A stretch of DNA of 64,000 nucleotides from Gammaproteobacteria bacterium. GTDB lineage: Bacteria > Pseudomonadota > Gammaproteobacteria > Burkholderiales > Sulfuricellaceae. Made by a program: the position numbers and the translations under genes. The stretch lies in the NCBI GenBank assembly GCA_018824405.1, contig JAHJGO010000005.1:1-64000 (forward strand), given 5' to 3'. How positions within the stretch are numbered: position 1 is the first letter of the stretch; each line of letters opens with the position of its first letter. Shown one piece after another: positions 1-64,000 of the stretch. A model generated the notes under the pieces. It was not told where the DNA came from and searched no databases. It saw nothing but the letters and a program-made list of their open reading frames with translations.

Positions 1-132
1 ACGACTATCACCCACGAGGAGATCGCCATGATCATGTACCGCCTGAATCACCGCCCACGAAAACGACTCAACTGGAAAACCCCTCACGAGGTTTTTATGC
101 AATCATTTAACCGCGTTGCACTTCGTGCTTGA
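1..132 (+). mobile_element. IS30-family transposase, C-terminal fragment (cut by window edge)
   Basis: The first 43 codons read openly from base 1 to a TGA at 130-132. The peptide has the arrangement seen at the end of IS30-family transposases: an HEEIA helix, then LNHRPRKRLNWKTPHEVF, and a terminal VALRA. The N-terminal part lies outside the window, so it cannot be told whether the element is intact. The right inverted repeat should lie just after the stop, in about 133-170, but its partner is not visible and the end cannot be placed. The family call rests on the NHRPRKRL...TPHEVF motif. Confidence 0.85.
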
Positions 133-247
133 ATCCGCCACATCTGATATTACGCTGGCGGTGAGTAGAGCGTTTATTGGTTCCAGGTATTAATTATTAA
201 AAATGCACCGCTCCATGCCCTGGCGCGCAAGCATGGAGAATGCTGAG

Positions 248-1024
248 ATGGAACGCACGATTCTGCTGGTGGACGATGAAGCCAATATTCTTTCCGCCCT
301 GACGAGGTTGCTACGCCCGCAGGGTTATCGCATTCTGCGTGCCGGAAGCGGGAGGGAGGGGCTGGAACTGCTGGCGCAGAATGAAGTCGGGGTGATTGTT
401 TCCGACCAGCGCATGCCGGAGATGACCGGCGTGGAGTTTCTCCACCAGGTACGCGACCTTTATCCGGATACGGTGCGTATCGTGCTGTCCGGTTATACCG
501 AACTCAATTCGATCACTGACGCCATCAACCGGGGGGCAATCTATAAATTTCTCACCAAGCCCTGGGAAGATGACCTGTTACGCGCCAATATCGAAGAGGC
601 TTTTCAGCGCTACGAAATGAAACGCGAGAACGATCGTCTCAACCATGAGCTGGAAAAACGAGTGGAAGAGAAAACGCGTGAATTGACGCGCAGCCTCAAA
701 ATTCTGCAAATCTCTCAGGAGGTGCTTGAATCCTTGCCAGTGGCGGTCATCGGCATGGATAACGATGGCGTTATCGCCGTGGCTAATTCCATGGCGCACT
801 CGCTGCTCGGGCGAGGTGGGGATCGCCCGTTGCTGGGTGAGCAGGCGCAGGAAATGATTCCCAATGAATTGATGGCATGTTCTGGGGAAGCCATAGTTGC
901 CCTGCCTGACGGTACTCGCGTTCACTGCTGGCAAACTGCGATGGGCCGCCTTTCATTTTCGCAAGGCAAGGTGCTGGCGTTTGCCCCTCAACAGAAAATT
1001 GAACAGGACGGGCGGGATGCATGA
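248..1024 (+). CDS. Response regulator: RpfG-type receiver, coiled coil, PAS-like tail
   Basis: A 258-residue cytoplasmic response regulator. The receiver domain (about residues 3-120) has the VDDEANIL acidic pocket, the phospho-acceptor in VSDQRMP, and the KPW motif typical of RpfG-like receivers. A helical linker with an EKRVEEKTREL heptad (about 125-160) leads to a short PAS-like region (about 165-250) and no DNA-binding domain, so the output is probably protein-protein. ATG 248 was chosen because GGAG lies about 9 bases upstream; the longer in-frame starts at 203 and 233 lack a ribosome site. It overlaps the next gene by 8 bases, which implies translational coupling. Confidence 0.85.
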   Translation: MERTILLVDDEANILSALTRLLRPQGYRILRAGSGREGLELLAQNEVGVIVSDQRMPEMTGVEFLHQVRDLYPDTVRIVLSGYTELNSITDAINRGAIYKFLTKPWEDDLLRANIEEAFQRYEMKRENDRLNHELEKRVEEKTRELTRSLKILQISQEVLESLPVAVIGMDNDGVIAVANSMAHSLLGRGGDRPLLGEQAQEMIPNELMACSGEAIVALPDGTRVHCWQTAMGRLSFSQGKVLAFAPQQKIEQDGRDA

Positions 1025-1841
1025 GATTTTAGATAATCTGCACCAGTTGCCTTCCATTCCCGCCGTGGTGCAGGAACTGATCGTCAGTTTCGATAACCCT
1101 GATCTGGACAGCCATCATCTGGCACAGAAAATCGGCCAGGATCAGGCGCTTTCTGCCAAAGTGTTGCGGGTTGCCAATTCCGCCTTTTATGGCTTGCCGC
1201 GTCAGGTTGGCTCAATTCAGGAAGCGGTGACGGTGCTGGGTTTCGGTTCTGTGCGCAGCCTGGTGTTGTCTGCCGGATTTGTGGGGGCTTTTTCGACTGA
1301 CGATGAAGTTTGTGTCGACCGTAATCTTTACTGGCAGCGCAGCCTGGCTGCCGCCACTTATGCCAAGGCTGTCGCCAAATGTTTGCAGCAGGATGGCGAA
1401 ATGGCATTTTCCGCCGGGCTGCTGCACGATATCGGCATCCTGGTGCTGGATGTTTGTGATCACGAACGTTTCACCGCATTGTGGCAAAGCCTGCAAGGTG
1501 AAGAAAATGGACTGATCGAAGCCGAACGTGCTGCCTTTGGTTTCGACCATGCGGAATTGGGCGCGGAAGTGACGCGTCGCTGGAAATTTCCTCCTGTCAT
1601 CGAGGATGCGATTCGCTACCACTACCAGCCCGAACACCGGCCTTTTCAGGTGTTGACAGGAATCGTGCAGGTTGCCGCTTTGCTGGCGCGCTTCAGCGAG
1701 GAAAAACAGCCTGAAGAGGAATGGTTCGAGGGTATTCCTCAACCTTTGCGTGATGCATTGAAATTGGACCGGGACAAGCTGTACAAACATCTGCCACTTC
1801 CTGAGCAACTTGAAGCCGCAAAAAATCAAATATTTTCGTGA
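1017..1841 (+). CDS. HDOD domain protein
   Basis: A 274-residue protein made almost wholly of an HDOD domain (about 8-205). It opens with LHQLPSIPAVVQEL, followed by SAKVLRVANSAFYGLP and the IQEAVTVLGFGSVRSLVLS stretch that marks the family, and has a LLHDIGIL segment further on. HDOD proteins are usually non-enzymatic relatives of HD-GYP phosphodiesterases that act as signalling adaptors, often beside response regulators and c-di-GMP proteins. The ATG at 1017 lies inside the end of the preceding regulator, and the histidine kinase follows 9 bases after its stop, so the three form one operon. An upstream in-frame start would add 40 residues unlike the family and was rejected. Confidence 0.88.
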   Translation: MHEILDNLHQLPSIPAVVQELIVSFDNPDLDSHHLAQKIGQDQALSAKVLRVANSAFYGLPRQVGSIQEAVTVLGFGSVRSLVLSAGFVGAFSTDDEVCVDRNLYWQRSLAAATYAKAVAKCLQQDGEMAFSAGLLHDIGILVLDVCDHERFTALWQSLQGEENGLIEAERAAFGFDHAELGAEVTRRWKFPPVIEDAIRYHYQPEHRPFQVLTGIVQVAALLARFSEEKQPEEEWFEGIPQPLRDALKLDRDKLYKHLPLPEQLEAAKNQIFS

Positions 1842-1850
1842 GGAAACGCC

Positions 1851-3236
1851 ATGGCTTTGGATCGCATGACCAAGCTGTCCTGGATTTACGACCTTTACCA
1901 GCTGGGCCAATCATCTCACCTACTGGAAGACCCGGATAAGATCTATCAGCAGTTACTGGCCCATATTGTGACCGGTTTCGATGCCCGCAGCGGCTCTCTC
2001 GCCCTGCTCACAGAGGAGCAGAACTCGCTCACCATTGTGGCCGGGATTGACCTGCCACCCCACGTGATTGGTTGCTCCGTTGCTCTGGGTAGTGGCGTGC
2101 TGGGCTGGGTTGCCAAGGAGGGGCAGCCGCTCCTGATCAATGGCGATCTCGATCCGCAGAAATATCCGGGTATTCAACGCCGGCGTGAGCAGGCGGCGCC
2201 AAGTTCGGCCCTGTGCTGGCCGCTTAAGCTGCGCGACCGGGTCATCGGCGCGCTGAGCGTGAACCGCCCAGCCGAAAAGACGCCTTTTGCCGAGAGCGAC
2301 CGCGATCAGGGTACTGCCGTGCTCAATCTTGCCAGTCTGGCACTGGAAAATATCCAGTTGCGGCTTGATCAGCAGCGGCGCTTTGCGGAACTGCAGGCGA
2401 CCAACCAGAAACTGGCTGAGGCACAGGACCAGTTGCTGCAGGCGGAGAAAATGGCTTCCATCGGCCAGCTCGCAGCCGGGGTGGCGCATGAGATCAACAA
2501 TCCCGTCGGTTATGTAGCCTCCAATCTCAGTTCTCTCGGGCGTTACATGGATAATCTTTTGTCCCTGCTCGAAGCCTGCGATCAGCTCGATGCCAGTCTT
2601 TCTGGTGATGCGCCAGAGTTGCTGGCACTGCGTGCGCTCAAGGAAAAAATAGATCTCACCTATCTGCGCGAGGATTTGCACGACCTGCTGGCGGAATCGA
2701 AGGAAGGCCTGGAGCGGGTCAAGAAAATCGTCCTCGACCTGAAAACCTTTTCACATGTGGACGAGGCTGAATGGCAGGTCACCGATCTGCATCAGGGCCT
2801 GGACAGCACGCTCAATATCGTGTGGAACGAGCTCAAATACAAAGCCGAGGTGGTCAAGGAATATGGCACTCTGCCGGAAATAGAGTGCCTTCCTTCCCAG
2901 CTCAATCAGGTGTTCATGAACCTCATGGTCAATGCTGCACACGCCATCGAAAGCCAGGGCACCATTACCCTGCGTACTGGCCATACAGGCGAACAGGTCT
3001 GGGTGGAAGTATCCGACACCGGCAAGGGCATCGCGCCGGAAAACCTCGGCCGTATTTTTGATCCCTTTTTTACCACCAAGCCGGTGGGCACTGGCACCGG
3101 CCTGGGCTTGTCGCTTTCCTACGGTATTGTGAAAAAACATCATGGGAATATCGAAGTGGACAGCACGCTTGGCAAAGGCACGACTTTCCGCGTGTGGCTG
3201 CCGCTGAGGCAAGCCGTGAAGCAGGAAAACGGATAA
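1851..3236 (+). CDS. Soluble histidine kinase with N-terminal GAF domain
   Basis: A 461-residue kinase without signal peptide or membrane segment. A GAF domain (about 25-170) is followed by a coiled coil, then a DHp helix with the phospho-acceptor His213 in VAHEINNP and an HATPase domain (about 300-455) with NQVFMNLMVNAAHA, DTGKGI and GTGLGLSLS. The stretch from QAEKMASIGQLAAGVAHEINNP to the end is very similar to the C-terminus of the next gene, so the two kinases are paralogues. It sits between an HDOD protein and a membrane kinase, and the nearby stand-alone receivers are likely partners. The GAF ligand cannot be told from sequence. Confidence 0.9.
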   Translation: MALDRMTKLSWIYDLYQLGQSSHLLEDPDKIYQQLLAHIVTGFDARSGSLALLTEEQNSLTIVAGIDLPPHVIGCSVALGSGVLGWVAKEGQPLLINGDLDPQKYPGIQRRREQAAPSSALCWPLKLRDRVIGALSVNRPAEKTPFAESDRDQGTAVLNLASLALENIQLRLDQQRRFAELQATNQKLAEAQDQLLQAEKMASIGQLAAGVAHEINNPVGYVASNLSSLGRYMDNLLSLLEACDQLDASLSGDAPELLALRALKEKIDLTYLREDLHDLLAESKEGLERVKKIVLDLKTFSHVDEAEWQVTDLHQGLDSTLNIVWNELKYKAEVVKEYGTLPEIECLPSQLNQVFMNLMVNAAHAIESQGTITLRTGHTGEQVWVEVSDTGKGIAPENLGRIFDPFFTTKPVGTGTGLGLSLSYGIVKKHHGNIEVDSTLGKGTTFRVWLPLRQAVKQENG

Positions 3237-3251
3237 AGGACTGTGCTTACC

Positions 3252-6113
3252 ATGGTGTTCGCGAAGAAAAAAATATTTGATTCTATTTTCGGGCATAAAG
3301 GTGTGGAAAGGCGCATCAGCGCGCTTGCCGCCGCTATCCTGGTATTCACCGTGCTTGCCACCGGGACCGTTATCTTTTCTATGCTGGCCCAGCAGATAAG
3401 ATCCGAACTGAAAAACGGCCTGGTGCGGACGCTCAATGACCGAACAGCGTTGTTCCAGCAGGAAGTCGGTAAAGGCATCGACATCGCCGAAAGCATTGCA
3501 AACCGGCGGCCTCACCTTGCCAGGATGATGGTGGCAGTCAACGATGGGTCGGAGGATGAGAAAGTCCGGCGCGAAATCGGCATGGTGCTGGAGATTGTCC
3601 GTCTCGATCAGCGACTCTCGGCATTGGCCTTGTACGATTTGAGTGGCGAACTCGTGGCCAAGAGCGGGGAATTTCTCCGCGAGCCCTTTGCGGTAAGCCT
3701 GCGCCGCCCCGAGAAGGCTATGCTGAAGTGGCAGGATGGCTTTTACCTCGAGCTTGTCACAACGATGCGGCTGCAGGGGAAAAAAATCGGGACAGTGAGC
3801 ATTGAATACCCGCTTGCCACCCTCACCGCTGCATTTCTCAATTACCAGAACCATGGCGAAACCGGAGAAACTGCGCTATGTGCGGCCCTGTCACCTGAAC
3901 AGATGCGCTGCTTTCCCACTCGGCACCGCCCGCAGCCATTTGACAGTCCGCGCAGTGTTGATGGCAAGGCGCTCCCCTTGAGCCTCGCTATCGATGGAGA
4001 AAGTGGCGCGATCATGGCGACCGACTATCGCGCCCAGGATGTGTTCGATGCCTATAGCCCGGTAGGTAATAGCGGGCTGGGGATGGTCATGAAAATTGAC
4101 CAGGCCGAGCTGAGGCGGCCTATCCACGAACATTTGCTGTGGATCGTGCCGCTGCTCGCTGGTTTGCTGGCACTCGGTTTTGCGCTGCTGCGCTGGCAGG
4201 TGGGGCCGGTGGTGCGCGAGGTGGTGAATGCCAGGGCGCGGGTGCATGGCATTCTGGATAATACGGCGGACGGGATTGTGACCGCCGATGAGCAGGGCGT
4301 GGTTGAATCATTCAATTATGCCGCTGCCCGGATTTTTGGCTATCCTGCTGCCGAAGTCGTCGGCAGGAACGTCAATATGCTGATGCCGGAATCCGATCGC
4401 AGCAGACATGATGCAGGCATGCGCAACTACTTGAGCACAGGCAAGGCCCGGGTGATCGGTCACGGCTCGCGCGAGATGCGGGGGTTGCGCAAGGATGGCA
4501 CGGTTTTCCCCATGGAAATGACGCTGGGTGAAATGCGGCTGGATGGCCGGCGACTGTTTATTGCTTCGTTCCGTGACACCAGTGAGCTCATGCAGGCGCA
4601 CGATGAGCTTAAATCCAGCTTCGCAGCTTTACAGGTGGCCAGTCGTGATCTGGAAGAGACCCATGCTCAACTCAGGCGGGCGGAGCTGGACCAGGCCCAG
4701 CAAATGAATGCGCTGGCAGAAGCGAATGTGCGCATGGCACTCTTCCACGATGCCATGGAACAGGTGCGGCATGCCGATACGAGTTTCTCTACCAGCGGCG
4801 ATATGGGCGCTTTTTACCACAGCCTTCTGAACGACGTTATGTCCCTGACCGGGGCGAAATACGGCGCTGTCGGCCTGTTTGATACGAGCGGCAAGTTACA
4901 GCAGTTCCTGACCGAAGGCATCTCCGAAGAAGAGCGGCACATCATTGGCCCCTATCCGGTCGGCAAGGGCCTCCTCCAGGCTTTTTACAGGGAAAACACC
5001 ACTACGCGCATCGATAGGATCGCCGAAGACCCTCGTTCCTGCGGCTTTCCGCCGGGACACCCGCCGATGAGCAGCCTGCTCGGGGTGCCGCTGAATGTGG
5101 GTGGCAACACAAGGGGCGTGATTTATCTGACTGACAAGGATGGCGGGGCGGCATTCACGGAACAGGATGAAATGCTGGTGGAAATGGTGGCGCGGGAAGT
5201 GGAGCATATCCTGGAGCGAGGCGAACTGATGGCCAGCCTGCGTGTCAGCAACCAGGCCTTGACCCGGGAGAGAACGGAGCAGCAAAGCCTGATCGCCAAG
5301 CTGCAGGAGGCTCAGGCCCAGTTGCTGCAATCCGAGAAAATGGCCTCCATCGGCCAGTTGGCAGCAGGCGTGGCGCACGAGATCAACAACCCGATCGGAT
5401 ATGTTTATTCCAATCTCGGCAGCCTGGATAAATATATGCAGGATATTTTTTCCGTGCTGGAGTCCTTTGAAGCGGCTGAAGGCGAATTTCCGTCGAACAG
5501 CGAAAGCCTGGCAAGAATCAAGGCGCACAAGGAATCGCTCGATCTGCCTTTCCTCAAGGAAGATATCCTCGCCCTCATGGCCGAGTCGAAAGAGGGCATT
5601 ACCCGGGTGAAAAAGATCGTGCAGGATCTCAAGGACTTTTCCCATGTGGATGAAGCCGAGTGGCAGTGGAGCGATCTGCACCATGGCCTGGACAGTACGC
5701 TCAATATCGTGTGGAACGAACTCAAGTATAAGATTGAGGTGGTCAAGGAGTATGGTGACCTGCCTGAAGTGGAATGCATTCCTTCCCAATTGAACCAGGT
5801 ATTCATGAATCTGCTGGTCAATGCGGGCCATGCCATCGAAAGCAAGGGGACCATCACCATTCGCACCGGCCAGGAGGGCGATCAGGTGTGGGTGGAAATT
5901 GCGGATAACGGCAAGGGCATCGAAGCTGCGCATCTCAAGCGCATATTCGAACCTTTTTTCACCACCAAACCAATCGGAAAGGGCACCGGACTGGGCTTGT
6001 CTTTATCCTATGGCATCGTGACGAATCATCATGGACACATTCAGGTAGAAAGTACGCCGGGCTTGGGTACATCGTTCCGTGTCTGGTTACCGATCCGGCA
6101 AGCTGCCGCCTGA
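3252..6113 (+). CDS. Membrane histidine kinase with FixL-like PAS and GAF domains
   Basis: A 953-residue sensor kinase. Two membrane segments (about 20-43 and 293-316) enclose a periplasmic sensor of about 250 residues. Next come a PAS domain (about 325-450) close to that of FixL, a coiled coil, a GAF domain (about 500-660), a DHp domain with a phospho-acceptor His near residue 709 in VAHEINNP, and an HATPase domain. The PAS carries DRSRHD, in which His386 aligns with the proximal haem ligand of rhizobial FixL; the propionate-contacting Arg and His positions of FixL are not kept exactly. ATG 3252 was preferred to GTG 3243 because AAAGGA at 3235-3240 is well spaced for it. The FixJ-like gene starts 5 bases after the stop. 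Confidence 0.9.
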   Translation: MVFAKKKIFDSIFGHKGVERRISALAAAILVFTVLATGTVIFSMLAQQIRSELKNGLVRTLNDRTALFQQEVGKGIDIAESIANRRPHLARMMVAVNDGSEDEKVRREIGMVLEIVRLDQRLSALALYDLSGELVAKSGEFLREPFAVSLRRPEKAMLKWQDGFYLELVTTMRLQGKKIGTVSIEYPLATLTAAFLNYQNHGETGETALCAALSPEQMRCFPTRHRPQPFDSPRSVDGKALPLSLAIDGESGAIMATDYRAQDVFDAYSPVGNSGLGMVMKIDQAELRRPIHEHLLWIVPLLAGLLALGFALLRWQVGPVVREVVNARARVHGILDNTADGIVTADEQGVVESFNYAAARIFGYPAAEVVGRNVNMLMPESDRSRHDAGMRNYLSTGKARVIGHGSREMRGLRKDGTVFPMEMTLGEMRLDGRRLFIASFRDTSELMQAHDELKSSFAALQVASRDLEETHAQLRRAELDQAQQMNALAEANVRMALFHDAMEQVRHADTSFSTSGDMGAFYHSLLNDVMSLTGAKYGAVGLFDTSGKLQQFLTEGISEEERHIIGPYPVGKGLLQAFYRENTTTRIDRIAEDPRSCGFPPGHPPMSSLLGVPLNVGGNTRGVIYLTDKDGGAAFTEQDEMLVEMVAREVEHILERGELMASLRVSNQALTRERTEQQSLIAKLQEAQAQLLQSEKMASIGQLAAGVAHEINNPIGYVYSNLGSLDKYMQDIFSVLESFEAAEGEFPSNSESLARIKAHKESLDLPFLKEDILALMAESKEGITRVKKIVQDLKDFSHVDEAEWQWSDLHHGLDSTLNIVWNELKYKIEVVKEYGDLPEVECIPSQLNQVFMNLLVNAGHAIESKGTITIRTGQEGDQVWVEIADNGKGIEAAHLKRIFEPFFTTKPIGKGTGLGLSLSYGIVTNHHGHIQVESTPGLGTSFRVWLPIRQAAA

Positions 6114-6118
6114 GTACC

Positions 6119-6763
6119 ATGGCGTTCTCTCAAGTCCATTTGAAGCTGGAGCCGACGGTTTACATTGTCGACGACGATTCCGAAATGCGCAGCGCGCTTC
6201 ACCGGATGGTGCGGGTGGCCGGAATGAGGGCGGAATCTTTTGACAGCGCTGTGGCCTTTCTTGCAGGCTATCATTCAGATCGTCCAGGCTGTTTGCTGCT
6301 TGATGTGAGGATGCCTTGCATGAGCGGTCTGGAATTGCAGCAACGTCTCAAACTCGAACGCGTGAATATTCCCATTATTTTTCTTACCGGTTACGGAAAT
6401 GTTACGGCGGCAGTCAGCGCAATGAAATTGGGCGCGCTGGATTTTTTCGAAAAACCTTTCGATAACGAGGCGCTGCTCGATCGTCTGCGACAGGCCATCC
6501 AGATGGACGAGGCAGCCCGTTTGGCGCGCCTTCATTACAGCCAGAGCAGCCACTTGCTGGCACACCTTACCCCACGTGAGCGTGAAATCATGGATATGCT
6601 GGTGGCCGGCAAGTCCAACAAAAATATTGCCGATCTGCTCGGAGTGAGCATCAGAACGGTGGAAACCCACCGCGCAAATATCATGGACAAGATGCAGGTC
6701 GAATCCCTGGCCGATCTGGTGCGTATGGCACTGGGCCTCAGGATTGACAAACAGGACCATTGA
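6119..6763 (+). CDS. FixJ-type response regulator
   Basis: A 214-residue transcription factor. The receiver domain (about 12-125) has VDDDSEMR, phospho-acceptor Asp62 in LLDVRMP, the switch Thr in FLTGYGN, and FEKPF. A LuxR/FixJ helix-turn-helix (about 148-205) contains LTPREREIMDMLVAGKSNK and SIRTVETHRANIMDKM, the signature of the FixJ subfamily. It lies 5 bases after the FixL-like kinase and is the only gene of the island with a recognisable DNA-binding domain. Targets are unknown; the palindromes just downstream (6765-6798) are candidate operators. FixJ homologues often answer to oxygen or to respiratory electron acceptors, but that is family knowledge and not shown here. Confidence 0.93.
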   Translation: MAFSQVHLKLEPTVYIVDDDSEMRSALHRMVRVAGMRAESFDSAVAFLAGYHSDRPGCLLLDVRMPCMSGLELQQRLKLERVNIPIIFLTGYGNVTAAVSAMKLGALDFFEKPFDNEALLDRLRQAIQMDEAARLARLHYSQSSHLLAHLTPREREIMDMLVAGKSNKNIADLLGVSIRTVETHRANIMDKMQVESLADLVRMALGLRIDKQDH

Positions 6764-6764
6764 G

Positions 6765-6798
6765 TCACAGATTGTGATCTTGTCCGTAATTATACGGA
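6765..6798. promoter_or_regulatory. Two adjacent short palindromes, possible operator
   Basis: TCACA-gat-TGTGA (6765-6777) and TCCGTA-atta-TACGGA (6783-6798) are perfect inverted repeats 5 bases apart, in the 110-base gap between the FixJ-like gene and the large GGDEF-EAL gene. No T-run follows, so a terminator is unlikely. Their position upstream of a gene that starts a new transcription unit fits a regulator-binding site; the factor is unknown. Confidence 0.4.
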
Positions 6799-6873
6799 TG
6801 CCATAATTTGTTAATGTGATTACAGTGTTAACTTGGCGATCTGCCGAACATGCCGCTCTGACAGGAAAAAAAT

Positions 6874-9800
6874 ATGGCAACTGGGTCACCTCCGGCCAAA
6901 CAACATACTGCTTCACGGATTTTTTCCTGGACTCCCTTGCTGGTGTTTGCGCTATTGGCTTTCGCCATTGGCGTCACCGGATTTTTCGTATTCAGTCGGC
7001 ATCAGGAAAACGTTAAAAACGAAGCGCATGACATGCTGGGTGCCATCGCTGATCTGAGAGTGAGTCAGGTCGTCAAATGGCGTGAGGCTTACAAGCAAAG
7101 CGCCGAGGTGATGACCCACGACCCCATGCTGGCGATGGAAATCGAGCGCTGGTTGCAGCACGGTTCGCCACTTGATCAAAACGCGCAACGGATCGTGCAG
7201 CGCCTGAAAGCGGTGCAGCATGCCTATGATTTTCAGGGCGTGTTTATACTCGACGAGTTCGGGGTCGTGCAAGGCTTGCCAGTGACGCCGGAAGCCAAGC
7301 CACCTACTGCTGTCGGGGTGCAAATGGTCATGGAAGCCATGCGAACCCGGAAAATTCTTCTGACTGATCTGCACCCGGGCGCCGAAGCGCCGCGCGTCCG
7401 GCTGGATCTGGTGGTGCCGATTTTCGCTGACGGTGACGTCAGCAAGCAGGTCATTGCGGGAATTTATTTTCGCATCGACCCGCAATCCTATCTTTTCCCT
7501 CTGCTGCAATCCTGGCCGACCCCCAGTCCGAGCGCCGAAGCCATGCTGGTCCGGCATGAAGGGAATGAAGTGGTTTATCTGAACCAGTTGCGTTACCGCG
7601 ACAATACGGCGTTGCAACTGCGACTTCCGGTAAGCGAAAGGGAATTGCTGGCTGCCAAGTGGGCGCGAGGTAATGAAGGTTTGAAAGAAGGCCTCGATTA
7701 CAGGGGAATCCAGACCATCGCTGCGGCAAGAAAAATTCCGGATTCCCCCTGGTTTCTGATTGTCAAAATGGACAAGGAAGAGCTCTACGCCCCGGTCCGC
7801 AGGACTGCCTGGATCGTGGCGCTCCTGACTTTCGCCTTCATTGGCGGAGCGGCGGCGATCACGGGGCTGTGGTGGCGTCAGCAGCGCGCGCAATTTCAGG
7901 CCACTCAATACGCAAGCGAACTCCGCCATCATGCGTTGATGCAGCGTAGCGAACGGAATACCAGCCTTCTTCTGGAGTCTGTCGCCGAGGCTATCTATGG
8001 GGTGGACATGGAGGGATTGATCACTTTCGTAAACCCGGCCTGTCTTAGCATGTTGGGTTACGATCGGGAAGACGAACTGCTTGGCCAGCATGCTCACGAA
8101 TTGTTCCATCATAGCCACGCAGACGGTTCCCCCTACCCGGCAGAAAAGTGCCGTGCTTATGAAGCCTATTTGAGCGAACAGGGCGTCCATGTGGACGACG
8201 AGGTGTTCTGGCGCAAGGATGGCACAGCTTTCCCCGTGGAGTATCGGTCCTATCCGATCCGTCACGCAGGGCAGATCGAAGGTTCTGTCATTACCTTCAT
8301 GGACATCACCGAGCGCAAACGGGCGGAGCAGCAACTGCGCCTTTCCGCCCAGGTGTTCGAGGACAGCCTGGAAGCCATTTTTATCACCAATGCCCGGAAT
8401 GTCATCGTTTCGGTCAACCAAGCCTTCATCGATACTACCGGCTACACCCCGGGTGAGGCGCTTGGCCAAAGCCCGAGCATGCTGAAATCGGGGCGCCACG
8501 ATGCCGAATTCTTCCGCAACATGATGGAAAGCATCCACAGCTCCGGTCACTGGCAGGGTGAGATCTGGAATAAACGCAAGAATGGTGAAATCTACCCGGC
8601 CTGGATGGCGATCAGCGCCATCCACAACGACAGGGGAGAAGTCACCCATTATGCCGCGATCTACAGTGATATCAGCGAGCTCAAGGCGGTGGAGGAAAAC
8701 CTGCGGCTCTGGGCCCGTGCGATGGAATCCAGCGTCAATGCCATATTCATCACCGACGCCAGGCAGGAAGACTACCCGATTTTCTATGTCAACCCCGCAT
8801 TCGAGCGCATTACCGGTTTTTCCAGTGCAGAAGTGGTAGGCAAGAGCTGTCGCATGCTTGACAACGAGGGGCTGAACCAGCCTCAAATCGAGGAAATCTA
8901 CCAGGCCATTCGCGAGCAGCGCGACGGCAGCGCCGTGTTGTGCAACTACCGCAAGGATGGCAGCCTGTTCTGGGTCGAACTGTTTTTTTCCCCGGTGCGT
9001 GACGGGAATGACAAGCTTACCCATTTTGTCGGAGTCATGAATGACATCACCGAGCGCAAGCGCTACGAGGAACAGCTTGAACGGCATGCCAATTACGACG
9101 ACCTGACAGGTCTGCCCCTGCGAAATCTGCTGCAAGACCGCCTGTCCCAGTCGCTGGCCTATGCGCGGCAGCGAGAGGGTGAACTGGCTGTGCTGTATCT
9201 CGATCTGGACAATTTCAATCTGGTGGTCAACAGCCTCGGGCACGCTAACGCCGACCAATTGCTCAAGGCTATCGCCGGGCGTCTGACGTCCTGTATCGGT
9301 GAGGGCGATAGCGCGGCGCGCTGGAGTGGCGACGAGTTCGTGCTGGTGCTGTCCAAACTTGAGAGCGAAACCGATATTTCCCTGCGGGTGCAGAAAATCC
9401 TGCAGGTCATGTCCGAGCCCTTTGTCATCGCAGGACAGGAGCTGTATGCCACCTTCAGCATTGGCATCGCGCAATATCCCAAGGACGGCCTGAATGCGGA
9501 CGATCTGCTGAAAAATGCCGATGCCGCCATGTACCGTGCCAAGGACATGGGGCGCAACAACTTCCAGTTTTACGGGGAGGAGATGAACCTTCAGGCGATG
9601 GAGCGGCTGATGCTGGAAAACGGCTTGCGCCATGCCCTGGAACGAGATGAGTTCGAGGTGTATTACCAGCCGAGGGTGGATCTGCAGCGCGGCATAATGG
9701 TCGGGATGGAGGCGCTGCTGCGCTGGAACCATCCGGAACTGGGTCTGGTTTCTCCAGTCAGTTTCATTCCGCTGGCGGAAGAAACCGGCCTGATCGTGCC

Positions 9801-10848
9801 GATTGGCGAATGGGTGCTGCGCACCGCCTGTGCCCAGAACAGGGTGTGGCAGGAAGAAGGCTTTGCGCCGGTCAGCGTTTCCGTCAATCTGTCTGCACGC
9901 CAGTTCTGGCAGCAGGATCTGGTGGAGGTGGTGGCAGCGGCGCTCAGTGAATCCCGGCTCGACCCTGCCTGGCTGGAGCTGGAAATCACCGAAAGCCTGC
10001 TGATGCAGAATGCCGAGGTAGCCAATGCCACCTTGAGGAAGCTCAAGGCGATGGGAATCCGATTGTCAATCGACGATTTTGGAACCGGCTATTCCTCGCT
10101 CAGTTATCTGAAGCGCTTTCCGATCGATACCTTGAAGATCGATCGCTCCTTCGTGCGCGACATTACAACGGATCCAGACGATGCGGCAATAGCCCGGGCG
10201 GTGGTTTCACTGGCCCACGACATGAAGCTGAAAGTGGTCGCGGAAGGGGTGGAAACCATTGAGCAAATGGCATTTCTGCGCTTGCGGCACTGTGACGAAA
10301 TCCAGGGATACTATTTCAGCAAGCCGTTGCCGGTAGCTGCGTTCGCCGCGCTGCTCGGGGAGGGCCGCTGCCTGCAAGTCGAGCCCACAGGCGAAAGGGG
10401 GGAGGAGCGCACCCTGCTCTTGCTCGATGACGAGGCCAATATCCTCTCTGCATTGGCACGCCTGCTGAGACGGGATAATTACACCATTCTCAGGGCGACC
10501 AATGCCGATGAAGCGTTCAACCTGCTGGCCACGCATCGCGTTGGCGTGATCCTGACCGATCAGCGCATGCCGGGAATGAGCGGCACTGAATTCCTGCGGC
10601 GGACAAAGCAGCTTTACCCCGAAACTGTGCGTATGGTCCTGTCCGGTTTTACCGAATTAAAGAGCGTTACCGATGCCATCAATGAGGGATCGGTGTACAA
10701 ATTCCTGACCAAACCCTGGGATGACGATCAGTTGCGCGACAATATCGAGGAAGCTTTCAGATATTATGAATTGACGCGGGAAAACGAGCGCCTTGCCAAT
10801 GAGATCATCAAAGCGAACGAAGCACTGGCAAAACAGCAGCCGGCATGA
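6874..10848 (+). CDS. Membrane PAS-GGDEF-EAL protein with C-terminal receiver domain
   Basis: A 1324-residue c-di-GMP protein. An N-terminal membrane helix (about 17-38), a periplasmic sensor (about 40-308) and a second helix (about 310-333) precede three PAS domains (about 365-735), a GGDEF domain, an EAL domain (about 915-1165) and a receiver domain (about 1180-1300, phospho-acceptor Asp1229 in LTDQRMP). The cyclase signature reads SGDEF at about 817-821, so synthase activity is uncertain. The EAL site looks complete: [31 protein letters not shown] and QGYYFSKP. A receiver placed after EAL is uncommon; it is closely related to the other receivers of this island. ATG 6874 has a purine-rich AGGAAAAA upstream. 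Confidence 0.92.
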
Positions 10849-11038
10849 AGCGGCGACCTGAGGGAAAATACATCAATCTGCATTGTCACTTGGGCATAAT
10901 CCAGCAGCAAGGGAAGACCAGAAAAGAAGAATGAGGTATTCTTCCTTCATGAAAAATGTCATACGGCGTTTATATTGCTTGTCGTGCTTGTGATATAAAT
11001 CTCCGTTGATTTTTTCGGATTTTGCAACTTTTACTGAT

Positions 11039-12367
11039 ATGAGCATGAGCGAAAGCGAGCCACTGACCTCTGCAGTCAAACCTGCCACCCTGCTGTTCGT
11101 GGATGACGAGCCGAATATTCTGAGCGCGTTGCGGCGGCTGTTTCGCCCCCTCGGCTACAAGATCCATACTGCGGGCGGGGGGGCTGAAGGGCTGACGCTG
11201 CTTGAGCAGGAGCCTGTGGACCTGGTGATTTCGGATATGCGCATGCCCAGCATGGATGGCGCCCAGTTTCTCGAACAGGTACGCCAAAAATGGCCCGATA
11301 CCATGCGTATCCTGCTCACCGGCTATGCCGATGTGAGCTCCACCATTGCCGCCATCAACAAGGGCGAAATTTTCCGCTACGTTGCCAAACCATGGAATGA
11401 CGACGATATCGTTTTGCTGGTGAAGCAGGCGCTGGAGCTGAAAAATCTCGAGCTGGAAAAAAAACGCCTGGAAGAGCTGACGTTGCGTCAGAACGATGAA
11501 CTCAAGGAACTGAATGCCAGTCTGGAAGCCAAGGTGCAGGAACGCACCCAGGAAGTTCGCCAGACCATGGGCTTTCTCGAACTCGCCAACAAGAAGCTGA
11601 AAGACGGCTTCATTACCTCGATCAAGATCTTTTCCAATCTGATCGAACTCAGGGAGCGTTCCCTCGCCGGGCATTCCCGGCGTGTGGCAGATCTGGCGCG
11701 CAATCTTGCCAAGGGCTTGAATCTTTCTGGTAGTGATGTGAATGATATTTTTGTCGCTGCCCTGTTGCATGATATTGGCAAAATCGGTTTGCCAGACAAT
11801 TTGCTGTCCAAACCTTTCGCTACCCTTGTGGGTGAGGATCGCGATCTGGTGCTGCGCCATCCTGCAACTGGCCAGGCCGCGCTCATGGGTCTGGAACAAC
11901 TTCATGGCGCGGCCAGGCTGATTCGCGCTCATCACGAGCGCTGGGATGGCATGGGTTTCCCTGACGGACTGTCCGGCCTGGCGATCCCCATGGGTGCCCG
12001 CATCCTGGCCCTTGCCAATGATTACGATGCTGTCCAGATCGGCACGCTGCTCAGCAAAAGGATGAAACCTGCTGAAGCCGTCACCTTCATTATCGAGGGC
12101 CGTGGCAAACGCTATGATCCCCAGGTGGTCGATGTTTTTGCGCCCATGATGGGCGCTGCGAGCGCAGCCGTTGCCGAAGTGAGCGTCAAGTCCGGGCAGC
12201 TGAAAGTGGGAATGGTGCTGTCGCGGGATCTGATAACACCTGAGGGCATTCTGTTGTTGTCCAAGGATTTTGTGCTGAACGAAGAAATAATTGAACAGGT
12301 ACACAGTTTCGAGAGATCGTCAGGGCGGGTTTTGACTCTCTTTATTCATGCCAAAAAAGGGGAGTAA
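11039..12367 (+). CDS. RpfG-like response regulator: receiver plus HD-GYP domain
   Basis: A 442-residue predicted c-di-GMP phosphodiesterase. The receiver (about 15-130) has VDDEPNIL, Asp66 in ISDMRMP and AKPWND. A coiled coil (about 140-180) leads to an HD-GYP domain (about 185-360) with HDIGKIGLP (His244-Asp245) and HHERWDGMGFPDGL, where the GYP tripeptide is GFP. A further region of about 60 residues ends the protein. A TTG at 11006 opens the frame further upstream, but ATG 11039 gives the normal receiver start; neither has a strong ribosome site. The next regulator starts 2 bases after the stop. Confidence 0.9.
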   Translation: MSMSESEPLTSAVKPATLLFVDDEPNILSALRRLFRPLGYKIHTAGGGAEGLTLLEQEPVDLVISDMRMPSMDGAQFLEQVRQKWPDTMRILLTGYADVSSTIAAINKGEIFRYVAKPWNDDDIVLLVKQALELKNLELEKKRLEELTLRQNDELKELNASLEAKVQERTQEVRQTMGFLELANKKLKDGFITSIKIFSNLIELRERSLAGHSRRVADLARNLAKGLNLSGSDVNDIFVAALLHDIGKIGLPDNLLSKPFATLVGEDRDLVLRHPATGQAALMGLEQLHGAARLIRAHHERWDGMGFPDGLSGLAIPMGARILALANDYDAVQIGTLLSKRMKPAEAVTFIIEGRGKRYDPQVVDVFAPMMGAASAAVAEVSVKSGQLKVGMVLSRDLITPEGILLLSKDFVLNEEIIEQVHSFERSSGRVLTLFIHAKKGE

Positions 12368-12369
12368 TT

Positions 12370-12921
12370 ATGTATCGCATCATGCTGGTGGATGACGAAG
12401 AAAACATTCTCAAGGCCTTGCGCCGGTTGTTGACGATTACTCCTTGTGTATATGATGGAATCGAATACAAGATCAGGGTGGAGAGCTTTTCCAGCGCCGA
12501 TGAAGCCCTTGAGTTTGCGCGCCACAATGCAGTCGATCTGGTTCTGTCCGACTATCGCATGCCGCGCAAGGATGGCGTGGCTTTCCTGAAGGAATTCAAG
12601 GAAATCCAGCCTAACGCGGCGCGTTTGATTTTGTCCGGCTATGCTGACCTGAATGCGCTGATGGGCGCTATCAACGAGGCTCAGATCTACCGTTTTCTCA
12701 ACAAGCCATGGAACGATTACGAGCTGGTATCGAGCATTGCCCAGGCATTGGCCTATCGCAACCTGATGCTGGAAAACCAGCATCTGGCAGACAAGGCGCG
12801 TGTTGATAATGGAGCCATGACGCCACAGGAACTGGAACGTAAACGCCTTGAGGAACTGGAGCCAGGCATTACCACGGTCAACTGGGGACCGGATGGATCA
12901 GTGATTTTCGATGATTTGTAG
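12370..12921 (+). CDS. Stand-alone receiver protein of the RpfG-receiver type
   Basis: A 183-residue response regulator with one receiver domain (about 1-130): VDDEENIL, acceptor Asp in LSDYRMPRKDG, LSGYADL, NKPWNDYEL. A stretch of about 15 residues, TITPCVYDGIEYKIRV, is inserted between the first helix and second strand compared with its neighbours. The C-terminal 50 residues hold a charged helix (PQELERKRLEELEPG) and a short tail, with no known output domain. It follows the HD-GYP gene by 2 bases and precedes the MglA-like GTPase by 30 bases, so it may link kinase input to the GTPase or to the receiver-bearing ATPase. Confidence 0.88.
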   Translation: MYRIMLVDDEENILKALRRLLTITPCVYDGIEYKIRVESFSSADEALEFARHNAVDLVLSDYRMPRKDGVAFLKEFKEIQPNAARLILSGYADLNALMGAINEAQIYRFLNKPWNDYELVSSIAQALAYRNLMLENQHLADKARVDNGAMTPQELERKRLEELEPGITTVNWGPDGSVIFDDL

Positions 12922-12951
12922 ATTCAAAGCGTGAGAGGGTAAGGAGTCGGC

Positions 12952-13596
12952 ATGCCTGAATTCGACCCGCAAACCAGCAAGCTCACCTTCAAGCTGGTCT
13001 ACTATGGCCCCGCTCAAGGTGGCAAGACGACCAATTTGATGAAGCTTCATGATCTGGTCGCCCCGGACATGAAGGGCGAAATCATGACGCTGGAAACGCA
13101 GAATGACCGCACGCTGTTCTTTGACCTGCTCCCACTCGGATTTCGCGCGTCTTCAGGCTTGCTGGTGAAGTTCCGTCTTTTTACCGTGCCAGGACAGGTG
13201 GCCCATGACGGGACGCGCAAGGCGGTGCTGTCGCGCGCCGATGGCGTGGTATTCGTGGCGGATTCGCAGAAAACCCAGAGCATCAATAATGGCGAGTCCT
13301 TCCAGAATCTGGCGGATAACGTCGCGAGAGTCGGGCTCAATTTCGAGAAGCTGCCGCTGGTCGTTCAATTCAACAAGCGTGACCTGCCCGACATCCTGAG
13401 CGAGGATGAAGTCAGGCAACGCTGGTCGTCTGCCCCTTGGCCCCTGCTGTTTGCTTCCGCGCTGGATGGTTCGGGCGTGCGCGAAACGTTTGCTGCCCTG
13501 CTGCGCCAGGTGTATCAGGTATCTGATGCGGAATTCGATTTCCAGAATCAGCACGGCCTGGATGAGGAAGCTTTCGTCAAGGGCGCCATGGGATGA
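12952..13596 (+). CDS. MglA-like small Ras-family GTPase
   Basis: A 214-residue GTPase matching the MglA family of polarity GTPases. It has the P-loop in YYGPAQGGKTTNL, the family's TVPGQV in place of DxxGQ at the G3 site, VVFVADSQ, and the G4 box FNKRDLP. MglA of Myxococcus sets the leading pole and directs type IV pili and gliding machinery; its GAP is the Roadblock protein MglB. No Roadblock gene is visible in this window. AAGGAG precedes ATG 12952. The stop overlaps the start of the following histidine kinase (ATGA, 13593-13596), and a PilB-like ATPase lies after that, which supports a role in pilus or motility control. Confidence 0.93.
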   Translation: MPEFDPQTSKLTFKLVYYGPAQGGKTTNLMKLHDLVAPDMKGEIMTLETQNDRTLFFDLLPLGFRASSGLLVKFRLFTVPGQVAHDGTRKAVLSRADGVVFVADSQKTQSINNGESFQNLADNVARVGLNFEKLPLVVQFNKRDLPDILSEDEVRQRWSSAPWPLLFASALDGSGVRETFAALLRQVYQVSDAEFDFQNQHGLDEEAFVKGAMG

Positions 13597-14810
13597 GCGA
13601 TCATCTGCCAGTTCCATCTTTTGACCGTGAAATGGGCTTCGCGGAATTGCTCGCAGATATTCCGCGCGAACGCCTGCAAAAGGCGCTGGTGCTTCTACTT
13701 GGCGGCGCATTTCGGCTCGTGGACGCCACCGGAAACGTGCTGATTGGCGCATCCATTGCTTCGGAACAAGCTCGGCGAATGCCGGTGGTGCTCGAACTCG
13801 AACCGGTGGGTTACCTGGAATGCGTCAATGCGGATGAGTCGAGAATGCAAAGTGCAGTGGCGCTGCTGGAATTGCTGCTGCGTGGTGCCGCGCGTTACAA
13901 GATGGCTTCCGGCTTGCATATCGAGTCAGTTCAGGCCGACTATGAAACCCTGAAACGCAAGCATGCCGCGCTGGAGGAATCCGAAGCGCGCTTCAAAACG
14001 CTTTCGGAACAACTGGAAGTGCGGGTGCAGGAGCAGGTCAGGGCGCTGGAAGAATCAAGCCGCCAGCTCTATCAGGCAGAAAAAATGGCCTCGGTTGGGC
14101 GCCTCGCTGCGGGCGTGGCGCATGAGATCAATAACCCCATCGGCTTTGTACGCAGCAATTTGTCCACAGCCCAGGCATACCTGGAAAAATTCGCGTCCCT
14201 TGATGAGGCCATCAGTTCAGGACAACCGCTGGCTCAGCGCTGGAAAGAGCTGAATATGGGGTTTGTGCTTGAAGATTTCGACGATTTGCTCAAGGAAAGC
14301 ATCAGCGGGATTGACCGTGTCGCGCGTATCGTTGCCGACCTCAAGGGATTTTCCAACGTCGATCGCGGCGAAGAGGAGATGGCTGATCTCAACGAAAGCC
14401 TGCGCCAGGCCTGCCAGGCGATTGCCGGACATTTGCCGCAGGGTGTCGAAGTGGTTCAGGAACTGGGAGACATCCCGCGTGTTCTGTGCCTGCCCGGCTA
14501 CCTCAATCAGGCTTTTCTTAATCTATTGGAGAATGCCCTGCAGGCTGTATCCGCTGGTGGAGAAATCAAGGTTAAAACAGTCCGTGAAGGCGACGAGATT
14601 GTGATTGCGATCAGCGATAACGGTTGCGGCATACCGGAAGATGTATTGCAACAGGTTTTCGAACCCTTTTTTACAACCAAGGACGTGGGACTCGGGACCG
14701 GTTTGGGGCTCACCGTGGTCCGTGATATTGTGAGAGTTCATGGCGGCAAGGTGTCCATCGAAAGCCTGCCCGATGCCGGCACCACAGTCACGATTCGATT
14801 ACCCGTGTAA
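13593..14810 (+). CDS. Soluble histidine kinase coupled to the MglA-like gene
   Basis: A 405-residue cytoplasmic kinase. The N-terminal 110 residues (GGAFRLVDATGNVLIGAS...) form a small sensor-like domain that I do not recognise. A long coiled coil (about 115-165) leads to a DHp helix with His177 in VAHEINNP and an HATPase domain (about 280-402) with NQAFLNLLENALQA, DNGCGIPEDV and GTGLGLTVV. The catalytic part resembles the kinases at 1851 and 3252 but is more diverged. ATGA overlap with the GTPase gene implies coupled translation. The receiver-bearing ATPase starts 11 bases downstream and is its most obvious phosphotransfer partner. Confidence 0.9.
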   Translation: MSDHLPVPSFDREMGFAELLADIPRERLQKALVLLLGGAFRLVDATGNVLIGASIASEQARRMPVVLELEPVGYLECVNADESRMQSAVALLELLLRGAARYKMASGLHIESVQADYETLKRKHAALEESEARFKTLSEQLEVRVQEQVRALEESSRQLYQAEKMASVGRLAAGVAHEINNPIGFVRSNLSTAQAYLEKFASLDEAISSGQPLAQRWKELNMGFVLEDFDDLLKESISGIDRVARIVADLKGFSNVDRGEEEMADLNESLRQACQAIAGHLPQGVEVVQELGDIPRVLCLPGYLNQAFLNLLENALQAVSAGGEIKVKTVREGDEIVIAISDNGCGIPEDVLQQVFEPFFTTKDVGLGTGLGLTVVRDIVRVHGGKVSIESLPDAGTTVTIRLPV

Positions 14811-14821
14811 GCACGACCAAA

Positions 14822-17059
14822 ATGGCCAGTTACGCTTCTTTATTTACCGGCACTTCAGCCGAGGAAACCAGCCAGCCGCAGGAACCGGCAGAACAATACC
14901 GCCTGCTCCTGGTGGATGATGAGCCTAATGTGCTCAAGGCATTGCAGCGCGTATTCCGTCAGGAAAACTATCTCGTTGCCACTGTGCCCAATGCAGGCGA
15001 AGCTCTGCGTCTGATGGGCCAGGGCGCCTTTCATCTGGTGATCAGCGACTACATGATGCCGAACATGAATGGCGCTGAATTTCTCAAGCAGGTCAAATCG
15101 CTTTACCCCGAAACTATCCGCATCATGCTCACGGGACACGCCGACACCGGCGCGGTCATGGGGGCCGTCAACGAAGGGGCTGTCTACAAGTTCATTCTCA
15201 AGCCCTGGAACGATGATGATTTGCGCATTACCGTAGCGCTGGCGCTGGAGCAGTTTGACCTGATCCGCAAGAACCGCGTCCTGCAACAGGACAACAGCAA
15301 AAAAACAAAAGAGATCAGCGCGCTCTCCAAGCTTTCAGTGTCCAACCGCAGCCAGCTGGCGATCATGCTGAACAAGCATGGCTTGCTGAATTCCAATCAG
15401 GTCCAGGAACTGCACCGCCTGCAGCAGAAAAACAAGGAGCCGGTAATCAAGCTGCTGCTCGACAAGGGCTGGGTTCAGGAAAAAGAAGTGCATCGTCTGC
15501 TGCGCAAGGAATTGCTGTTCGATGAGGTGTCGCTGGCTGAGTTTCAGGTCGACACGGCGCTGGCGGATCTGATTCCGCGCAGCTTTTGCGAGCGCCAACT
15601 GGTCGTGCCGCTGAAGCTTGAGGGGCGGCGCATGATGCTGGCGGTCGCGGATCCGCTTGATTCCGGCCTGATGGATGACTTGCGCTTCACCTCCGGCCTG
15701 GATGTGGATGCAGTGCTGGCCAGCGTGGTGTCGATCAAGGCCAAGATCGCTGAGGTGTACGGCAGCGAAGAGGAAATCGTCAATTTCGATGAACTGGAGA
15801 CCCTGGTGTCCAGTGCCGATCCCTACGAAGGCATCGAGGTGGTCATCGAGGATGACGAAGAAAATATTTCCCTGGAAGAGCTTTTGCACGGCACTGAAGA
15901 GCCGCCCGCAATTCGCCTGGTGAATGCCGTACTTCTTGAGGCAATCCGCCTCGGTGCCTCGGATATCCACATCCAGCCGCGCACCAAAAGCGTGGTGGTG
16001 CGCCTCAGGATCGATGGGGTGCTGGTGGACAAGATCCAGATCCCGCACCAGCTGCACCAGTCGATGGTGTCGCGTCTCAAGATCATGTCCGAGCTGGATA
16101 TCTCGGAACGTCGCCGCCCTCAGGACGGGCGTCTGATGGTGAAGACGCCGATGCGCGTGGTGGATCTGCGGATTTCAACCTTGCCCACCATCAATGGTGA
16201 AAAGGTGGTGATGCGCATCCTTGATCGCAACTCTGCCGTGCACAGTCTGGCCGGCCTGGGCTTTGGGCCGCAGGCGCTGCGGCAGATCCTCAACATGGTA
16301 GACAAGCCGCAGGGCATTATCCTCGCCACCGGGCCGACCGGATCTGGCAAGACGACCACCCTGTATTCGCTGCTGCAGCACAACGCCACGCCGACCAAGA
16401 ACTACGTCACCATCGAAGACCCTGTGGAGTATTACCTCGACATGGCCGGCCAGGTGCTGATCAAGGAAAAAATCGGCCTGACCTTTCCCGTGATCTTGCG
16501 CTCCATTCTGCGCCAGGACCCGGACGTGATCCTGCTGGGCGAGATCCGCGATTTCGAAACTGCCGAAGTGGCGTTCCATGCGGCACTGACCGGTCACCAG
16601 GTGTTTTCCACCCTGCATACCAATTCTGCCATCGCGACCATTTCCCGCCTGCTGGATCTGGGGCTCAAGCCTTATGTCATTGCCACCGCGCTTCAAGGCA
16701 TTATCGCCCAGCGGCTGGTGCGGAAGATTTGTGAGCACTGCCGCGAGCCCGCCATACCGGATGCGCAACTTTTGTCCCGTCTGGGCGAAGTATTTCAGCA
16801 GGAGGGCTTGCAGGTATTCCGGGGCAAGGGCTGCCCTGAATGTCATGGCAGCGGCTACAAGGGCCGGCTGGGTTTATATGAAGTGCTGACGCTGGACGAT
16901 CAGCTGAGGCATCTGGTAGGCACAGGTGCGAGCCTGCTGGACATTGCCCAGACAGCGAGGAAAAGCGGTCTTATTCCTCTGACTGACGATGCGCGCGACA
17001 AGGTTCACCAAGGTTTGACGACGCCGGAAGAAATATTGCGCGTGCTGGGGCCGCAGTAG
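14822..17059 (+). CDS. PilB/GspE-type ATPase with N-terminal receiver domain
   Basis: A 745-residue fusion. Residues 27-145 are a receiver (VDDEPNVL, Asp76 in ISDYMMP, KPWNDDD) of the same kind as elsewhere in the island. An MshEN-like N1 domain (about 170-315) follows, then a secretion/pilus assembly ATPase (about 350-720) with Walker A GPTGSGKTT (about 504-512), the Asp box IEDPVEYYL, Walker B ILLGEIRD, the His box TGHQVFSTLHTN, and a tetracysteine zinc site (CEHC near 638, CPEC near 671). It is longer than ordinary PilB (about 570) by the receiver. No other pilus structural genes are adjacent. The arrangement suggests an extension ATPase gated by phosphorylation, which is an inference. Confidence 0.93.
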   Translation: MASYASLFTGTSAEETSQPQEPAEQYRLLLVDDEPNVLKALQRVFRQENYLVATVPNAGEALRLMGQGAFHLVISDYMMPNMNGAEFLKQVKSLYPETIRIMLTGHADTGAVMGAVNEGAVYKFILKPWNDDDLRITVALALEQFDLIRKNRVLQQDNSKKTKEISALSKLSVSNRSQLAIMLNKHGLLNSNQVQELHRLQQKNKEPVIKLLLDKGWVQEKEVHRLLRKELLFDEVSLAEFQVDTALADLIPRSFCERQLVVPLKLEGRRMMLAVADPLDSGLMDDLRFTSGLDVDAVLASVVSIKAKIAEVYGSEEEIVNFDELETLVSSADPYEGIEVVIEDDEENISLEELLHGTEEPPAIRLVNAVLLEAIRLGASDIHIQPRTKSVVVRLRIDGVLVDKIQIPHQLHQSMVSRLKIMSELDISERRRPQDGRLMVKTPMRVVDLRISTLPTINGEKVVMRILDRNSAVHSLAGLGFGPQALRQILNMVDKPQGIILATGPTGSGKTTTLYSLLQHNATPTKNYVTIEDPVEYYLDMAGQVLIKEKIGLTFPVILRSILRQDPDVILLGEIRDFETAEVAFHAALTGHQVFSTLHTNSAIATISRLLDLGLKPYVIATALQGIIAQRLVRKICEHCREPAIPDAQLLSRLGEVFQQEGLQVFRGKGCPECHGSGYKGRLGLYEVLTLDDQLRHLVGTGASLLDIAQTARKSGLIPLTDDARDKVHQGLTTPEEILRVLGPQ

Positions 17060-17064
17060 CCCTG

Positions 17065-17195
17065 GGGAAGCGCTGATTTATTCCGTAATCCTGTCATTGC
17101 GAGTGTGGCGAAGCAATCTCGTTTTATAAAATCAACCAGTTACAGATTGCTTCGTCGCTTTGCTCCTCGCAATGACGGATAAATCAGCATTTCCC
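17065..17195. repeat. Large palindromic repeat between convergent genes
   Basis: An imperfect inverted repeat fills the gap between two convergent genes. Outer arms GGGAAGCGCTGATTTATTCC (17065-17084) and CGGATAAATCAGCATTTCCC (17176-17195) pair, as do inner arms GTCATTGCGAG...AAGCAATCT and AGATTGCTTCG...CTCGCAATGAC, leaving a loop of about 20 bases. The GTCATTGCGAG/AAGCAATC pattern is a widely dispersed intergenic repeat type in bacteria. Its last base is the first base of the minus-strand stop codon. It may serve as a bidirectional terminator. Confidence 0.8.
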
Positions 17196-18049
17196 TAGTT
17201 CAGGGCACTTGCCAGCAGGCGGCGGTAGGTGCCAACCAGCGGGTTATCTCCACCCAGCAGCCCGAAGACCGACAGCATGGTTTTGCGGCCGATATCGTCG
17301 CCAAACTGGCGGTCGCGGCGCACGATCTCGATCAGTTGCTGCAGCGCGGGTTCGTAATCCTGTTGAGCCAGCAACAGGTTGGCGAGTTCGAGTCGTGCAT
17401 CCAGGTCATTTTCATTTTCTGCGATTTTCTGCAGCAGCAGCGTGGCGTCACCGCCGCTGCCTTTTTCCGCAAAATCGAGCCGGGTGAAAAGTGCTAGTAC
17501 GCGCTCTTCCAGCTTGGTGACGGGCGACAGACTGTCCAGCAGGCGCCGCGCTTCTGCATTTTCTCCCTGATCTACCATGATGGCAGCGGCACTGATGCGG
17601 ATTTTTTCATTCTTGGGATCAAGTGCAGAAGCTTCAGCCAGGCACTGCAGCGCGCCGGCAACATCGTCCTGCTGATAGCGGGTTTCTGCGTCCAGACGCA
17701 GGGCTTCAGCAGGGGAGGGAATGACGCGTTCGAGGAAAGCACGGATTTCGCCCTCGGGCAGGGCGCCGGTGAACTCGTCCACGATTTCGCCGTTGACGAA
17801 GGCCTTGACTGCAGGAACGCCGCGGATGCCGTAATTCGTTGCCTGCTGCTGGTTGGCGTCGGTTTCAACCAGAGCGAGAAAAAACTTGCCCTGGTATTCA
17901 TCAGCCAGTTTCTCGAGCATGGGCTTCAGGACTTTGCACGGGCCGCACCAGGTGGCCCAGAAATCGACCAGAACCGGGGCCTGAAAAGAACGCTCGATAA
18001 CAGCCTGCTGAAAATCGGCATCGGTGACATCTGCGGCAAAGACGGACAT
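17195..18049 (-). CDS. Thioredoxin-domain protein with TPR-like C-terminus (CnoX/YbbN family)
   Basis: A 284-residue protein: a thioredoxin fold (about 1-110) with an intact WCGPCK site (Cys35, Cys38), then TPR-like helices (about 115-284) with two PxNEK-type repeats and a C-terminal region typical of YbbN/CnoX. E. coli CnoX is a chaperedoxin that holds unfolded proteins under oxidative stress and lacks the first active-site cysteine; here both are present, so disulfide reductase activity is plausible. It is monocistronic and convergent with the signalling island. The start is ATG 18049 with AAGGAAAAA upstream. Confidence 0.9.
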   Translation of the reverse strand: MSVFAADVTDADFQQAVIERSFQAPVLVDFWATWCGPCKVLKPMLEKLADEYQGKFFLALVETDANQQQATNYGIRGVPAVKAFVNGEIVDEFTGALPEGEIRAFLERVIPSPAEALRLDAETRYQQDDVAGALQCLAEASALDPKNEKIRISAAAIMVDQGENAEARRLLDSLSPVTKLEERVLALFTRLDFAEKGSGGDATLLLQKIAENENDLDARLELANLLLAQQDYEPALQQLIEIVRRDRQFGDDIGRKTMLSVFGLLGGDNPLVGTYRRLLASALN

Positions 18050-18145
18050 GGCGTTTTTCCTTAATTAAAATCAATGTTGCTGCATATAGTAGCGGGTATT
18101 CCCCGTTTCAAGCATGGCGAGGCGTTTCTGATACAATTCCGGGCT

Positions 18146-19792
18146 ATGAGTTATCAAGTTCTGGCACGCAAATGGCGGCCCAAATCCTTCGCCGAACTGG
18201 TGGGGCAGGAGCATGTGGTGAAAGCGCTTTCCAATGCGCTCGACCAGCAGCGCCTGCACCATGCCTATCTGCTGACCGGTACGCGCGGCGTGGGGAAAAC
18301 GACCGTGGCGCGCATTCTTGCCAAATCGCTCAACTGCGAAACCGGCATTACTTCCACACCCTGCGGCACATGCGCCACCTGCCGCGAGATCGATGCCGGG
18401 CGCTATATTGACCTGCTGGAACTGGATGCAGCATCGAATACCGGCATCGACAACATGCGCGAAGTGCTGGACAACGCCCAGTATGCGCCTACGGCCGGGC
18501 GCTTCAAGGTCTACCTGATCGACGAAGTGCACATGCTCTCCAAGGCGGCCTTCAATTCCATGCTGAAAACGCTGGAGGAGCCGCCGGAGCATGTCAAATT
18601 CATCCTGGCCACAACCGACCCGCAGAAGATTCCGGTCACGGTGCTGTCGCGCTGCCTGCAGTTCAATCTCAAGCAGATGCCGCCAGCCGCCATTGTCGGG
18701 CATCTCAAGGATGTACTGGAGCGGGAGTCTCTGAGCTTTGAGCTTCCAGCCCTGCAATTGCTGGCCCGTTCCGCGCAGGGCAGCATGCGCGATGCGTTGT
18801 CCCTGCTTGACCAGTCCATCGCCTATGGTGGCGGCAAGGTTGAGGAAGCGCAGGTTCGTGCCATGCTGGGGGCGATTGATCAGGGTTATCTGTTTACACT
18901 GCTTGAGCGCCTGGCGGATGCGGATGGCGCCGGCCTGATCGCCCTCGCGGAACAGATGGAAGAGCGCAGCCTTTCCTACGATGCTGCGCTGCAGGATCTG
19001 GGCGCCTTGCTGCACCAGATTGCCTTGGCTCAGACCATACCCCAGGCTTTGAGCGAGGATTTGCCGGAACGCCAGCGCATCCTCGAGCTGGCACAACGTT
19101 TCAGCCCGGAGGAGGTGCAGCTCCATTACCAGATTACGCTCCACGGGCGCAAGGATCTGAGCCTGGCTCCGGATGAGTTTGCCGGTTTCAGCATGGCGCT
19201 GCTGCGCATGCTGGCTTTTACGCTGGACGCGCCTGCGGCAGGGGCGCTGCCGGTACGACAGGCGGCTACTCCTGCCGCACCAACAGGCAAACCAATCAGA
19301 CCCGTTGCAGCCGAGGTGCTTCATCAGGAGGCTCCCGTGCATAAGGCTGAAGAGCCTGCACCTGCACCCGTGACACACTCCCAGCCCGTCCGCACTGCCA
19401 CCTCCGCACCCTTCGATGGGGACTGGCCAGGCCTGGTTGCCAAGCTCAGGCTGGGCGGCATGGCCAAGATGCTGGCAAACCATTGCGAACTGAAAAGTTA
19501 CGAAGGCCAGCGCATCGAACTGTGCGTACCGGAAGAACACAAGCACCTGATGGAAAAAACCTATCAGGACAAGCTCAAGGCGGCACTGGATGATTTTGCC
19601 GGCAGCCCCGTATTCTTGAATATTTCCCTCGGCAGCGTGACCGGACTTACCCCGGCCAAACTGGACCACCAGGAAAAACAGGCGCGCCAGGCAGAGGCCA
19701 TTGCCGCCATCGAACAGGATCCATTCGTGCGCGATCTGGTCGAGAACCTGGACGCGCAGGTGATTGAATCAACCATTAAACCCATTGATTAA
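18146..19792 (+). CDS. dnaX: DNA polymerase III subunit gamma/tau
   Basis: A 548-residue clamp-loader ATPase. From MSYQVLARKWRPKSF it has Walker A GTRGVGKTT (45-53), a zinc site with Cys64, Cys73, Cys76 and Cys79, Walker B LIDEVHML and the SRC sensor motif. A proline/alanine-rich linker (about 365-440) precedes the tau C-terminal domain. The ATG at 18146 gives the conserved N-terminus; a 24-residue upstream extension is not family-like. It is followed after 12 bases by ybaB and then recR, the classic bacterial order. No programmed frameshift signal was recognised with confidence, so only the long product is called. Confidence 0.97.
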   Translation: MSYQVLARKWRPKSFAELVGQEHVVKALSNALDQQRLHHAYLLTGTRGVGKTTVARILAKSLNCETGITSTPCGTCATCREIDAGRYIDLLELDAASNTGIDNMREVLDNAQYAPTAGRFKVYLIDEVHMLSKAAFNSMLKTLEEPPEHVKFILATTDPQKIPVTVLSRCLQFNLKQMPPAAIVGHLKDVLERESLSFELPALQLLARSAQGSMRDALSLLDQSIAYGGGKVEEAQVRAMLGAIDQGYLFTLLERLADADGAGLIALAEQMEERSLSYDAALQDLGALLHQIALAQTIPQALSEDLPERQRILELAQRFSPEEVQLHYQITLHGRKDLSLAPDEFAGFSMALLRMLAFTLDAPAAGALPVRQAATPAAPTGKPIRPVAAEVLHQEAPVHKAEEPAPAPVTHSQPVRTATSAPFDGDWPGLVAKLRLGGMAKMLANHCELKSYEGQRIELCVPEEHKHLMEKTYQDKLKAALDDFAGSPVFLNISLGSVTGLTPAKLDHQEKQARQAEAIAAIEQDPFVRDLVENLDAQVIESTIKPID

Positions 19793-19804
19793 GCGGAGAA
19801 AACT

Positions 19805-20131
19805 ATGATGAAAGGCGGCATAGGCGGTCTGATGAAGCAGGCCCAGCAAATGCAGGAAAATATGCAGAAAATGCAGGAACAGCTGGCTTCAGTGGAAGTG
19901 GAAGGCCAGGCAGGCGCCGGCATGGTGAAAGTCACCATGAATTGCCGCCACGATGTGAAGCGCGTCAGCATAGACGACAGCCTGATGTCTGAGGACAAGG
20001 AAATGCTGGAAGATCTGCTGGCAGCAGCGGTCAACGACGCAGTGCGTCGTGTGGAACAGACCAGTCAGGAAAAGATGTCGGGCTTCACCAGTGGCCTGAA
20101 CCTGCCACCGGGCTTCAAGTTGCCGTTCTGA
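19805..20131 (+). CDS. ybaB: Nucleoid-associated protein YbaB/EbfC
   Basis: A 108-residue small DNA-binding protein. It starts [27 protein letters not shown], a methionine- and glutamine-rich helix, followed by the conserved [18 protein letters not shown] and LPPGFKLPF ending of the family. It dimerises and binds DNA as a nucleoid factor. GCGGAGAAA precedes the ATG at 19805; a second ATG directly follows and either may be used. It lies between dnaX and recR, as in most proteobacteria. Confidence 0.97.
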
Positions 20132-20202
20132 TCTGGCAATGGGTGATGGGTAAGCAGTAATGGGGATAACCCATTCCCCATCCCCGATTCCCCATCACTC
20201 AG
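20132..20202. repeat. GGTGATGGG/CCCATCAC short-repeat hairpin between ybaB and recR
   Basis: The 71-base gap is made of tandem variants of GATGGG and its complement: AATGGGTGATGGGTAAG on the left and CCCCATCCCC...CCCCATCAC on the right, able to fold into a long imperfect stem. Such GGTGATGGG repeats occur as small dispersed palindromes in many proteobacteria. There is no T-run, so readthrough into recR is expected. Confidence 0.55.
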
Positions 20203-20802
20203 ATGAAAACTCCTTCCAGTCTTGATAATCTCATCGACGCCCTGCGCTGTCTGCCTGGTGTCGGCCCCAAATCCGCCCAGCGCATGGCCTATCACTTGTT
20301 GCAGCGCGATCAGGCCGGTGCGAAGCGTCTGGCCCATGCATTGACCCATGCACTGGAAACCATCCGTCATTGCGACAAGTGCAACAGCTTCAGCGAAGTC
20401 GAAGTGTGCGACTTGTGTCTTTCGCCTAAACGGGACGACAGCCTGCTGTGCGTGGTGGAAATGCCGGCCGATCTGATGATGATGGAGCAGGCGCATTGCT
20501 ATCGTGGGCTGTATTTCGTACTCATGGGTCGTTTGTCGCCGCTGGATGGTATCGGTCCGCGGGAGATTCACCTCGACCGTCTGGTGCGCCGTGCGACCGA
20601 TGGCATCGTGCAGGAAGTGGTTCTTGCCACCAATTTCACCGTGGAAGGCGAGGCGACTGCTCATTACATCAGCGAACTTCTGACTCCGCGCGGCATCAAG
20701 GTGACCCGTATTGCCCGCGGCCTGCCGGTGGGTGGGGAACTGGAACACGTGGATAGCGGCACCCTGGCGCAAGCCGTACTGGAACGACGCAACGTTTCCT
20801 GA
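20203..20802 (+). CDS. recR: Recombination mediator RecR
   Basis: A 199-residue protein of the usual length. An N-terminal helix-hairpin-helix ([17 protein letters not shown]) precedes a four-cysteine zinc finger (HCDKC...CDLC), and a TOPRIM domain starts with [15 protein letters not shown]. RecR acts with RecF and RecO to load RecA on gapped DNA. It is the third gene of the dnaX-ybaB-recR set. The start ATG 20203 has little Shine-Dalgarno sequence, but the family N-terminus fits. Confidence 0.97.
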
Positions 20803-20930
20803 GATTTTGGTGCAAATCTGGCGCATTTCTCTTGAATTCCGCCCTTTTTTGGTGCGCGTCTGTTGTTCCGATTGTTGAGTACTCCTTCCATATCCCATGA
20901 TATTCATCAGGATCAATTGGTTGCCTGACA

Positions 20931-20946
20931 TGGCATGAGAATTGCC
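20931..20946 (+). promoter_or_regulatory. Possible sigma-54 -24/-12 element before nasT
   Basis: TGGCATGAGAATTGCC has GG and GC at the correct 12-base spacing. The predicted start site, about 20957, falls only 3 bases before the nasT ATG and would exclude its ribosome site, so either the transcript is leaderless or the match is accidental. GGTGC half-sites at about 20810 and 20852 upstream recall NtrC half-sites but form no clean palindrome. Confidence 0.3.
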
Positions 20947-20959
20947 TTGTTGGGAGGAT

Positions 20960-21565
20960 ATGAAAACTCCCGTTAATTCTTCTGAACCTTCGCTGCGTGT
21001 CTTGCTGGTAGATGAAACCTTCGAACGCGCGGCACTACTCAAGCATGCCTTGCAGGATGCGGGTTATAAAATCGTTGCTCATGTCTCTGCCAGCGCGGAT
21101 TTGCCAGGCCTGGTCGCTGAGCTTAAACCGGATCTCATTATTCTGGATACCGAGTCTCCTGACCGCGATACGCTGGAAAATCTCTGTGTTATCAAACGTA
21201 ATCAACCGCGCCCCATCGTAATGTTCACTCATGACAATGACGCTGAAAAGATACGCGCAGCCATTCGCGCCGGGGTCAGTGCATATGTGGTGGATGGCCT
21301 CAAAAGCGAGCGTTTGCGCCCCATCATGGATGTGGCGATAGCACGTTTCAACGAATTTCAGGCCATGCGGATGGATCTGGAAAAGGCGGAAAGCAAGCTC
21401 TCGGAGCGCAAAGACGTGGAACGTGCCAAGGGAATTCTGATGAAACAGCGCGGCTGCTCCGAGGAGGAGGCTTATCAGGCTTTACGTAAATCCGCCATGG
21501 ATAAGGGATTGCGGCTGTCTGAAGTGGCGTCTCAGGTTATTACGGTAGCAGAGTTGTTGGTGTGA
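20960..21565 (+). CDS. nasT: NasT-type ANTAR antitermination regulator
   Basis: A 201-residue response-regulator-like protein. The receiver (about 11-125) has VDET and Asp63 in IILDTESP, followed by a coiled coil and an ANTAR RNA-binding domain (about 140-198) with ERAKGILMKQRGCSEEEAYQALRKSAMDKGLRLSEVA, the conserved AKGILM and AY.LR elements. NasT binds paired hexaloop hairpins in the leader of nitrate assimilation operons and prevents termination; in known systems NasS holds it back until nitrate binds. Its predicted RNA target lies directly downstream (21601-21656). No nasS is visible. ATG 20960 follows GGGAGG closely; an upstream TTG was rejected. Confidence 0.92.
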   Translation: MKTPVNSSEPSLRVLLVDETFERAALLKHALQDAGYKIVAHVSASADLPGLVAELKPDLIILDTESPDRDTLENLCVIKRNQPRPIVMFTHDNDAEKIRAAIRAGVSAYVVDGLKSERLRPIMDVAIARFNEFQAMRMDLEKAESKLSERKDVERAKGILMKQRGCSEEEAYQALRKSAMDKGLRLSEVASQVITVAELLV

Positions 21566-21573
21566 CAAGAACC

Positions 21574-21589
21574 TGGCACGCTTAGTGCT
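21574..21589 (+). promoter_or_regulatory. Sigma-54 promoter of the nrtA operon
   Basis: TGGCACGCTTAGTGCT matches the -24/-12 consensus (TGGCACG-N4-TTGCT) with GG and GC 12 bases apart. The predicted transcription start is about 21600, exactly where the first leader hairpin begins. Sigma-54 use implies an activator such as NtrC, so nitrogen-limitation control is inferred. No obvious NtrC palindrome was found just upstream, where the nasT coding end lies. Confidence 0.8.
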
Positions 21590-21600
21590 TTAAGATAAGC

Positions 21601-21656
21601 GACAGCCCAACGGCGGGTTGTCAACAAGATTCAAATGATTCGGTCAATGTCGACCG
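21601..21656 (+). promoter_or_regulatory. ANTAR-target leader RNA: two hexaloop hairpins
   Basis: Hairpin 1 pairs GACAGCCC (21601-21608) with GGGTTGTC (21615-21622) around loop AACGGC. Hairpin 2 pairs CGGTC (21641-21645) with GACCG (21652-21656) around loop AATGTC. Both loops are six bases with A at position 1 and G at position 4, the defining features of ANTAR-bound RNA. An intrinsic terminator follows at 21667. The element sits between nasT and nrtA and starts at the predicted sigma-54 transcription start. Confidence 0.88.
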
Positions 21657-21666
21657 GAGCAAGGAC

Positions 21667-21718
21667 AAAGGCGTCCATTCGCGAAAGTTAATTCATTCGC
21701 GGATGTGACGCCTTTTTT
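21667..21718 (+). terminator. Intrinsic terminator in the nrtA leader (attenuator)
   Basis: A strong stem: AAAGGCGTCCATTCGCGAA on the left pairs with TTCGCGGATGTGACGCC on the right around a 10-base loop, followed by TTTTTTG. It lies between the two ANTAR hairpins and the nrtA start at 21747, so it is expected to stop transcription unless NasT binds the leader. Confidence 0.9.
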
Positions 21719-21746
21719 GTTTTGTGTTTTTTATCAGGAGAAAACC

Positions 21747-23000
21747 ATGAGTGAAGATTTCAAAAGCAGCCGGAGAGATTTCATGAAAAAAGGGGCAACT
21801 TTATTGGGTGCCGGGGCTTTGATGGCCATGGTCGATCCGGCGATTCGCAGCGGGGCTTGGGCGGCCGGGTCAGATGCGCCGGAAAAGACCGAGGTGAAAA
21901 TCGGCTTCATTCCTCTGACCGATTGCGCTTCGGTGGTGATCGCTTCGGTGATGGGCTTCGACAAGAAATACGGCATCAAGATCACGCCCAGCAAGGAGGC
22001 TTCCTGGGCAGGGGTGCGCGACAAACTGGTGAATGGCGAACTGGATGCTTCCCATGTGCTGTATGGCCTCATTTATGGGGTTCAGCTTGGTATCGGCGGC
22101 CCCAAGAAGGACATGTCGGTGCTAATGAGCATCAACAATAATGGTCAGGCCATTTCACTCTCCAACCAGCTCAAGGCCAAGGGCGCAGTGGATGGCGCCA
22201 GTCTGGCCGCCCTGATCAAAAAAGAGCCGCGCGAATATACCTTCGCCCAGACCTTCCCGACCGGCACCCACGCCATGTGGCTGTATTACTGGCTGGCAAG
22301 CCACGGCATCAATCCATTCAGCGATGTGAAAAACATCACCGTGCCACCGCCGCAGATGATCGCCAACATGCGGGTCGGCAACATGGATGGTTTCTGTGTT
22401 GGTGAGCCGTGGAATGCGCGGGCGATACGCGACAACGTAGGTTTCACTGCGACAACTTCACAGGAAATCTGGAAAGATCACCCGGAGAAAGTGCTCGGCA
22501 CCACGGCCGACTTCGTGCACAAGTACCCCAATACTGCACGCGCCATGATCATGGCGCTGCTGGATGCGTCCAGATACATCGATGACATGAAGAACCGTTC
22601 CCAGGTGGCCAAGATCATTGCCGAGAAGTCTTATGTCAACACCGATTTCGACTCCATCGAGGACCGCATGCTGGGCCAGTACGATAACGGTAACGGCAAG
22701 AAATGGCAGGACGCCAATTACATGAAGTTCTACAACGAAGGCGCGGTGAATTTCCCCTATCTGTCCGATGGTATGTGGTTTCTCACCCAGCACAAGCGCT
22801 GGGGGCTGCTCAAGGAAGATCCGGATTACCTGGCCGTGGCCAAGCAGGTCAACCAGATCGAACTTTACAAGCAGGCCGCGACCCAGACCAAGACGCCGAT
22901 TCCGAAGGATGTCATGCGCAGCAGCAAGCTCATGGACGGCAGCGTGTGGGACGGCAAGAATCCCAAAGCCTATGCCGCCAGTTTCAAGGTCAAAGCGTAA
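21747..23000 (+). CDS. nrtA: Nitrate ABC transporter substrate-binding protein
   Basis: A 417-residue exported protein of the NrtA/CmpA/NasF family. It begins with a twin-arginine signal (SSRRDFMKKG, then a hydrophobic run ending near SGAWAAG), then KIGFIPLTDCASVVIASVMGF, GELDASHVLYGLIYGVQLG, FPTGTHAMWLYYWLASHGINP and VGEPWNARAI, all typical of nitrate binders. It delivers nitrate (possibly nitrite) to NrtB/NrtC. The ATG at 21747 has CAGGAG upstream. It is the first gene after the attenuator. Cyanobacterial NrtA is lipid-anchored; here Tat export to the periplasm is predicted. The related sensor NasS lacks a signal, so this is the transporter and not NasS. Confidence 0.94.
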   Translation: MSEDFKSSRRDFMKKGATLLGAGALMAMVDPAIRSGAWAAGSDAPEKTEVKIGFIPLTDCASVVIASVMGFDKKYGIKITPSKEASWAGVRDKLVNGELDASHVLYGLIYGVQLGIGGPKKDMSVLMSINNNGQAISLSNQLKAKGAVDGASLAALIKKEPREYTFAQTFPTGTHAMWLYYWLASHGINPFSDVKNITVPPPQMIANMRVGNMDGFCVGEPWNARAIRDNVGFTATTSQEIWKDHPEKVLGTTADFVHKYPNTARAMIMALLDASRYIDDMKNRSQVAKIIAEKSYVNTDFDSIEDRMLGQYDNGNGKKWQDANYMKFYNEGAVNFPYLSDGMWFLTQHKRWGLLKEDPDYLAVAKQVNQIELYKQAATQTKTPIPKDVMRSSKLMDGSVWDGKNPKAYAASFKVKA

Positions 23001-23030
23001 TCAATCCATCACTGATATGAGAGGTACATC

Positions 23031-23444
23031 ATGACACCCGAAAAAATAGCACTGGTTCGCAGCAGCTGGCAGCAGGTTCTTCCCATCAAGGATACCGCCG
23101 CGCAGCTTTTTTATGGGCAACTGTTCGAGCTCGATCCAACCCTGCGCGGGATGTTCAGGGGCGACATGGTCGAGCAGGGGCGCAAGCTCATGGCGATGAT
23201 CAATACGGTCGTCACCAGCCTGGACAATCTTGGCCCCATTCTGGAGAGAATTGAGGAGATGGGTCGCCGCCACGTTGATTATGGCGTGACGGAAGCGCAC
23301 TACGACACAGTTGGAAGCGCGCTGATCTGGACCCTCGGTCAGGGGCTGGGGGAGCAGTTCACTCCGGCAGTCAAGGATGCCTGGGGAGATGCCTACAACA
23401 CCCTGGCATCTGCCATGAAGCGGGCAGCTTATACCCTCGCGTGA
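23031..23444 (+). CDS. Single-domain globin in the nitrate operon
   Basis: A 137-residue globin of the Vitreoscilla haemoglobin/flavohaemoglobin-head type, without a reductase domain. The N-terminus MTPEKIALVRSSWQQV and the proximal-His region RRHVDYGV (His F8) are clear, with the CD-corner Phe in LRGMFRGDM. It lies 30 bases after nrtA and 64 before nrtB, so it interrupts the transporter genes and is presumably co-transcribed. Globins in nitrate assimilation clusters are thought to remove NO made from nitrite or to supply electrons or oxygen; the role here is inferred from position. Its own start has AGAGGTACATC upstream. Confidence 0.88.
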   Translation: MTPEKIALVRSSWQQVLPIKDTAAQLFYGQLFELDPTLRGMFRGDMVEQGRKLMAMINTVVTSLDNLGPILERIEEMGRRHVDYGVTEAHYDTVGSALIWTLGQGLGEQFTPAVKDAWGDAYNTLASAMKRAAYTLA

Positions 23445-23508
23445 TCTTTCAGGCTGCCCGGTCCGATAAGCCGGGCGGCCGGATGATACGTGTAACAGGA
23501 GAGTAAAA

Positions 23509-24420
23509 ATGAGCGCCATCCAGGTAACAAATGAAAGTTTGGAAAAAATCATGTCAGATCCGGAAACTATCGTGACAGGCAAGCCTCTTGCTGCCGTTGC
23601 AACCAGCGAGAGGAGCGAGCCAGGAGAAAGCTGGCTGGTCAGAGCCGGACAAATCATCGGAATTGCCGTCAAGTGGATGATTCCTCCCGTTCTTGGTCTG
23701 GCGTTGTTTATTGGCATCTGGGCGCTGGTATCACAGAGCAGTCCGCAATTGCCAGGACCGGCGAAAACCTGGGAATCTGCTCAGATACTTTTCAGCGACC
23801 CGTTTTACAACAAGGGTCCCAATGATATGGGCATCGGCTGGAACATCCTTGCCTCTTTGCAAAGAGTGGGGATCGGCTTCGGCATGGCGGCGTTGGTGGG
23901 TATTCCGCTGGGTTTCATGATCGGGCGTTTTCAGTTTCTGAGTGCCATGCTGGCTCCTATCATCAGTTTGTTGCGACCGGTGTCACCTCTGGCGTGGTTG
24001 CCAATCGGTCTGCTGGTGTTCAAGGCGGCAGACCCGGCTGCGATCTGGGTGATCTTCATCTCCGCCATCTGGCCGATGATCATCAATACCGCCGTGGGCG
24101 TGAGCCGGATTCCGCCGGATTACATGAATGTGGCCAAGGTGCTCAATCTGTCTGAATGGAAAATTTTCACCAAGATACTGTTTCCAGCCGTGCTGCCTTA
24201 CATGATGACCGGTATTCGCCTTTCCATCGGCGTTGCCTGGCTGGTGATCGTGGCTGCGGAAATGCTGACCGGAGGTGTCGGTCTGGGTTTCTGGGTGTGG
24301 GACGAATGGAACAACCTGAATGTCGAACACATCATCATTGCGATCTTCGTGGTCGGCATCGTCGGGCTGCTGCTGGAACAGGCGCTGGTGCTGCTGGCGA
24401 AAAGATTCAGTTACGAATAA
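23509..24420 (+). CDS. nrtB: Nitrate ABC transporter permease
   Basis: A 303-residue inner-membrane permease of the NrtB/SsuC family. A cytoplasmic N-terminus of about 50 residues is followed by six or so membrane helices. The EAA loop region (YMNVAKVLNLSEWKIFTKILFPAVLPYMMTGIRLS) contacts the ATPase, and MLTGGVGLGFWVWDEWNN is typical of nitrate permeases. AGGAGAG precedes ATG 23509. It acts with NrtA and NrtC. A palindromic repeat separates it from the ATPase gene. Confidence 0.94.
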   Translation: MSAIQVTNESLEKIMSDPETIVTGKPLAAVATSERSEPGESWLVRAGQIIGIAVKWMIPPVLGLALFIGIWALVSQSSPQLPGPAKTWESAQILFSDPFYNKGPNDMGIGWNILASLQRVGIGFGMAALVGIPLGFMIGRFQFLSAMLAPIISLLRPVSPLAWLPIGLLVFKAADPAAIWVIFISAIWPMIINTAVGVSRIPPDYMNVAKVLNLSEWKIFTKILFPAVLPYMMTGIRLSIGVAWLVIVAAEMLTGGVGLGFWVWDEWNNLNVEHIIIAIFVVGIVGLLLEQALVLLAKRFSYE

Positions 24421-24514
24421 CCCTAACCCCCCTCGATCCCCCCTTGTCAGGGGGGAGGCTAAGCCTCCTTCCCTGATCTGCCCCTCCCCTGACAAGGGGA
24501 GGCTGGGAGGGGTT
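24421..24514. repeat. C-rich palindromic repeat between nrtB and nrtC
   Basis: Directly after the nrtB stop, CCCCCCTTGTCAGGGGGGAGGC and its surroundings are repeated in inverted orientation as CCTCCCCTGACAAGGGGAGGC, flanked by outer arms AACCCTAACCCCC and GGGAGGGGTT. The whole can fold into a long stem with internal hairpins. It resembles dispersed intergenic CCTTGTCAGGGG repeats found after genes in many proteobacteria. It lies within an operon, so it may set the relative level of the two genes. Confidence 0.75.
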
Positions 24515-24534
24515 GAGCTTGCGAGGAGAAAATC

Positions 24535-25326
24535 ATGGAAAAATACGTCCAAATCGAAAACGTGCGTCAGGTGTTCAACACCAAAAAAGGCCCCTTCGTG
24601 GCGCTGCGCGACATCAACCTGAATATCAACCAGGGCGAGTTCATCGCCCTGATCGGCCACTCCGGCTGCGGCAAGTCGACTTTGTTGAATCTGGTTGCTG
24701 GGCTGACCTTGCCCAGCGACGGAGCCATGCTGTGTGCCGGCCGTGAAATCGCCGGCCCTGGTCCGGAGCGCGGCGTGGTGTTTCAGAACCACAGCCTGCT
24801 GCCCTGGCTGACCTGCTTTGAAAATGTCTACCTGGCCGTGGAGCGGGTATTCGGACAAGCCGAGAGCAAGACTAGCCTGAAAAAGCGCACCCACGAGGCG
24901 CTGGCGCTGGTGGGATTGACCCACGCAGAGCACAAGCATCCGCATGAAATTTCTGGCGGCATGAAGCAGCGTGTCGGTATCGCCCGTGCGCTCTCCATGC
25001 AGCCCAAGGTGCTGCTGCTGGACGAGCCGTTCGGCGCGCTGGATGCCCTGACCCGCGCCCACCTCCAGGACGAATTGATGAAGATCGCGGCGGAAACGCA
25101 TAGCACGGTGGTAATGGTGACGCACGACGTGGATGAGGCGGTGCTGCTGTCTGACCGCATCGTGATGATGACCAATGGCCCCGCGGCGACCATCGGCGAA
25201 ATTCTGCACGTGGATCTGCCGCGTCCGCGCGATCGTCTGGCGCTGGCCAATGATGCCAAGTACCACGAGTATCGGGGAGCGGTGCTGGATTTCCTCTATC
25301 GTCGCCAGTTGCGCCCGGCAGCCTGA
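24535..25326 (+). CDS. nrtC: Nitrate ABC transporter ATP-binding protein
   Basis: A 263-residue ABC ATPase of the NrtD/SsuB/TauB type. Walker A is GHSGCGKST (41-49), the Q-loop VVFQNHSLLPW, the signature SGGMKQRVGIARAL, Walker B LLLDEPFGALDAL, and the H-loop MVTHDVDEA. It lacks the NrtA-like regulatory domain of cyanobacterial NrtC, so structurally it is closer to NrtD; the symbol follows proteobacterial usage for a single ATPase. GCGAGGAGAAA precedes the ATG. A hairpin closes the transcription unit at 25339. Confidence 0.92.
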   Translation: MEKYVQIENVRQVFNTKKGPFVALRDINLNINQGEFIALIGHSGCGKSTLLNLVAGLTLPSDGAMLCAGREIAGPGPERGVVFQNHSLLPWLTCFENVYLAVERVFGQAESKTSLKKRTHEALALVGLTHAEHKHPHEISGGMKQRVGIARALSMQPKVLLLDEPFGALDALTRAHLQDELMKIAAETHSTVVMVTHDVDEAVLLSDRIVMMTNGPAATIGEILHVDLPRPRDRLALANDAKYHEYRGAVLDFLYRRQLRPAA

Positions 25327-25338
25327 CTTTCAATCTCA

Positions 25339-25361
25339 CACTCCGCCTTCATGGCGGAGTG
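25339..25361 (+). terminator. Hairpin after nrtC
   Basis: A perfect 9-base-pair stem, CACTCCGCC / GGCGGAGTG, with loop TTCAT lies 12 bases after the nrtC stop. There is no T-run after it, so termination may be partial or it may protect the transcript's 3' end. Confidence 0.55.
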
Positions 25362-25364
25362 CCT

Positions 25365-25410
25365 TGCACCATGCTGAAGCCTGCGATTCGGTGCATGCAC
25401 CAACTTCAGG
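25365..25410 (+). promoter_or_regulatory. Possible NtrC enhancer region of nasA
   Basis: TGCACC (25365-25370) and the perfect palindrome GGTGCATGCACC (25390-25401) lie 74-110 bases upstream of a sigma-54 promoter and contain GCACC/GGTGC half-sites like those of NtrC. Flanking GCTGAAG and CTTCAGG make a larger dyad. Spacing differs from the canonical NtrC palindrome, so the assignment is tentative. Confidence 0.4.
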
Positions 25411-25474
25411 CGTATATCTCCATCTCAGTTCGATAATCCAATTCAAGTGCATGAATATTAACGATTAGAATAAT

Positions 25475-25490
25475 TGGCACGGCAATTGCT
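25475..25490 (+). promoter_or_regulatory. Sigma-54 promoter of nasA-nirBD
   Basis: TGGCACGGCAATTGCT is a full match to the -24/-12 consensus TGGCACG-N4-TTGCT. The predicted start is about 25501, giving a leader of some 21 bases that includes the GAGG ribosome site before nasA at 25522. It shows that nasA-nirB-nirD has a promoter separate from nrtA, without an ANTAR leader. Confidence 0.88.
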
Positions 25491-25521
25491 ATATGTCTTG
25501 TGTCTAGAACATGAGGTCAAG

Positions 25522-28233
25522 ATGGGCGAAGTCAAAACAACTTGTTGTTACTGCGGTGTCGGGTGCGGCGTAATCGTTTCCGTGGATGAAGGAAAAATCG
25601 TCAAGATCAAAGGCGACCCGGATCATCCAGCCAATTATGGCCGCTTGTGCACCAAGGGGGCAACCCTGGATCTCACCGCCATCACCGATACGCGTGCGCT
25701 ATATCCTGAGCTGCGCACCGATCGTATCCATCCACGCAAGCAGACAAGCTGGGGCGAGGCGCTGGACTTTGCCGCCGAAAAATTTGCCGCCACCATCCGC
25801 GAGCACGGCCCGGACAGCGTCGCTTTCTACATTTCCGGCCAGCTTCTGACCGAGGATTATTACGTTTTCAACAAGCTGGCCAAGGGTCTGGTCGGCACCA
25901 ACAACGTGGATACCAATTCCCGTCTGTGTATGTCTTCGGCAGTGGCTGGCTACAAGAAAACCCTGGGCGTGGACGCTCCGCCTGCCTGTTATGAAGATAT
26001 CGATCACGCCAAGTGCATTTTCATTGCCGGATCCAATATGGCGTATGCCCATCCGGTACTGTTTCGTCGCGTTGAAGCGGCCAGGGAAGCCAATCCCGGA
26101 TTGAAGCTGGTGGTGGTGGACCCGCGTCGCACCGATACCGCTTCTGCCGCTGACCTGCATCTGTCCATTCTGCCCGGCACCGACGTGGCGCTGTTCAACG
26201 CCATGCTTCACGTCATGCTGTGGGAAGGCTTGTGCGATATGGACTACATCCGCGCCCACACTGAAGGCTTTGAGGCGCTCAAGGACAGCGTGCGGGAATA
26301 TACTCCCAAGGCTGCGGCGGATATATGCGGCATCTGTGCTGAAGAGATCGTCCAGGCCGCGAAATGGTTCGGCGCATCGGGCGCAACCCTGTCCCTTTAC
26401 TGCCAGGGGCTGAATCAGTCCAGCCACGGTACCGACAACAATGCGGCTTTGATCAACCTGCATCTGGCTACAGGCCAGATCGGCAAGGTTGGGGCAGGGC
26501 CTTTTTCACTAACTGGCCAGCCCAACGCCATGGGTGGGCGCGAAGTGGGCGGCATGGCCAATCTGCTTTCGGCCCACCGCAATCTGGCCGACCCGGTGCA
26601 CCGCGCCGAAGTGGCGCAACTGTGGGGGCTGGATAGCGTGCCGGAAAAGCCCGGCAAGACAGCGGTGGAAATGTTCGAAGCGGTGCGCAGTGGCGAGATC
26701 AAGGCGATCTGGATCGCCTGCACCAATCCGGCCCAATCCCTGCCCAACCAGGGCCTGGTGCGCGAAGCCTTGCAGAATGCTGAACTGGTGGTGCTGCAGG
26801 AGGCCTATCGCAATACCGATACCGCTGCTTATGCCGATATTCTGCTGCCGGCCTCGACCTGGGGTGAGAAGGAAGGCTCGGTGACCAATTCGGAGCGCCG
26901 CATCAGCCATGTGCAGGCGGCTGTCAATCCGCCAGGCGAGGCGCGCGCGGACTGGGAAATCGTGGTCGATTTCGCGCATCGGCTGGGGGCAAAACTCGGC
27001 AACCCGCTGACTTCCAGATTGTTCCCCTATGAAAGCGTCGAACAGATTTTTGACGAGCATCGCGCAACGACGCGCGGCCGCGATCTGGATATCACCGGTC
27101 TGTCCTATGCTGTACTCGACCGAGATGGCCCACAGCAATGGCCTTTCCCCGAAGGCGCGGCTGCTGGTCAGGCACGGCTGTATGCAGATGGCGTGTTTCA
27201 GACCGCGAGCGGCCGCGCCCATTTTGCCAATACCTTGTATCTGCCGCCGGCGGAACAGACCAGCGCGCAGTTCCCCCTGCATCTCAATACCGGCCGCCTG
27301 CGCGACCAGTGGCACGGCATGAGCCGCAGCGGCACGGTGGCGCGCCTGTTCAGCCATGTTGAGGAACCGGTGTTTTCCATGAATGGCGACGACATGCAAC
27401 GGCGCGGCCTGAAAGACGGCGACATGGTGCGCATGAGCAGCCGTCGCGGAAACTGTGTCGCCCGCGTGCAGGTTTCGGAAGAAATTCGCCCGGCCCAGGT
27501 TTTCTTCCCCATGCACTGGGGTAGCCAGTTCATGAATAGCGCCGGCGCCAATGCCATGACCATCGCGGCGTGCGACCCGGTGTCAGGACAGCCGGAGCTC
27601 AAGCATGCCGCTGTAAAGGTGGAGAAGCTGGCCTATGGCTGGAATATGGTGGCTCTGCGCCGTGGTGGCGCACTCTCCCGCATGGTCTTGTTGCAGCCGC
27701 TGCTGGTGCAATTTCCCTACGCTTCGTTAGGCCTGTATGGCAAACAGGAGCCATTGCTGGTGTTGCGGGTAGCGGGCGAGGAGGCTTCTGACGAGAAACT
27801 GATCGCGGAAGTCGACCGTATTCTGGGTCTGGATGACGAAGAGCGGACGGTACGGTATCACGACGCCACGCGGGGGATCGCGAAGCGCATGCTGGTGGAG
27901 AATGGCGAAGTGGTTGGCGCGCGTCTGACCGGTGAAACGGCTGCGCGTGACTGGCTGAAGGAAATGATCGCCCAGGGACTGACTTTCGAAAGCGTGCGCC
28001 TGTGGGCACTGGCGCCAATCAGCTCGCCACCTTCTGGCGGCGTGGCGCGAGGCCGAATTGTTTGTAATTGCAAGGATGTATCCGAACACGAAATTATGGC
28101 GGCGCTGGAGCAGGGCGCTGACCTGAATGGTTTGCAGCAGGAACTGAAATGCGGAACCGAGTGCGGTTCCTGTGTGCCGGAAATCAGACGCCTGATCGCC
28201 GCTCATCAACCGGTTAAGACGGTAGCGGCTTAG
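25522..28233 (+). CDS. nasA: Assimilatory nitrate reductase, catalytic subunit with BFD-type C-terminus
   Basis: A 903-residue cytoplasmic molybdoenzyme that reduces nitrate to nitrite. The N-terminus binds a [4Fe-4S] cluster (CCYCGVGCGV...GRLCTKG). The Mo-bis-MGD domains follow, with LTEDYYVFNKLAKGL, NVDTNSRLCMSSAV (Cys ligand region) and GQPNAMGGREVGG. After residue 840 comes a BFD-like [2Fe-2S] domain: CNCKDVSEHEI...CGTECGSCVPEI. This layout is that of Klebsiella-type NasA. No NasB/NasC flavoprotein reductase is adjacent, so the electron donor is not identified. The start MGEVKTTCCYC was chosen over a 16-residue upstream extension because of the sigma-54 start at about 25501. Confidence 0.96.
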   Translation: MGEVKTTCCYCGVGCGVIVSVDEGKIVKIKGDPDHPANYGRLCTKGATLDLTAITDTRALYPELRTDRIHPRKQTSWGEALDFAAEKFAATIREHGPDSVAFYISGQLLTEDYYVFNKLAKGLVGTNNVDTNSRLCMSSAVAGYKKTLGVDAPPACYEDIDHAKCIFIAGSNMAYAHPVLFRRVEAAREANPGLKLVVVDPRRTDTASAADLHLSILPGTDVALFNAMLHVMLWEGLCDMDYIRAHTEGFEALKDSVREYTPKAAADICGICAEEIVQAAKWFGASGATLSLYCQGLNQSSHGTDNNAALINLHLATGQIGKVGAGPFSLTGQPNAMGGREVGGMANLLSAHRNLADPVHRAEVAQLWGLDSVPEKPGKTAVEMFEAVRSGEIKAIWIACTNPAQSLPNQGLVREALQNAELVVLQEAYRNTDTAAYADILLPASTWGEKEGSVTNSERRISHVQAAVNPPGEARADWEIVVDFAHRLGAKLGNPLTSRLFPYESVEQIFDEHRATTRGRDLDITGLSYAVLDRDGPQQWPFPEGAAAGQARLYADGVFQTASGRAHFANTLYLPPAEQTSAQFPLHLNTGRLRDQWHGMSRSGTVARLFSHVEEPVFSMNGDDMQRRGLKDGDMVRMSSRRGNCVARVQVSEEIRPAQVFFPMHWGSQFMNSAGANAMTIAACDPVSGQPELKHAAVKVEKLAYGWNMVALRRGGALSRMVLLQPLLVQFPYASLGLYGKQEPLLVLRVAGEEASDEKLIAEVDRILGLDDEERTVRYHDATRGIAKRMLVENGEVVGARLTGETAARDWLKEMIAQGLTFESVRLWALAPISSPPSGGVARGRIVCNCKDVSEHEIMAALEQGADLNGLQQELKCGTECGSCVPEIRRLIAAHQPVKTVAA

Positions 28234-28259
28234 GCAACTAATACTTCAAGGAGTGGGTA

Positions 28260-30686
28260 ATGGAAAAAATGAAACTGGTAATGGTGGGCAATGGCATGGC
28301 AGGGGTGCGCACCCTGGAGGAAGTGCTCAAACTGACGCCAGATCTTTACGACATCACGGTGTTTGGTGCCGAGCCGCATGCCAACTACAACCGCATTCTG
28401 CTTTCCCCGGTGCTGGCTGGTGAGCAGACGATCCAGGACATCATGCTGAATGACGTGGACTGGTATAAGCAAAACGGCATCACCTTGCATCTCAACAAGA
28501 AGATCAACAAAATCGACCGCAAGAAGCGGGTAGTGTATGCGGAAGATGGCACCTTCGCTGAATATGACCGATTGATCCTGGCCACAGGTTCCACCCCTTT
28601 CATTTTGCCTGTGCCCGGCAATGATCTTTCCGGCGTGATCGGATTCCGCGACATCCATGACGTGGACGCCATGATCGATGCTTCCAGAAAGTATCAGCAT
28701 GCAGTCGTGATCGGCGGTGGTCTGCTCGGTCTGGAGGCGGCCAATGGCCTGAAATTGCGCGGCATGGACGTGACTGTGATCCATATCGCGGACTGGCTGC
28801 TGGAGCGCCAGCTCGACAAGACTGCAGCCAAACTGCTGCAGAAAAACCTGGAAGACAAGGGCCTGAAGTTCATGCTGCAAAAGCACACCGAACAACTGAT
28901 CGGCAAGGATGGTCGGGTGACGGCAGTGCGTTTCAAAGATGGCAGCGAAATCCCTGCCGACCTGGTGGTGATGGCGGTGGGTATTCGCCCCAATAGCGTT
29001 TTGGCCGAATCAGCCGGGATTCACTGCAATCGCGGCATCGTGGTCAACGACACCATGCAGACGTACGATCCGCGCATCTACGCAATCGGTGAATGTGTCA
29101 ACCACCGTGGCACTGCATATGGTCTGGTGGCTCCGCTATTCGAGATGGCCAAGGTGTGTGCCAATCACCTGGCGGAAATTGGCATCGGGCGTTATACCGG
29201 CTCCGTGACTTCCACCAAGCTCAAGGTCACCGGCATCGACCTGTTTTCGGCTGGTGAATTCAGCGGCAACGAGCATACTGAAGACATCGTGCTGTCCGAT
29301 CCTGTTGGCGGGGTATACAAGAAACTGGTGATCCAGGACAACAAGCTGGTGGGAGCCTGCCTCTATGGCGATACCGTGGACGGGGCCTGGTATTTCCAGC
29401 TGTTGCGCGAGGGCCGCGATATCTCCGACATCCGCGACCACCTCATGTTCGGCCAGAGCAATCTGGGTGATGCCGGCCACGCCGGCCAGAACAAGGCTGC
29501 CGCCATGACTGACGAAATGGAGGTGTGTGGCTGTAACGGCGTGTGCAAGGGCACTATCGTCAAAGCCATCAAGGAACAAGGCCTGTTCACGCTGGATGAC
29601 GTCAAGAAACACACCAAGGCAGCCAGTTCCTGCGGCTCCTGCTCCGGGTTGGTGGAGCAGATACTGGCCTCCACTCTGGGCGGCGACTACTCGGCCGCTC
29701 CGGCAGTCAAGGCGATCTGCGGTTGTACGGATCATACCCATGACCAGGTGCGCGCCACGATTCGCGACAAGAAGCTATTGTCGATTCCGGAAACCATGAA
29801 ATTCATGGAATGGCGCACGCCTAACGGTTGTTCAACCTGCCGTCCGGCGCTCAACTATTATCTGATTTCCTCCTGGCCGGGTGAAGCGAAGGATGACCCG
29901 CAATCGCGCTTCATCAACGAACGCGCTCATGCCAATATCCAGAAGGATGGTACTTATTCCGTGGTGCCGCGCATGTGGGGCGGCGTCACCAATGCCGCCG
30001 ATCTGCGCCGCATCGCAGACGTGGCGGACAAGTATGCCGTGCCCATGATCCGCGTCACTGGCGGCCAGCGCATCGACCTGTTCGGCATCAAGAAGGACGA
30101 TCTGCCCAAGGTCTGGGCCGATCTCGACATGCCTTCCGGCCACGCCTACGGCAAGGCTTTACGCACGGTGAAAACCTGCGTTGGCCAGGAATTCTGCCGC
30201 TTCGGCACGCAGAATTCCACCCAGATGGGGATCGATATCGAGAAGGCCTTCTGGAAAATGTGGGCGCCGCACAAGGTCAAGTTTGCCGTTTCAGGGTGCC
30301 CAAGAAATTGCGCCGAATCCGGCATCAAGGACGTGGGCATCATCGGTGTGGATTCCGGCTGGGAAATCTACGTTGGCGGCAATGGCGGCATCAAGACTGA
30401 AGTGGCCGAATTCCTGGTCAAGGTCAAGACGGCGGAGGAAGTGCTGGAATACAGCGGTGCCTTCATCCAGGCCTACCGCGAAGAAGCTCGCTACCTGGAC
30501 CGGACCGTGCACTGGGTGCAGCGCGTGGGCATGGACTATATCAAGAAGCGCGTCCTGGACGACGAAGAAGGCCGCAAGGCACTTTACCAGCGCCTGCTTT
30601 ATGCACTCTCCATCGAGAAAGATCCGTGGGCCGAGCGCGTCAAGGAAGGCGTCGCCAAGCACGAATTCGAAACCCTGGTGGTCTGA
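28260..30686 (+). CDS. nirB: NADH-dependent nitrite reductase, large subunit
   Basis: An 808-residue cytoplasmic sirohaem enzyme reducing nitrite to ammonium. Order: FAD/NAD(P)H module (1-410; VMVGNGMAGVRTLEE, VVIGGGLLGLEAANGL), two BFD-like [2Fe-2S] segments (CGCNGVCKG...SSCGSCSG and CGCTDHTHDQ...CSTCRPALNYY), ferredoxin-like half domains and the sirohaem/[4Fe-4S] motif CVGQEFCRFG...CPRNCAES. It starts 26 bases after nasA with AAGGAG upstream, and nirD follows. It is slightly shorter than E. coli NirB (about 847). Confidence 0.96.
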   Translation: MEKMKLVMVGNGMAGVRTLEEVLKLTPDLYDITVFGAEPHANYNRILLSPVLAGEQTIQDIMLNDVDWYKQNGITLHLNKKINKIDRKKRVVYAEDGTFAEYDRLILATGSTPFILPVPGNDLSGVIGFRDIHDVDAMIDASRKYQHAVVIGGGLLGLEAANGLKLRGMDVTVIHIADWLLERQLDKTAAKLLQKNLEDKGLKFMLQKHTEQLIGKDGRVTAVRFKDGSEIPADLVVMAVGIRPNSVLAESAGIHCNRGIVVNDTMQTYDPRIYAIGECVNHRGTAYGLVAPLFEMAKVCANHLAEIGIGRYTGSVTSTKLKVTGIDLFSAGEFSGNEHTEDIVLSDPVGGVYKKLVIQDNKLVGACLYGDTVDGAWYFQLLREGRDISDIRDHLMFGQSNLGDAGHAGQNKAAAMTDEMEVCGCNGVCKGTIVKAIKEQGLFTLDDVKKHTKAASSCGSCSGLVEQILASTLGGDYSAAPAVKAICGCTDHTHDQVRATIRDKKLLSIPETMKFMEWRTPNGCSTCRPALNYYLISSWPGEAKDDPQSRFINERAHANIQKDGTYSVVPRMWGGVTNAADLRRIADVADKYAVPMIRVTGGQRIDLFGIKKDDLPKVWADLDMPSGHAYGKALRTVKTCVGQEFCRFGTQNSTQMGIDIEKAFWKMWAPHKVKFAVSGCPRNCAESGIKDVGIIGVDSGWEIYVGGNGGIKTEVAEFLVKVKTAEEVLEYSGAFIQAYREEARYLDRTVHWVQRVGMDYIKKRVLDDEEGRKALYQRLLYALSIEKDPWAERVKEGVAKHEFETLVV

Positions 30687-30721
30687 TTTCGCCCCAATGA
30701 ACCTGAACAGGAATAATCATC

Positions 30722-31030
30722 ATGAGTAACTGGATCAAAATTGCGCCATTGAGTGAATTTCCGCAACTGGGTGCGCGCGTGGTGCGCCACGATGGCAAGG
30801 ACATCGCCGTATTTCGCAATGCTGGCGATGACGTCTTCGCCATGAATGACAAGTGCCCCCACAAGGGCGGGCCTTTGTCTCAGGGTATCGTGTCCGGAAA
30901 CACCGTGACCTGCCCGCTGCACGGCATGAACATCTGTTTCGATGACGGCAAGGCGCTGGCGCCGGATGAGGGTTGTGTCGGCACCTATCCCGTCAAGGTG
31001 GAAGGGGGGGTGGTGTATTTGCAGCTATGA
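30722..31030 (+). CDS. nirD: Nitrite reductase small subunit, Rieske-fold
   Basis: A 102-residue partner of NirB with the Rieske fold. Unlike E. coli NirD, it keeps the full cluster-binding motif: CPHKGG (Cys-x-His) and CPLHGMNI (Cys-x2-His). It may therefore carry a [2Fe-2S] centre and pass electrons in the reductase. AACAGGAATAATC precedes ATG 30722. It ends the nasA-nirB-nirD unit and is convergent with the next operon, with only 41 bases between stops. Confidence 0.93.
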   Translation: MSNWIKIAPLSEFPQLGARVVRHDGKDIAVFRNAGDDVFAMNDKCPHKGGPLSQGIVSGNTVTCPLHGMNICFDDGKALAPDEGCVGTYPVKVEGGVVYLQL

Positions 31031-31071
31031 AAAGGGTGGGGTTCTGGCCTGTTTGTGAATGTAATGCAAGA

Positions 31072-34000
31072 TCAGGCCTGAATCGATAAGCCAGCCTTTT
31101 GCCGGAAGCGGATGAATGTATCCGCAGGCAGTGGGTGGCTGAACAGATAGCCCTGGAAAGCATTGCAGCCCTGTTGTGCCAGGAAGTCCCGCTGGGCTTC
31201 GGTTTCCACGCCCTCTGCCATGACCTTCAGGCGCAGGCCGTGCGCCATGCCAATGATGGCGATGGCGATCTGATTGTCATCGCTATCATTCGGGATGTCG
31301 CGCACAAAGCCCTGGTCGATCTTGAGTTCATCAATGGGAAAACGCTTCAGATAGGCCAGCGAGGAGTAACCGGTGCCGAAATCGTCGATGGACAGGCGAA
31401 TGCCAAGCGCTTTAAGGGCCTGCAGCAGCGTGACCACTTCTTCGCCACGACCCATGATCATGCTCTCGGTAAGTTCCAGCTTGAGCGTTTCGGCGGGCAG
31501 TCCGGTTTCTGTCAGGACGGCGGCGACGCGAGCGACGATGTCTGGCTGCTGCAACTGGCGCGCGGATAGATTGACGGCCATCGACAGGGGCGGCATGCCG
31601 GCGTCGAGCCAGGCCCGCGCCTGGGAGCAGGCCTCGCGCAACACCCATTCTCCCAGGGGTACGATGAGGCCGGTTTCTTCCGCCAATGGGATGAAGCGGG
31701 CCGGCGAGATCAAGCCTTGTTGCGGATTGTTCCAGCGCACCAGGGCTTCGCAGCCGATGATGGCCCCTGATTGGATGTCCACCTGCGGCTGGTAGTGCAG
31801 CAGGAACTCACCCTGAGCCAGGGCATGCCGCAGACGCGCTTCCATGCCCAGCCTTTCATTGGCTGTCACGGTCATGGCTGGCGTGTAGAAGGCGTAGGTG
31901 TTGCGGCCCGATTCCTTGGCCTTGTACACGGCTACATCGGCGTGCTGGAGGAGCTTGGTGCAGGAGGCCCCGTCTTCCGGGAACAGGCTGATACCGATGC
32001 TGGCGCCCACAAAGACTTCATGGCCGCTGGGCAGGAGGAAAGGTAGATCCAGCAAATCGATCAGATTCTTGGCTACTCCCGCCGCATCTTCCGGGCGTTC
32101 CAGATTCTCCAGAATCAGCAGGAACTCATCGCCACCCAGGCGACCCAGCGTACCTTCGCCTTCTAGCCGTTCAAGCATGCGCTGGGCCAAGGCTTCCAGC
32201 AGTTTGTCGCCCGCCGGGTGGCCCAGGCTATCGTTGATATTCTTGAAGCGGTCCAGGTCGATATACAGCACGGCAAGTCGCTGAGTGAGACGTTTGGCAT
32301 TGTCCAGGGCATGTGTCAGGCGGGATTGCAGCAGTTGACGGTTGGGCAGGGCTGTCAGCGGGTCATAGTGGACCAGGTGTTCGAATCTGGCCTCTGAGTC
32401 CTTGAGCCGGCTCAGATCGGTCATCACGCCCACGTAGTTGTTGGGCCTGCCATCGCTGTCGTACACCGTGCTGATGGTCAGCAACTGCGGAAAGAGTTCG
32501 CCGTTCTTGCGCCGGTTCCAGAGCTCTCCCTGCCAGCCTCCAGTCTCCTTGATGCTGTTCCACATGGCCTGGTAAAACGCATGATCTTCGCGCCCTGACT
32601 GCAGCAGGCCCGGATTGCGACCCAGCACCTCGGCTTCGGAGTAGCCGGTGATATTGGTGAAGGCGCTGTTGATGGAGACAATGCGCGATTCCAGATCGGT
32701 AACCATCACGCCCTCGCCGGCGCTGTTCAATACTGCCGCTGCCTGGCGCAGGGCGGTATCGGCATGGCTCCGCTCCACGGCCAGTCCGGCGATGCGGGAA
32801 AATTCGCCGATCAGGTCAAGTTCCGCCGGATCGGGTAAGCGCGCTTGCAGGCAATAGGCGTCAAAAGTGCCCAGCACCTGGCCGGTCCTGTCCTTGAAAG
32901 GGATCGACCAATGGGCGCGCAGATTGGTTCGTTTGGCCAGCTCAGCATAAGATGGCCAAGCGGGATAAGTACGGATATCCTCGATTATGACCGCCTCTCC
33001 GCTGGCTGCCGAGCTGCCGCAGGCACCGCGCCCGGCCCCGGGCTCAAGGCCATTCATGGCTGCATTGTAGAAGTCCGGCAGACTGGGCGCGGCGGCGGTA
33101 TGAAGTCGGCCATTTTGTTTATCGCACAGCAGAATGGTGACCATCAGTTCAGGATGAATTCCTTCCAGGCGACTGGCGATTTCTTCCAGGATGAGGGACA
33201 GGGGGCGATCGCTCACCAGGCCGTCCAGCATGGCAATCCGGGTTTCCCGTACTTGTTCGGCCACCTTCGTCTCGGTAATGTCGCGCCAGGCACCGATCAC
33301 CTCGCCTCTGTGCGAAACGCGCATCTCATCGTGTATCCAGCGAACCCGGCCGCGGGAATCGAAGAAGCGGTAGTCGTGGATGCTCTGCCCTGCGCCCGGC
33401 AATTCGCCCATGCGGGCCAGCGCTGCTTCGCGGTCGTCAGGGTGCAGGTGGCTCGCCCACCACCCCGCTTGCAGCGCCTGTGCTTCTGTGTAGCCCAGCA
33501 GGCGCTCGATGTTGCTGCTGACCCAGACAGGTATGGCGTTCTCCGGCTCCAGGCGCAGGGTGTAAAGGATCACCGGGCTGGTGTCCAGGGCCTGCCCCAG
33601 CCGTTCCGTCGTCATCCGCAGAATACTCCGCTCTCGCATCAATTCCACCTGGTGCTGGACTTTTTCCAGGGTTGCCGGAAGCTCGTGCAGATAGCCGGCA
33701 TGCTTGACGATGTAATCATTCACCCCGAGATGGATGGCTTTGGCCGCCACCTCCTCGCTGCCCTGCCCGGAGACGATGACGATGGGGATGTCGAGGCCGC
33801 GCTCGACTCGCAGCACCTTGACCGCTTCCAGGGCATTCAGCCCTGGCAGATGATAATCCAGCAATACCACATCGAATTCCAGCGGCGTTGTCTCATCCGT
33901 GGACAAGCGCTGCAGGACTTCAGTGGCGTTCCCAACGACGGTCAGTTGGATATGAGGGGCGATACGGGCCAGATGGCGCCGGGTCAGATCTATATCGGCG

Positions 34001-34434
34001 GCATTGTGCTCGGCATAAAGCACGCGCAGCTGGCGGGAGCGGCGGGTACGCGCTTCCTGGAAACGCTTGCTGGCATCGTGCAGGGTGGCGGGCAGACGCT
34101 CCAGGGAGGCTTCCCCCTTGGTCAGGTAATCATCAGCGCCAGCCTGAAGTGCAGCCACCACCGCATGCTGGTCGCCCGAACCGGTGAGCATGACCACCGC
34201 AATCGGCAGGGAGTGTTGCCGTATCCAGTTCAGCAGTTCGAACCCCGACCCATCCGGCAGCTTCAGGTCCACCAGGGCTGCATCGAAAGTGGCCGGGCCT
34301 TGCAGGCAGGCGAGCGCCTCTGACAGCGTGCTTGCCTGGGTCAGTTCAATGTCGGGCGCGTGGCTAGAGAGGTAGCGCCGGGTCAGGTCGGCATCGTCCG
34401 GGTTGTCTTCGACATGCAGGGTGCGTAGCGTCAT
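31072..34434 (-). CDS. Tandem-receiver PAS-GAF-PAS-GGDEF-EAL protein
   Basis: A soluble 1120-residue c-di-GMP protein. Two receivers come first (about 2-115, Asp56 in LVDLKLP; about 120-250, LLDYHLPG), then PAS (about 265-380), GAF (about 395-545), PAS (about 550-670), GGDEF (about 680-840, intact GRLGGDEFLLIL) and EAL (about 850-1105; [36 protein letters not shown]). Both catalytic signatures are complete, so it may make and break c-di-GMP. The start MTLRTLHVEDNPDD lies 7 bases after the preceding receiver gene's stop; a 40-residue upstream extension was rejected. The kinase two genes upstream is the likely phosphodonor. Confidence 0.92.
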   Translation of the reverse strand: MTLRTLHVEDNPDDADLTRRYLSSHAPDIELTQASTLSEALACLQGPATFDAALVDLKLPDGSGFELLNWIRQHSLPIAVVMLTGSGDQHAVVAALQAGADDYLTKGEASLERLPATLHDASKRFQEARTRRSRQLRVLYAEHNAADIDLTRRHLARIAPHIQLTVVGNATEVLQRLSTDETTPLEFDVVLLDYHLPGLNALEAVKVLRVERGLDIPIVIVSGQGSEEVAAKAIHLGVNDYIVKHAGYLHELPATLEKVQHQVELMRERSILRMTTERLGQALDTSPVILYTLRLEPENAIPVWVSSNIERLLGYTEAQALQAGWWASHLHPDDREAALARMGELPGAGQSIHDYRFFDSRGRVRWIHDEMRVSHRGEVIGAWRDITETKVAEQVRETRIAMLDGLVSDRPLSLILEEIASRLEGIHPELMVTILLCDKQNGRLHTAAAPSLPDFYNAAMNGLEPGAGRGACGSSAASGEAVIIEDIRTYPAWPSYAELAKRTNLRAHWSIPFKDRTGQVLGTFDAYCLQARLPDPAELDLIGEFSRIAGLAVERSHADTALRQAAAVLNSAGEGVMVTDLESRIVSINSAFTNITGYSEAEVLGRNPGLLQSGREDHAFYQAMWNSIKETGGWQGELWNRRKNGELFPQLLTISTVYDSDGRPNNYVGVMTDLSRLKDSEARFEHLVHYDPLTALPNRQLLQSRLTHALDNAKRLTQRLAVLYIDLDRFKNINDSLGHPAGDKLLEALAQRMLERLEGEGTLGRLGGDEFLLILENLERPEDAAGVAKNLIDLLDLPFLLPSGHEVFVGASIGISLFPEDGASCTKLLQHADVAVYKAKESGRNTYAFYTPAMTVTANERLGMEARLRHALAQGEFLLHYQPQVDIQSGAIIGCEALVRWNNPQQGLISPARFIPLAEETGLIVPLGEWVLREACSQARAWLDAGMPPLSMAVNLSARQLQQPDIVARVAAVLTETGLPAETLKLELTESMIMGRGEEVVTLLQALKALGIRLSIDDFGTGYSSLAYLKRFPIDELKIDQGFVRDIPNDSDDNQIAIAIIGMAHGLRLKVMAEGVETEAQRDFLAQQGCNAFQGYLFSHPLPADTFIRFRQKAGLSIQA

Positions 34435-34441
34435 TTGGGGA

Positions 34442-34870
34442 CTATTCAGGCAGGTGGTTGATGAGAAGCCAGTACAATTTGATCTGTGCCGCAACATCCA
34501 TGAATTTTTCGAAATTGACGGGTTTGACGATGTAGGAATTGGCATGGAGCCCATAGGCCGCCTTCACATCCCGGTCTTCGCTGGATGAGGTCAGCACGAC
34601 CACAGGCAGGTCGCGGCTTACCGGATGTTCGCGTAACCGGCGCAATACATCCAGGCCATCCACGCGCGGCAGCTTCAGGTCCAGCAGGATCACCAGGGGC
34701 AGGGTTTCGCCCGCTTCCCAGCGCGGAATCCAGTCCAGGGCTTCCTGACCGTCGCGGGCAACCTGGATGGGGCTCGCCAGATTGTGATGTGCGAAAGCGC
34801 GCAAGGTCAGATCCAGATCCACCGGATTGTCTTCCACCAGCAGGATAGGGCGCGTCGGATCAGAAATCAT
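34442..34870 (-). CDS. Single-domain receiver protein, Rcp1-like
   Basis: A 142-residue stand-alone receiver with LVEDNPVDLDLTLRAF, phospho-acceptor Asp64 in ILLDLKLP, VVVLTSSSEDRD and the YIVKPVNFEKF ending typical of Rcp1-type regulators that partner phytochrome-like kinases. Its start overlaps the end of the kinase gene by 4 bases (34867-34870), and the GGDEF-EAL gene follows 7 bases after the stop. It probably relays phosphate between the two. Chosen start MISDPTRP; the longer frame overlaps kinase coding sequence. Confidence 0.92.
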   Translation of the reverse strand: MISDPTRPILLVEDNPVDLDLTLRAFAHHNLASPIQVARDGQEALDWIPRWEAGETLPLVILLDLKLPRVDGLDVLRRLREHPVSRDLPVVVLTSSSEDRDVKAAYGLHANSYIVKPVNFEKFMDVAAQIKLYWLLINHLPE

Positions 34871-37725
34871 CGCGGTATCTCCAGATTGAAAGTGGCGCCC
34901 TGACCAGGCGCACTCTCTGCCCATACACGCCCGCCCATGCGCTGCATGGCCTTGCGGACAATGGCCAGGCCGACGCCGGTGCCAGGGTAATCTTCGGCGC
35001 GTAGCAAGCGCTGGAAAATATCGAAGATGCGGTCGTGAAACTGCATGTCGAAGCCAATTCCGTTGTCATGCAACTCCAGAATAACAGATTTTTCTGCGCT
35101 CGTGCCACGTATCGTCAGTGTCGGAGGATGGCTGTCACGGGTGAACTTGAGCGCGTTGTCGAGCAGATTGCGCAGTACCATGGCCAGCCCCTCCGGGTCG
35201 GCACGGGCGGTCAACTCCTGCAGTCCCTGTATCTCGACGATCATGCCGCGGGCATCGATATCCGTCCGCCGCTCGTCGAGGATGTCGGCTACCAGGCGAG
35301 CCAGGTTCACGCTCTGTCCGGTCAGGCTGCGCCGCTCCATGCGGGAATAGGCCAGCAGATCCTCGATGAGTGCATCCATCTGTTCCACACCAAGGCGAAC
35401 GTTGCTCAGAAACAGGCGTCCTTCCTCGTCGAGTTGGCCCTGGTATTGCTCCTGCAGCAGCCGGCTGTAGCCGTCGATGCCGCGCAATGGTGCCTTCAGG
35501 TCGTGGGATACGGAATAGGTGAAGGTCTCCAGCTCCTTGTTTGCGGTGGCCAGTTCTGTAGTGCGCAGTTTTACCCGCTGTTCCAGTTCGGTATTGAGTT
35601 GGCGGACCTCGTCTTCCATGTGCTTGCGCGCTGAGATGTCATTGATGGCGGCAAAGATGGCCGGTTCGCCTTCGAAATCCACGATGGAAGCGGAAACAAG
35701 GGCCCAGAAGATATGTCCATCCATCGCCGCCATGAGCACCTCGAGATCATCCACGCGGCCATCTTTTCGCAGCAGTTCAATGAAATGATTGCGCTGCTCC
35801 GGGTCCTTGTAAAATCTGTCTGCGGGTTGGCCGATCCCTTGCTCACGTGATATTCCATACTGGATTTCCGCACGGTGATTGCCATATAACAGTATACCGT
35901 CCCGCAAGCGGGAGAGAACGGCAGGAAAGGGAGCCATTTCGAGCAATGACCGATAGCGGGCTTCACTCTCCAGCAAAGCCAGCCCAGCAAGTTTTCGCTC
36001 GGTAATGTCCTCCGAGAAGATAACGATGCCACCGACGGCACCATCTGCCGCATGCCAGGGACGCATTTCCCAGCGCAGCCACTGAACAGTGCCATTCGCC
36101 CGCTCGAAACGATCCTCGCTGGCCTGCACCACCTCGCCGGCCAGTCCGCGGCGATGTATGGTCTTCCAGTGTTCCGAAATCTCAGGAAAGATTTCGTAAT
36201 GGGACCGGCCGATGATGTCGCTGTCTTCCAGTCCATAGTCCGTTAGCCAGCGGCGACTGGCAGCCAGATAATGCATTTCGTGGTCGAACATGGCCAAGGC
36301 GGCCGGTGCGTGTTCGATGAATACCCGCAGTCTTGTTTCGCTTTCCAGTAAAGCCTCTTCGGCCAGTTTGCGCTCGGTGATGTCCAGCGCGGTGCCATAG
36401 TAACGGTGTGGCTTGCCTTGAGCGTCGAAATCAGTAGCGCAATTAATCTCAATCCAGCGGGAACTGCCATCTGGCCGTAACAGATGGGAGAGTAGTGGCG
36501 GTAATTGCTCACCGGGAAGCAATTTCTCCAGTCGGGATAAATAGTCCTCGTGGGTGATCCGTGCATCAGGATGTATCCAGCCGCGCAGAGTGGGCCAATC
36601 CAGTTCAGTTGGTGAACGGCCGGCAATGCGGAAAAGTTCGTTCGACCACTGGATATGGCCGCTGGCGATATCTATCGACCAATCTCCCAGGTGGGCGATA
36701 GTCTGGGCCTGCTCCATAATGGCTTTGCGCCGGGATAGCTGCTGTTTAAGCTGATGGTTCCACAACAGCATGACGATATAGCCGAGCAGTCCCATGCTAA
36801 TTAAACCGAGTAACCAGGGAAATAGACGAGAGGCCAGGGTGGGCTGGCTCAGGCGCTGGATTTCATCGGCATGCATCGGTATCCAATGTTGCCAGATTTG
36901 AGTCCGTTGTTTGGTGGGTATGGCGGCCAGCGCCTTGTCGAGAAGTCTGGCCAGTTGAGGCCAGTCCTTGCGTACGCCGAAGCGCTGGCCATTATCCTCC
37001 ATGTCAAATGCGGCATTCACCTTGAGGTTGGCAATGCCGTACTGGCTCGCAAGAAAGGTGTTTACACCCAGCACGCCAACATAGCCATCCGCCATGCCCG
37101 AGGCAACTGCCCGCAGGCCGTCCAGCGGCGTGGTGACGTAGGATGGGCGAATTGCCGGATAGAGAGCAATAAGCTGTTTGCTGGAAGAGTAGCCTTCTAC
37201 CAGGGCCATGCGCAAAACTGGCAATTCATCCAGCGAACGCATCTGCCGGGCATCCTTGCGAGTCATGATGACCAGAGGGGTGGGCAGGTAGATGCGGCTG
37301 AACTCCAGAAAGGCTTCCCTTTCTGGTAAATGCACCACCGTTGCAACAGCATCGATGCGATGCTGCTGCACGGCCTCCATGAGTTGCGGCCAATTCAGGT
37401 TGCTGACGATCTCGAAGCGAAGGTTCAGCGTTCGTTCGATATGGGTCAGGAAATCACGAACTACGCCCTGCAATTGTCCGTTTTCATCGACGAAGGAGTA
37501 GGGACCATAGTTAGAGTCTATGCCCAGACGGATCACAGGGTGAGCAGCAAGCCATTCTGCCTCTTCCTGAGAAAGAGACAGTGAGCTCGTGATGGCGCCC
37601 TCTTGAGCCTGGGCATGACAGGCAAAACCCAGAAACACCAAACTCAGCAGGGAAATAAGCCAGGCGCGCGTCTTTTGGCCAATGGAACCGTATTTTGCGG
37701 CTGTTATCACCCGTATGGGCTCCAC
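34867..37725 (-). CDS. Hybrid sensor kinase with periplasmic solute-binding domain and PAS repeats
   Basis: A 952-residue sensor kinase. After a signal segment (about 20-40) lies a family-3 solute-binding domain (about 50-290; VIRLGIDSNYGPYSFVDENG), as in BvgS/EvgS-type sensors, then a membrane helix (about 297-322) and three PAS domains (about 335-705). The DHp helix has VSHDLKAPLRGIDGYSRLL (His near 741), and the HATPase domain has NLLDNALKF, DNGIGFDM and GTGVGLAIV, as in phytochrome-like kinases. The periplasmic ligand is likely a small solute such as an amino acid, but the sequence does not show which. It heads the three-gene minus-strand operon with the receiver and the GGDEF-EAL protein. 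Confidence 0.92.
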   Translation of the reverse strand: MEPIRVITAAKYGSIGQKTRAWLISLLSLVFLGFACHAQAQEGAITSSLSLSQEEAEWLAAHPVIRLGIDSNYGPYSFVDENGQLQGVVRDFLTHIERTLNLRFEIVSNLNWPQLMEAVQQHRIDAVATVVHLPEREAFLEFSRIYLPTPLVIMTRKDARQMRSLDELPVLRMALVEGYSSSKQLIALYPAIRPSYVTTPLDGLRAVASGMADGYVGVLGVNTFLASQYGIANLKVNAAFDMEDNGQRFGVRKDWPQLARLLDKALAAIPTKQRTQIWQHWIPMHADEIQRLSQPTLASRLFPWLLGLISMGLLGYIVMLLWNHQLKQQLSRRKAIMEQAQTIAHLGDWSIDIASGHIQWSNELFRIAGRSPTELDWPTLRGWIHPDARITHEDYLSRLEKLLPGEQLPPLLSHLLRPDGSSRWIEINCATDFDAQGKPHRYYGTALDITERKLAEEALLESETRLRVFIEHAPAALAMFDHEMHYLAASRRWLTDYGLEDSDIIGRSHYEIFPEISEHWKTIHRRGLAGEVVQASEDRFERANGTVQWLRWEMRPWHAADGAVGGIVIFSEDITERKLAGLALLESEARYRSLLEMAPFPAVLSRLRDGILLYGNHRAEIQYGISREQGIGQPADRFYKDPEQRNHFIELLRKDGRVDDLEVLMAAMDGHIFWALVSASIVDFEGEPAIFAAINDISARKHMEDEVRQLNTELEQRVKLRTTELATANKELETFTYSVSHDLKAPLRGIDGYSRLLQEQYQGQLDEEGRLFLSNVRLGVEQMDALIEDLLAYSRMERRSLTGQSVNLARLVADILDERRTDIDARGMIVEIQGLQELTARADPEGLAMVLRNLLDNALKFTRDSHPPTLTIRGTSAEKSVILELHDNGIGFDMQFHDRIFDIFQRLLRAEDYPGTGVGLAIVRKAMQRMGGRVWAESAPGQGATFNLEIPR

Positions 37726-38042
37726 TGCGTGTAAATGTCAGTTGCTGCTCGGGATTTTTCCCTGCAAATGCATCCCGGAGGCTGTCCTGCGGTATAAAGC
37801 AGGGTGCACTTGTGGCAGGGCAATTTACATATGAGCTTCGGCGCGGCCAAATGAACTGGAGTAATAAACATTTCTATCGCCCTATTCGAAGTGCATCGAT
37901 TTGCGCAATAACGGCGTACACGGCTTTTAGTATTCCAGGATCATAATGCACGATTGAAATTGCTTGATCAAGCAGGCCTTTTTTTCGCGGCTTGAGCGCG
38001 GGTTTGCGGTCTGGCTGTGGCCGTAACAAACCCTTATCTAAA
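37726..38042. other. 317-base gap without a recognised gene
   Basis: The sequence lies upstream of the solute-binding sensor kinase (minus) and downstream of the sorbosone-dehydrogenase-like gene (minus), so it should hold the kinase promoter. No convincing ORF with a start and ribosome site, hairpin-plus-T-run or known RNA was seen. An open minus-strand frame that continues past the dehydrogenase end has no start of its own here. Confidence 0.5.
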
Positions 38043-39140
38043 TCATTTTTTATTTTTGTAAACAATGCGGTAAATCGCACCTGCCTTGTCGTCTGAAACC
38101 AGCAGGGCACCGTCCGGCATGACTTGCAGATCCACCGGACGGCCCCAGGCCAGACCGAGGTGCAGCCAGCCCTCGGCAAAAACTTCATAGCCGCTCGGTC
38201 GCCCATCCTTAAGGCGGACCAGGGTAATGCGGTAGCCGCCGGGCGGGAAGCGATTCCAGGAGCCATGCTCGGCAATGAAAATCTGGTTGTGGTAGGCCGC
38301 AGGAAACTGTCTGCCGGTGTAAAAACGCATCCCCAGGGAGGCCACGTGGGCGCCCAATTCCTGCGCTGCGGGCGTGAATTCGCTGCAGGCTCTCTTGGCG
38401 CCGAACTCCGGGTCGGCGATGTTTTTGCCGTGGCAATAGGGATAGCCGAAATGCATGCCGGGCCGGGGAGCATGGTTCAGTTCATCGGGAGGGCGTTCGT
38501 TGCCCAGCCAGTCGCGGCCATTGTCGGTGAACCACAATTCCCCGGTTGCGGGATGCCAGTCGAAGCCTACCGTGTTGCGTACACCACGGGCGAACTGTTC
38601 CAGTCCGCTGCCGTCCGCCCGCATGCGGAAAATCGCGGCATAGCGCGTCGGGTCGGGCTCGCAGATATTGCATGGCGCCCCGACCGGGACGTAAAGCAGA
38701 CCATCCGGCCCGAAGCGGATGAATTTCCAGCCGTGGTGCGCATCCGCCGGGAAGCTCTCATTCACGACTGCCGGCTTGGGCGGATTGTCGAGGCGGGTTT
38801 CGATGGCGTCGTAGCGCAAAATGCGGTTCACTTCGGCTACATATAGCGCGCCGTCCCGAAAGGCTACGCCGTTGGGCATGTTTAGTCCGGAGGCCAGCGT
38901 TAGCACCCGTTCCGCTCGCCCATCGCCATCACGGTCCTGCAGCGCGTAAACTTTGCCTTCTTTTCGCGTGCCGACAAACAGCGTGCCACCCGCTCCCAGC
39001 GTCATCGAACGGGCGCCCGGAAGTTTGTCTGCAAAAACCGCTATGGAGAAGCCAGGGGGGAGCCGGATGTCACCCAGTGGCAGATCGCTGGCAAGCGCTG
39101 TGGAACTGGTGAAAAACAGAAAGAAAAACAGGTGCATCAT
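38043..39140 (-). CDS. Exported sorbosone/glucose-dehydrogenase-like beta-propeller protein
   Basis: A 365-residue protein with a signal peptide (MMHLFFFLFFTSSTALAS) and a six-bladed propeller of the PQQ-dependent sugar dehydrogenase (GSDH) family: LPPGFSIAVFADKLPGARSMT, LNMPNGVAFRDGALYVAEVNRILRY, RNTVGFDWHPATGELWFTDNGRDWLG, HFGYPYCHG, FIAEHGSWNR. Substrate cannot be read from the sequence; such proteins are often annotated L-sorbosone dehydrogenase. CNICEP and PYCHG cysteines might form a disulfide. GGGAGGG seven bases before ATG 39140 decides the start. It appears monocistronic. Confidence 0.88.
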   Translation of the reverse strand: MMHLFFFLFFTSSTALASDLPLGDIRLPPGFSIAVFADKLPGARSMTLGAGGTLFVGTRKEGKVYALQDRDGDGRAERVLTLASGLNMPNGVAFRDGALYVAEVNRILRYDAIETRLDNPPKPAVVNESFPADAHHGWKFIRFGPDGLLYVPVGAPCNICEPDPTRYAAIFRMRADGSGLEQFARGVRNTVGFDWHPATGELWFTDNGRDWLGNERPPDELNHAPRPGMHFGYPYCHGKNIADPEFGAKRACSEFTPAAQELGAHVASLGMRFYTGRQFPAAYHNQIFIAEHGSWNRFPPGGYRITLVRLKDGRPSGYEVFAEGWLHLGLAWGRPVDLQVMPDGALLVSDDKAGAIYRIVYKNKK

Positions 39141-39266
39141 CTGGGTCCCTCCCGGCATGGGTCTAAATAAAGACCAGCCGCAATGAAAGCGGCGCCCCTT
39201 TTAGAGTGGAACTCTTCGTATGGGCGTAAGTTCCCCGGTCCACCCATTTCACCAACAGATGGACTG

Positions 39267-40994
39267 TCAGCCTTTCAGCAGGAAATAGCCCAGTATCAGA
39301 ATCAACACCAGCTGGATCATGGATAATCCTTTCCAGAAGCCCAGCGGGTTGCGTTCCAGCAAGGGGCGATTCCGCCCCTCGTTGAGCAGGCTCTGGTTCG
39401 GGTGGGTCAGATCAGCGACAAATTCTGATTCGATTTCATAACGCCGGTTGGGGTGGGGGTGGGTGGCTTTTTCCAGCGCGGCATCCACCCAGTCCGGAAT
39501 GGCAGGGTTGTGCAGCCGGGCGGAAGTGTAGGTAAATTTCTTGCGTGCGGCCTGTTCCGGGGTGATTTCGCCATAGGGCAGATGACCGGTGAACATTTCA
39601 TAGGCGATTACGCCCAGCGAGAAAATATCCGAGCGGTTGCTGCCTTGTTCGCCCCTGAAGTATTCCGGAGCGGAATAACTGGCGGTGCCGACGATGTGCT
39701 TGTGCTCCAGCACGCTCTGGGTTTCGGCCAGCCCGGCGATGCGAGTGGAGCCGAAATCGATGATTTTCAGGGTGTTGTTGCGGTCGATCAGGATGTTGTC
39801 CGGCTTCAGGTCCTGGTGAATCATTTCCATCCGGTGCATGGCGCGCAGGCCGCGTGCGATCTGGTCCATCGTGGCGCGGACCCGGTCCACGCCGGGGTTT
39901 GGGTTGTCCCGCATCCACTGGCGCAGGGTCTGGCCTTCGATGTATTCGACCACGCTGTAAAGAAAGGTGCGAGCCCGTGAGGTGCGATCGCAGACCTTGA
40001 TCAGGTGCGGGGAGTCCAGCCGCTTTGCCACCCATTCCTCGAGCAGAAACTGCTCGATGTAGAGAGGATCGTCGTTGTAATTCTGCGAGGGGGTTTTGAT
40101 GACTACCTTTTTCTCGGGGGAGTCCAGCGTGTCTTCCGCCAGATAGACCTGGCTGCGCGAGGTGGCGTTCAGTTCGCGCAGGATGCGGTAGCCATCCAGC
40201 ACCTGTCCGGCCTTGAGGTCGGGGGGGAAGGGCAGGTTTGTGAGTTGTTCAAAAAACTCGCTTTTGTCGGCTTGCGGTAGTGTATCAATGCAAATCACCT
40301 GGCAGGTAATATTGTCCTTGCTGCCATGCTTGAGCGCATGCTCTACCAGTGTTTCAGCAGATTTTTGCGCATCTGCGGGAAAGTTGTTCAGTATTTGCTG
40401 CACATCCTCCATACGCAGAACGTCATGCACGCCGTCGGTTGTGAGGATGAATCTGTCGCCAGCCTGCAGGGTACGGGTGTGATAGTCGATATCCAGTCTT
40501 CCATCAATCCCCAGCGCTCGGGCCAGGTAATCGGTTTCGGCGCCGAAATGCACGCGGTGGTCGCGAGTGAGGCATTCCAGAATGCCCTCGCGCAGCAGGT
40601 AGATGCGGCTGTCCCCGACATGAAAAAGGTGTGCTGTCTGGGATTTCAGAATGATGGCGCTGAAGGTGGTTGCCAGCCCGCAATTGCCGCCATAGAGTTT
40701 TTGGCCCTGATTGTAGAGCCACAGGTTGAGCGCACCCAGCACCTTGGTCGCGGCATGCTTGGTCGACCATGAATCGGGCGTGCTGTAATAATCGTCCAGA
40801 AACTGGCGTACCGCAATCTGGCTGGCGTCCTTGCCGCCTTCACTGGCGCTCACGCCATCTGCAATCGCTATACAGATGCCTTTGCTATCCAGCGTCGAGC
40901 CAGTGGGAACAGAGGCGCCAAAAAAATCCTCGTTTTGGGCCTTGATGCCGGCAATTGAAGATTGTCCCAGGCTGATAGTCAGGTTTTTGCTCAT
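39267..40994 (-). CDS. PP2C phosphatase - serine/threonine kinase fusion protein
   Basis: A 575-residue protein. Residues 1-240 are a PP2C phosphatase (IADGVSASEGG, FHVGDSRIYLL, LTTDGVHDVL). Residues 265-530 are a Hanks-type kinase with the lysine in VVIKTP, catalytic loop HQDLKPDN and IIDFGST; the usual GxGxxG loop is replaced by LNATSRSQ. A membrane helix (about 553-573) ends it. It lies 58 bases downstream of the NarK-type transporter, separated by a terminator-like hairpin. Comparable phosphatase-kinase genes accompany nitrate transporters in other betaproteobacteria, as I recall, which suggests regulation of transport or assimilation. Confidence 0.9.
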   Translation of the reverse strand: MSKNLTISLGQSSIAGIKAQNEDFFGASVPTGSTLDSKGICIAIADGVSASEGGKDASQIAVRQFLDDYYSTPDSWSTKHAATKVLGALNLWLYNQGQKLYGGNCGLATTFSAIILKSQTAHLFHVGDSRIYLLREGILECLTRDHRVHFGAETDYLARALGIDGRLDIDYHTRTLQAGDRFILTTDGVHDVLRMEDVQQILNNFPADAQKSAETLVEHALKHGSKDNITCQVICIDTLPQADKSEFFEQLTNLPFPPDLKAGQVLDGYRILRELNATSRSQVYLAEDTLDSPEKKVVIKTPSQNYNDDPLYIEQFLLEEWVAKRLDSPHLIKVCDRTSRARTFLYSVVEYIEGQTLRQWMRDNPNPGVDRVRATMDQIARGLRAMHRMEMIHQDLKPDNILIDRNNTLKIIDFGSTRIAGLAETQSVLEHKHIVGTASYSAPEYFRGEQGSNRSDIFSLGVIAYEMFTGHLPYGEITPEQAARKKFTYTSARLHNPAIPDWVDAALEKATHPHPNRRYEIESEFVADLTHPNQSLLNEGRNRPLLERNPLGFWKGLSMIQLVLILILGYFLLKG

Positions 40995-41003
40995 TCTTCT
41001 CTC

Positions 41004-41031
41004 AATAAAACGAAACCCCGCCGAAGCGGGG
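41004..41031 (-). terminator. Terminator-like hairpin between narK and the kinase gene
   Basis: On the minus strand CCCCGCTTCGGCGGGG is followed by TTTCGTTTTATT. It is a strong GC stem with a TTCG tetraloop and a T-rich tail, positioned between narK and the PP2C-kinase gene, so the downstream gene is probably expressed at a lower level by readthrough. Confidence 0.8.
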
Positions 41032-41052
41032 CCGTCTTCAGGTGGCGTCTGA

Positions 41053-42522
41053 TCAGTTTACTTCGATCAGTTGCACGGTGCCATCCGGCAATACTTCAGT
41101 CATGTGGCCTTTGGGTTCGCGCAGGAAGAAAAGGATGAACACCAGCACAATGGCTGCAGTCGCACCAATCACCAGAAAGAATATCTGCGTAGAAACCATG
41201 GCCAGGACCGTGAGGAAAGCCACGCCACCGACGTTGCCGTAAGCGCCGGTCATGCCGGCGATCTGCCCGGTCAGGCGGCGCTGGATCAGAGGTACCATGG
41301 CATAAACGGCACCCGATCCGGCTTTCGAGAAGATGCCGCCAAGGGTCGCGGCCAGCACTACTGCTGGCAGGCTCCATTCCGCACTCACATTGCTAAGCAT
41401 CATAAAGCTTAGTGCGATGCCGATAAAAACAATAATGAGAGTGACTTTTCTGCCATATTTGTCGCTCAGGATACCACCAGCGGGGCGGGCAATCAGGTTG
41501 ATGATCGCATAAGAGCCCGCCAGAAGGCCTGCAGTGACTTTGTCCATCGCAAACATGTCTACATAGAACAGAGCCAGCATGGAGACCACTGCCAGTTCTG
41601 TGCCGAATGTCACCATGTATGCCAGATCGAGTATGGCTACCTGAGTAAAGGAATAGCGTTGCATTTCCGGAACAGGTTCTTTCAGGATATGGCCATTCAC
41701 CTGCCATATTTTCCAGGCTTGAACCAGATAGGTGAATGTCAGGCCTGCATATATGACATAGGCGGTAGTATCGCCCAGTATTTTCATGCCGGAAGGAGAC
41801 AGTTTCCAGGTCAGTACGCCCAGGGCCAGATACATGGGAATGTTCATCACCATATACAAGGCCAGATCAAACGGGCTGGTCACTTCCAGTGCGCCCGTTT
41901 TTTTGGGCTTGAAATAAGTCGATCCTTTTGGGGTGTTGCGTGCGCGCCAGTAGAAAAGGCTGCCGTAGGCAATTGAAATAAGGCCTGTAAGGATGATGGC
42001 ATAACGCCATCCGTCTGGTCCGCCCACGCTTGCGGCGATGATGGGCAGCAATCCGGCTGCACCAGCCGAGCCGAAGTTGCCCCAGCCGCCGTAAATGCCT
42101 TGCGCTATGCCAGTCTGGCGAGCGGGAAACCACTCCGATATCATGCGGATTCCAACAACGAAACCAGCACCCACAAAACCGGATAGAAAACGTAATAGCG
42201 CCAGTTGCTGAAAATTTTCGGACATGGCAAATGCAATACTGATTATTCCACCCGCAATCAGGATTGCCGAAAAAAGGATGCGCGGCCCAAAGCGGTCCAC
42301 CAGCATGCCGACCAGAATCCGAGCTGGAATTGTCATTGCTACGTTGAGGATCAGAAGTACCTTGGTTTGCAGATCGGTCAGTTGCAAGGCGTCACGGATA
42401 AAGGGCATCAGGGGCGCATGCGCAAACCAGACCATGAAGCTGACAAAGAATGCCAGCCAGGTCAGATGCAGGGTGCGAATGTTGGGTTTGGAAAAATCAA
42501 GCAGGTTGAAACGGTCGGACAT
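41053..42522 (-). CDS. narK: NarK/NasA-type nitrate transporter (MFS)
   Basis: A 489-residue major-facilitator protein with about 12 membrane helices. It has the nitrate signature GGWGNFGSAGAAGLLP in helix 5, HLTWLAFFVSFMVWFAHAPLMPFIRD in helix 1 and a second glycine-rich motif (GMTGAYGNVGGVAFL). It imports nitrate or exchanges it with nitrite. The sigma-54 promoter upstream ties it to nitrogen assimilation and not to respiration, so NasA-type function is favoured. The family also contains respiratory NarK1/NarK2 forms, so the symbol is provisional. Confidence 0.93.
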   Translation of the reverse strand: MSDRFNLLDFSKPNIRTLHLTWLAFFVSFMVWFAHAPLMPFIRDALQLTDLQTKVLLILNVAMTIPARILVGMLVDRFGPRILFSAILIAGGIISIAFAMSENFQQLALLRFLSGFVGAGFVVGIRMISEWFPARQTGIAQGIYGGWGNFGSAGAAGLLPIIAASVGGPDGWRYAIILTGLISIAYGSLFYWRARNTPKGSTYFKPKKTGALEVTSPFDLALYMVMNIPMYLALGVLTWKLSPSGMKILGDTTAYVIYAGLTFTYLVQAWKIWQVNGHILKEPVPEMQRYSFTQVAILDLAYMVTFGTELAVVSMLALFYVDMFAMDKVTAGLLAGSYAIINLIARPAGGILSDKYGRKVTLIIVFIGIALSFMMLSNVSAEWSLPAVVLAATLGGIFSKAGSGAVYAMVPLIQRRLTGQIAGMTGAYGNVGGVAFLTVLAMVSTQIFFLVIGATAAIVLVFILFFLREPKGHMTEVLPDGTVQLIEVN

Positions 42523-42569
42523 AATTTGCTCCAGTTGGGTGATCCATAAACAAGGATGTCCAACATAGA

Positions 42570-42585
42570 AGCAAAAGGCATGCCA
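42570..42585 (-). promoter_or_regulatory. Sigma-54 promoter of narK
   Basis: Read on the minus strand, TGGCATGCCTTTTGCT fits the -24/-12 consensus with GG and GC 12 bases apart. The predicted start is near 42559, leaving a 37-base leader with GGAG before the narK ATG at 42522. A TGCACC half-site about 110 bases further upstream could belong to an NtrC enhancer. Confidence 0.8.
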
Positions 42586-42659
42586 TCATTATAATATATT
42601 GATTTAATAGAATATATTGTTTTTTTACGCGGCGGATAATGGCGTCCGCGCACTAAAAC

Positions 42660-42674
42660 CGGGCACGATGCCCG
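42660..42674 (-). terminator. Terminator after the FliL-like gene
   Basis: On the minus strand CGGGCATCGTGCCCG forms a 6-base-pair stem with a TCG loop and is followed by GTTTTAG. It lies 34 bases after the FliL-like stop and upstream of the narK promoter. Confidence 0.65.
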
Positions 42675-42707
42675 TTTAATGGTGCAGGTTGAAAGTTTTA
42701 ATCGGCA

Positions 42708-43103
42708 TTATTGAATTACGAAAGATTCGAACAGGACGTCCGTCACACCGGCCTTGGCGTCCAGCTTCAGCACCTTGTTGATAGCAGACCTGATAAGGCC
42801 GGTTACTTTCTTTTTGCCGGCCAGAGTCGCAAGTTCTTCCCCGCTCTGGCTGCTGAGCAACAGAATCAGTTCGTGGCGAATGACAGGGCTCCAGCCCTTG
42901 ATGGATTCAGCTATCTTGGGGTCGGCAACTTTGAGCGACATATCGACCTGCAGATATTGCGTCAATCCCTGCAAGTTGACAGTGAAGGTCTCCAGTTTGG
43001 CGTATGAAGAAGCGCCACCCTCTTTGGACCCCCCGCCACTGGCCTGGGCTGAGGCAGAAACAAATAACAGGGCGGCAAGCATTGGAAACCATATAAAGCG
43101 CAT
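42708..43103 (-). CDS. FliL-domain exported protein
   Basis: A 131-residue protein with a cleavable-looking signal (MRFIWFPMLAALLFVSASAQA) followed by a FliL-like domain: YAKLETFTVNLQGLTQYLQVDMSLKVADPKIAESIKGWSPVIRHELILLLSSQS, and a terminal VTDVLFESFVIQ. FliL is a flagellar stator-associated membrane protein, but no flagellar genes are near, and predicted release into the periplasm differs from FliL's membrane anchor. It lies between the VWA gene and narK and may belong to the sulfur block's transcript. The start with CAAGGAATAAAA upstream was chosen. Confidence 0.8.
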   Translation of the reverse strand: MRFIWFPMLAALLFVSASAQASGGGSKEGGASSYAKLETFTVNLQGLTQYLQVDMSLKVADPKIAESIKGWSPVIRHELILLLSSQSGEELATLAGKKKVTGLIRSAINKVLKLDAKAGVTDVLFESFVIQ

Positions 43104-43148
43104 TTTTATTCCTTGGTATAAATCAGGGTACAAGTTAATCAGAATTGG

Positions 43149-45269
43149 CTAGGTCGTCAATCGGCGGTAAATATCCGCGACCTTGAACGGCAGCTTGCTG
43201 ACTTCATCGATCACGGTGTAATTGACTGCGCCATAGAGATGGGGGAGATAATCGCGTGCTTTCTCGTCAAGCGTGATGCAGAACGGGTGGATGCCGCTGC
43301 GCTGCGCTTCCTGCAGTGCCTTGCGTGTGTCTTCGATGCCATACTGGGTACGGTAGTTGTCGTGGTAGTCGTCAGGTTTGCCATCCGAAAGCGTGATCAG
43401 CAGCTTGGTGCGCGCTTCAACTTCGTTCAGCACGCTGGTGAGATGGCGAATGGCGAAGCCCATGCGGGTATATTCCTGCGGGCGGATGCCGCTGATACGC
43501 GCCTGCACTTCCTCGTTGTAGGGCTCGTCGAAATGCTTGATACGGAACAGTTCGCAGCGCTTGCGCGTGGTGCCGGAAAATCCGTAAATGGCATAGCGGT
43601 CGCCCAGGGTTTCCAGCGCTTCGCTCAGCAGTACTAGGGATTCCCGCTCGGCATCATTGATCCAGCCGCGCGTGCTGCCACTCATGTCCACCATGAACAT
43701 CACCGCGATGTTGCGCTCGGTGCGGTGCATGCGCATGAACAGGCGATCGCTCATTTCGCTGCCGTCGCGGGCGTCGGCAAGCGCTTCCACCAGTGCGTCG
43801 ATATCGACGTTGTCGCCATAGACCTGGCGCTTCAGCAGGCGGTTTTCGTCACGCATGGCTTCAAAGGTCTTACGCAGGTGTTTCACCAGGCCGCTGTATT
43901 TTCCCAGAGTGGCCGCGCGGAAACCGTCATATACCGGCGTTACGTCCTTCTCGCGCATCACGCACCAGTTCTTGCGGTAATGCTGACGACCGTAATCCCA
44001 TTCAGGATAGAGCGAGGCACCTTCTTCATGGTAAGTGCCTTGCCAGACATCATCAGGATCGGACGTTTTTTCCTCATACAGGCGCGGGTCGTATTCGCCC
44101 GGCCCGGCAGCGACCAGGTATTCGGGCGGAATCTCGCCAAGATCGAGCTGAATGGAGGTCAGTAACTGACGCACATCATCCGGCGGTGCGATGGGTGCGC
44201 CATCCAGTGTCAGTTCCAGTGCGGTCAGACCGGGCTCGGATTCCGGTTTTTCAGTCAGGCCGAACTTTGCCGGCCTGCCCCGGGATTCCTGGGAGCGGTG
44301 TTTTGTGATTTCCTGCTCAAGCTGCGCCAGCTTGACGCGCAGCAGAATTTTTTCCTTGTTGATACGTTCGTCCATACGCGTCGCGACGATATCGGGGCGC
44401 AGTTCGCCCTGATAGCATATGTCAGGTGGCGTGGGGGCAGCATAGGCATCAGCCATAAGGCGCAGACTGTCCTCAACCGTAGCATCGGGTTGCCCCAGTT
44501 CCTGGGCAAAATGCAGCCAAGAGTCAGGAAGTGTTTCGTGAAGTTCGGCCCGGAGTCGCTGCATCTCCCGGTAGAGACCGGGGAGTTCGCGTGCGATGCA
44601 GGCTTCCAGGCGCAGTGTTTCGAGCGTTTGAAAGTGTTTTAGTGCGCGTTTGGTGTCGTCATAGTGGCTCAGTTGTGCCGAAAGGCGAGGGCGAAAACTG
44701 CCGAATCGCGTCTGGGCCCACATCATCGTCACCATGGCCTTGCACAGGATAAAGTTGTCTTCAGCCGCTTGCATGCGGGCGATGACAGCAGGCAGGAACA
44801 GGGTTTCGCTATCGGTGAAAACTGCCTCGTCCTGCTCCAGTTTAAGGCGCCTGCCGGATAATCCGTGCACGAAATTGAGCATGACGCCGCTGATATCCTC
44901 GAACACAACCCCGGCTGTCCGCTCATGGCTGAGGCGGGTAAAGTGCTCGACCTCCTTGATGACGCGAACGGCAGGCGAAATGCCAGCACGATCATAGGCG
45001 TCCATGGCATGCAACGCCCACGCTTCGATGACACGCCGCTCCATGTGCGCCAGAAGGGTCGGGGCGCGCAGTGCGAAATGGTAGGCAATCTGGATATGCG
45101 TGGTGGCGGCACGCTGTATCCAGCTGAGCAGAAAATCCTGCTCGTCGCGAGGCAGATCAGCTATGGATGTCGCAATTTCGTCGACACGGAGGAAAGTGAA
45201 TTCGACCTCGAACCATTCATCAAGAAGCTGCTTGATTTGTGATGCAATGCGCGGGGGTGAGTCTGTCAT
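43149..45269 (-). CDS. VWA-domain protein, CbbO/NorD-like
   Basis: A 706-residue cytoplasmic protein. The N-terminal 450 residues are helical and resemble CbbO. The C-terminal von Willebrand A domain (about 515-700) has the MIDAS motif VDMSGSTRGW near residue 527 and LSDGKPDDYHD. With its MoxR partner (CbbQ-like) it forms the type of ATPase-adaptor complex that activates RuBisCO (CbbQO) or NO reductase (NorQD). No RuBisCO or nor gene is in the window; the closest client candidate is APS reductase. The gap of 83 bases to the upstream ATPase gene holds no terminator. Confidence 0.9.
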   Translation of the reverse strand: MTDSPPRIASQIKQLLDEWFEVEFTFLRVDEIATSIADLPRDEQDFLLSWIQRAATTHIQIAYHFALRAPTLLAHMERRVIEAWALHAMDAYDRAGISPAVRVIKEVEHFTRLSHERTAGVVFEDISGVMLNFVHGLSGRRLKLEQDEAVFTDSETLFLPAVIARMQAAEDNFILCKAMVTMMWAQTRFGSFRPRLSAQLSHYDDTKRALKHFQTLETLRLEACIARELPGLYREMQRLRAELHETLPDSWLHFAQELGQPDATVEDSLRLMADAYAAPTPPDICYQGELRPDIVATRMDERINKEKILLRVKLAQLEQEITKHRSQESRGRPAKFGLTEKPESEPGLTALELTLDGAPIAPPDDVRQLLTSIQLDLGEIPPEYLVAAGPGEYDPRLYEEKTSDPDDVWQGTYHEEGASLYPEWDYGRQHYRKNWCVMREKDVTPVYDGFRAATLGKYSGLVKHLRKTFEAMRDENRLLKRQVYGDNVDIDALVEALADARDGSEMSDRLFMRMHRTERNIAVMFMVDMSGSTRGWINDAERESLVLLSEALETLGDRYAIYGFSGTTRKRCELFRIKHFDEPYNEEVQARISGIRPQEYTRMGFAIRHLTSVLNEVEARTKLLITLSDGKPDDYHDNYRTQYGIEDTRKALQEAQRSGIHPFCITLDEKARDYLPHLYGAVNYTVIDEVSKLPFKVADIYRRLTT

Positions 45270-45352
45270 GGAAAATAAGATTGGGCAGGATGAAAGGATT
45301 TACAGGGTAAAGGCATCAAGCCTGAATCCGGTTTTCCCGTTAATCCTGGTTC

Positions 45353-46165
45353 TTAAAACAGCGATGAAGACAACTCGTGCACCGCCGCAAGCATTTCAGC
45401 ATCGTCGGTGATTGCCTGTGCGATGGCACTCTGACAGGCGGCTACCGGTTCGATGTTCGAGGCCATGAGTTTCGCCGCATGCACCAGCAGGCGTGTACTG
45501 GCGCCTTCTTCCAGCCCGCTGCCCTTTAGGTTACGCGTCATTTGCGCAAATTTGACCAGTTTTTCGGCGATATCTGGCGCCACACCGGACTCCCTGGCGA
45601 CAATCTTTCGTTCCAGTTCAGCTGCCGGGTAGTCGAATTCAAGAGCGACAAAACGTTGCCGCGTGCTTTGCTTGAGATCCTTCAGAACACTCTGGTAGCC
45701 GGGGTTGTAGGAAATGGCGAGACAGAAGTCGTCGTTGGCCTCCAGCAGGGTGCCCAACTTTTCCATGGGCAGCGCACGGCGATCATCCGCCAGTGGATGT
45801 ATCACAACCATGGTGTCCTTGCGCGCTTCGACAATTTCGTCCAGATAGCAGATTCCGCCAACGCGCACGGCACGGGCAAGCGGGCCATCTACCCAGATGG
45901 TCTCGCCACCCTTGACCAGAAATCGCCCTACCAGATCGGAGGCGGTCAGGTCGTCATGGCAGGAGACTGTGATCAGCGGGCGCTTGAGTCTCCATGCCAT
46001 GTATTCCATGAAGCGCGTCTTGCCACAGCCGGTAGGCCCTTTGAGCAGGACGGGCAGCTTGTTCTGGTAAGCCGCCTCGAAGATCTCGATTTCCTTGCCT
46101 ACTGGCTCGTAGTAAGGCTCGTCATGGATAAAGTGCTGTTCCGGTGCCAGTGAGTGTGCTTCCAT
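45353..46165 (-). CDS. MoxR-family AAA+ ATPase, CbbQ/NorQ-like
   Basis: A 270-residue AAA+ ATPase. It has Walker [23 protein letters not shown], the family stretch [31 protein letters not shown], Walker [22 protein letters not shown], sensor 1 AISYNPGYQ and arginine-finger region [14 protein letters not shown]. CbbQ assembles as a hexamer with CbbO to remodel an inhibited enzyme. The start [12 protein letters not shown] matches the family; a longer frame adds 24 residues overlapping the upstream gene's end. It lies 13 bases after the YkgJ-like gene, in the same operon. Confidence 0.93.
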
Positions 46166-46178
46166 CCTGTCTGCTTGC

Positions 46179-47123
46179 CTAATCTTTGTCGCCGCAACCG
46201 CAGTCGCCAGGACGTGGCTCTGGATCGTACATGTCATCGTTGCGCTTCTCGCGGTCTTTTTGCATTTCGGCGATGATAGACTGAGCGCGTGTATTCAGCC
46301 TGGCACGGCGTTTTTCGAAAGCGCCTTCCTGTTCTTCGAGAAACGGTTCATTGAAGAGCGAATGCTTTAGGAAATTGAAGCCGAATTCCATCAGTTTTTC
46401 ATCGTCAGCAATAATTTCAGCCATGGTCTCAACCGGTACGATATAGGATTCATTGAAAGAAGGGCTGATGACGAAAGCACGGAAGCGGTCCAGGTCATAA
46501 CTCGTCATGAAGAACAGCTGGTTGGAAATTTGCGGTGGTTTGCCGACTGAAGGACCTGCAGATTTCTTTTTCAGAATCAGTTGGCGCCAGCCGCGGCTTT
46601 TCTCGTCATAGTCGTTAACGCCTTGTTCCTGGCGGTATTCTTCAATAGTCAGCTTGCGCGGTTCCTGGTGTCCGAGACAGTGTTTCTCCTGTACCAGCGC
46701 ATAGGCGGTGCGATCGGTGTACTCATCCGAACGTCGCATGGAGAGGAGGGCAACAGGGTAGTAGCGGCAGGCGGCAGGACGGTCTTCATAAACGCTGCAG
46801 CCTTCCTCGACCATGAATTGGCATGAGGTACCACCTTCGACCGGCTTGAATTTCACGCCCGGCAATCCATCCTTGTCCAGTTCGTAGGGGAAGGTGTATT
46901 GCTGCAGAAATTCGGCAGAAGACAGATTCAGCCGGTTTTTCAGTCGCAGGATGTCGTAAGGTGTCAGCGGAATATCGATATTGCTGCAGCAGGCATTCCA
47001 GCATTTGACCTGGCGATGACAGCGGAACTGGATGGGCGTATCACTCTCCAGCATGTTGGGCATGACCGGGCTTTCTACAAAGGGAGAGTCCTTGGCCAGA
47101 TTGTTGAATTCCTGTTCGTCCAT
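46179..47123 (-). CDS. YkgJ-family cysteine-cluster protein
   Basis: A 314-residue protein with a YkgJ-type zinc/iron-chelating domain: [55 protein letters not shown] and a later HCLGH. Eight or so cysteines are arranged as in the family, and a second group (GDCGCGDKD) ends the chain. YkgJ proteins are of unknown function, perhaps metal or Fe-S handling. It sits between aprA and the MoxR/VWA pair, downstream of the aprA terminator. It could serve Fe-S or flavin maturation of APS reductase, which is inference. GAGGTACATC sets ATG 47123. Confidence 0.85.
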
Positions 47124-47246
47124 GATGTACCTCGTTTGTGCGCTGAGCGCGGTTGTAACTAAATGTCCAGACATAAAGAAGACTATGCGCCTCACTTATG
47201 TCTTGTCACTTGTCCATGTTTTCAACAGGTTTATTATTTCCTGTAA

Positions 47247-47276
47247 AGAAAAAACCGGGCACCTTGCGGCGCCCGG
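47247..47276 (-). terminator. Intrinsic terminator after aprA
   Basis: On the minus strand CCGGGCGCCGCAAGGTGCCCGG is followed by TTTTTTCTTT. The stem is nearly all GC. It separates the highly expressed sat-aprBA block from the YkgJ/MoxR/VWA genes. Confidence 0.9.
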
Positions 47277-47308
47277 CTTCCATTTTACTACACTGTTACA
47301 GCAAACTC

Positions 47309-49321
47309 TTAGTGAGCAGCAGGCTTGAACAGCTTGGTCTTGTCAACCAGATCCACGTGAGCACGCTTGAAGCAGGTCCACTGTTTGGTTGTCTTGTCAT
47401 AGATGGAGTTCACAAAGCACTTCCAGTTTTCTTCATCGACAAAGTTCTTGTCCATGCGGTAGTAGAAGCCAGGGTAACGGCTTTCTTCACGGAACAGGAT
47501 GTGTTTCATGTGAGCTTCAGCAGTCAGGATGCGGTGGTAGTTTTCCCACGCACGCAGCAGTTCGTGCAGATCTTTTGCACGCATTTTTTCTGCGTCTTCC
47601 TTCAGCATGTCCAGCTTCTCGCTCGCTACAGCCAACATCTTGTCGTTGGTGGTGTAGTAAGTTGCAACGCCAGCAACATACTCGTCCATGATTTTTTGCA
47701 GACGGAACTGCAGCATTTTTGGAGTAATGTAGTTGGGGTTAACGTCGATTGCAGTGGAGTAGTCCTTGAATTCCAAGTAGTTACGAACTGGCTTGTAGAT
47801 TTCAGCTACCAGTTGATCTGCCGGAGTGTCCAGCTCGACGGACATGTCCTTGTTGTCAATGCAATACTTGACCATGGACTTGGCAGCCAGACGACCTTCA
47901 GCGTGGGAGCCAGAAGAGAACTTGTGGCCGGATGCGCCAACGCCGTCGCCGGCGGTGAACAGACCCTTGACCGTGGTCATGCCGCGGTAGCCCCAGTTCC
48001 AGCCTTTTGGCAGGTGAGCAGGTACGCCAGCAGCGGTTTCGTCAGTAGGAGCGCCGACGTCTTCAGGACCAGAAGTCCAGATACCGCAGCAACCGGAGTG
48101 CGAACCCAACAGGTACGGTTCGGTAGGCATCAATTCAGAGTTTTTCTTCTCTGGCTCGATGTTCTCACCAACCCAGATGCCACACTGACCAACGCACATG
48201 TCCAGGAAGTCTTCCCATGCTTCAGCTTCAAGGTGCTTAACTTCACGTGGGGACAGAGTCTCACGCAGTTTTGCAAGAGCAGTCACGGTGTCCATGTAAA
48301 TCGGGCCGCGACCTTCTTTCATTTCCTTCAGCATCAGGTGGTTACGCAAGCAGGAAGCAGGAACGGCGGCTTGACCATACGGAGGATAGTCGTTCAGCAT
48401 TTCCTTGTTCTTAACCATGTACACTTCGCCGTTGGCGTTAGTGGCTTGAGCTTTGAACAGCAGGAACCATGCGCCAACAGGACCGTAACCATCTTTGAAG
48501 CGGGCAGGAACGAAGCGGTTTTCCATCATGGTCAGCTCAGCACCGGCTTCAGCAGCCATGGTGTAGGTAGAACCTGCGTTCCATACTGGGTACCATGCAC
48601 GACCTTGGCCTTCACCAACGGAACGTGGGCGGAACAGGTTCACGCAACCACCGGCAGCCAGCAGAATTGCCTTGGCCTTGTAAACCACTACTTTGTTGTC
48701 ACGGACGGAGAAACCAACAGCACCGGCGATGCGGTTCTTGTCGTTCTTGTCGTTTACCAGTTTAACAATGAAGATACGTTCCTGGATGCGGTCCATGCCC
48801 AGCGCTTTTTTAGCGGCTTCAGCAACGATCCACTTGTAGGATTCGCCGTTGATCATGATCTGCCATTTGCCTGAACGTACGGGCTTGCCGCCGTCTTTCA
48901 GCTTGGGCATATCAACAGAACCGTCATGACGCTCACCAGCTTCGTCAGTCTTCCAGATTGGCAGGCCCCACTCTTCGAACAGGTGCACGGATTCGTCAAC
49001 GTGACGGCCCACGTCGTAGGCCAGATCGTCACGGGTAATACCCATCAGATCGTTGGACACCATACGTGCGTAGTCAGCCGGGTCTTGTGCGTCACCGATG
49101 TAAGTGTTGATCGCGGACAGACCTTGAGCAACGGCGCCGGAGCGGTCCATTGCAGCCTTGTCCACCAATTTGATTTTCAGGTCAACACCGTTTTCTCGCT
49201 TGGCTGCATCAGCCCAGCGCATGATTTCATAAGCCGCGCCGCAACAAGCCATGCCGCCGCCGATAAGAAGAATGTCAACTTCTTCTTGTACTACTTCAGG
49301 ATTTTCAAAGGTTCCGGACAT
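47309..49321 (-). CDS. aprA: Adenylylsulfate (APS) reductase, alpha subunit
   Basis: A 670-residue FAD enzyme that interconverts APS and sulfite + AMP; in sulfur oxidisers it runs in the direction of APS. It has the FAD motif ILLIGGGMACCGAAYE, DRSGAVAQGLSAINTYIG, MGITRDDLAYDVGRHVDESV, SGCCGIWTSGPED and the C-terminal WTCFKRAHVDLVDKTKLF. Length matches AprA (about 630-670). Codon use (CGT, GCA, AAC, GAA preferred) differs from flanking genes and suggests high expression. aprB precedes it by 47 bases. No qmoABC or aprM is in the window. Confidence 0.97.
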   Translation of the reverse strand: MSGTFENPEVVQEEVDILLIGGGMACCGAAYEIMRWADAAKRENGVDLKIKLVDKAAMDRSGAVAQGLSAINTYIGDAQDPADYARMVSNDLMGITRDDLAYDVGRHVDESVHLFEEWGLPIWKTDEAGERHDGSVDMPKLKDGGKPVRSGKWQIMINGESYKWIVAEAAKKALGMDRIQERIFIVKLVNDKNDKNRIAGAVGFSVRDNKVVVYKAKAILLAAGGCVNLFRPRSVGEGQGRAWYPVWNAGSTYTMAAEAGAELTMMENRFVPARFKDGYGPVGAWFLLFKAQATNANGEVYMVKNKEMLNDYPPYGQAAVPASCLRNHLMLKEMKEGRGPIYMDTVTALAKLRETLSPREVKHLEAEAWEDFLDMCVGQCGIWVGENIEPEKKNSELMPTEPYLLGSHSGCCGIWTSGPEDVGAPTDETAAGVPAHLPKGWNWGYRGMTTVKGLFTAGDGVGASGHKFSSGSHAEGRLAAKSMVKYCIDNKDMSVELDTPADQLVAEIYKPVRNYLEFKDYSTAIDVNPNYITPKMLQFRLQKIMDEYVAGVATYYTTNDKMLAVASEKLDMLKEDAEKMRAKDLHELLRAWENYHRILTAEAHMKHILFREESRYPGFYYRMDKNFVDEENWKCFVNSIYDKTTKQWTCFKRAHVDLVDKTKLFKPAAH

Positions 49322-49368
49322 CTTAATTTACCTTTCAATATTCGTTAACAATAACCGTTCGTCGCGTA

Positions 49369-49836
49369 TTACTTGCGGATCAGTTCGGCAGGGTTGCCAG
49401 CACGGTAGCCATTCATCTGGTTAAAGAAACCGGACTTGGTAACATTTGCCATGCTTGCTTCAGGCTTGCCGCCGTAGCAGTCGATCGAGCCTTCAGGCGT
49501 GGTGCGGATCGGGAACTTGAAGCGCTTCAGCACGCCATTGCGGAATTTGATGGTCCACATGATGGAGTCGGAACCACGCAGAGGCTGCACGGAACCACCC
49601 AGTGGCACGACGTCAGCATAGTGACGCACTTCGATTGCCTGTTGTGGGCAAATCTTCACGCAGGAATAGCATTCCCAGCACTGCTCAGGTTCTTGGTTGA
49701 ACGCCTTCATGGCGTGGCCGGTTTCGGAACCATCTTTATCCAGCTTCATCAGGTCGTGCGGGCAGATGTACATGCACGCAGTTTTGTCCTGACCTTTGCA
49801 ACCGTCACATTTGTCTGTACGTACAAAAGTTGGCAT
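49369..49836 (-). CDS. aprB: APS reductase, beta (iron-sulfur) subunit
   Basis: A 155-residue ferredoxin-like subunit with two [4Fe-4S] motifs (CDGCKGQDKTACMYICPHD and CWECYSCVKICPQQ) and the AprB tail that wraps AprA (KFRNGVLKRFKFPIRTTPEGS). It carries electrons between AprA's FAD and a membrane partner. The start MPTFVRTDKCDGC was chosen, with CCGAGGAGTAAAAGC upstream; a 22-residue extension is not family-like. It follows sat, separated by 76 bases that contain a terminator-like hairpin. Confidence 0.97.
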   Translation of the reverse strand: MPTFVRTDKCDGCKGQDKTACMYICPHDLMKLDKDGSETGHAMKAFNQEPEQCWECYSCVKICPQQAIEVRHYADVVPLGGSVQPLRGSDSIMWTIKFRNGVLKRFKFPIRTTPEGSIDCYGGKPEASMANVTKSGFFNQMNGYRAGNPAELIRK

Positions 49837-49871
49837 TGCTTTTACTCCTCGGTATTGACATTTACAACTAT

Positions 49872-49899
49872 AAAAAAGCCGGTTGCGTGGGCGACCGGC
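49872..49899 (-). terminator. Terminator-like hairpin between sat and aprB
   Basis: On the minus strand GCCGGT...ACCGGC (6-base-pair stem, 10-base loop) is followed by TTTTTTA. It lies 14 bases after the sat stop, so it either lowers transcription into aprB or stabilises the sat message. Confidence 0.7.
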
Positions 49900-49912
49900 C
49901 AACCCTAAAAAA

Positions 49913-51121
49913 CTATTTTGCTGAATGGCCTTTGAGTTCGATCTTGACGTTCTCTTCAGCGGAAAGACCAGCGTAGTACTTCTGAAGTACCTTGGCGACT
50001 TCCGGACGGCTGAATTCTACAGGTAGATCCTGGCCTTCGGATAACATTGAGCGGACTTTGGTGCCAGACAGTAGTATACGGTCATCCTTGGTGTGTGGAC
50101 AGGTACGCTGCGAAGCCATGCCGCCGCACTTGTTGCACCAGAAGGTCCAGTCGATGTTCATGTTCATGGTTTCAAGCGAACCCTTGGGGATTTCGTCGAA
50201 AATTTTCTGTGCATCAAACGGGCCGTAGTAATCGCCAACGCCGGCATGATCGCGACCAACGATCAGGTGCGAGCAACCGTAGTTCTGGCGGAACAGTGCA
50301 TGCAGCAGCGCTTCACGCGGGCCAGCATAACGCATGTCCAGCGGGTAACCGGCCTGGATCACGGTGTTGGGGGCAAAGTAGTTGTCGACCAGGGTGCTGA
50401 TGGCTTCGGAGCGAACGGCAGCAGGAATGTCGCCCGGCTTCAGCGCGCCCAGCAGGGAGTGGACCAGCACGCCATCCATGGTTTCGATGGCGATTTTGGC
50501 CAGGTATTCGTGGGAGCGGTGCATCGGGTTGCGGGTCTGGAAGGCTGCGATCTTGGACCAGCCCAGCTTCTCGAAGGTGGCACGGGTCTCTTCCGGCGTC
50601 ATGAATTGGTCGCCGTACTTTTCCTTGAATCCACCTGTGGACAGAACCTTGACTGGGCCAGCCAGGTTGTATTTGCCCTGAGCCATCACCATTTTTACGC
50701 CAGGGTGCTCCATGTCGGTGGTCTTGTAGACCTGCATGCACTCGTGGCCTTTGTCGATGCTGTACTTCTCGGTCACCTTCATGGTGCCCATGATTTCGTT
50801 GGTCTCACCATTTACGAGAGCGACATCGTCACCATCCTTGATGCTCTCGTCGTCGCTCGAGAGAGTGACTGGAATGGGCCAGAACAGGCCATTGGCCATT
50901 TTGTACGCATCGCATACGCCTTGCCAGTCAGAATGCATCATGAAGCCGTCGAGAGGCGTGAAACCACCGATGCCGAGCATGATGAGGTCGCCGGTTTCGC
51001 GCGAACTCATTTTGACTTTTGCCATGCCTTGAGCACGTGCCAGTTCTGCTTTCGAAGCATCACCAGTCAGAAGTAGTGGCTTGAGTTCACCGCCGCCGTG
51101 TGGCCGAACTAGTTTGGACAT
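49913..51121 (-). CDS. sat: Sulfate adenylyltransferase (ATP sulfurylase)
   Basis: A 402-residue homo-oligomeric ATP sulfurylase. It has the nucleotide motifs [13 protein letters not shown] (HxxH) and [17 protein letters not shown], plus a [15 protein letters not shown] zinc-type cysteine cluster typical of Sat from sulfur oxidisers and archaea. In sulfur oxidation it releases sulfate and ATP from APS and pyrophosphate. It heads the sat-aprB-aprA set, and codon use is again of the highly expressed type. GGAGAAAAT precedes the ATG. A 224-base gap upstream must hold the promoter, but I could not place it. Confidence 0.97.
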
Positions 51122-51345
51122 ATTTTCTCCATTTCTTTTGTAATGGTTTATAAATACAGGGTGAAGTAGGAATCTGCGAAGAATAGCATGTAGGACTTGG
51201 AGATTTAATCCATATATTTTATCTTCGAATAAGTTAATTCGATAATTTTGTCCGGATAGGCATTAGATCATCAGAATATGCTTAACTACTCTCGTGCCTG
51301 TCGACTTGGATATGGGGCGTATGATTTTAATGCAATAAAACTGGA

Positions 51346-51744
51346 TCATGCGTCAAAAAAAGCCGGCATATCGGATTTTTCGACTTCTATGACATCAATC
51401 CAGCATGGTGCTTTGGCTTCGGGCATGAATTCAAGTCGCTTGGTTTCTTCATAAACCTGACCCCAGCGGTTGTAGAGACAGTCTGCTATCTTGTGGTAAC
51501 CCATATCAAAATAGGAATTGTGCAGATCGCCTAGCGTACGCGCAAAAGACTCCATCTGTTCCAGAACATTGTTTGGGTATCCCTGACGACTCGCGTCAGT
51601 GTACTTCACCAATTCACGACGGATAGCATGTAAAAAAACCTTCTGGCCTTCATTCAGGTCATGCTCAGCACGTTTTACGCCGCCCATATTCAGAATTTCA
51701 TCAATGTACTGGTTCAGGCGTTTGCCAAAATCGAATGTTGCCAT
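51346..51744 (-). CDS. Unrecognised 132-residue protein upstream of sat
   Basis: A 132-residue mainly helical soluble protein that I do not recognise. It starts MATFDFGKRLNQYIDEILN and has no signal peptide or membrane segment. Notable features are the acidic/aromatic C-terminus (PAKAPCWIDVIEVEKSDMPAFFD), a single cysteine-tryptophan pair and conserved-looking tracts RRELVKYTDASRQGYPNN and HNSYFDMGYHKIADCLYNRWGQ. GGAGAGATTTGGC precedes ATG 51744, which is chosen over a start 15 bases upstream. The gene is same-strand with sat, 224 bases upstream. It may be a regulator or accessory factor of sulfur oxidation, but nothing in the sequence proves this. Confidence 0.7.
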   Translation of the reverse strand: MATFDFGKRLNQYIDEILNMGGVKRAEHDLNEGQKVFLHAIRRELVKYTDASRQGYPNNVLEQMESFARTLGDLHNSYFDMGYHKIADCLYNRWGQVYEETKRLEFMPEAKAPCWIDVIEVEKSDMPAFFDA

Positions 51745-51978
51745 GCCAAATCTCTCCAAAACTATATTTAAATAGAACCATAAACCTTAATTAAAGTATT
51801 TCACTGGCGGGTGGGTTTGTCTAGGGAAGGGTCCAAAGGGAATGCTGCATCCTTGACGTTTTATAAGCGCGAAGTTCGATGGATGTTACTGTCAATAAAG
51901 ATTCGCAAAAGCTGCGCATAGATTGATTTTGCATTGAAAGGCCGCCGCGTTTTCTTGCGGTTTGATATCTGAATTATA

Positions 51979-53505
51979 TTACTCAAGTAGCCCGAAAAAC
52001 TTTTTTATTCTGGTGAGTATTTCGGTGTTCGCCTGTGTGTGTGAGTGTTGTGCTGCGGCAATCCCATCCTGAACCGAATGCAATTCAGTCTGTCTGGCTA
52101 CCAGAATCTGGCTGATTTCTTCAGCGATAGATGGGCGAGACTGGATAATGCTCTCGAATGATTCCTTGTCAAGGCGGTAGCATTCGACATCGGTTTTTGC
52201 GATCACTGTCGTGCTGCGAGGCGCGCCGGTCATCATGCCCATCTCGCCAAAAAAACTGCCGGCATGTATGGTCGAAAGCGTTGTGTTGCCGCTGCTCGAT
52301 TCCAGCACCACTTCGGCTTCTCCCTCGGTCAGGATGTAGAGCCAGTGAGCAACAGCACCCTGCTTGGTCATGATATCTCCCCTGACGAAAGGCGCATATT
52401 TCAGGCGGCTCGCCACAGTGTTGAGTTCTTCATCGCTGAAGGAGCGGAACAGGTCCACCTTGCGCAAGGTTTTCATGCGATGGGCGGTTTCACGGGAAAG
52501 GCGAATTTCATTGTGTTTTTCGCCTTCCTTGAAGAGATGAATATTGCCTTCTGGTACCGGCAGGCGAATATCTGCCCGTTGCAGGGCAGCGTAGATATGG
52601 GCACGAACTGTGGAATCAGTGGGGTCGTCGACAGCAAGGTCCGTCAACCAGTAGCGCACGGCATATCGTGCAGAACTCTTGTCGAAATCCATCATCACGC
52701 AGTTTGGTCTGGGCTCGTGCGCCACGCGCTGAATATCAGCCGACTGGATGGCTTTTTCGACGATTTCAATTACCCGTGCGGGCGGTATGTTGTAGTCCAC
52801 ATTGAACCACACCCAGCGTCGCCATAACTCAGGTTGTCCAACGCGTTTGCCCAGCACACTGAATTTGGATTTCATCAATACGCTGTTGGGGATGATGACC
52901 GTTTCCCAGTTACGTGTTTCGATGGAGGTTGAACGCCAGCGAATGTCGACAACCTTGCCAACCACGTCATCCACCTTGATCCAGTCGCCGACCTGAATTG
53001 AATTGTCCAGCTCCAGCGCAAGTCCGCCCAGAATGTTTCCCAGCGTATCCTGCATGGAGAAAGCGATGACAGCAGTGATGACGGCAGAAGTGGTGACGAT
53101 GCCGCTTAAATCCATTCCGGCATAACGCAACCGGACCATGCCCCAGATCAGGTAACCGACGATGACCAGCATATCTTCAAGAATGCTGGGGGTGTCGAGG
53201 CGTGCGGCAGGAAGCAAGACGCGGAAAACAAGCATTCCGCATAAACGGATCAGAACGATGCCTTCTGCGACGATGAAAATTTCATGCAGGATGGAAGCCG
53301 CTTTTGCCATCCCGAGGTGATGAAAACTTCCACTGATGAAAAGTCCCATCAGGCAGATAGCAAAGAAGAATAGCGTGTGCTTCAGTGTCCTTCGGTCAGC
53401 AGGCCTGAGACGGTAAAGCAGCAGCGCGATGAACAGGACTGAGCCGATCAGGTAGCCAATGCCCTGATGCCAGGCGAAGGTGGAAATTTCTTGCCATGTG
53501 TTCAT
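51979..53505 (-). CDS. MscS-family channel with C-terminal cyclic-nucleotide-binding domain
   Basis: A 508-residue membrane protein. Four to five membrane helices (about 15-190) include the pore-lining region (SAVITAVIAFSMQDTLGNILGGLALELDNS), followed by the MscS beta domain (QVGDWIKVDDVVGKVVDIRWRSTSIETRNWETVIIPNS). A cNMP-binding domain (about 350-480) has SFFGEMGMMTGAPRSTTVIAKTDVECYRL, the phosphate-binding cassette being FFGEMGMMTGAPRST. Channels of this bCNG type are gated by cyclic nucleotides and respond weakly to tension. It is monocistronic and divergent from crcB. Confidence 0.93.
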   Translation of the reverse strand: MNTWQEISTFAWHQGIGYLIGSVLFIALLLYRLRPADRRTLKHTLFFFAICLMGLFISGSFHHLGMAKAASILHEIFIVAEGIVLIRLCGMLVFRVLLPAARLDTPSILEDMLVIVGYLIWGMVRLRYAGMDLSGIVTTSAVITAVIAFSMQDTLGNILGGLALELDNSIQVGDWIKVDDVVGKVVDIRWRSTSIETRNWETVIIPNSVLMKSKFSVLGKRVGQPELWRRWVWFNVDYNIPPARVIEIVEKAIQSADIQRVAHEPRPNCVMMDFDKSSARYAVRYWLTDLAVDDPTDSTVRAHIYAALQRADIRLPVPEGNIHLFKEGEKHNEIRLSRETAHRMKTLRKVDLFRSFSDEELNTVASRLKYAPFVRGDIMTKQGAVAHWLYILTEGEAEVVLESSSGNTTLSTIHAGSFFGEMGMMTGAPRSTTVIAKTDVECYRLDKESFESIIQSRPSIAEEISQILVARQTELHSVQDGIAAAQHSHTQANTEILTRIKKFFGLLE

Positions 53506-53582
53506 GGTGCAACTTTAGCAATAATCCTGAACAAAAGGGAACTCCTGTAAAATCCGATTAAATCTTTAGGCGGGGACGGGAG

Positions 53583-53966
53583 ATGGCTTGGTACAGCTTG
53601 ATTGCGGTTGGAGCAGGAGCGACAGTAGGGGCATGGCTGCGCTGGGGGTTTGGGCTGTGGCTCAACCCACTGTTCCCGGTTTTGCCCCTCGGCACTCTGG
53701 CCGCCAACCTGCTCGGCGGCTATATGATGGGTTTGGCCATGGTGCTGTTCGCCGAACATCCAGGGCTGCCGCCGGAGGCGCGTTTGTTGATCGCGACCGG
53801 TTTTCTCGGTGGTCTGACTACTTTTTCCACCTTTTCCGCTGAAACAGCCACCTTGCTGTTACGTGCCCAATATGCATGGGTGGCGGGAATAGTGAGTTTG
53901 CATGTAGCGGGTTCGCTGATCATGACCTTGTTGGGTATCTGGACAGTAAAAGCATTCAGGGGGTGA
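53583..53966 (+). CDS. crcB: Fluoride exporter CrcB/Fluc
   Basis: A 127-residue four-helix membrane protein. It has [11 protein letters not shown], the conserved Asn in [14 protein letters not shown] and the F-box [17 protein letters not shown]. Two antiparallel copies form the fluoride channel. GGGGACGGGAG precedes the ATG. The 77-base gap to the divergent channel gene does not contain a recognisable fluoride riboswitch. The DUF190 gene follows after 2 bases. Confidence 0.95.
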
Positions 53967-53968
53967 AA

Positions 53969-54283
53969 ATGCAGGGAGTGAGTCTGAAACTGTTTGTCAG
54001 CGAGGCACGGCGGCACGAGGGTAGATTGCTTCATGAGTGGCTGCTGGAGCAGGCGAAGGCGCTGGGGATCCGCGGGGGCACAGCCATCCGGGCCATTGCG
54101 GGTTATGGCCGGCACGGCAAGCTGCATGAGGAAACATTTTTTGAGCTGGCTGGGGAGCTACCGGTTGAGGTCGAGTTTTTTCTCGGCGAAGCCGAAGCCA
54201 GACAATTACTGGATGTGCTCAGGCATCATCAACTCCGGTTGTGCTATGTCATGACTGCGGCTGAGTACGGCATTACCGAATAG
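53969..54283 (+). CDS. DUF190 family protein
   Basis: A 104-residue soluble protein with the DUF190 fold, a PII-like ferredoxin-like fold: VSLKLFVSEARRHEGRLLHEWLLEQAKALGIRGGTAIRAIAGYGRHGKLHEETFFELAGELPVEVEFF. DUF190 genes are often found beside crcB, and the 2-base gap suggests a shared operon. Function is unknown; PII-like nucleotide binding is plausible from the fold. The start MQGVSLKL was chosen; an upstream in-frame start would overlap crcB. The TSUP permease starts directly after its stop. Confidence 0.88.
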   Translation: MQGVSLKLFVSEARRHEGRLLHEWLLEQAKALGIRGGTAIRAIAGYGRHGKLHEETFFELAGELPVEVEFFLGEAEARQLLDVLRHHQLRLCYVMTAAEYGITE

Positions 54284-55039
54284 ATGGGATTAGTTGATCA
54301 ACTTATTCTTTTTGTTGCTTCATTTATCGCTAACTGGTTTTCGGCGTTGTCGGGCGGAGGGGCCGGCCTGATCCAGTTCCCCATGCTGATTTTTCTGGGG
54401 CTGCCGTTTGGCGTGGCTTTGGCAACGCATAAGGTGGCAAGCGTGGCACTCGGATTGGGCGCTACCATCCGGCATTTTCGCGAAAGTCACCTGGAGCGGC
54501 GCTTTTCGCTCGTCATTCTTGGTGCTGGCCTGCCAGGTGTGGTGCTTGGGGCCAACACTATTCTTAGAGTTCCCCCCCAACTTGCGCAACTTGCGCTTGG
54601 CATTCTGACCATGGGTTTGGGACTTTATTCCGTTTTCAAGCCCAGGCTGGGCATGGAACACAGGCCACGTAATCACGAGGGATCTGCTCTCCTGATCGGA
54701 ATGTTTGGCCTGTTTGTGGTCGGTTTCCTGAATGGATCGATTACCTCAGGCACTGGCCTTTTTCTGACCATGTGGCTGATCCACCATTTCGGGCTCGACT
54801 ACAAGCGTGCTGTGGCTTATACCCTGGTGCTGTGCGGACTGGTATGGAACGGGACGGGTGCGGTAGTGCTGGGCATGATAGGCACCATCGCCTGGGACTG
54901 GATGCCAGCATTGCTGCTCGGCTCGCTGACGGGGGGATACCTGGGCAGCCATTTTGCGCTGAAAAAGGGCAATCAGTGGATCAAGCGCGCTTTCGAAGTG
55001 GTCACGATCCTGATTGGGCTCAAGCTGATCATCGGCTAG
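54284..55039 (+). CDS. TSUP (TauE/SafE) family permease
   Basis: A 251-residue membrane protein with about seven to eight helices. It has the TSUP pattern GGAGLIQFPMLIFLGLPFGVALATHKVASVALG and a second repeat NGSITSGTGLFLTMWLIHHFGLDYKRAVAYTLVLCG. TSUP proteins carry sulfite, sulfoacetate, taurine or similar organic sulfur anions. In a sulfur oxidiser sulfite or a sulfonate is a fair guess, but it is unproven. It starts immediately after the DUF190 stop (TAGATG), so it joins the crcB operon. Confidence 0.87.
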   Translation: MGLVDQLILFVASFIANWFSALSGGGAGLIQFPMLIFLGLPFGVALATHKVASVALGLGATIRHFRESHLERRFSLVILGAGLPGVVLGANTILRVPPQLAQLALGILTMGLGLYSVFKPRLGMEHRPRNHEGSALLIGMFGLFVVGFLNGSITSGTGLFLTMWLIHHFGLDYKRAVAYTLVLCGLVWNGTGAVVLGMIGTIAWDWMPALLLGSLTGGYLGSHFALKKGNQWIKRAFEVVTILIGLKLIIG

Positions 55040-55128
55040 GCTCGCTGCTGGATTAACATCGGATTTTCCGCCACAATTACAAATTTCGGGCCTGCTGGCC
55101 CAGTTGTGAATTTTCATCGAGAAAAATA

Positions 55129-56289
55129 ATGAATCTGCACGAATATCAGGCAAAACAGTTGCTGCGAGATCAGGGTATTCCTACCCCGCGCGGCGTGGTG
55201 CTGGACAACGCAGGCCAGGCAGAGATGGCGGCTGGGCATCTGGGTGGAGATGCCTGGGTGGTCAAGGCGCAAATTCATGCCGGCGGGCGCGGCAAGGCGG
55301 GCGGAGTACGGGTGGTGCGCTCGATTGACGACCTGATCCATAGCGTGAGCACACTGCTCGGTAGTTGTCTGGTGACTTACCAGAACGCCCCCGATGGGCA
55401 AATGGTGACGCGTTTGCTGGTTGAAGAGACGCTGGATATCGCGCGTGAGATTTACCTCAGCCTTACCGTGGACCGCGAATCCGAAAGTATCGTGCTGGTG
55501 GCTTCCGGCAGTGGCGGCATGGAAATCGAGGAAATCGCCCGCACCGACCCGGACAAGATCCTGCGTGAAGTGTGCGACCCTGTGTGGGGCCTGCAGGATT
55601 TCCAGTGCCGCAACATTGCCTTCGGCCTGAACCTGCAAGGGCCGCAAATCGCTGCCTTTACCCGGATGGCGAAAGGCCTGTTCCAGCTGTTCATGAAAAA
55701 TGATCTGTCGCTGGTGGAGATCAACCCGCTGGTCGTGACGGACAGCGGCGAACTGGTGGCGCTGGACTGCAAGATCAGTGTTGAAGACAACGCGCTTTAT
55801 CGCCAGAAGGACCTGGCTGTCATGCGCGACCCCTCTCAGGATGATGCCAAGGAAGCTGCAGCACGCGAGGCCGATCTCAACTATATCGCGCTCAACGGCA
55901 ATATCGGCTGCATGGTTAACGGAGCGGGTCTGGCCATGGCGACCATGGATCTGATCAAGTTGCACGGCGGGCAGCCTGCCAACTTCCTTGATGTGGGTGG
56001 CGGTGCGACGGCGGAAACTGTGTCCAAGGCGTTCAAGATCATCCTGTCGGATTCCAATGTGAAAGCCATTCTGGTCAACATTTTCGGTGGCATCATGCGC
56101 TGTGACATCATTGCCGAGGGCATCATCACGGCGGTCAAGGAAGTGGGCGTCAAGGTGCCGGTGATCGTGCGTCTTGAAGGCACCAACGTCGAGTTGGGGC
56201 AAAAGATGCTGGCCGAGAGCGGCGTGGGCGTGATTTCCGCCAGCGATCTGACCGATGCGGCCAAGCGCGCCGTGGCAGCGGTGGCGTAA
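55129..56289 (+). CDS. sucC: Succinyl-CoA ligase, beta subunit
   Basis: A 386-residue ATP-grasp subunit: [83 protein letters not shown] and [16 protein letters not shown]. With SucD it makes succinate and ATP/GTP from succinyl-CoA in the TCA cycle. sucD starts 11 bases after the stop. CGAGAAAAATA precedes the ATG. Confidence 0.97.
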
Positions 56290-56300
56290 GGGATAAAAAC

Positions 56301-57179
<879 letters not shown>

Positions 57180-57189
57180 GGGTGCTGTG

Positions 57190-57678
57190 ATGAAAGAAAC
57201 CAGCGTTCTGTTCGTGTGCATGGGCAATATTTGCAGATCTCCCACGGCTGAGGGGGTGTTCCGTGACCTGGTCACGCGCTCCGGCATGGATAAAGCGATA
57301 CGCATCGATTCAGCCGGAACGCACAGCTATCATATTGGTAAATCACCTGATGCACGGGCTAGTGCAGCAGCAGCTCAACGCGGTTATGATCTGAGTGCAT
57401 TGCGAGGCCGTCAGGTGTGCGAGCAGGACTTTCTGGTTTTTGACTATATCCTGGCCATGGACGAGGAAAACCTGTCCAACCTGAAACGCATCTGTCCGAA
57501 CGGTCAAGAACACAAGGTCAGCCTATTTCTTGAGCACAGCCGGAAGTTTAGCGAGCGTGAGGTGCCTGACCCATACTATGGCGGAGCACAGGGCTTCGAG
57601 CATGTGCTGGACATGGTGGAGGATGCCGCTCAGGGTCTGCTCGACAAATTGGCAGAGGCGCATTCGCTGCGCGCCTAA
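57190..57678 (+). CDS. Low-molecular-weight protein-tyrosine phosphatase
   Basis: A 162-residue LMW-PTP: the P-loop VLFVCMGNICRSPTAEG (Cys-x5-Arg-Ser) near residue 8 and the DPYYGGAQGFEHVLDMVEDA general-acid loop with catalytic Asp. Family members dephosphorylate tyrosine kinases or arginine-phosphorylated proteins. It starts 10 bases after sucD and is convergent with the aldolase gene. The ATG at 57190 was chosen; the frame's upstream extension overlaps sucD and is not family-like. Confidence 0.93.
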   Translation: MKETSVLFVCMGNICRSPTAEGVFRDLVTRSGMDKAIRIDSAGTHSYHIGKSPDARASAAAAQRGYDLSALRGRQVCEQDFLVFDYILAMDEENLSNLKRICPNGQEHKVSLFLEHSRKFSEREVPDPYYGGAQGFEHVLDMVEDAAQGLLDKLAEAHSLRA

Positions 57679-57723
57679 CCCTTCGACTTCCAGGGCAAGT
57701 CTTCTTGTGCTTAGGGTAAGCCC

Positions 57724-58392
57724 CTACCCTTGGGCGTTCTGCCCGTAGCTTTTGAATTTTTCCAGCACCACATCCATTTCCGCATCCGAAATCAGCTTGG
57801 GCGTGCCGATCTGCAAGGCTCGGCAATATTGTTCGCACAGGCTTTCCACTTCCACCGCCAGCGCCAGTGCGCTTTCCAGGGTGCTTTCAGCCAGCAGCAG
57901 GCCATGATTCCCCAGCAGGCAGGCCTTGCGTCCTTCCATGGCGGTAATTGCATGGTCTGACAGTTCCTGCGTGCCGAAGGTGGCGTAGGGCGCGCAGCGG
58001 ATGGTCTTGCCGCCGGCAGCTGCGATCATGTAGTGGAAGGGCGGGATGTCGCGGCCCAGGCATGCCAGGGTGGTGGCGAAGGTGGAATGCGCGTGCAGCA
58101 CGGCGTTGAATTCCGGGCGAGCGACGTAAAGATCACGGTGGAAACGCCATTCACTCGACGGCTTGCGGCTGCCGCGCGCATTGCCGGTGAAATCCATCCA
58201 TACCACATCGTCTTCGATCTGCTCCGTGGCCGCCATGCCCGAGGGTGTGATCAGAAATCCATTGCCGCAGCGTACGGAGAGGTTGCCCGATGCACCCCGG
58301 TTCATGCCTTCGCGTTGAGCCGCAATGGCGGTGGCAATCAGGGTTTGGCGTAGTTCGGCTTCGCTCACTGCAAGCACTTCGACATTGTTCAT
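57724..58392 (-). CDS. Class II aldolase, FucA-like, likely 5-methylthioribulose-1-phosphate aldolase
   Basis: A 222-residue zinc aldolase. Match to FucA is close: [20 protein letters not shown], catalytic Glu in [12 protein letters not shown], metal-binding LHAHS and [10 protein letters not shown], and [29 protein letters not shown]. MtnB dehydratases share the fold, but this FucA pattern favours an aldolase. Its start overlaps the mtnA end by 4 bases, so substrate is probably the product of MtnA. In Rhodospirillum and E. coli pathotypes this pair (mtnA with Ald2) makes DHAP and a 2-carbon aldehyde from MTA or 5-deoxyadenosine. Fuculose-1-phosphate aldolase remains an alternative. Confidence 0.85.
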
Positions 58393-59480
58393 CGAGCTTG
58401 CTCCGGATAGATTCCAAGCAACCCTTTGCGCGAGGCCGGGCAGACGCCGCGTTCAGTGATCAAGCCGGTGACCAGACGCGCCGGGGTGACGTCGAATGCG
58501 TAGTTAGCAGCAGGGCTGCCGTGCGGGGTGAGGGTGACGGTCACTATTTCTCCTTCGTCCGTGCGCCCCCGAATCCGGGTGACTTCCTCTGCTTCGCGCT
58601 GCTCGATCGGGATGTCGCGCACTCCATCATCCAGTGACCAGTCAATGGTGGGGCCGGGCAGGGCGACGTAGAACGGGATCTGGTTGTCGAAAGCGGCCAG
58701 TGCCTTGAGATAGGTGCCGATCTTGTTGCATACGTCTCCGCAGGCGGTGGTGCGGTCGGTGCCGACGATGACCATGTCCACCATACCGTGCTGCATCAGG
58801 TGACCGCCGGTATTGTCCGCGATCACGGTGTGCGGCACGCCGTGTTGCTGAAGTTCCCAGGCAGTCAGGCTGGCGCCCTGGTTGCGCGGGCGGGTTTCGT
58901 CCACCCAGACATGGACTGGAATGCCAGCATCAAATGCTGTGTAGATGGGCGCCAGTGCCGTGCCCCAGTCCACCGTGGCAAGCCATCCGGCATTGCAGTG
59001 GGTGAGAATGTTGACCGGCTCTCCCTTGGCCTCCAGCTTGTCGCGGATCAGCTTCGAGCCGTGTTCGCCGAGGGCGCGGTTGTTTTTCACATCTTCGTCG
59101 CAAATAGCTGCGGCTTCCTGCCATGCAGCCTGGGCGCGATTTTCAGACGCCAGCGGCAGGAGCAGATCTTTCATGCGCGCCAGCGCCCAGCGCAGATTGA
59201 TGGCGGTAGGGCGAGTTGCGGCGAGGGTGGTGCACGCTTGTTCCAGTGCGGCATCGGAACTCTCGGCGCTCATTGCCAGCGCCACGCCATAGGCTGCCGT
59301 AGCGCCTATCAATGGAGCGCCGCGTACCAGCATGTTCTTGATTGCGACTGCGGCGTCCTGCAGGTTCTCCAGTCGCACTGTGGCGAATTCGTGCGGTAGT
59401 CGGGTCTGGTCGATGATTTCGACTGCCACACCATCATCGGTGGGCCAGATCGTGCGGTAGTGTTGTCCCTCGACGCGCAT
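58389..59480 (-). CDS. mtnA: Methylthioribose-1-phosphate isomerase
   Basis: A 363-residue isomerase of the eIF2B/MtnA fold. It has the catalytic Cys in [39 protein letters not shown], Asp in [23 protein letters not shown] and [13 protein letters not shown]. It opens methylthioribose-1-phosphate to methylthioribulose-1-phosphate and may act likewise on 5-deoxyribose-1-phosphate. Its ATG at 59480 directly abuts the stop of the acetyltransferase-type gene upstream, and its stop overlaps the aldolase start, so the three form one operon. Confidence 0.96.
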
Positions 59481-62159
59481 TTACAGTGCCTTGCGGACAT
59501 TCTTGATGCCGTTGTCTTCTGGACTGGTTTCGGTGGTGAAACCCAGACGCGTCATCAGTTTGAGCATGTTGCGGTTGTTACTGAGCACTTCGCCTTCCAT
59601 GATTTTCAGGCCCTTGGAGCGTGCGGCGTCCATCAGGCTGGACATCAGTTTCTGGCCCAGTCCCTTGCCACGCATGCTATCGGCGACAACCAGGGCGAAT
59701 TCGCAGCTTTCGCCATCGGGATTGATGGCGAAGCGCGTCACGCCCAGTTCGATTTCCTTGCCATGATCGTTGGTTACGGCGATCAGTGCCATTTCGCGGG
59801 TGTAATCAATCTGGGTAAAGCGTGCCAGCATGTCCGGCGTAAGTTCCTGCACGCTGCGCATGAAGCGGAAATAGCGCGATTCCTCGGACAGGTCATGCAC
59901 AAATTTCTGTTCGACCTCGGCATCTTCAGGGCGGATGGGGCGGATGGTGATGTCGGTGCCGTCTGCCAGTTGCCAGTGGCTGACCAGGTGGGTGGGGTAG
60001 GGGTAGATCGCCATGTGAGCATAGCGGTCGGCGCTGGGCTGGCGGTATTCCACCACCACGCGAGCATCGGCGGCCAGCGCGCCATGTTCGTCCACAATCA
60101 GCGGGTTGATATCCATTTCCATCAGAAGCGGCAACTCGCATACCATTTCAGACACTCGTAACAGCACACTTTCAAGCCCAGCCATGTCGGCCGGGGGCAT
60201 GTGGCGGAATGCGCCCAGCATCTTGGCAACGTGGGTTCCCTGGATCAGATCCTTGACCAGGAAGGTGTTGAGCGGCGGCAGGGTGACGGAGCGGTCGCCC
60301 ATAATTTCCACCGTGGTGCCGCCTGCGCCGAAGGTAATCACCGGGCCGAAGACCGGGTCGTTGGTCACGCCGACCATGAGCTCACGACCATTCGGCTTGA
60401 CGATCATGGGTTCGATCGAGATGCCGTCCATATGCGCGTTGGGGCGGTTGCGCTGCACGTTTTCCATGATCTCGTGATAGGCAGCACGCACCGCCTGGGC
60501 GTTGCCGAGGTTGAGCAGTACGCCACCGGCATCGGTCTTGTGAGTGATGTCGCGCGAGTTGACTTTCATTGCTACCGGGAAGCCCAGTTGCTCGGCGATC
60601 AGCAGTGCCTCGTTGGGACTGCGCGCGATCATGGTTTTTGCCACCGGGATGTGGAAGGCGGAAAGCAGTGCCTTGGATTCCATTTCGTTGAGCACTTTGC
60701 GGCGCTCCAGCAAGGCGCCATCGATCACCATGCGAGCGCCTTCCACGTCGGGTTCCAGATGGTGCGAAAGCGGACCCGGCATTTGCATCAGCAATTTCTG
60801 GTTGCGATAGTAATCTGACAGGTAGGAGAACACCTCCACTGCCGGTTCGGGCGTGCGGAAGCTGGGCTTCTTTGCAGCAGCAAAGGCAGCGCGCGCTTCC
60901 GCCACCTGCGAATCGCCCATCCAGCAGGCCAAGAGGGGTTTGCTGTACTGATTGGCGAGTTCGATTACCGCGTTGGCGGCTTCAAGCGGCTTGGTCATGG
61001 CCTGCGGTGTGAGGATGGCGAGCACGCCATCGACGTTGTCGTCTTCCAGGCAGGCCTTGACAGCATGATGGTAGCGATCGGCCTGGGCGTCGCCGATGAT
61101 GTCTACCGGATTGGCGTGAGGCCAGTTGGATGGCAACACCTGATTCAATTTTTCGATGGTGGTGTCGGACAGCGTGGCGATGGCAAGTCCAAGGTCCGAG
61201 GCCCGGTCAGTTGCCATCACACCGGGGCCTCCGCCATTGGTGACGATGGCAAGACGGTTTCCGATGGGCCGGAAACCCGAAGCCATGGCCTTGGCTGCGG
61301 CAAATAACTGAGTGATGGTTTGCACCCGCACCACACCGGCGCGGCTGACTGCCGCGTCGAACACATCGTCCGACCCCACCAGCGAGGCAGTGTGCGACAT
61401 TGCAGCCTTTGAACCGGCCGCATGGCGTCCGACCTTGACCAGGATCACAGGCTTGATGCGGGCAGCAGCGCGAATTGCACTCATGAAGCTGCGCGCGTTG
61501 CGGATGCCTTCGATATATAGCAGGATGCTCTGGGTTTTGTTGTCCGAGACCAGATAATCGAGGATCTCGCCAAAATCCACGTCGGCAGAGGATCCCATCG
61601 AAACTACGCTGGAGAAGCCCACATCGTTGCCCTGCGCCCAGTCCAGAATGGCGGTACAGAGCGCGCCGGACTGCGACACGAAGGCGAGATTGCCAGTATT
61701 GGCTCCGCCTTTGTTGAAAGTGGCATTGAGACCGATCGAGGGGCGCATCACGCCGAGGCAGTTGGGGCCGATCAGGCGGATGCCGTAGAGGTGAGCGTTG
61801 TCCAGCACGGCTTTTTCCAACGCCTGTCCCTGAGGCCCGGTCTCACCGAAGCCGGCGGTGATAATCACCGCCGCTTTGACGCCGTGCTTGCCGCAAGCCT
61901 CGATGATGTCGGGTACGGTCTGGGGCGGGGTGGCGATTACCGCCAGTTCCACCGGCTGGCCGATGTCGGCTATCGAAGCGTAGGCCTTGCGGCCCTGGAT
62001 TTCCGGACTTTTCGGATTGATCGGGTAAAGCCCGCCCTGGTAGCCGCTTTCGATCATGTTCTGGAAGACGATCTGGCCGATTGAATCGACACGCTCGCTG
62101 GCACCGAAGACCGCGACAGACTTTGGCGCGAAAAGGGGATTGAGATAGTGTTGGCCCAT
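59481..62159 (-). CDS. Protein lysine acetyltransferase, Pat/PatZ-like (ACS-like domains plus GNAT)
   Basis: An 892-residue fusion. An NDP-forming acyl-CoA-synthetase-like part comprises a CoA-binding domain (about 8-140; FGASERVDSIGQIVFQNM), the ligase domain and an ATP-grasp domain to about 690, and a GNAT acetyltransferase domain follows (about 730-892; MRGKGLGQKLMSSLMDAARSKG). This layout is that of E. coli PatZ (YfiQ) and Salmonella Pat, which acetylate lysines of acetyl-CoA synthetase and other proteins. The start MGQHYLNPLF was chosen; the longer frame begins with a TTG. It heads the mtnA-aldolase operon and is divergent from a deacetylase gene. Confidence 0.9.
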   Translation of the reverse strand: MGQHYLNPLFAPKSVAVFGASERVDSIGQIVFQNMIESGYQGGLYPINPKSPEIQGRKAYASIADIGQPVELAVIATPPQTVPDIIEACGKHGVKAAVIITAGFGETGPQGQALEKAVLDNAHLYGIRLIGPNCLGVMRPSIGLNATFNKGGANTGNLAFVSQSGALCTAILDWAQGNDVGFSSVVSMGSSADVDFGEILDYLVSDNKTQSILLYIEGIRNARSFMSAIRAAARIKPVILVKVGRHAAGSKAAMSHTASLVGSDDVFDAAVSRAGVVRVQTITQLFAAAKAMASGFRPIGNRLAIVTNGGGPGVMATDRASDLGLAIATLSDTTIEKLNQVLPSNWPHANPVDIIGDAQADRYHHAVKACLEDDNVDGVLAILTPQAMTKPLEAANAVIELANQYSKPLLACWMGDSQVAEARAAFAAAKKPSFRTPEPAVEVFSYLSDYYRNQKLLMQMPGPLSHHLEPDVEGARMVIDGALLERRKVLNEMESKALLSAFHIPVAKTMIARSPNEALLIAEQLGFPVAMKVNSRDITHKTDAGGVLLNLGNAQAVRAAYHEIMENVQRNRPNAHMDGISIEPMIVKPNGRELMVGVTNDPVFGPVITFGAGGTTVEIMGDRSVTLPPLNTFLVKDLIQGTHVAKMLGAFRHMPPADMAGLESVLLRVSEMVCELPLLMEMDINPLIVDEHGALAADARVVVEYRQPSADRYAHMAIYPYPTHLVSHWQLADGTDITIRPIRPEDAEVEQKFVHDLSEESRYFRFMRSVQELTPDMLARFTQIDYTREMALIAVTNDHGKEIELGVTRFAINPDGESCEFALVVADSMRGKGLGQKLMSSLMDAARSKGLKIMEGEVLSNNRNMLKLMTRLGFTTETSPEDNGIKNVRKAL

Positions 62160-62266
62160 GATTTTGCGATCCAAATGAGAGTGAGGTTATTATATGAACG
62201 GATTGTGACCATTGTGCCACAAAATATGACATCAAGTCTTATATAAGACCTACAGACGAAAACCGG

Positions 62267-63190
62267 ATGCACACCGCCTACATTACCCACCCTAGCAGTC
62301 TCAGGCACGACATGGGCGCGGATCACCCCGAATGCCCGGCACGTATCCAGGCTATTGAGGATCAGCTGATTGCCTCAGGGCTGCTGCCATTTCTCGATCA
62401 CCAGGAGGCGCCACGGGCAACGGATGAAATGCTGGCGCGAGTGCACCATCCTGACTACATAGCGGCGATTCGTGCTGCTGCGCCTGATGCCGGCCTGGCA
62501 TACATAGACCCGGACACGGCGATGAACCCGCATACACTGGAAGCTGCGCTGCGAGCTGCTGGTGCGGTCGTTCTGGCGGTTGATATGGTGATGTCCGGAC
62601 GTGCGGAAAATGCCTTCTGCAATGTGCGCCCGCCTGGTCACCATGCTGGTGTCGCCAGTTCTGGCGGTTTCTGCTTTTTTAACAATGTCGCGGTCGGGGC
62701 TGCACATGCCTTGGCTCAGCATGGCCTGGAACGGGTAGCGATTGCCGACTTCGATGTGCACCACGGCAACGGGACGGAAGATATTTTTCACGACGATCCG
62801 CGCGTGATGTTGTGTTCGACTTTTCGCCATCCTTATTACCCTTATTCCGGGGCTGACAGCGGCAACCAACACATTATCAACGTGCCGCTTCCCGCAGGGA
62901 CATCGGGAGAAGCTTTTCGCGCAGCGGTCACGGAACAGTGGCTCCCTGCGCTGGAGCGTTTCAAGCCACAGATGCTGTTCATTTCTGCAGGCTTCGATGC
63001 TCACCGCGAGGATGACATGGGCGGATTCGCATTGAGGGAAGCGGATTACGTCTGGGTGACCGAAGCACTCAAGGATGTCGCCGCTCGCCATGCCAATAGC
63101 CGCATCGTCTCGACACTGGAGGGTGGCTATGCCTTGCATGCGCTCGGGCGCAGTGCGGCGGCGCATATCAAAGTACTGAGTGATTTGTAA
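62267..63190 (+). CDS. Histone-deacetylase-fold protein (class II, AcuC/HdaH-like)
   Basis: A 307-residue zinc deacetylase. It has HPECPARIQAIEDQL, VRPPGHHAGVASSGGFCFFNN (His-His), ADFDVHHGNGTEDIF (zinc-binding Asp and His), FISAGFDAHREDDMGG and EGGYALHAL. Members deacetylate lysine or acetylpolyamines. The gene is divergent from the Pat-like acetyltransferase, with 107 bases between starts, and so could oppose it. It is followed 13 bases later by the phosphoribosyltransferase gene. Confidence 0.93.
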   Translation: MHTAYITHPSSLRHDMGADHPECPARIQAIEDQLIASGLLPFLDHQEAPRATDEMLARVHHPDYIAAIRAAAPDAGLAYIDPDTAMNPHTLEAALRAAGAVVLAVDMVMSGRAENAFCNVRPPGHHAGVASSGGFCFFNNVAVGAAHALAQHGLERVAIADFDVHHGNGTEDIFHDDPRVMLCSTFRHPYYPYSGADSGNQHIINVPLPAGTSGEAFRAAVTEQWLPALERFKPQMLFISAGFDAHREDDMGGFALREADYVWVTEALKDVAARHANSRIVSTLEGGYALHALGRSAAAHIKVLSDL

Positions 63191-63203
63191 ACGGGGTGTG
63201 CTG

Positions 63204-63746
63204 ATGATGAATGAAGCATGGAAAATACGCCAGGAAGCGGAACAACTCGTTTCTGCGGAAGAAGTGGATGAAGTGATGCTGCGTCTGGCCGGGGAGATTT
63301 CGCACCAGCTGGCAGACAAGCAACCGCTGGTACTCAGCGTGATGACCGGTGCGACGGTGTTTGCAGGCCAGTTGCTGCCTTTGCTGGATTTCCCGCTGGA
63401 TTTTGATTATGTGCAGGTGTCGCGCTATGGAGATGCCATCCGTGGCGGGCAAATGGTGTGGAAAGTGCCGCCTCCCGTAAATGTCAAAGGACGTGTGGTT
63501 CTGGTACTGGATGACATTCTGGACGAGGGCGTCACGCTGGCGGAAATTCGCCGCTGCGTAATGGAACTGGGCGCGGCTGAGTGCTATAGCGCCGTGTTCG
63601 TGAACAAGCTGATTGAGCGTAGCAAACCTATACGGGCCGATTTTGTCGGACTCGATATTTCTGACCGTTACGTGTTCGGTTTCGGTATGGATGTTCGTGG
63701 CGCGTGGCGTAACCTGCCCGCAATTTATGCTTTGAAAGAGGAATAA
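63204..63746 (+). CDS. Hypoxanthine-guanine phosphoribosyltransferase family protein
   Basis: A 180-residue type I PRTase. The PRPP loop is VLVLDDILDEGVTLAEIRR; the N-terminal half includes VLSVMTGATVFAGQLLPLLDFPLDFDYVQVSRYG, as in HPRT-like proteins, and GLDISDRYVFGFGMDVRGAWRNLP supplies the hood. It should make IMP or GMP from hypoxanthine or guanine with PRPP. The gene is followed after 5 bases by a methylthio-nucleoside phosphorylase, which suggests salvage of the released base. ATG 63204 and 63207 are both possible starts. Confidence 0.9.
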   Translation: MMNEAWKIRQEAEQLVSAEEVDEVMLRLAGEISHQLADKQPLVLSVMTGATVFAGQLLPLLDFPLDFDYVQVSRYGDAIRGGQMVWKVPPPVNVKGRVVLVLDDILDEGVTLAEIRRCVMELGAAECYSAVFVNKLIERSKPIRADFVGLDISDRYVFGFGMDVRGAWRNLPAIYALKEE

Positions 63747-63751
63747 GTTAT

Positions 63752-64000
63752 ATGTTGGGAATTATCGGGGGCAGCGGCCTGGCAAAGATATCCGGCCTGG
63801 AAGAGATTCGCCGCAAAGTGGTGAGGACGCCTTACGGCGAACCTTCCGGCGCGCTGATATTCGGCGAGATCAATGGGCGGGAAGTGGTTTTTCTGGCGCG
63901 TCACGGATATGGCCATACCATTCCGCCGCATGAAGTGAATTATCGGGCCAATATGTGGGCGCTGCATGCCGAGGGTGCGCAGGATGTGATTTCCATTGCC
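63752..64000 (+). CDS. MTA/methylthioinosine phosphorylase, N-terminal part (cut by window edge)
   Basis: 83 codons open to the window end. The start LGIIGGSGLAKISGLEEI, then TPYGEPSGALIFGEI and FLARHGYGHTIPPHEVNYRANMWAL are diagnostic of the MTAP/PNP family (phosphate-binding Ser-Gly and Arg-His). It releases adenine from MTA (MtnP) or, as in Pseudomonas, hypoxanthine from methylthioinosine (MTIP); the neighbouring hypoxanthine-type PRTase makes the latter attractive. The product, methylthioribose-1-phosphate, feeds MtnA at 58389. The residues separating the two substrates lie beyond the window. Confidence 0.9.
   Translation, partial: MLGIIGGSGLAKISGLEEIRRKVVRTPYGEPSGALIFGEINGREVVFLARHGYGHTIPPHEVNYRANMWALHAEGAQDVISIA

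Follow-up and report, generated by a model that had tools for sequence, protein, structure and literature searches.

The gene at 14822..17059 on the forward strand of the window, by which we mean the whole 64,000-nucleotide stretch of DNA analysed, encodes a 745-residue assembly ATPase with an N-terminal receiver (REC-PilB), and we consider it, with a probability of roughly 0.6, to be an accessory extension motor of type IVa pili (T4aP) whose engagement would be set by phosphorylation of its own receiver and which would work with a dedicated MglA GTPase. The uninterrupted open reading frame is a REC-MshEN-T2SSE fusion by Pfam (Response_reg at residues 29-137, 1.3e-23; MshEN at 236-318, 1.1e-18; T2SSE at 359-740, 2.6e-129), and alignments together with a structure model delimit a receiver (27-145), a long alpha5 helix (131-173), an MshEN region (about 175-318) and an ATPase (359-740) carrying four zinc cysteines. 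These domains and the invariant residues of receiver and ATPase bear out the original prediction, in which a receiver was joined to MshEN and a full ATPase, and the further statement that ordinary PilB lacks a receiver agrees with the result that the ten other PilB/GspE-type ATPases encoded in this genome are all without a receiver match.

The active site of the receiver is intact. D32, D76, T104, K127, P128 and W129 are invariant in 46 aligned orthologues, D33 is conserved as well, and in an alignment of 81 sequences T104, P128 and W129 are kept throughout, as is the phosphoacceptor D76 in all 80 sequences that have a letter there. Because this site is conserved, REC-PilB is likely under phosphorylation control. 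The structure prediction that had been suggested for the receiver gave a complete (beta-alpha)5 fold, with alpha5 running continuously into the MshEN helices (mean pLDDT 76.6, pTM 0.51; the placement of the receiver relative to the ATPase is unreliable). The ATPase is complete: the Walker A box TGPTGSGK (503-510), the GEIRD region with the catalytic Glu and Asp box (573-577), the His box TLHTN (597-601) and the zinc cysteines C637, C640, C671 and C674 are all invariant in the 46 orthologues and, with T2SSE, assign the protein to the PilB/GspE assembly ATPase superfamily, while the best match of the modelled ATPase is a solved PilB (5tsh, TM 0.88 on target). The zinc cysteines and MshEN mark REC-PilB, on sequence grounds, as a member of the extension class and not of PilT. 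At its N-terminus (window 14822-14851) a peptide with the consensus MxxYASLFTG, whose F8 is kept in at least 90% of the sequences, precedes a disordered stretch and then the receiver, and could be a docking motif.

The assignment to a subfamily is less straightforward. REC-PilB scored below the curated cut-offs of the canonical PilB model TIGR02538 (565.8 bits vs. 675.65), the GspE model TIGR02533 (540.6 vs. 630.25) and the TfpB model NF053534 (448.6 vs. 850), and is therefore a member of the superfamily that falls outside every named subfamily. A tree of ATPase cores places the REC-PilBs in a single, long-stemmed group with 100/100 support, separate from PilB, TfpB, GspE and the GAF-carrying PilB, although the deep forks of this tree are weak. 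The GAF-PilB proteins constitute their own clade, and represent another sensor-fused motor. Orthologues of REC-PilB, full-length or nearly so, were found at 58-90% identity in at least 80 loci (one genome per species), which rules out chance or an assembly artefact; the hosts are beta- and gammaproteobacterial species, at least 80 in number, among them Sulfuricella-like and Gallionella-like bacteria, Rhodocyclales, Burkholderiales, Formivibrio and Andreprevotia, as well as Ectothiorhodospiraceae, Hahella, Pseudomonas and Stutzerimonas. In the surveys, 25 of 300 genomes of the order, from 12 families, and 8 of 370 genomes of the class carried it. The family search thus upheld the fusion as real and phylogenetically separate, but not as a one-off: what had been taken for an unusual design is a conserved family of many species, and the combination of REC with MshEN had already been mentioned in general terms (PMC5013675).

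The MshEN region of other assembly ATPases can bind c-di-GMP through two motifs of 24 residues separated by a spacer of 5 (PMC5013675). Not even one relaxed copy was detected in any of the 81 REC-PilBs, while two ATPases of the same genome used as positive controls (C17b and C4) both showed the two copies at the expected 29-residue spacing. Binding of c-di-GMP through the MshEN of REC-PilB is consequently unsupported, and the loss of the motifs from all 81 sequences leads us to infer that phosphate input may have replaced second-messenger input in this family.

The conserved module of REC-PilB contains no recurring platform, pilin or secretin gene, and its pilus partner was for this reason deduced from co-occurrence. 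The type IVa pilus gene pilP was present in 25/25 carriers of the order vs. 206/275 other genomes (p 0.001), a modest difference calculated ignoring phylogeny and genome size, and a canonical PilB above the cut-off occurred in 31 of 32 carriers. As the carriers own both T4aP and canonical PilB, REC-PilB would be an extra motor. The one exception (G068) has a REC-PilB minus its first ~193 residues; the idea that this receiverless copy had assumed the main role of PilB was considered and rejected, since the residues are missing beside a glycosyltransferase-like gene and the copy is probably truncated. A separate pilus or pseudopilus dedicated to REC-PilB, distinct from the housekeeping T4aP and with a platform of its own encoded at another genomic site, appears unlikely. 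Such a machine would be in keeping with the long stem of the REC-PilB clade, with the location of REC-PilB beside a pilin gene and a TPR membrane protein gene in one sub-clade, and with the seven PilC-type platforms encoded in the 3 Mb genome; however, all seven lie on other contigs and near other ATPase genes, so that none is obviously free for REC-PilB, whose own contig has no platform gene, and the conserved neighbourhood has no recurring pilin or platform gene. The genome encodes eleven PilB/GspE-type and three PilT-type ATPases, the ten besides REC-PilB including true GspE, PilB and TfpB proteins, and contigs C4, C12, C17, C18, C20 and C24 of this genome (G000) display PilC-type platforms together with PilB/GspE-type ATPases, a rich set of motors.

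REC-PilB is the last gene of a run of about 17 kb (window 203-17059) of co-directional signalling genes, comprising kinases, receivers, HDOD, GGDEF-EAL, HD-GYP and LuxR-type proteins, all on the forward strand; promoter and terminator scans gave results near chance level. Judged by their position, the genes at 203..6763 (a REC protein, HDOD, a GAF-kinase, a PAS/GAF-kinase and REC-LuxR) may act in the same pathway as the REC-PilB module. They are followed by a PAS-GGDEF-EAL-REC gene (6874..10848; Pfam and synteny), a less conserved neighbour upstream of the core module, by a REC-HD-GYP gene for a predicted c-di-GMP phosphodiesterase (11006..12367; Response_reg and HD_5), found at 50/69 REC-PilB loci and with the motif HHExxDGxG[YF]P in 37 of 52 sequences, and by a gene for a single receiver with a conserved C-terminal tail (12370..12921; Response_reg), found at 56/73 loci, whose acidic residues, Asp61 and Lys112 are invariant in 46 sequences. 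A NasT-type regulator-like gene and nitrate-type ABC transporter-like genes, recognised by inspection of the sequence, lie at 20942-24420, downstream of dnaX and recR. With nothing but signalling genes around it, those for GGDEF-EAL and HD-GYP proteins included, this orphan ATPase might also be no longer a motor at all; under the control of its receiver it could instead compete with PilB for the platform, as a scaffold or an inhibitor, or it could be a regulator in the c-di-GMP pathway of the cluster. We regard this as improbable, given that the nucleotide-binding and hydrolysis motifs and the zinc cysteines are all invariant and that MshEN has lost its c-di-GMP motif.

The gene immediately before REC-PilB (13593..14810), placed 11 bases upstream as originally noted, encodes a cytosolic histidine kinase according to Pfam (HisKA and HATPase_c), the model and synteny, with a small N-terminal alpha/beta domain, a long coiled coil, a DHp domain (His177 in HEINNP) and a CA domain. 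H177 is invariant in 41 orthologues, the ATP-binding boxes are kept, and the kinase adjoins REC-PilB in 71 of the 74 loci with enough upstream sequence; it is likely the phosphodonor of REC-PilB. The window also encodes other kinases that share the HEINNP-type core, as well as several similar receivers, hence cross-talk is possible. In a relative (L040:9992-10912) two extra receiver-like segments separate the kinase from REC-PilB.

The partner most strictly tied to REC-PilB, which the original prediction had overlooked, is a Ras-like GTPase of the MglA family (12952..13596, forward strand), identified by solved MglA structures in the PDB (E 1e-44) and by its signature residues. Group 1 of this family is defined by an intrinsic Arg beside the G2 Thr and by TVPGQ (PMC4316618), and the protein belongs to it with R53 beside the G2 Thr54, TVPGQ in G3 and NKRD; R53, T54, TVPGQ, Q82 and GKT were invariant in 67/67 sequences. 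MglA lies upstream of REC-PilB in 70 of the 73 loci with enough upstream sequence. In the order survey (E up to 1e-20, 300 genomes) it was detected in 22 of the 25 genomes with REC-PilB and in 0/275 others (Fisher p 2e-30, phylogeny ignored), while in the class survey all eight genomes with REC-PilB had MglA, the four other matches being two distant proteins (28-30% identity) and two damaged orthologues, one minus ~26 residues and the other in a locus of MglA and REC-PilB remnants. Decay of the module can be seen at L157:8013-9233 (genome G604), where matches to the kinase, REC-HD-GYP and REC persist and both MglA and REC-PilB are fragments. A roadblock GAP (MglB) was absent from 24 of 25 carriers, and the lone match, covering 34 of 91 positions, is unconvincing. 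A roadblock-like GAP within the N-terminal domain of the kinase was likewise considered and is unsupported, the model showing the small alpha/beta domain and the fold matches listed being histidine kinases.

Not every locus has the complete module. In L099, L101 and L107 REC-PilB is found without MglA or kinase nearby, as it is in G170 and G199. The first three seem to form a single derived sub-clade; in the tree, L099 and L101 pair inside the REC-PilB group, and all three loci have genes for a type IV pilin and a TPR membrane protein upstream of REC-PilB. A GAF-PilB gene occurs near REC-PilB in L101 and L107, followed in L101 by a GAF-HD-GYP gene; in the genome under study (contig C26, L134:5495-9481) a GAF-PilB of 782 aa likewise precedes a protein resembling the GAF-HD-GYP of L101. 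Since the pilin-linked sub-clade retains REC-PilB without MglA or kinase nearby, MglA is not indispensable, and it might be supposed that the adjacent MglA is a passenger of the operon structure and that the motor is controlled by kinase and receiver only. This is doubtful, because among the 300 genomes of the order MglA never occurred without REC-PilB, the two genes decayed jointly in G604, and their pairwise distances correlate (r 0.89, 67 loci), partly through common descent. Type II secretion, finally, can be rejected as the partner, and a two-component-controlled motor of type II secretion is a very remote reading: REC-PilB is of the same superfamily and scores nearly equally with the GspE and PilB models, but its GspE score is below the cut-off, a true GspE is encoded elsewhere in the genome, and the marker GspL is absent from 13/32 carriers, some of them with genomes in one or two contigs, and therefore type II secretion cannot be the general partner.

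For the accessory T4aP motor that we favour, a scheme of action may be proposed, in which the phosphotransfer partner, the sign of the effect, the contact with MglA and the platform are all conjectural. Asp76 would receive its phosphate from the adjacent kinase or from related ones in the cluster; because the last receiver helix runs straight into the MshEN helices, phosphorylation should alter the pairing of the receivers and with it the N-terminal MshEN ring, which in turn would determine whether the ATPase hexamer fires or engages a PilC-type platform. A signal of place and time would come from MglA-GTP, by which REC-PilB would be brought to, or licensed at, one pole, a role modelled on Myxococcus xanthus, in which MglA acts through SgmX on the localisation of PilB (PMC7519303). 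REC-PilB would act in trans on the ordinary T4aP machine beside canonical PilB, as does TfpB of Acinetobacter baylyi, a second extension motor, of distinct phylogeny, that PilB-bearing genomes encode at a site apart from pilC (PMC8213720).

Comparison with known systems helps to delimit the proposal. REC-PilB shares MshEN and T2SSE domains, zinc cysteines, all ATPase motifs and the nearest solved structures with canonical PilB (TIGR02538), from which it differs in its N-terminal receiver, its separate clade, its position not beside pilC and its coexistence with a true PilB. It resembles TfpB as a second extension motor away from pilC, although the genome's own TfpB (on contig C17, scoring 904.5 bits vs. 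the cut-off of 850) has no receiver and no MglA-kinase module has been reported for TfpB. In MshE and other c-di-GMP-regulated ATPases the signal also enters via the N-terminal MshEN region (PMC5013675), whereas in REC-PilB the input would be a receiver phosphate. The MglA-SgmX-PilB pathway (PMC7519303) and SofG (discussed in PMC4316618) similarly tie a Group 1 MglA to a T4P extension motor with receiver proteins in the pathway, but here MglA, kinase and motor belong to one gene run, the receiver is fused to the motor and no convincing roadblock GAP is present. FimX-PilZ-PilB and PdeK-PdeR of Xanthomonas and Pseudomonas also put the extension motor under two-component and c-di-GMP control, with the receiver on a separate protein (PMC11656802) and not in cis as in REC-PilB. 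The actinobacterial conservons (CvnA kinase, CvnD MglA) likewise join a histidine kinase and an MglA-family GTPase in one conserved operon, yet with a Group 2 MglA, with MglB and without a motor (PMC4316618).

In the openly accessible literature searched we found no description of an MglA-kinase-REC-PilB module, of REC-PilB/GspE fusions or of MglA-PilB operons, and an earlier mention elsewhere is possible; a survey of MglA gene neighbourhoods in 2014 called Group 1 variable (PMC4316618), and such a fusion is unmentioned in the passages retrieved from a Ramlibacter genome paper with three PilB paralogues. The company that REC-PilB keeps across many bacteria, a kinase and a Ras-like switch protein, may point to a hitherto undescribed means of directing the growth of pili. 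Control of pilus motors is known mostly to depend on separate adaptor proteins or on c-di-GMP, and the connection of MglA with pili is known from Myxococcus and Bdellovibrio. Tentatively, and at somewhat less than even odds, we see in the kinase, the MglB-less Ras-like GTPase and the phosphoreceiver motor a self-contained pilus command module in which phosphate licenses and GTP positions, giving Beta- and Gammaproteobacteria pilus polarity and signal control parallel to that of Myxococcus but wired into the motor. An MglA without MglB raises the question of how it is switched off, and a motor with its own phosphoreceiver poses a direct one, namely whether phosphorylation gates a hexameric extension ATPase. 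The strict link to the GTPase would extend the MglA-pilus connection to many culturable Beta- and Gammaproteobacteria, such as Dechloromonas, Azonexus, Zoogloea, Hahella and Stutzerimonas.
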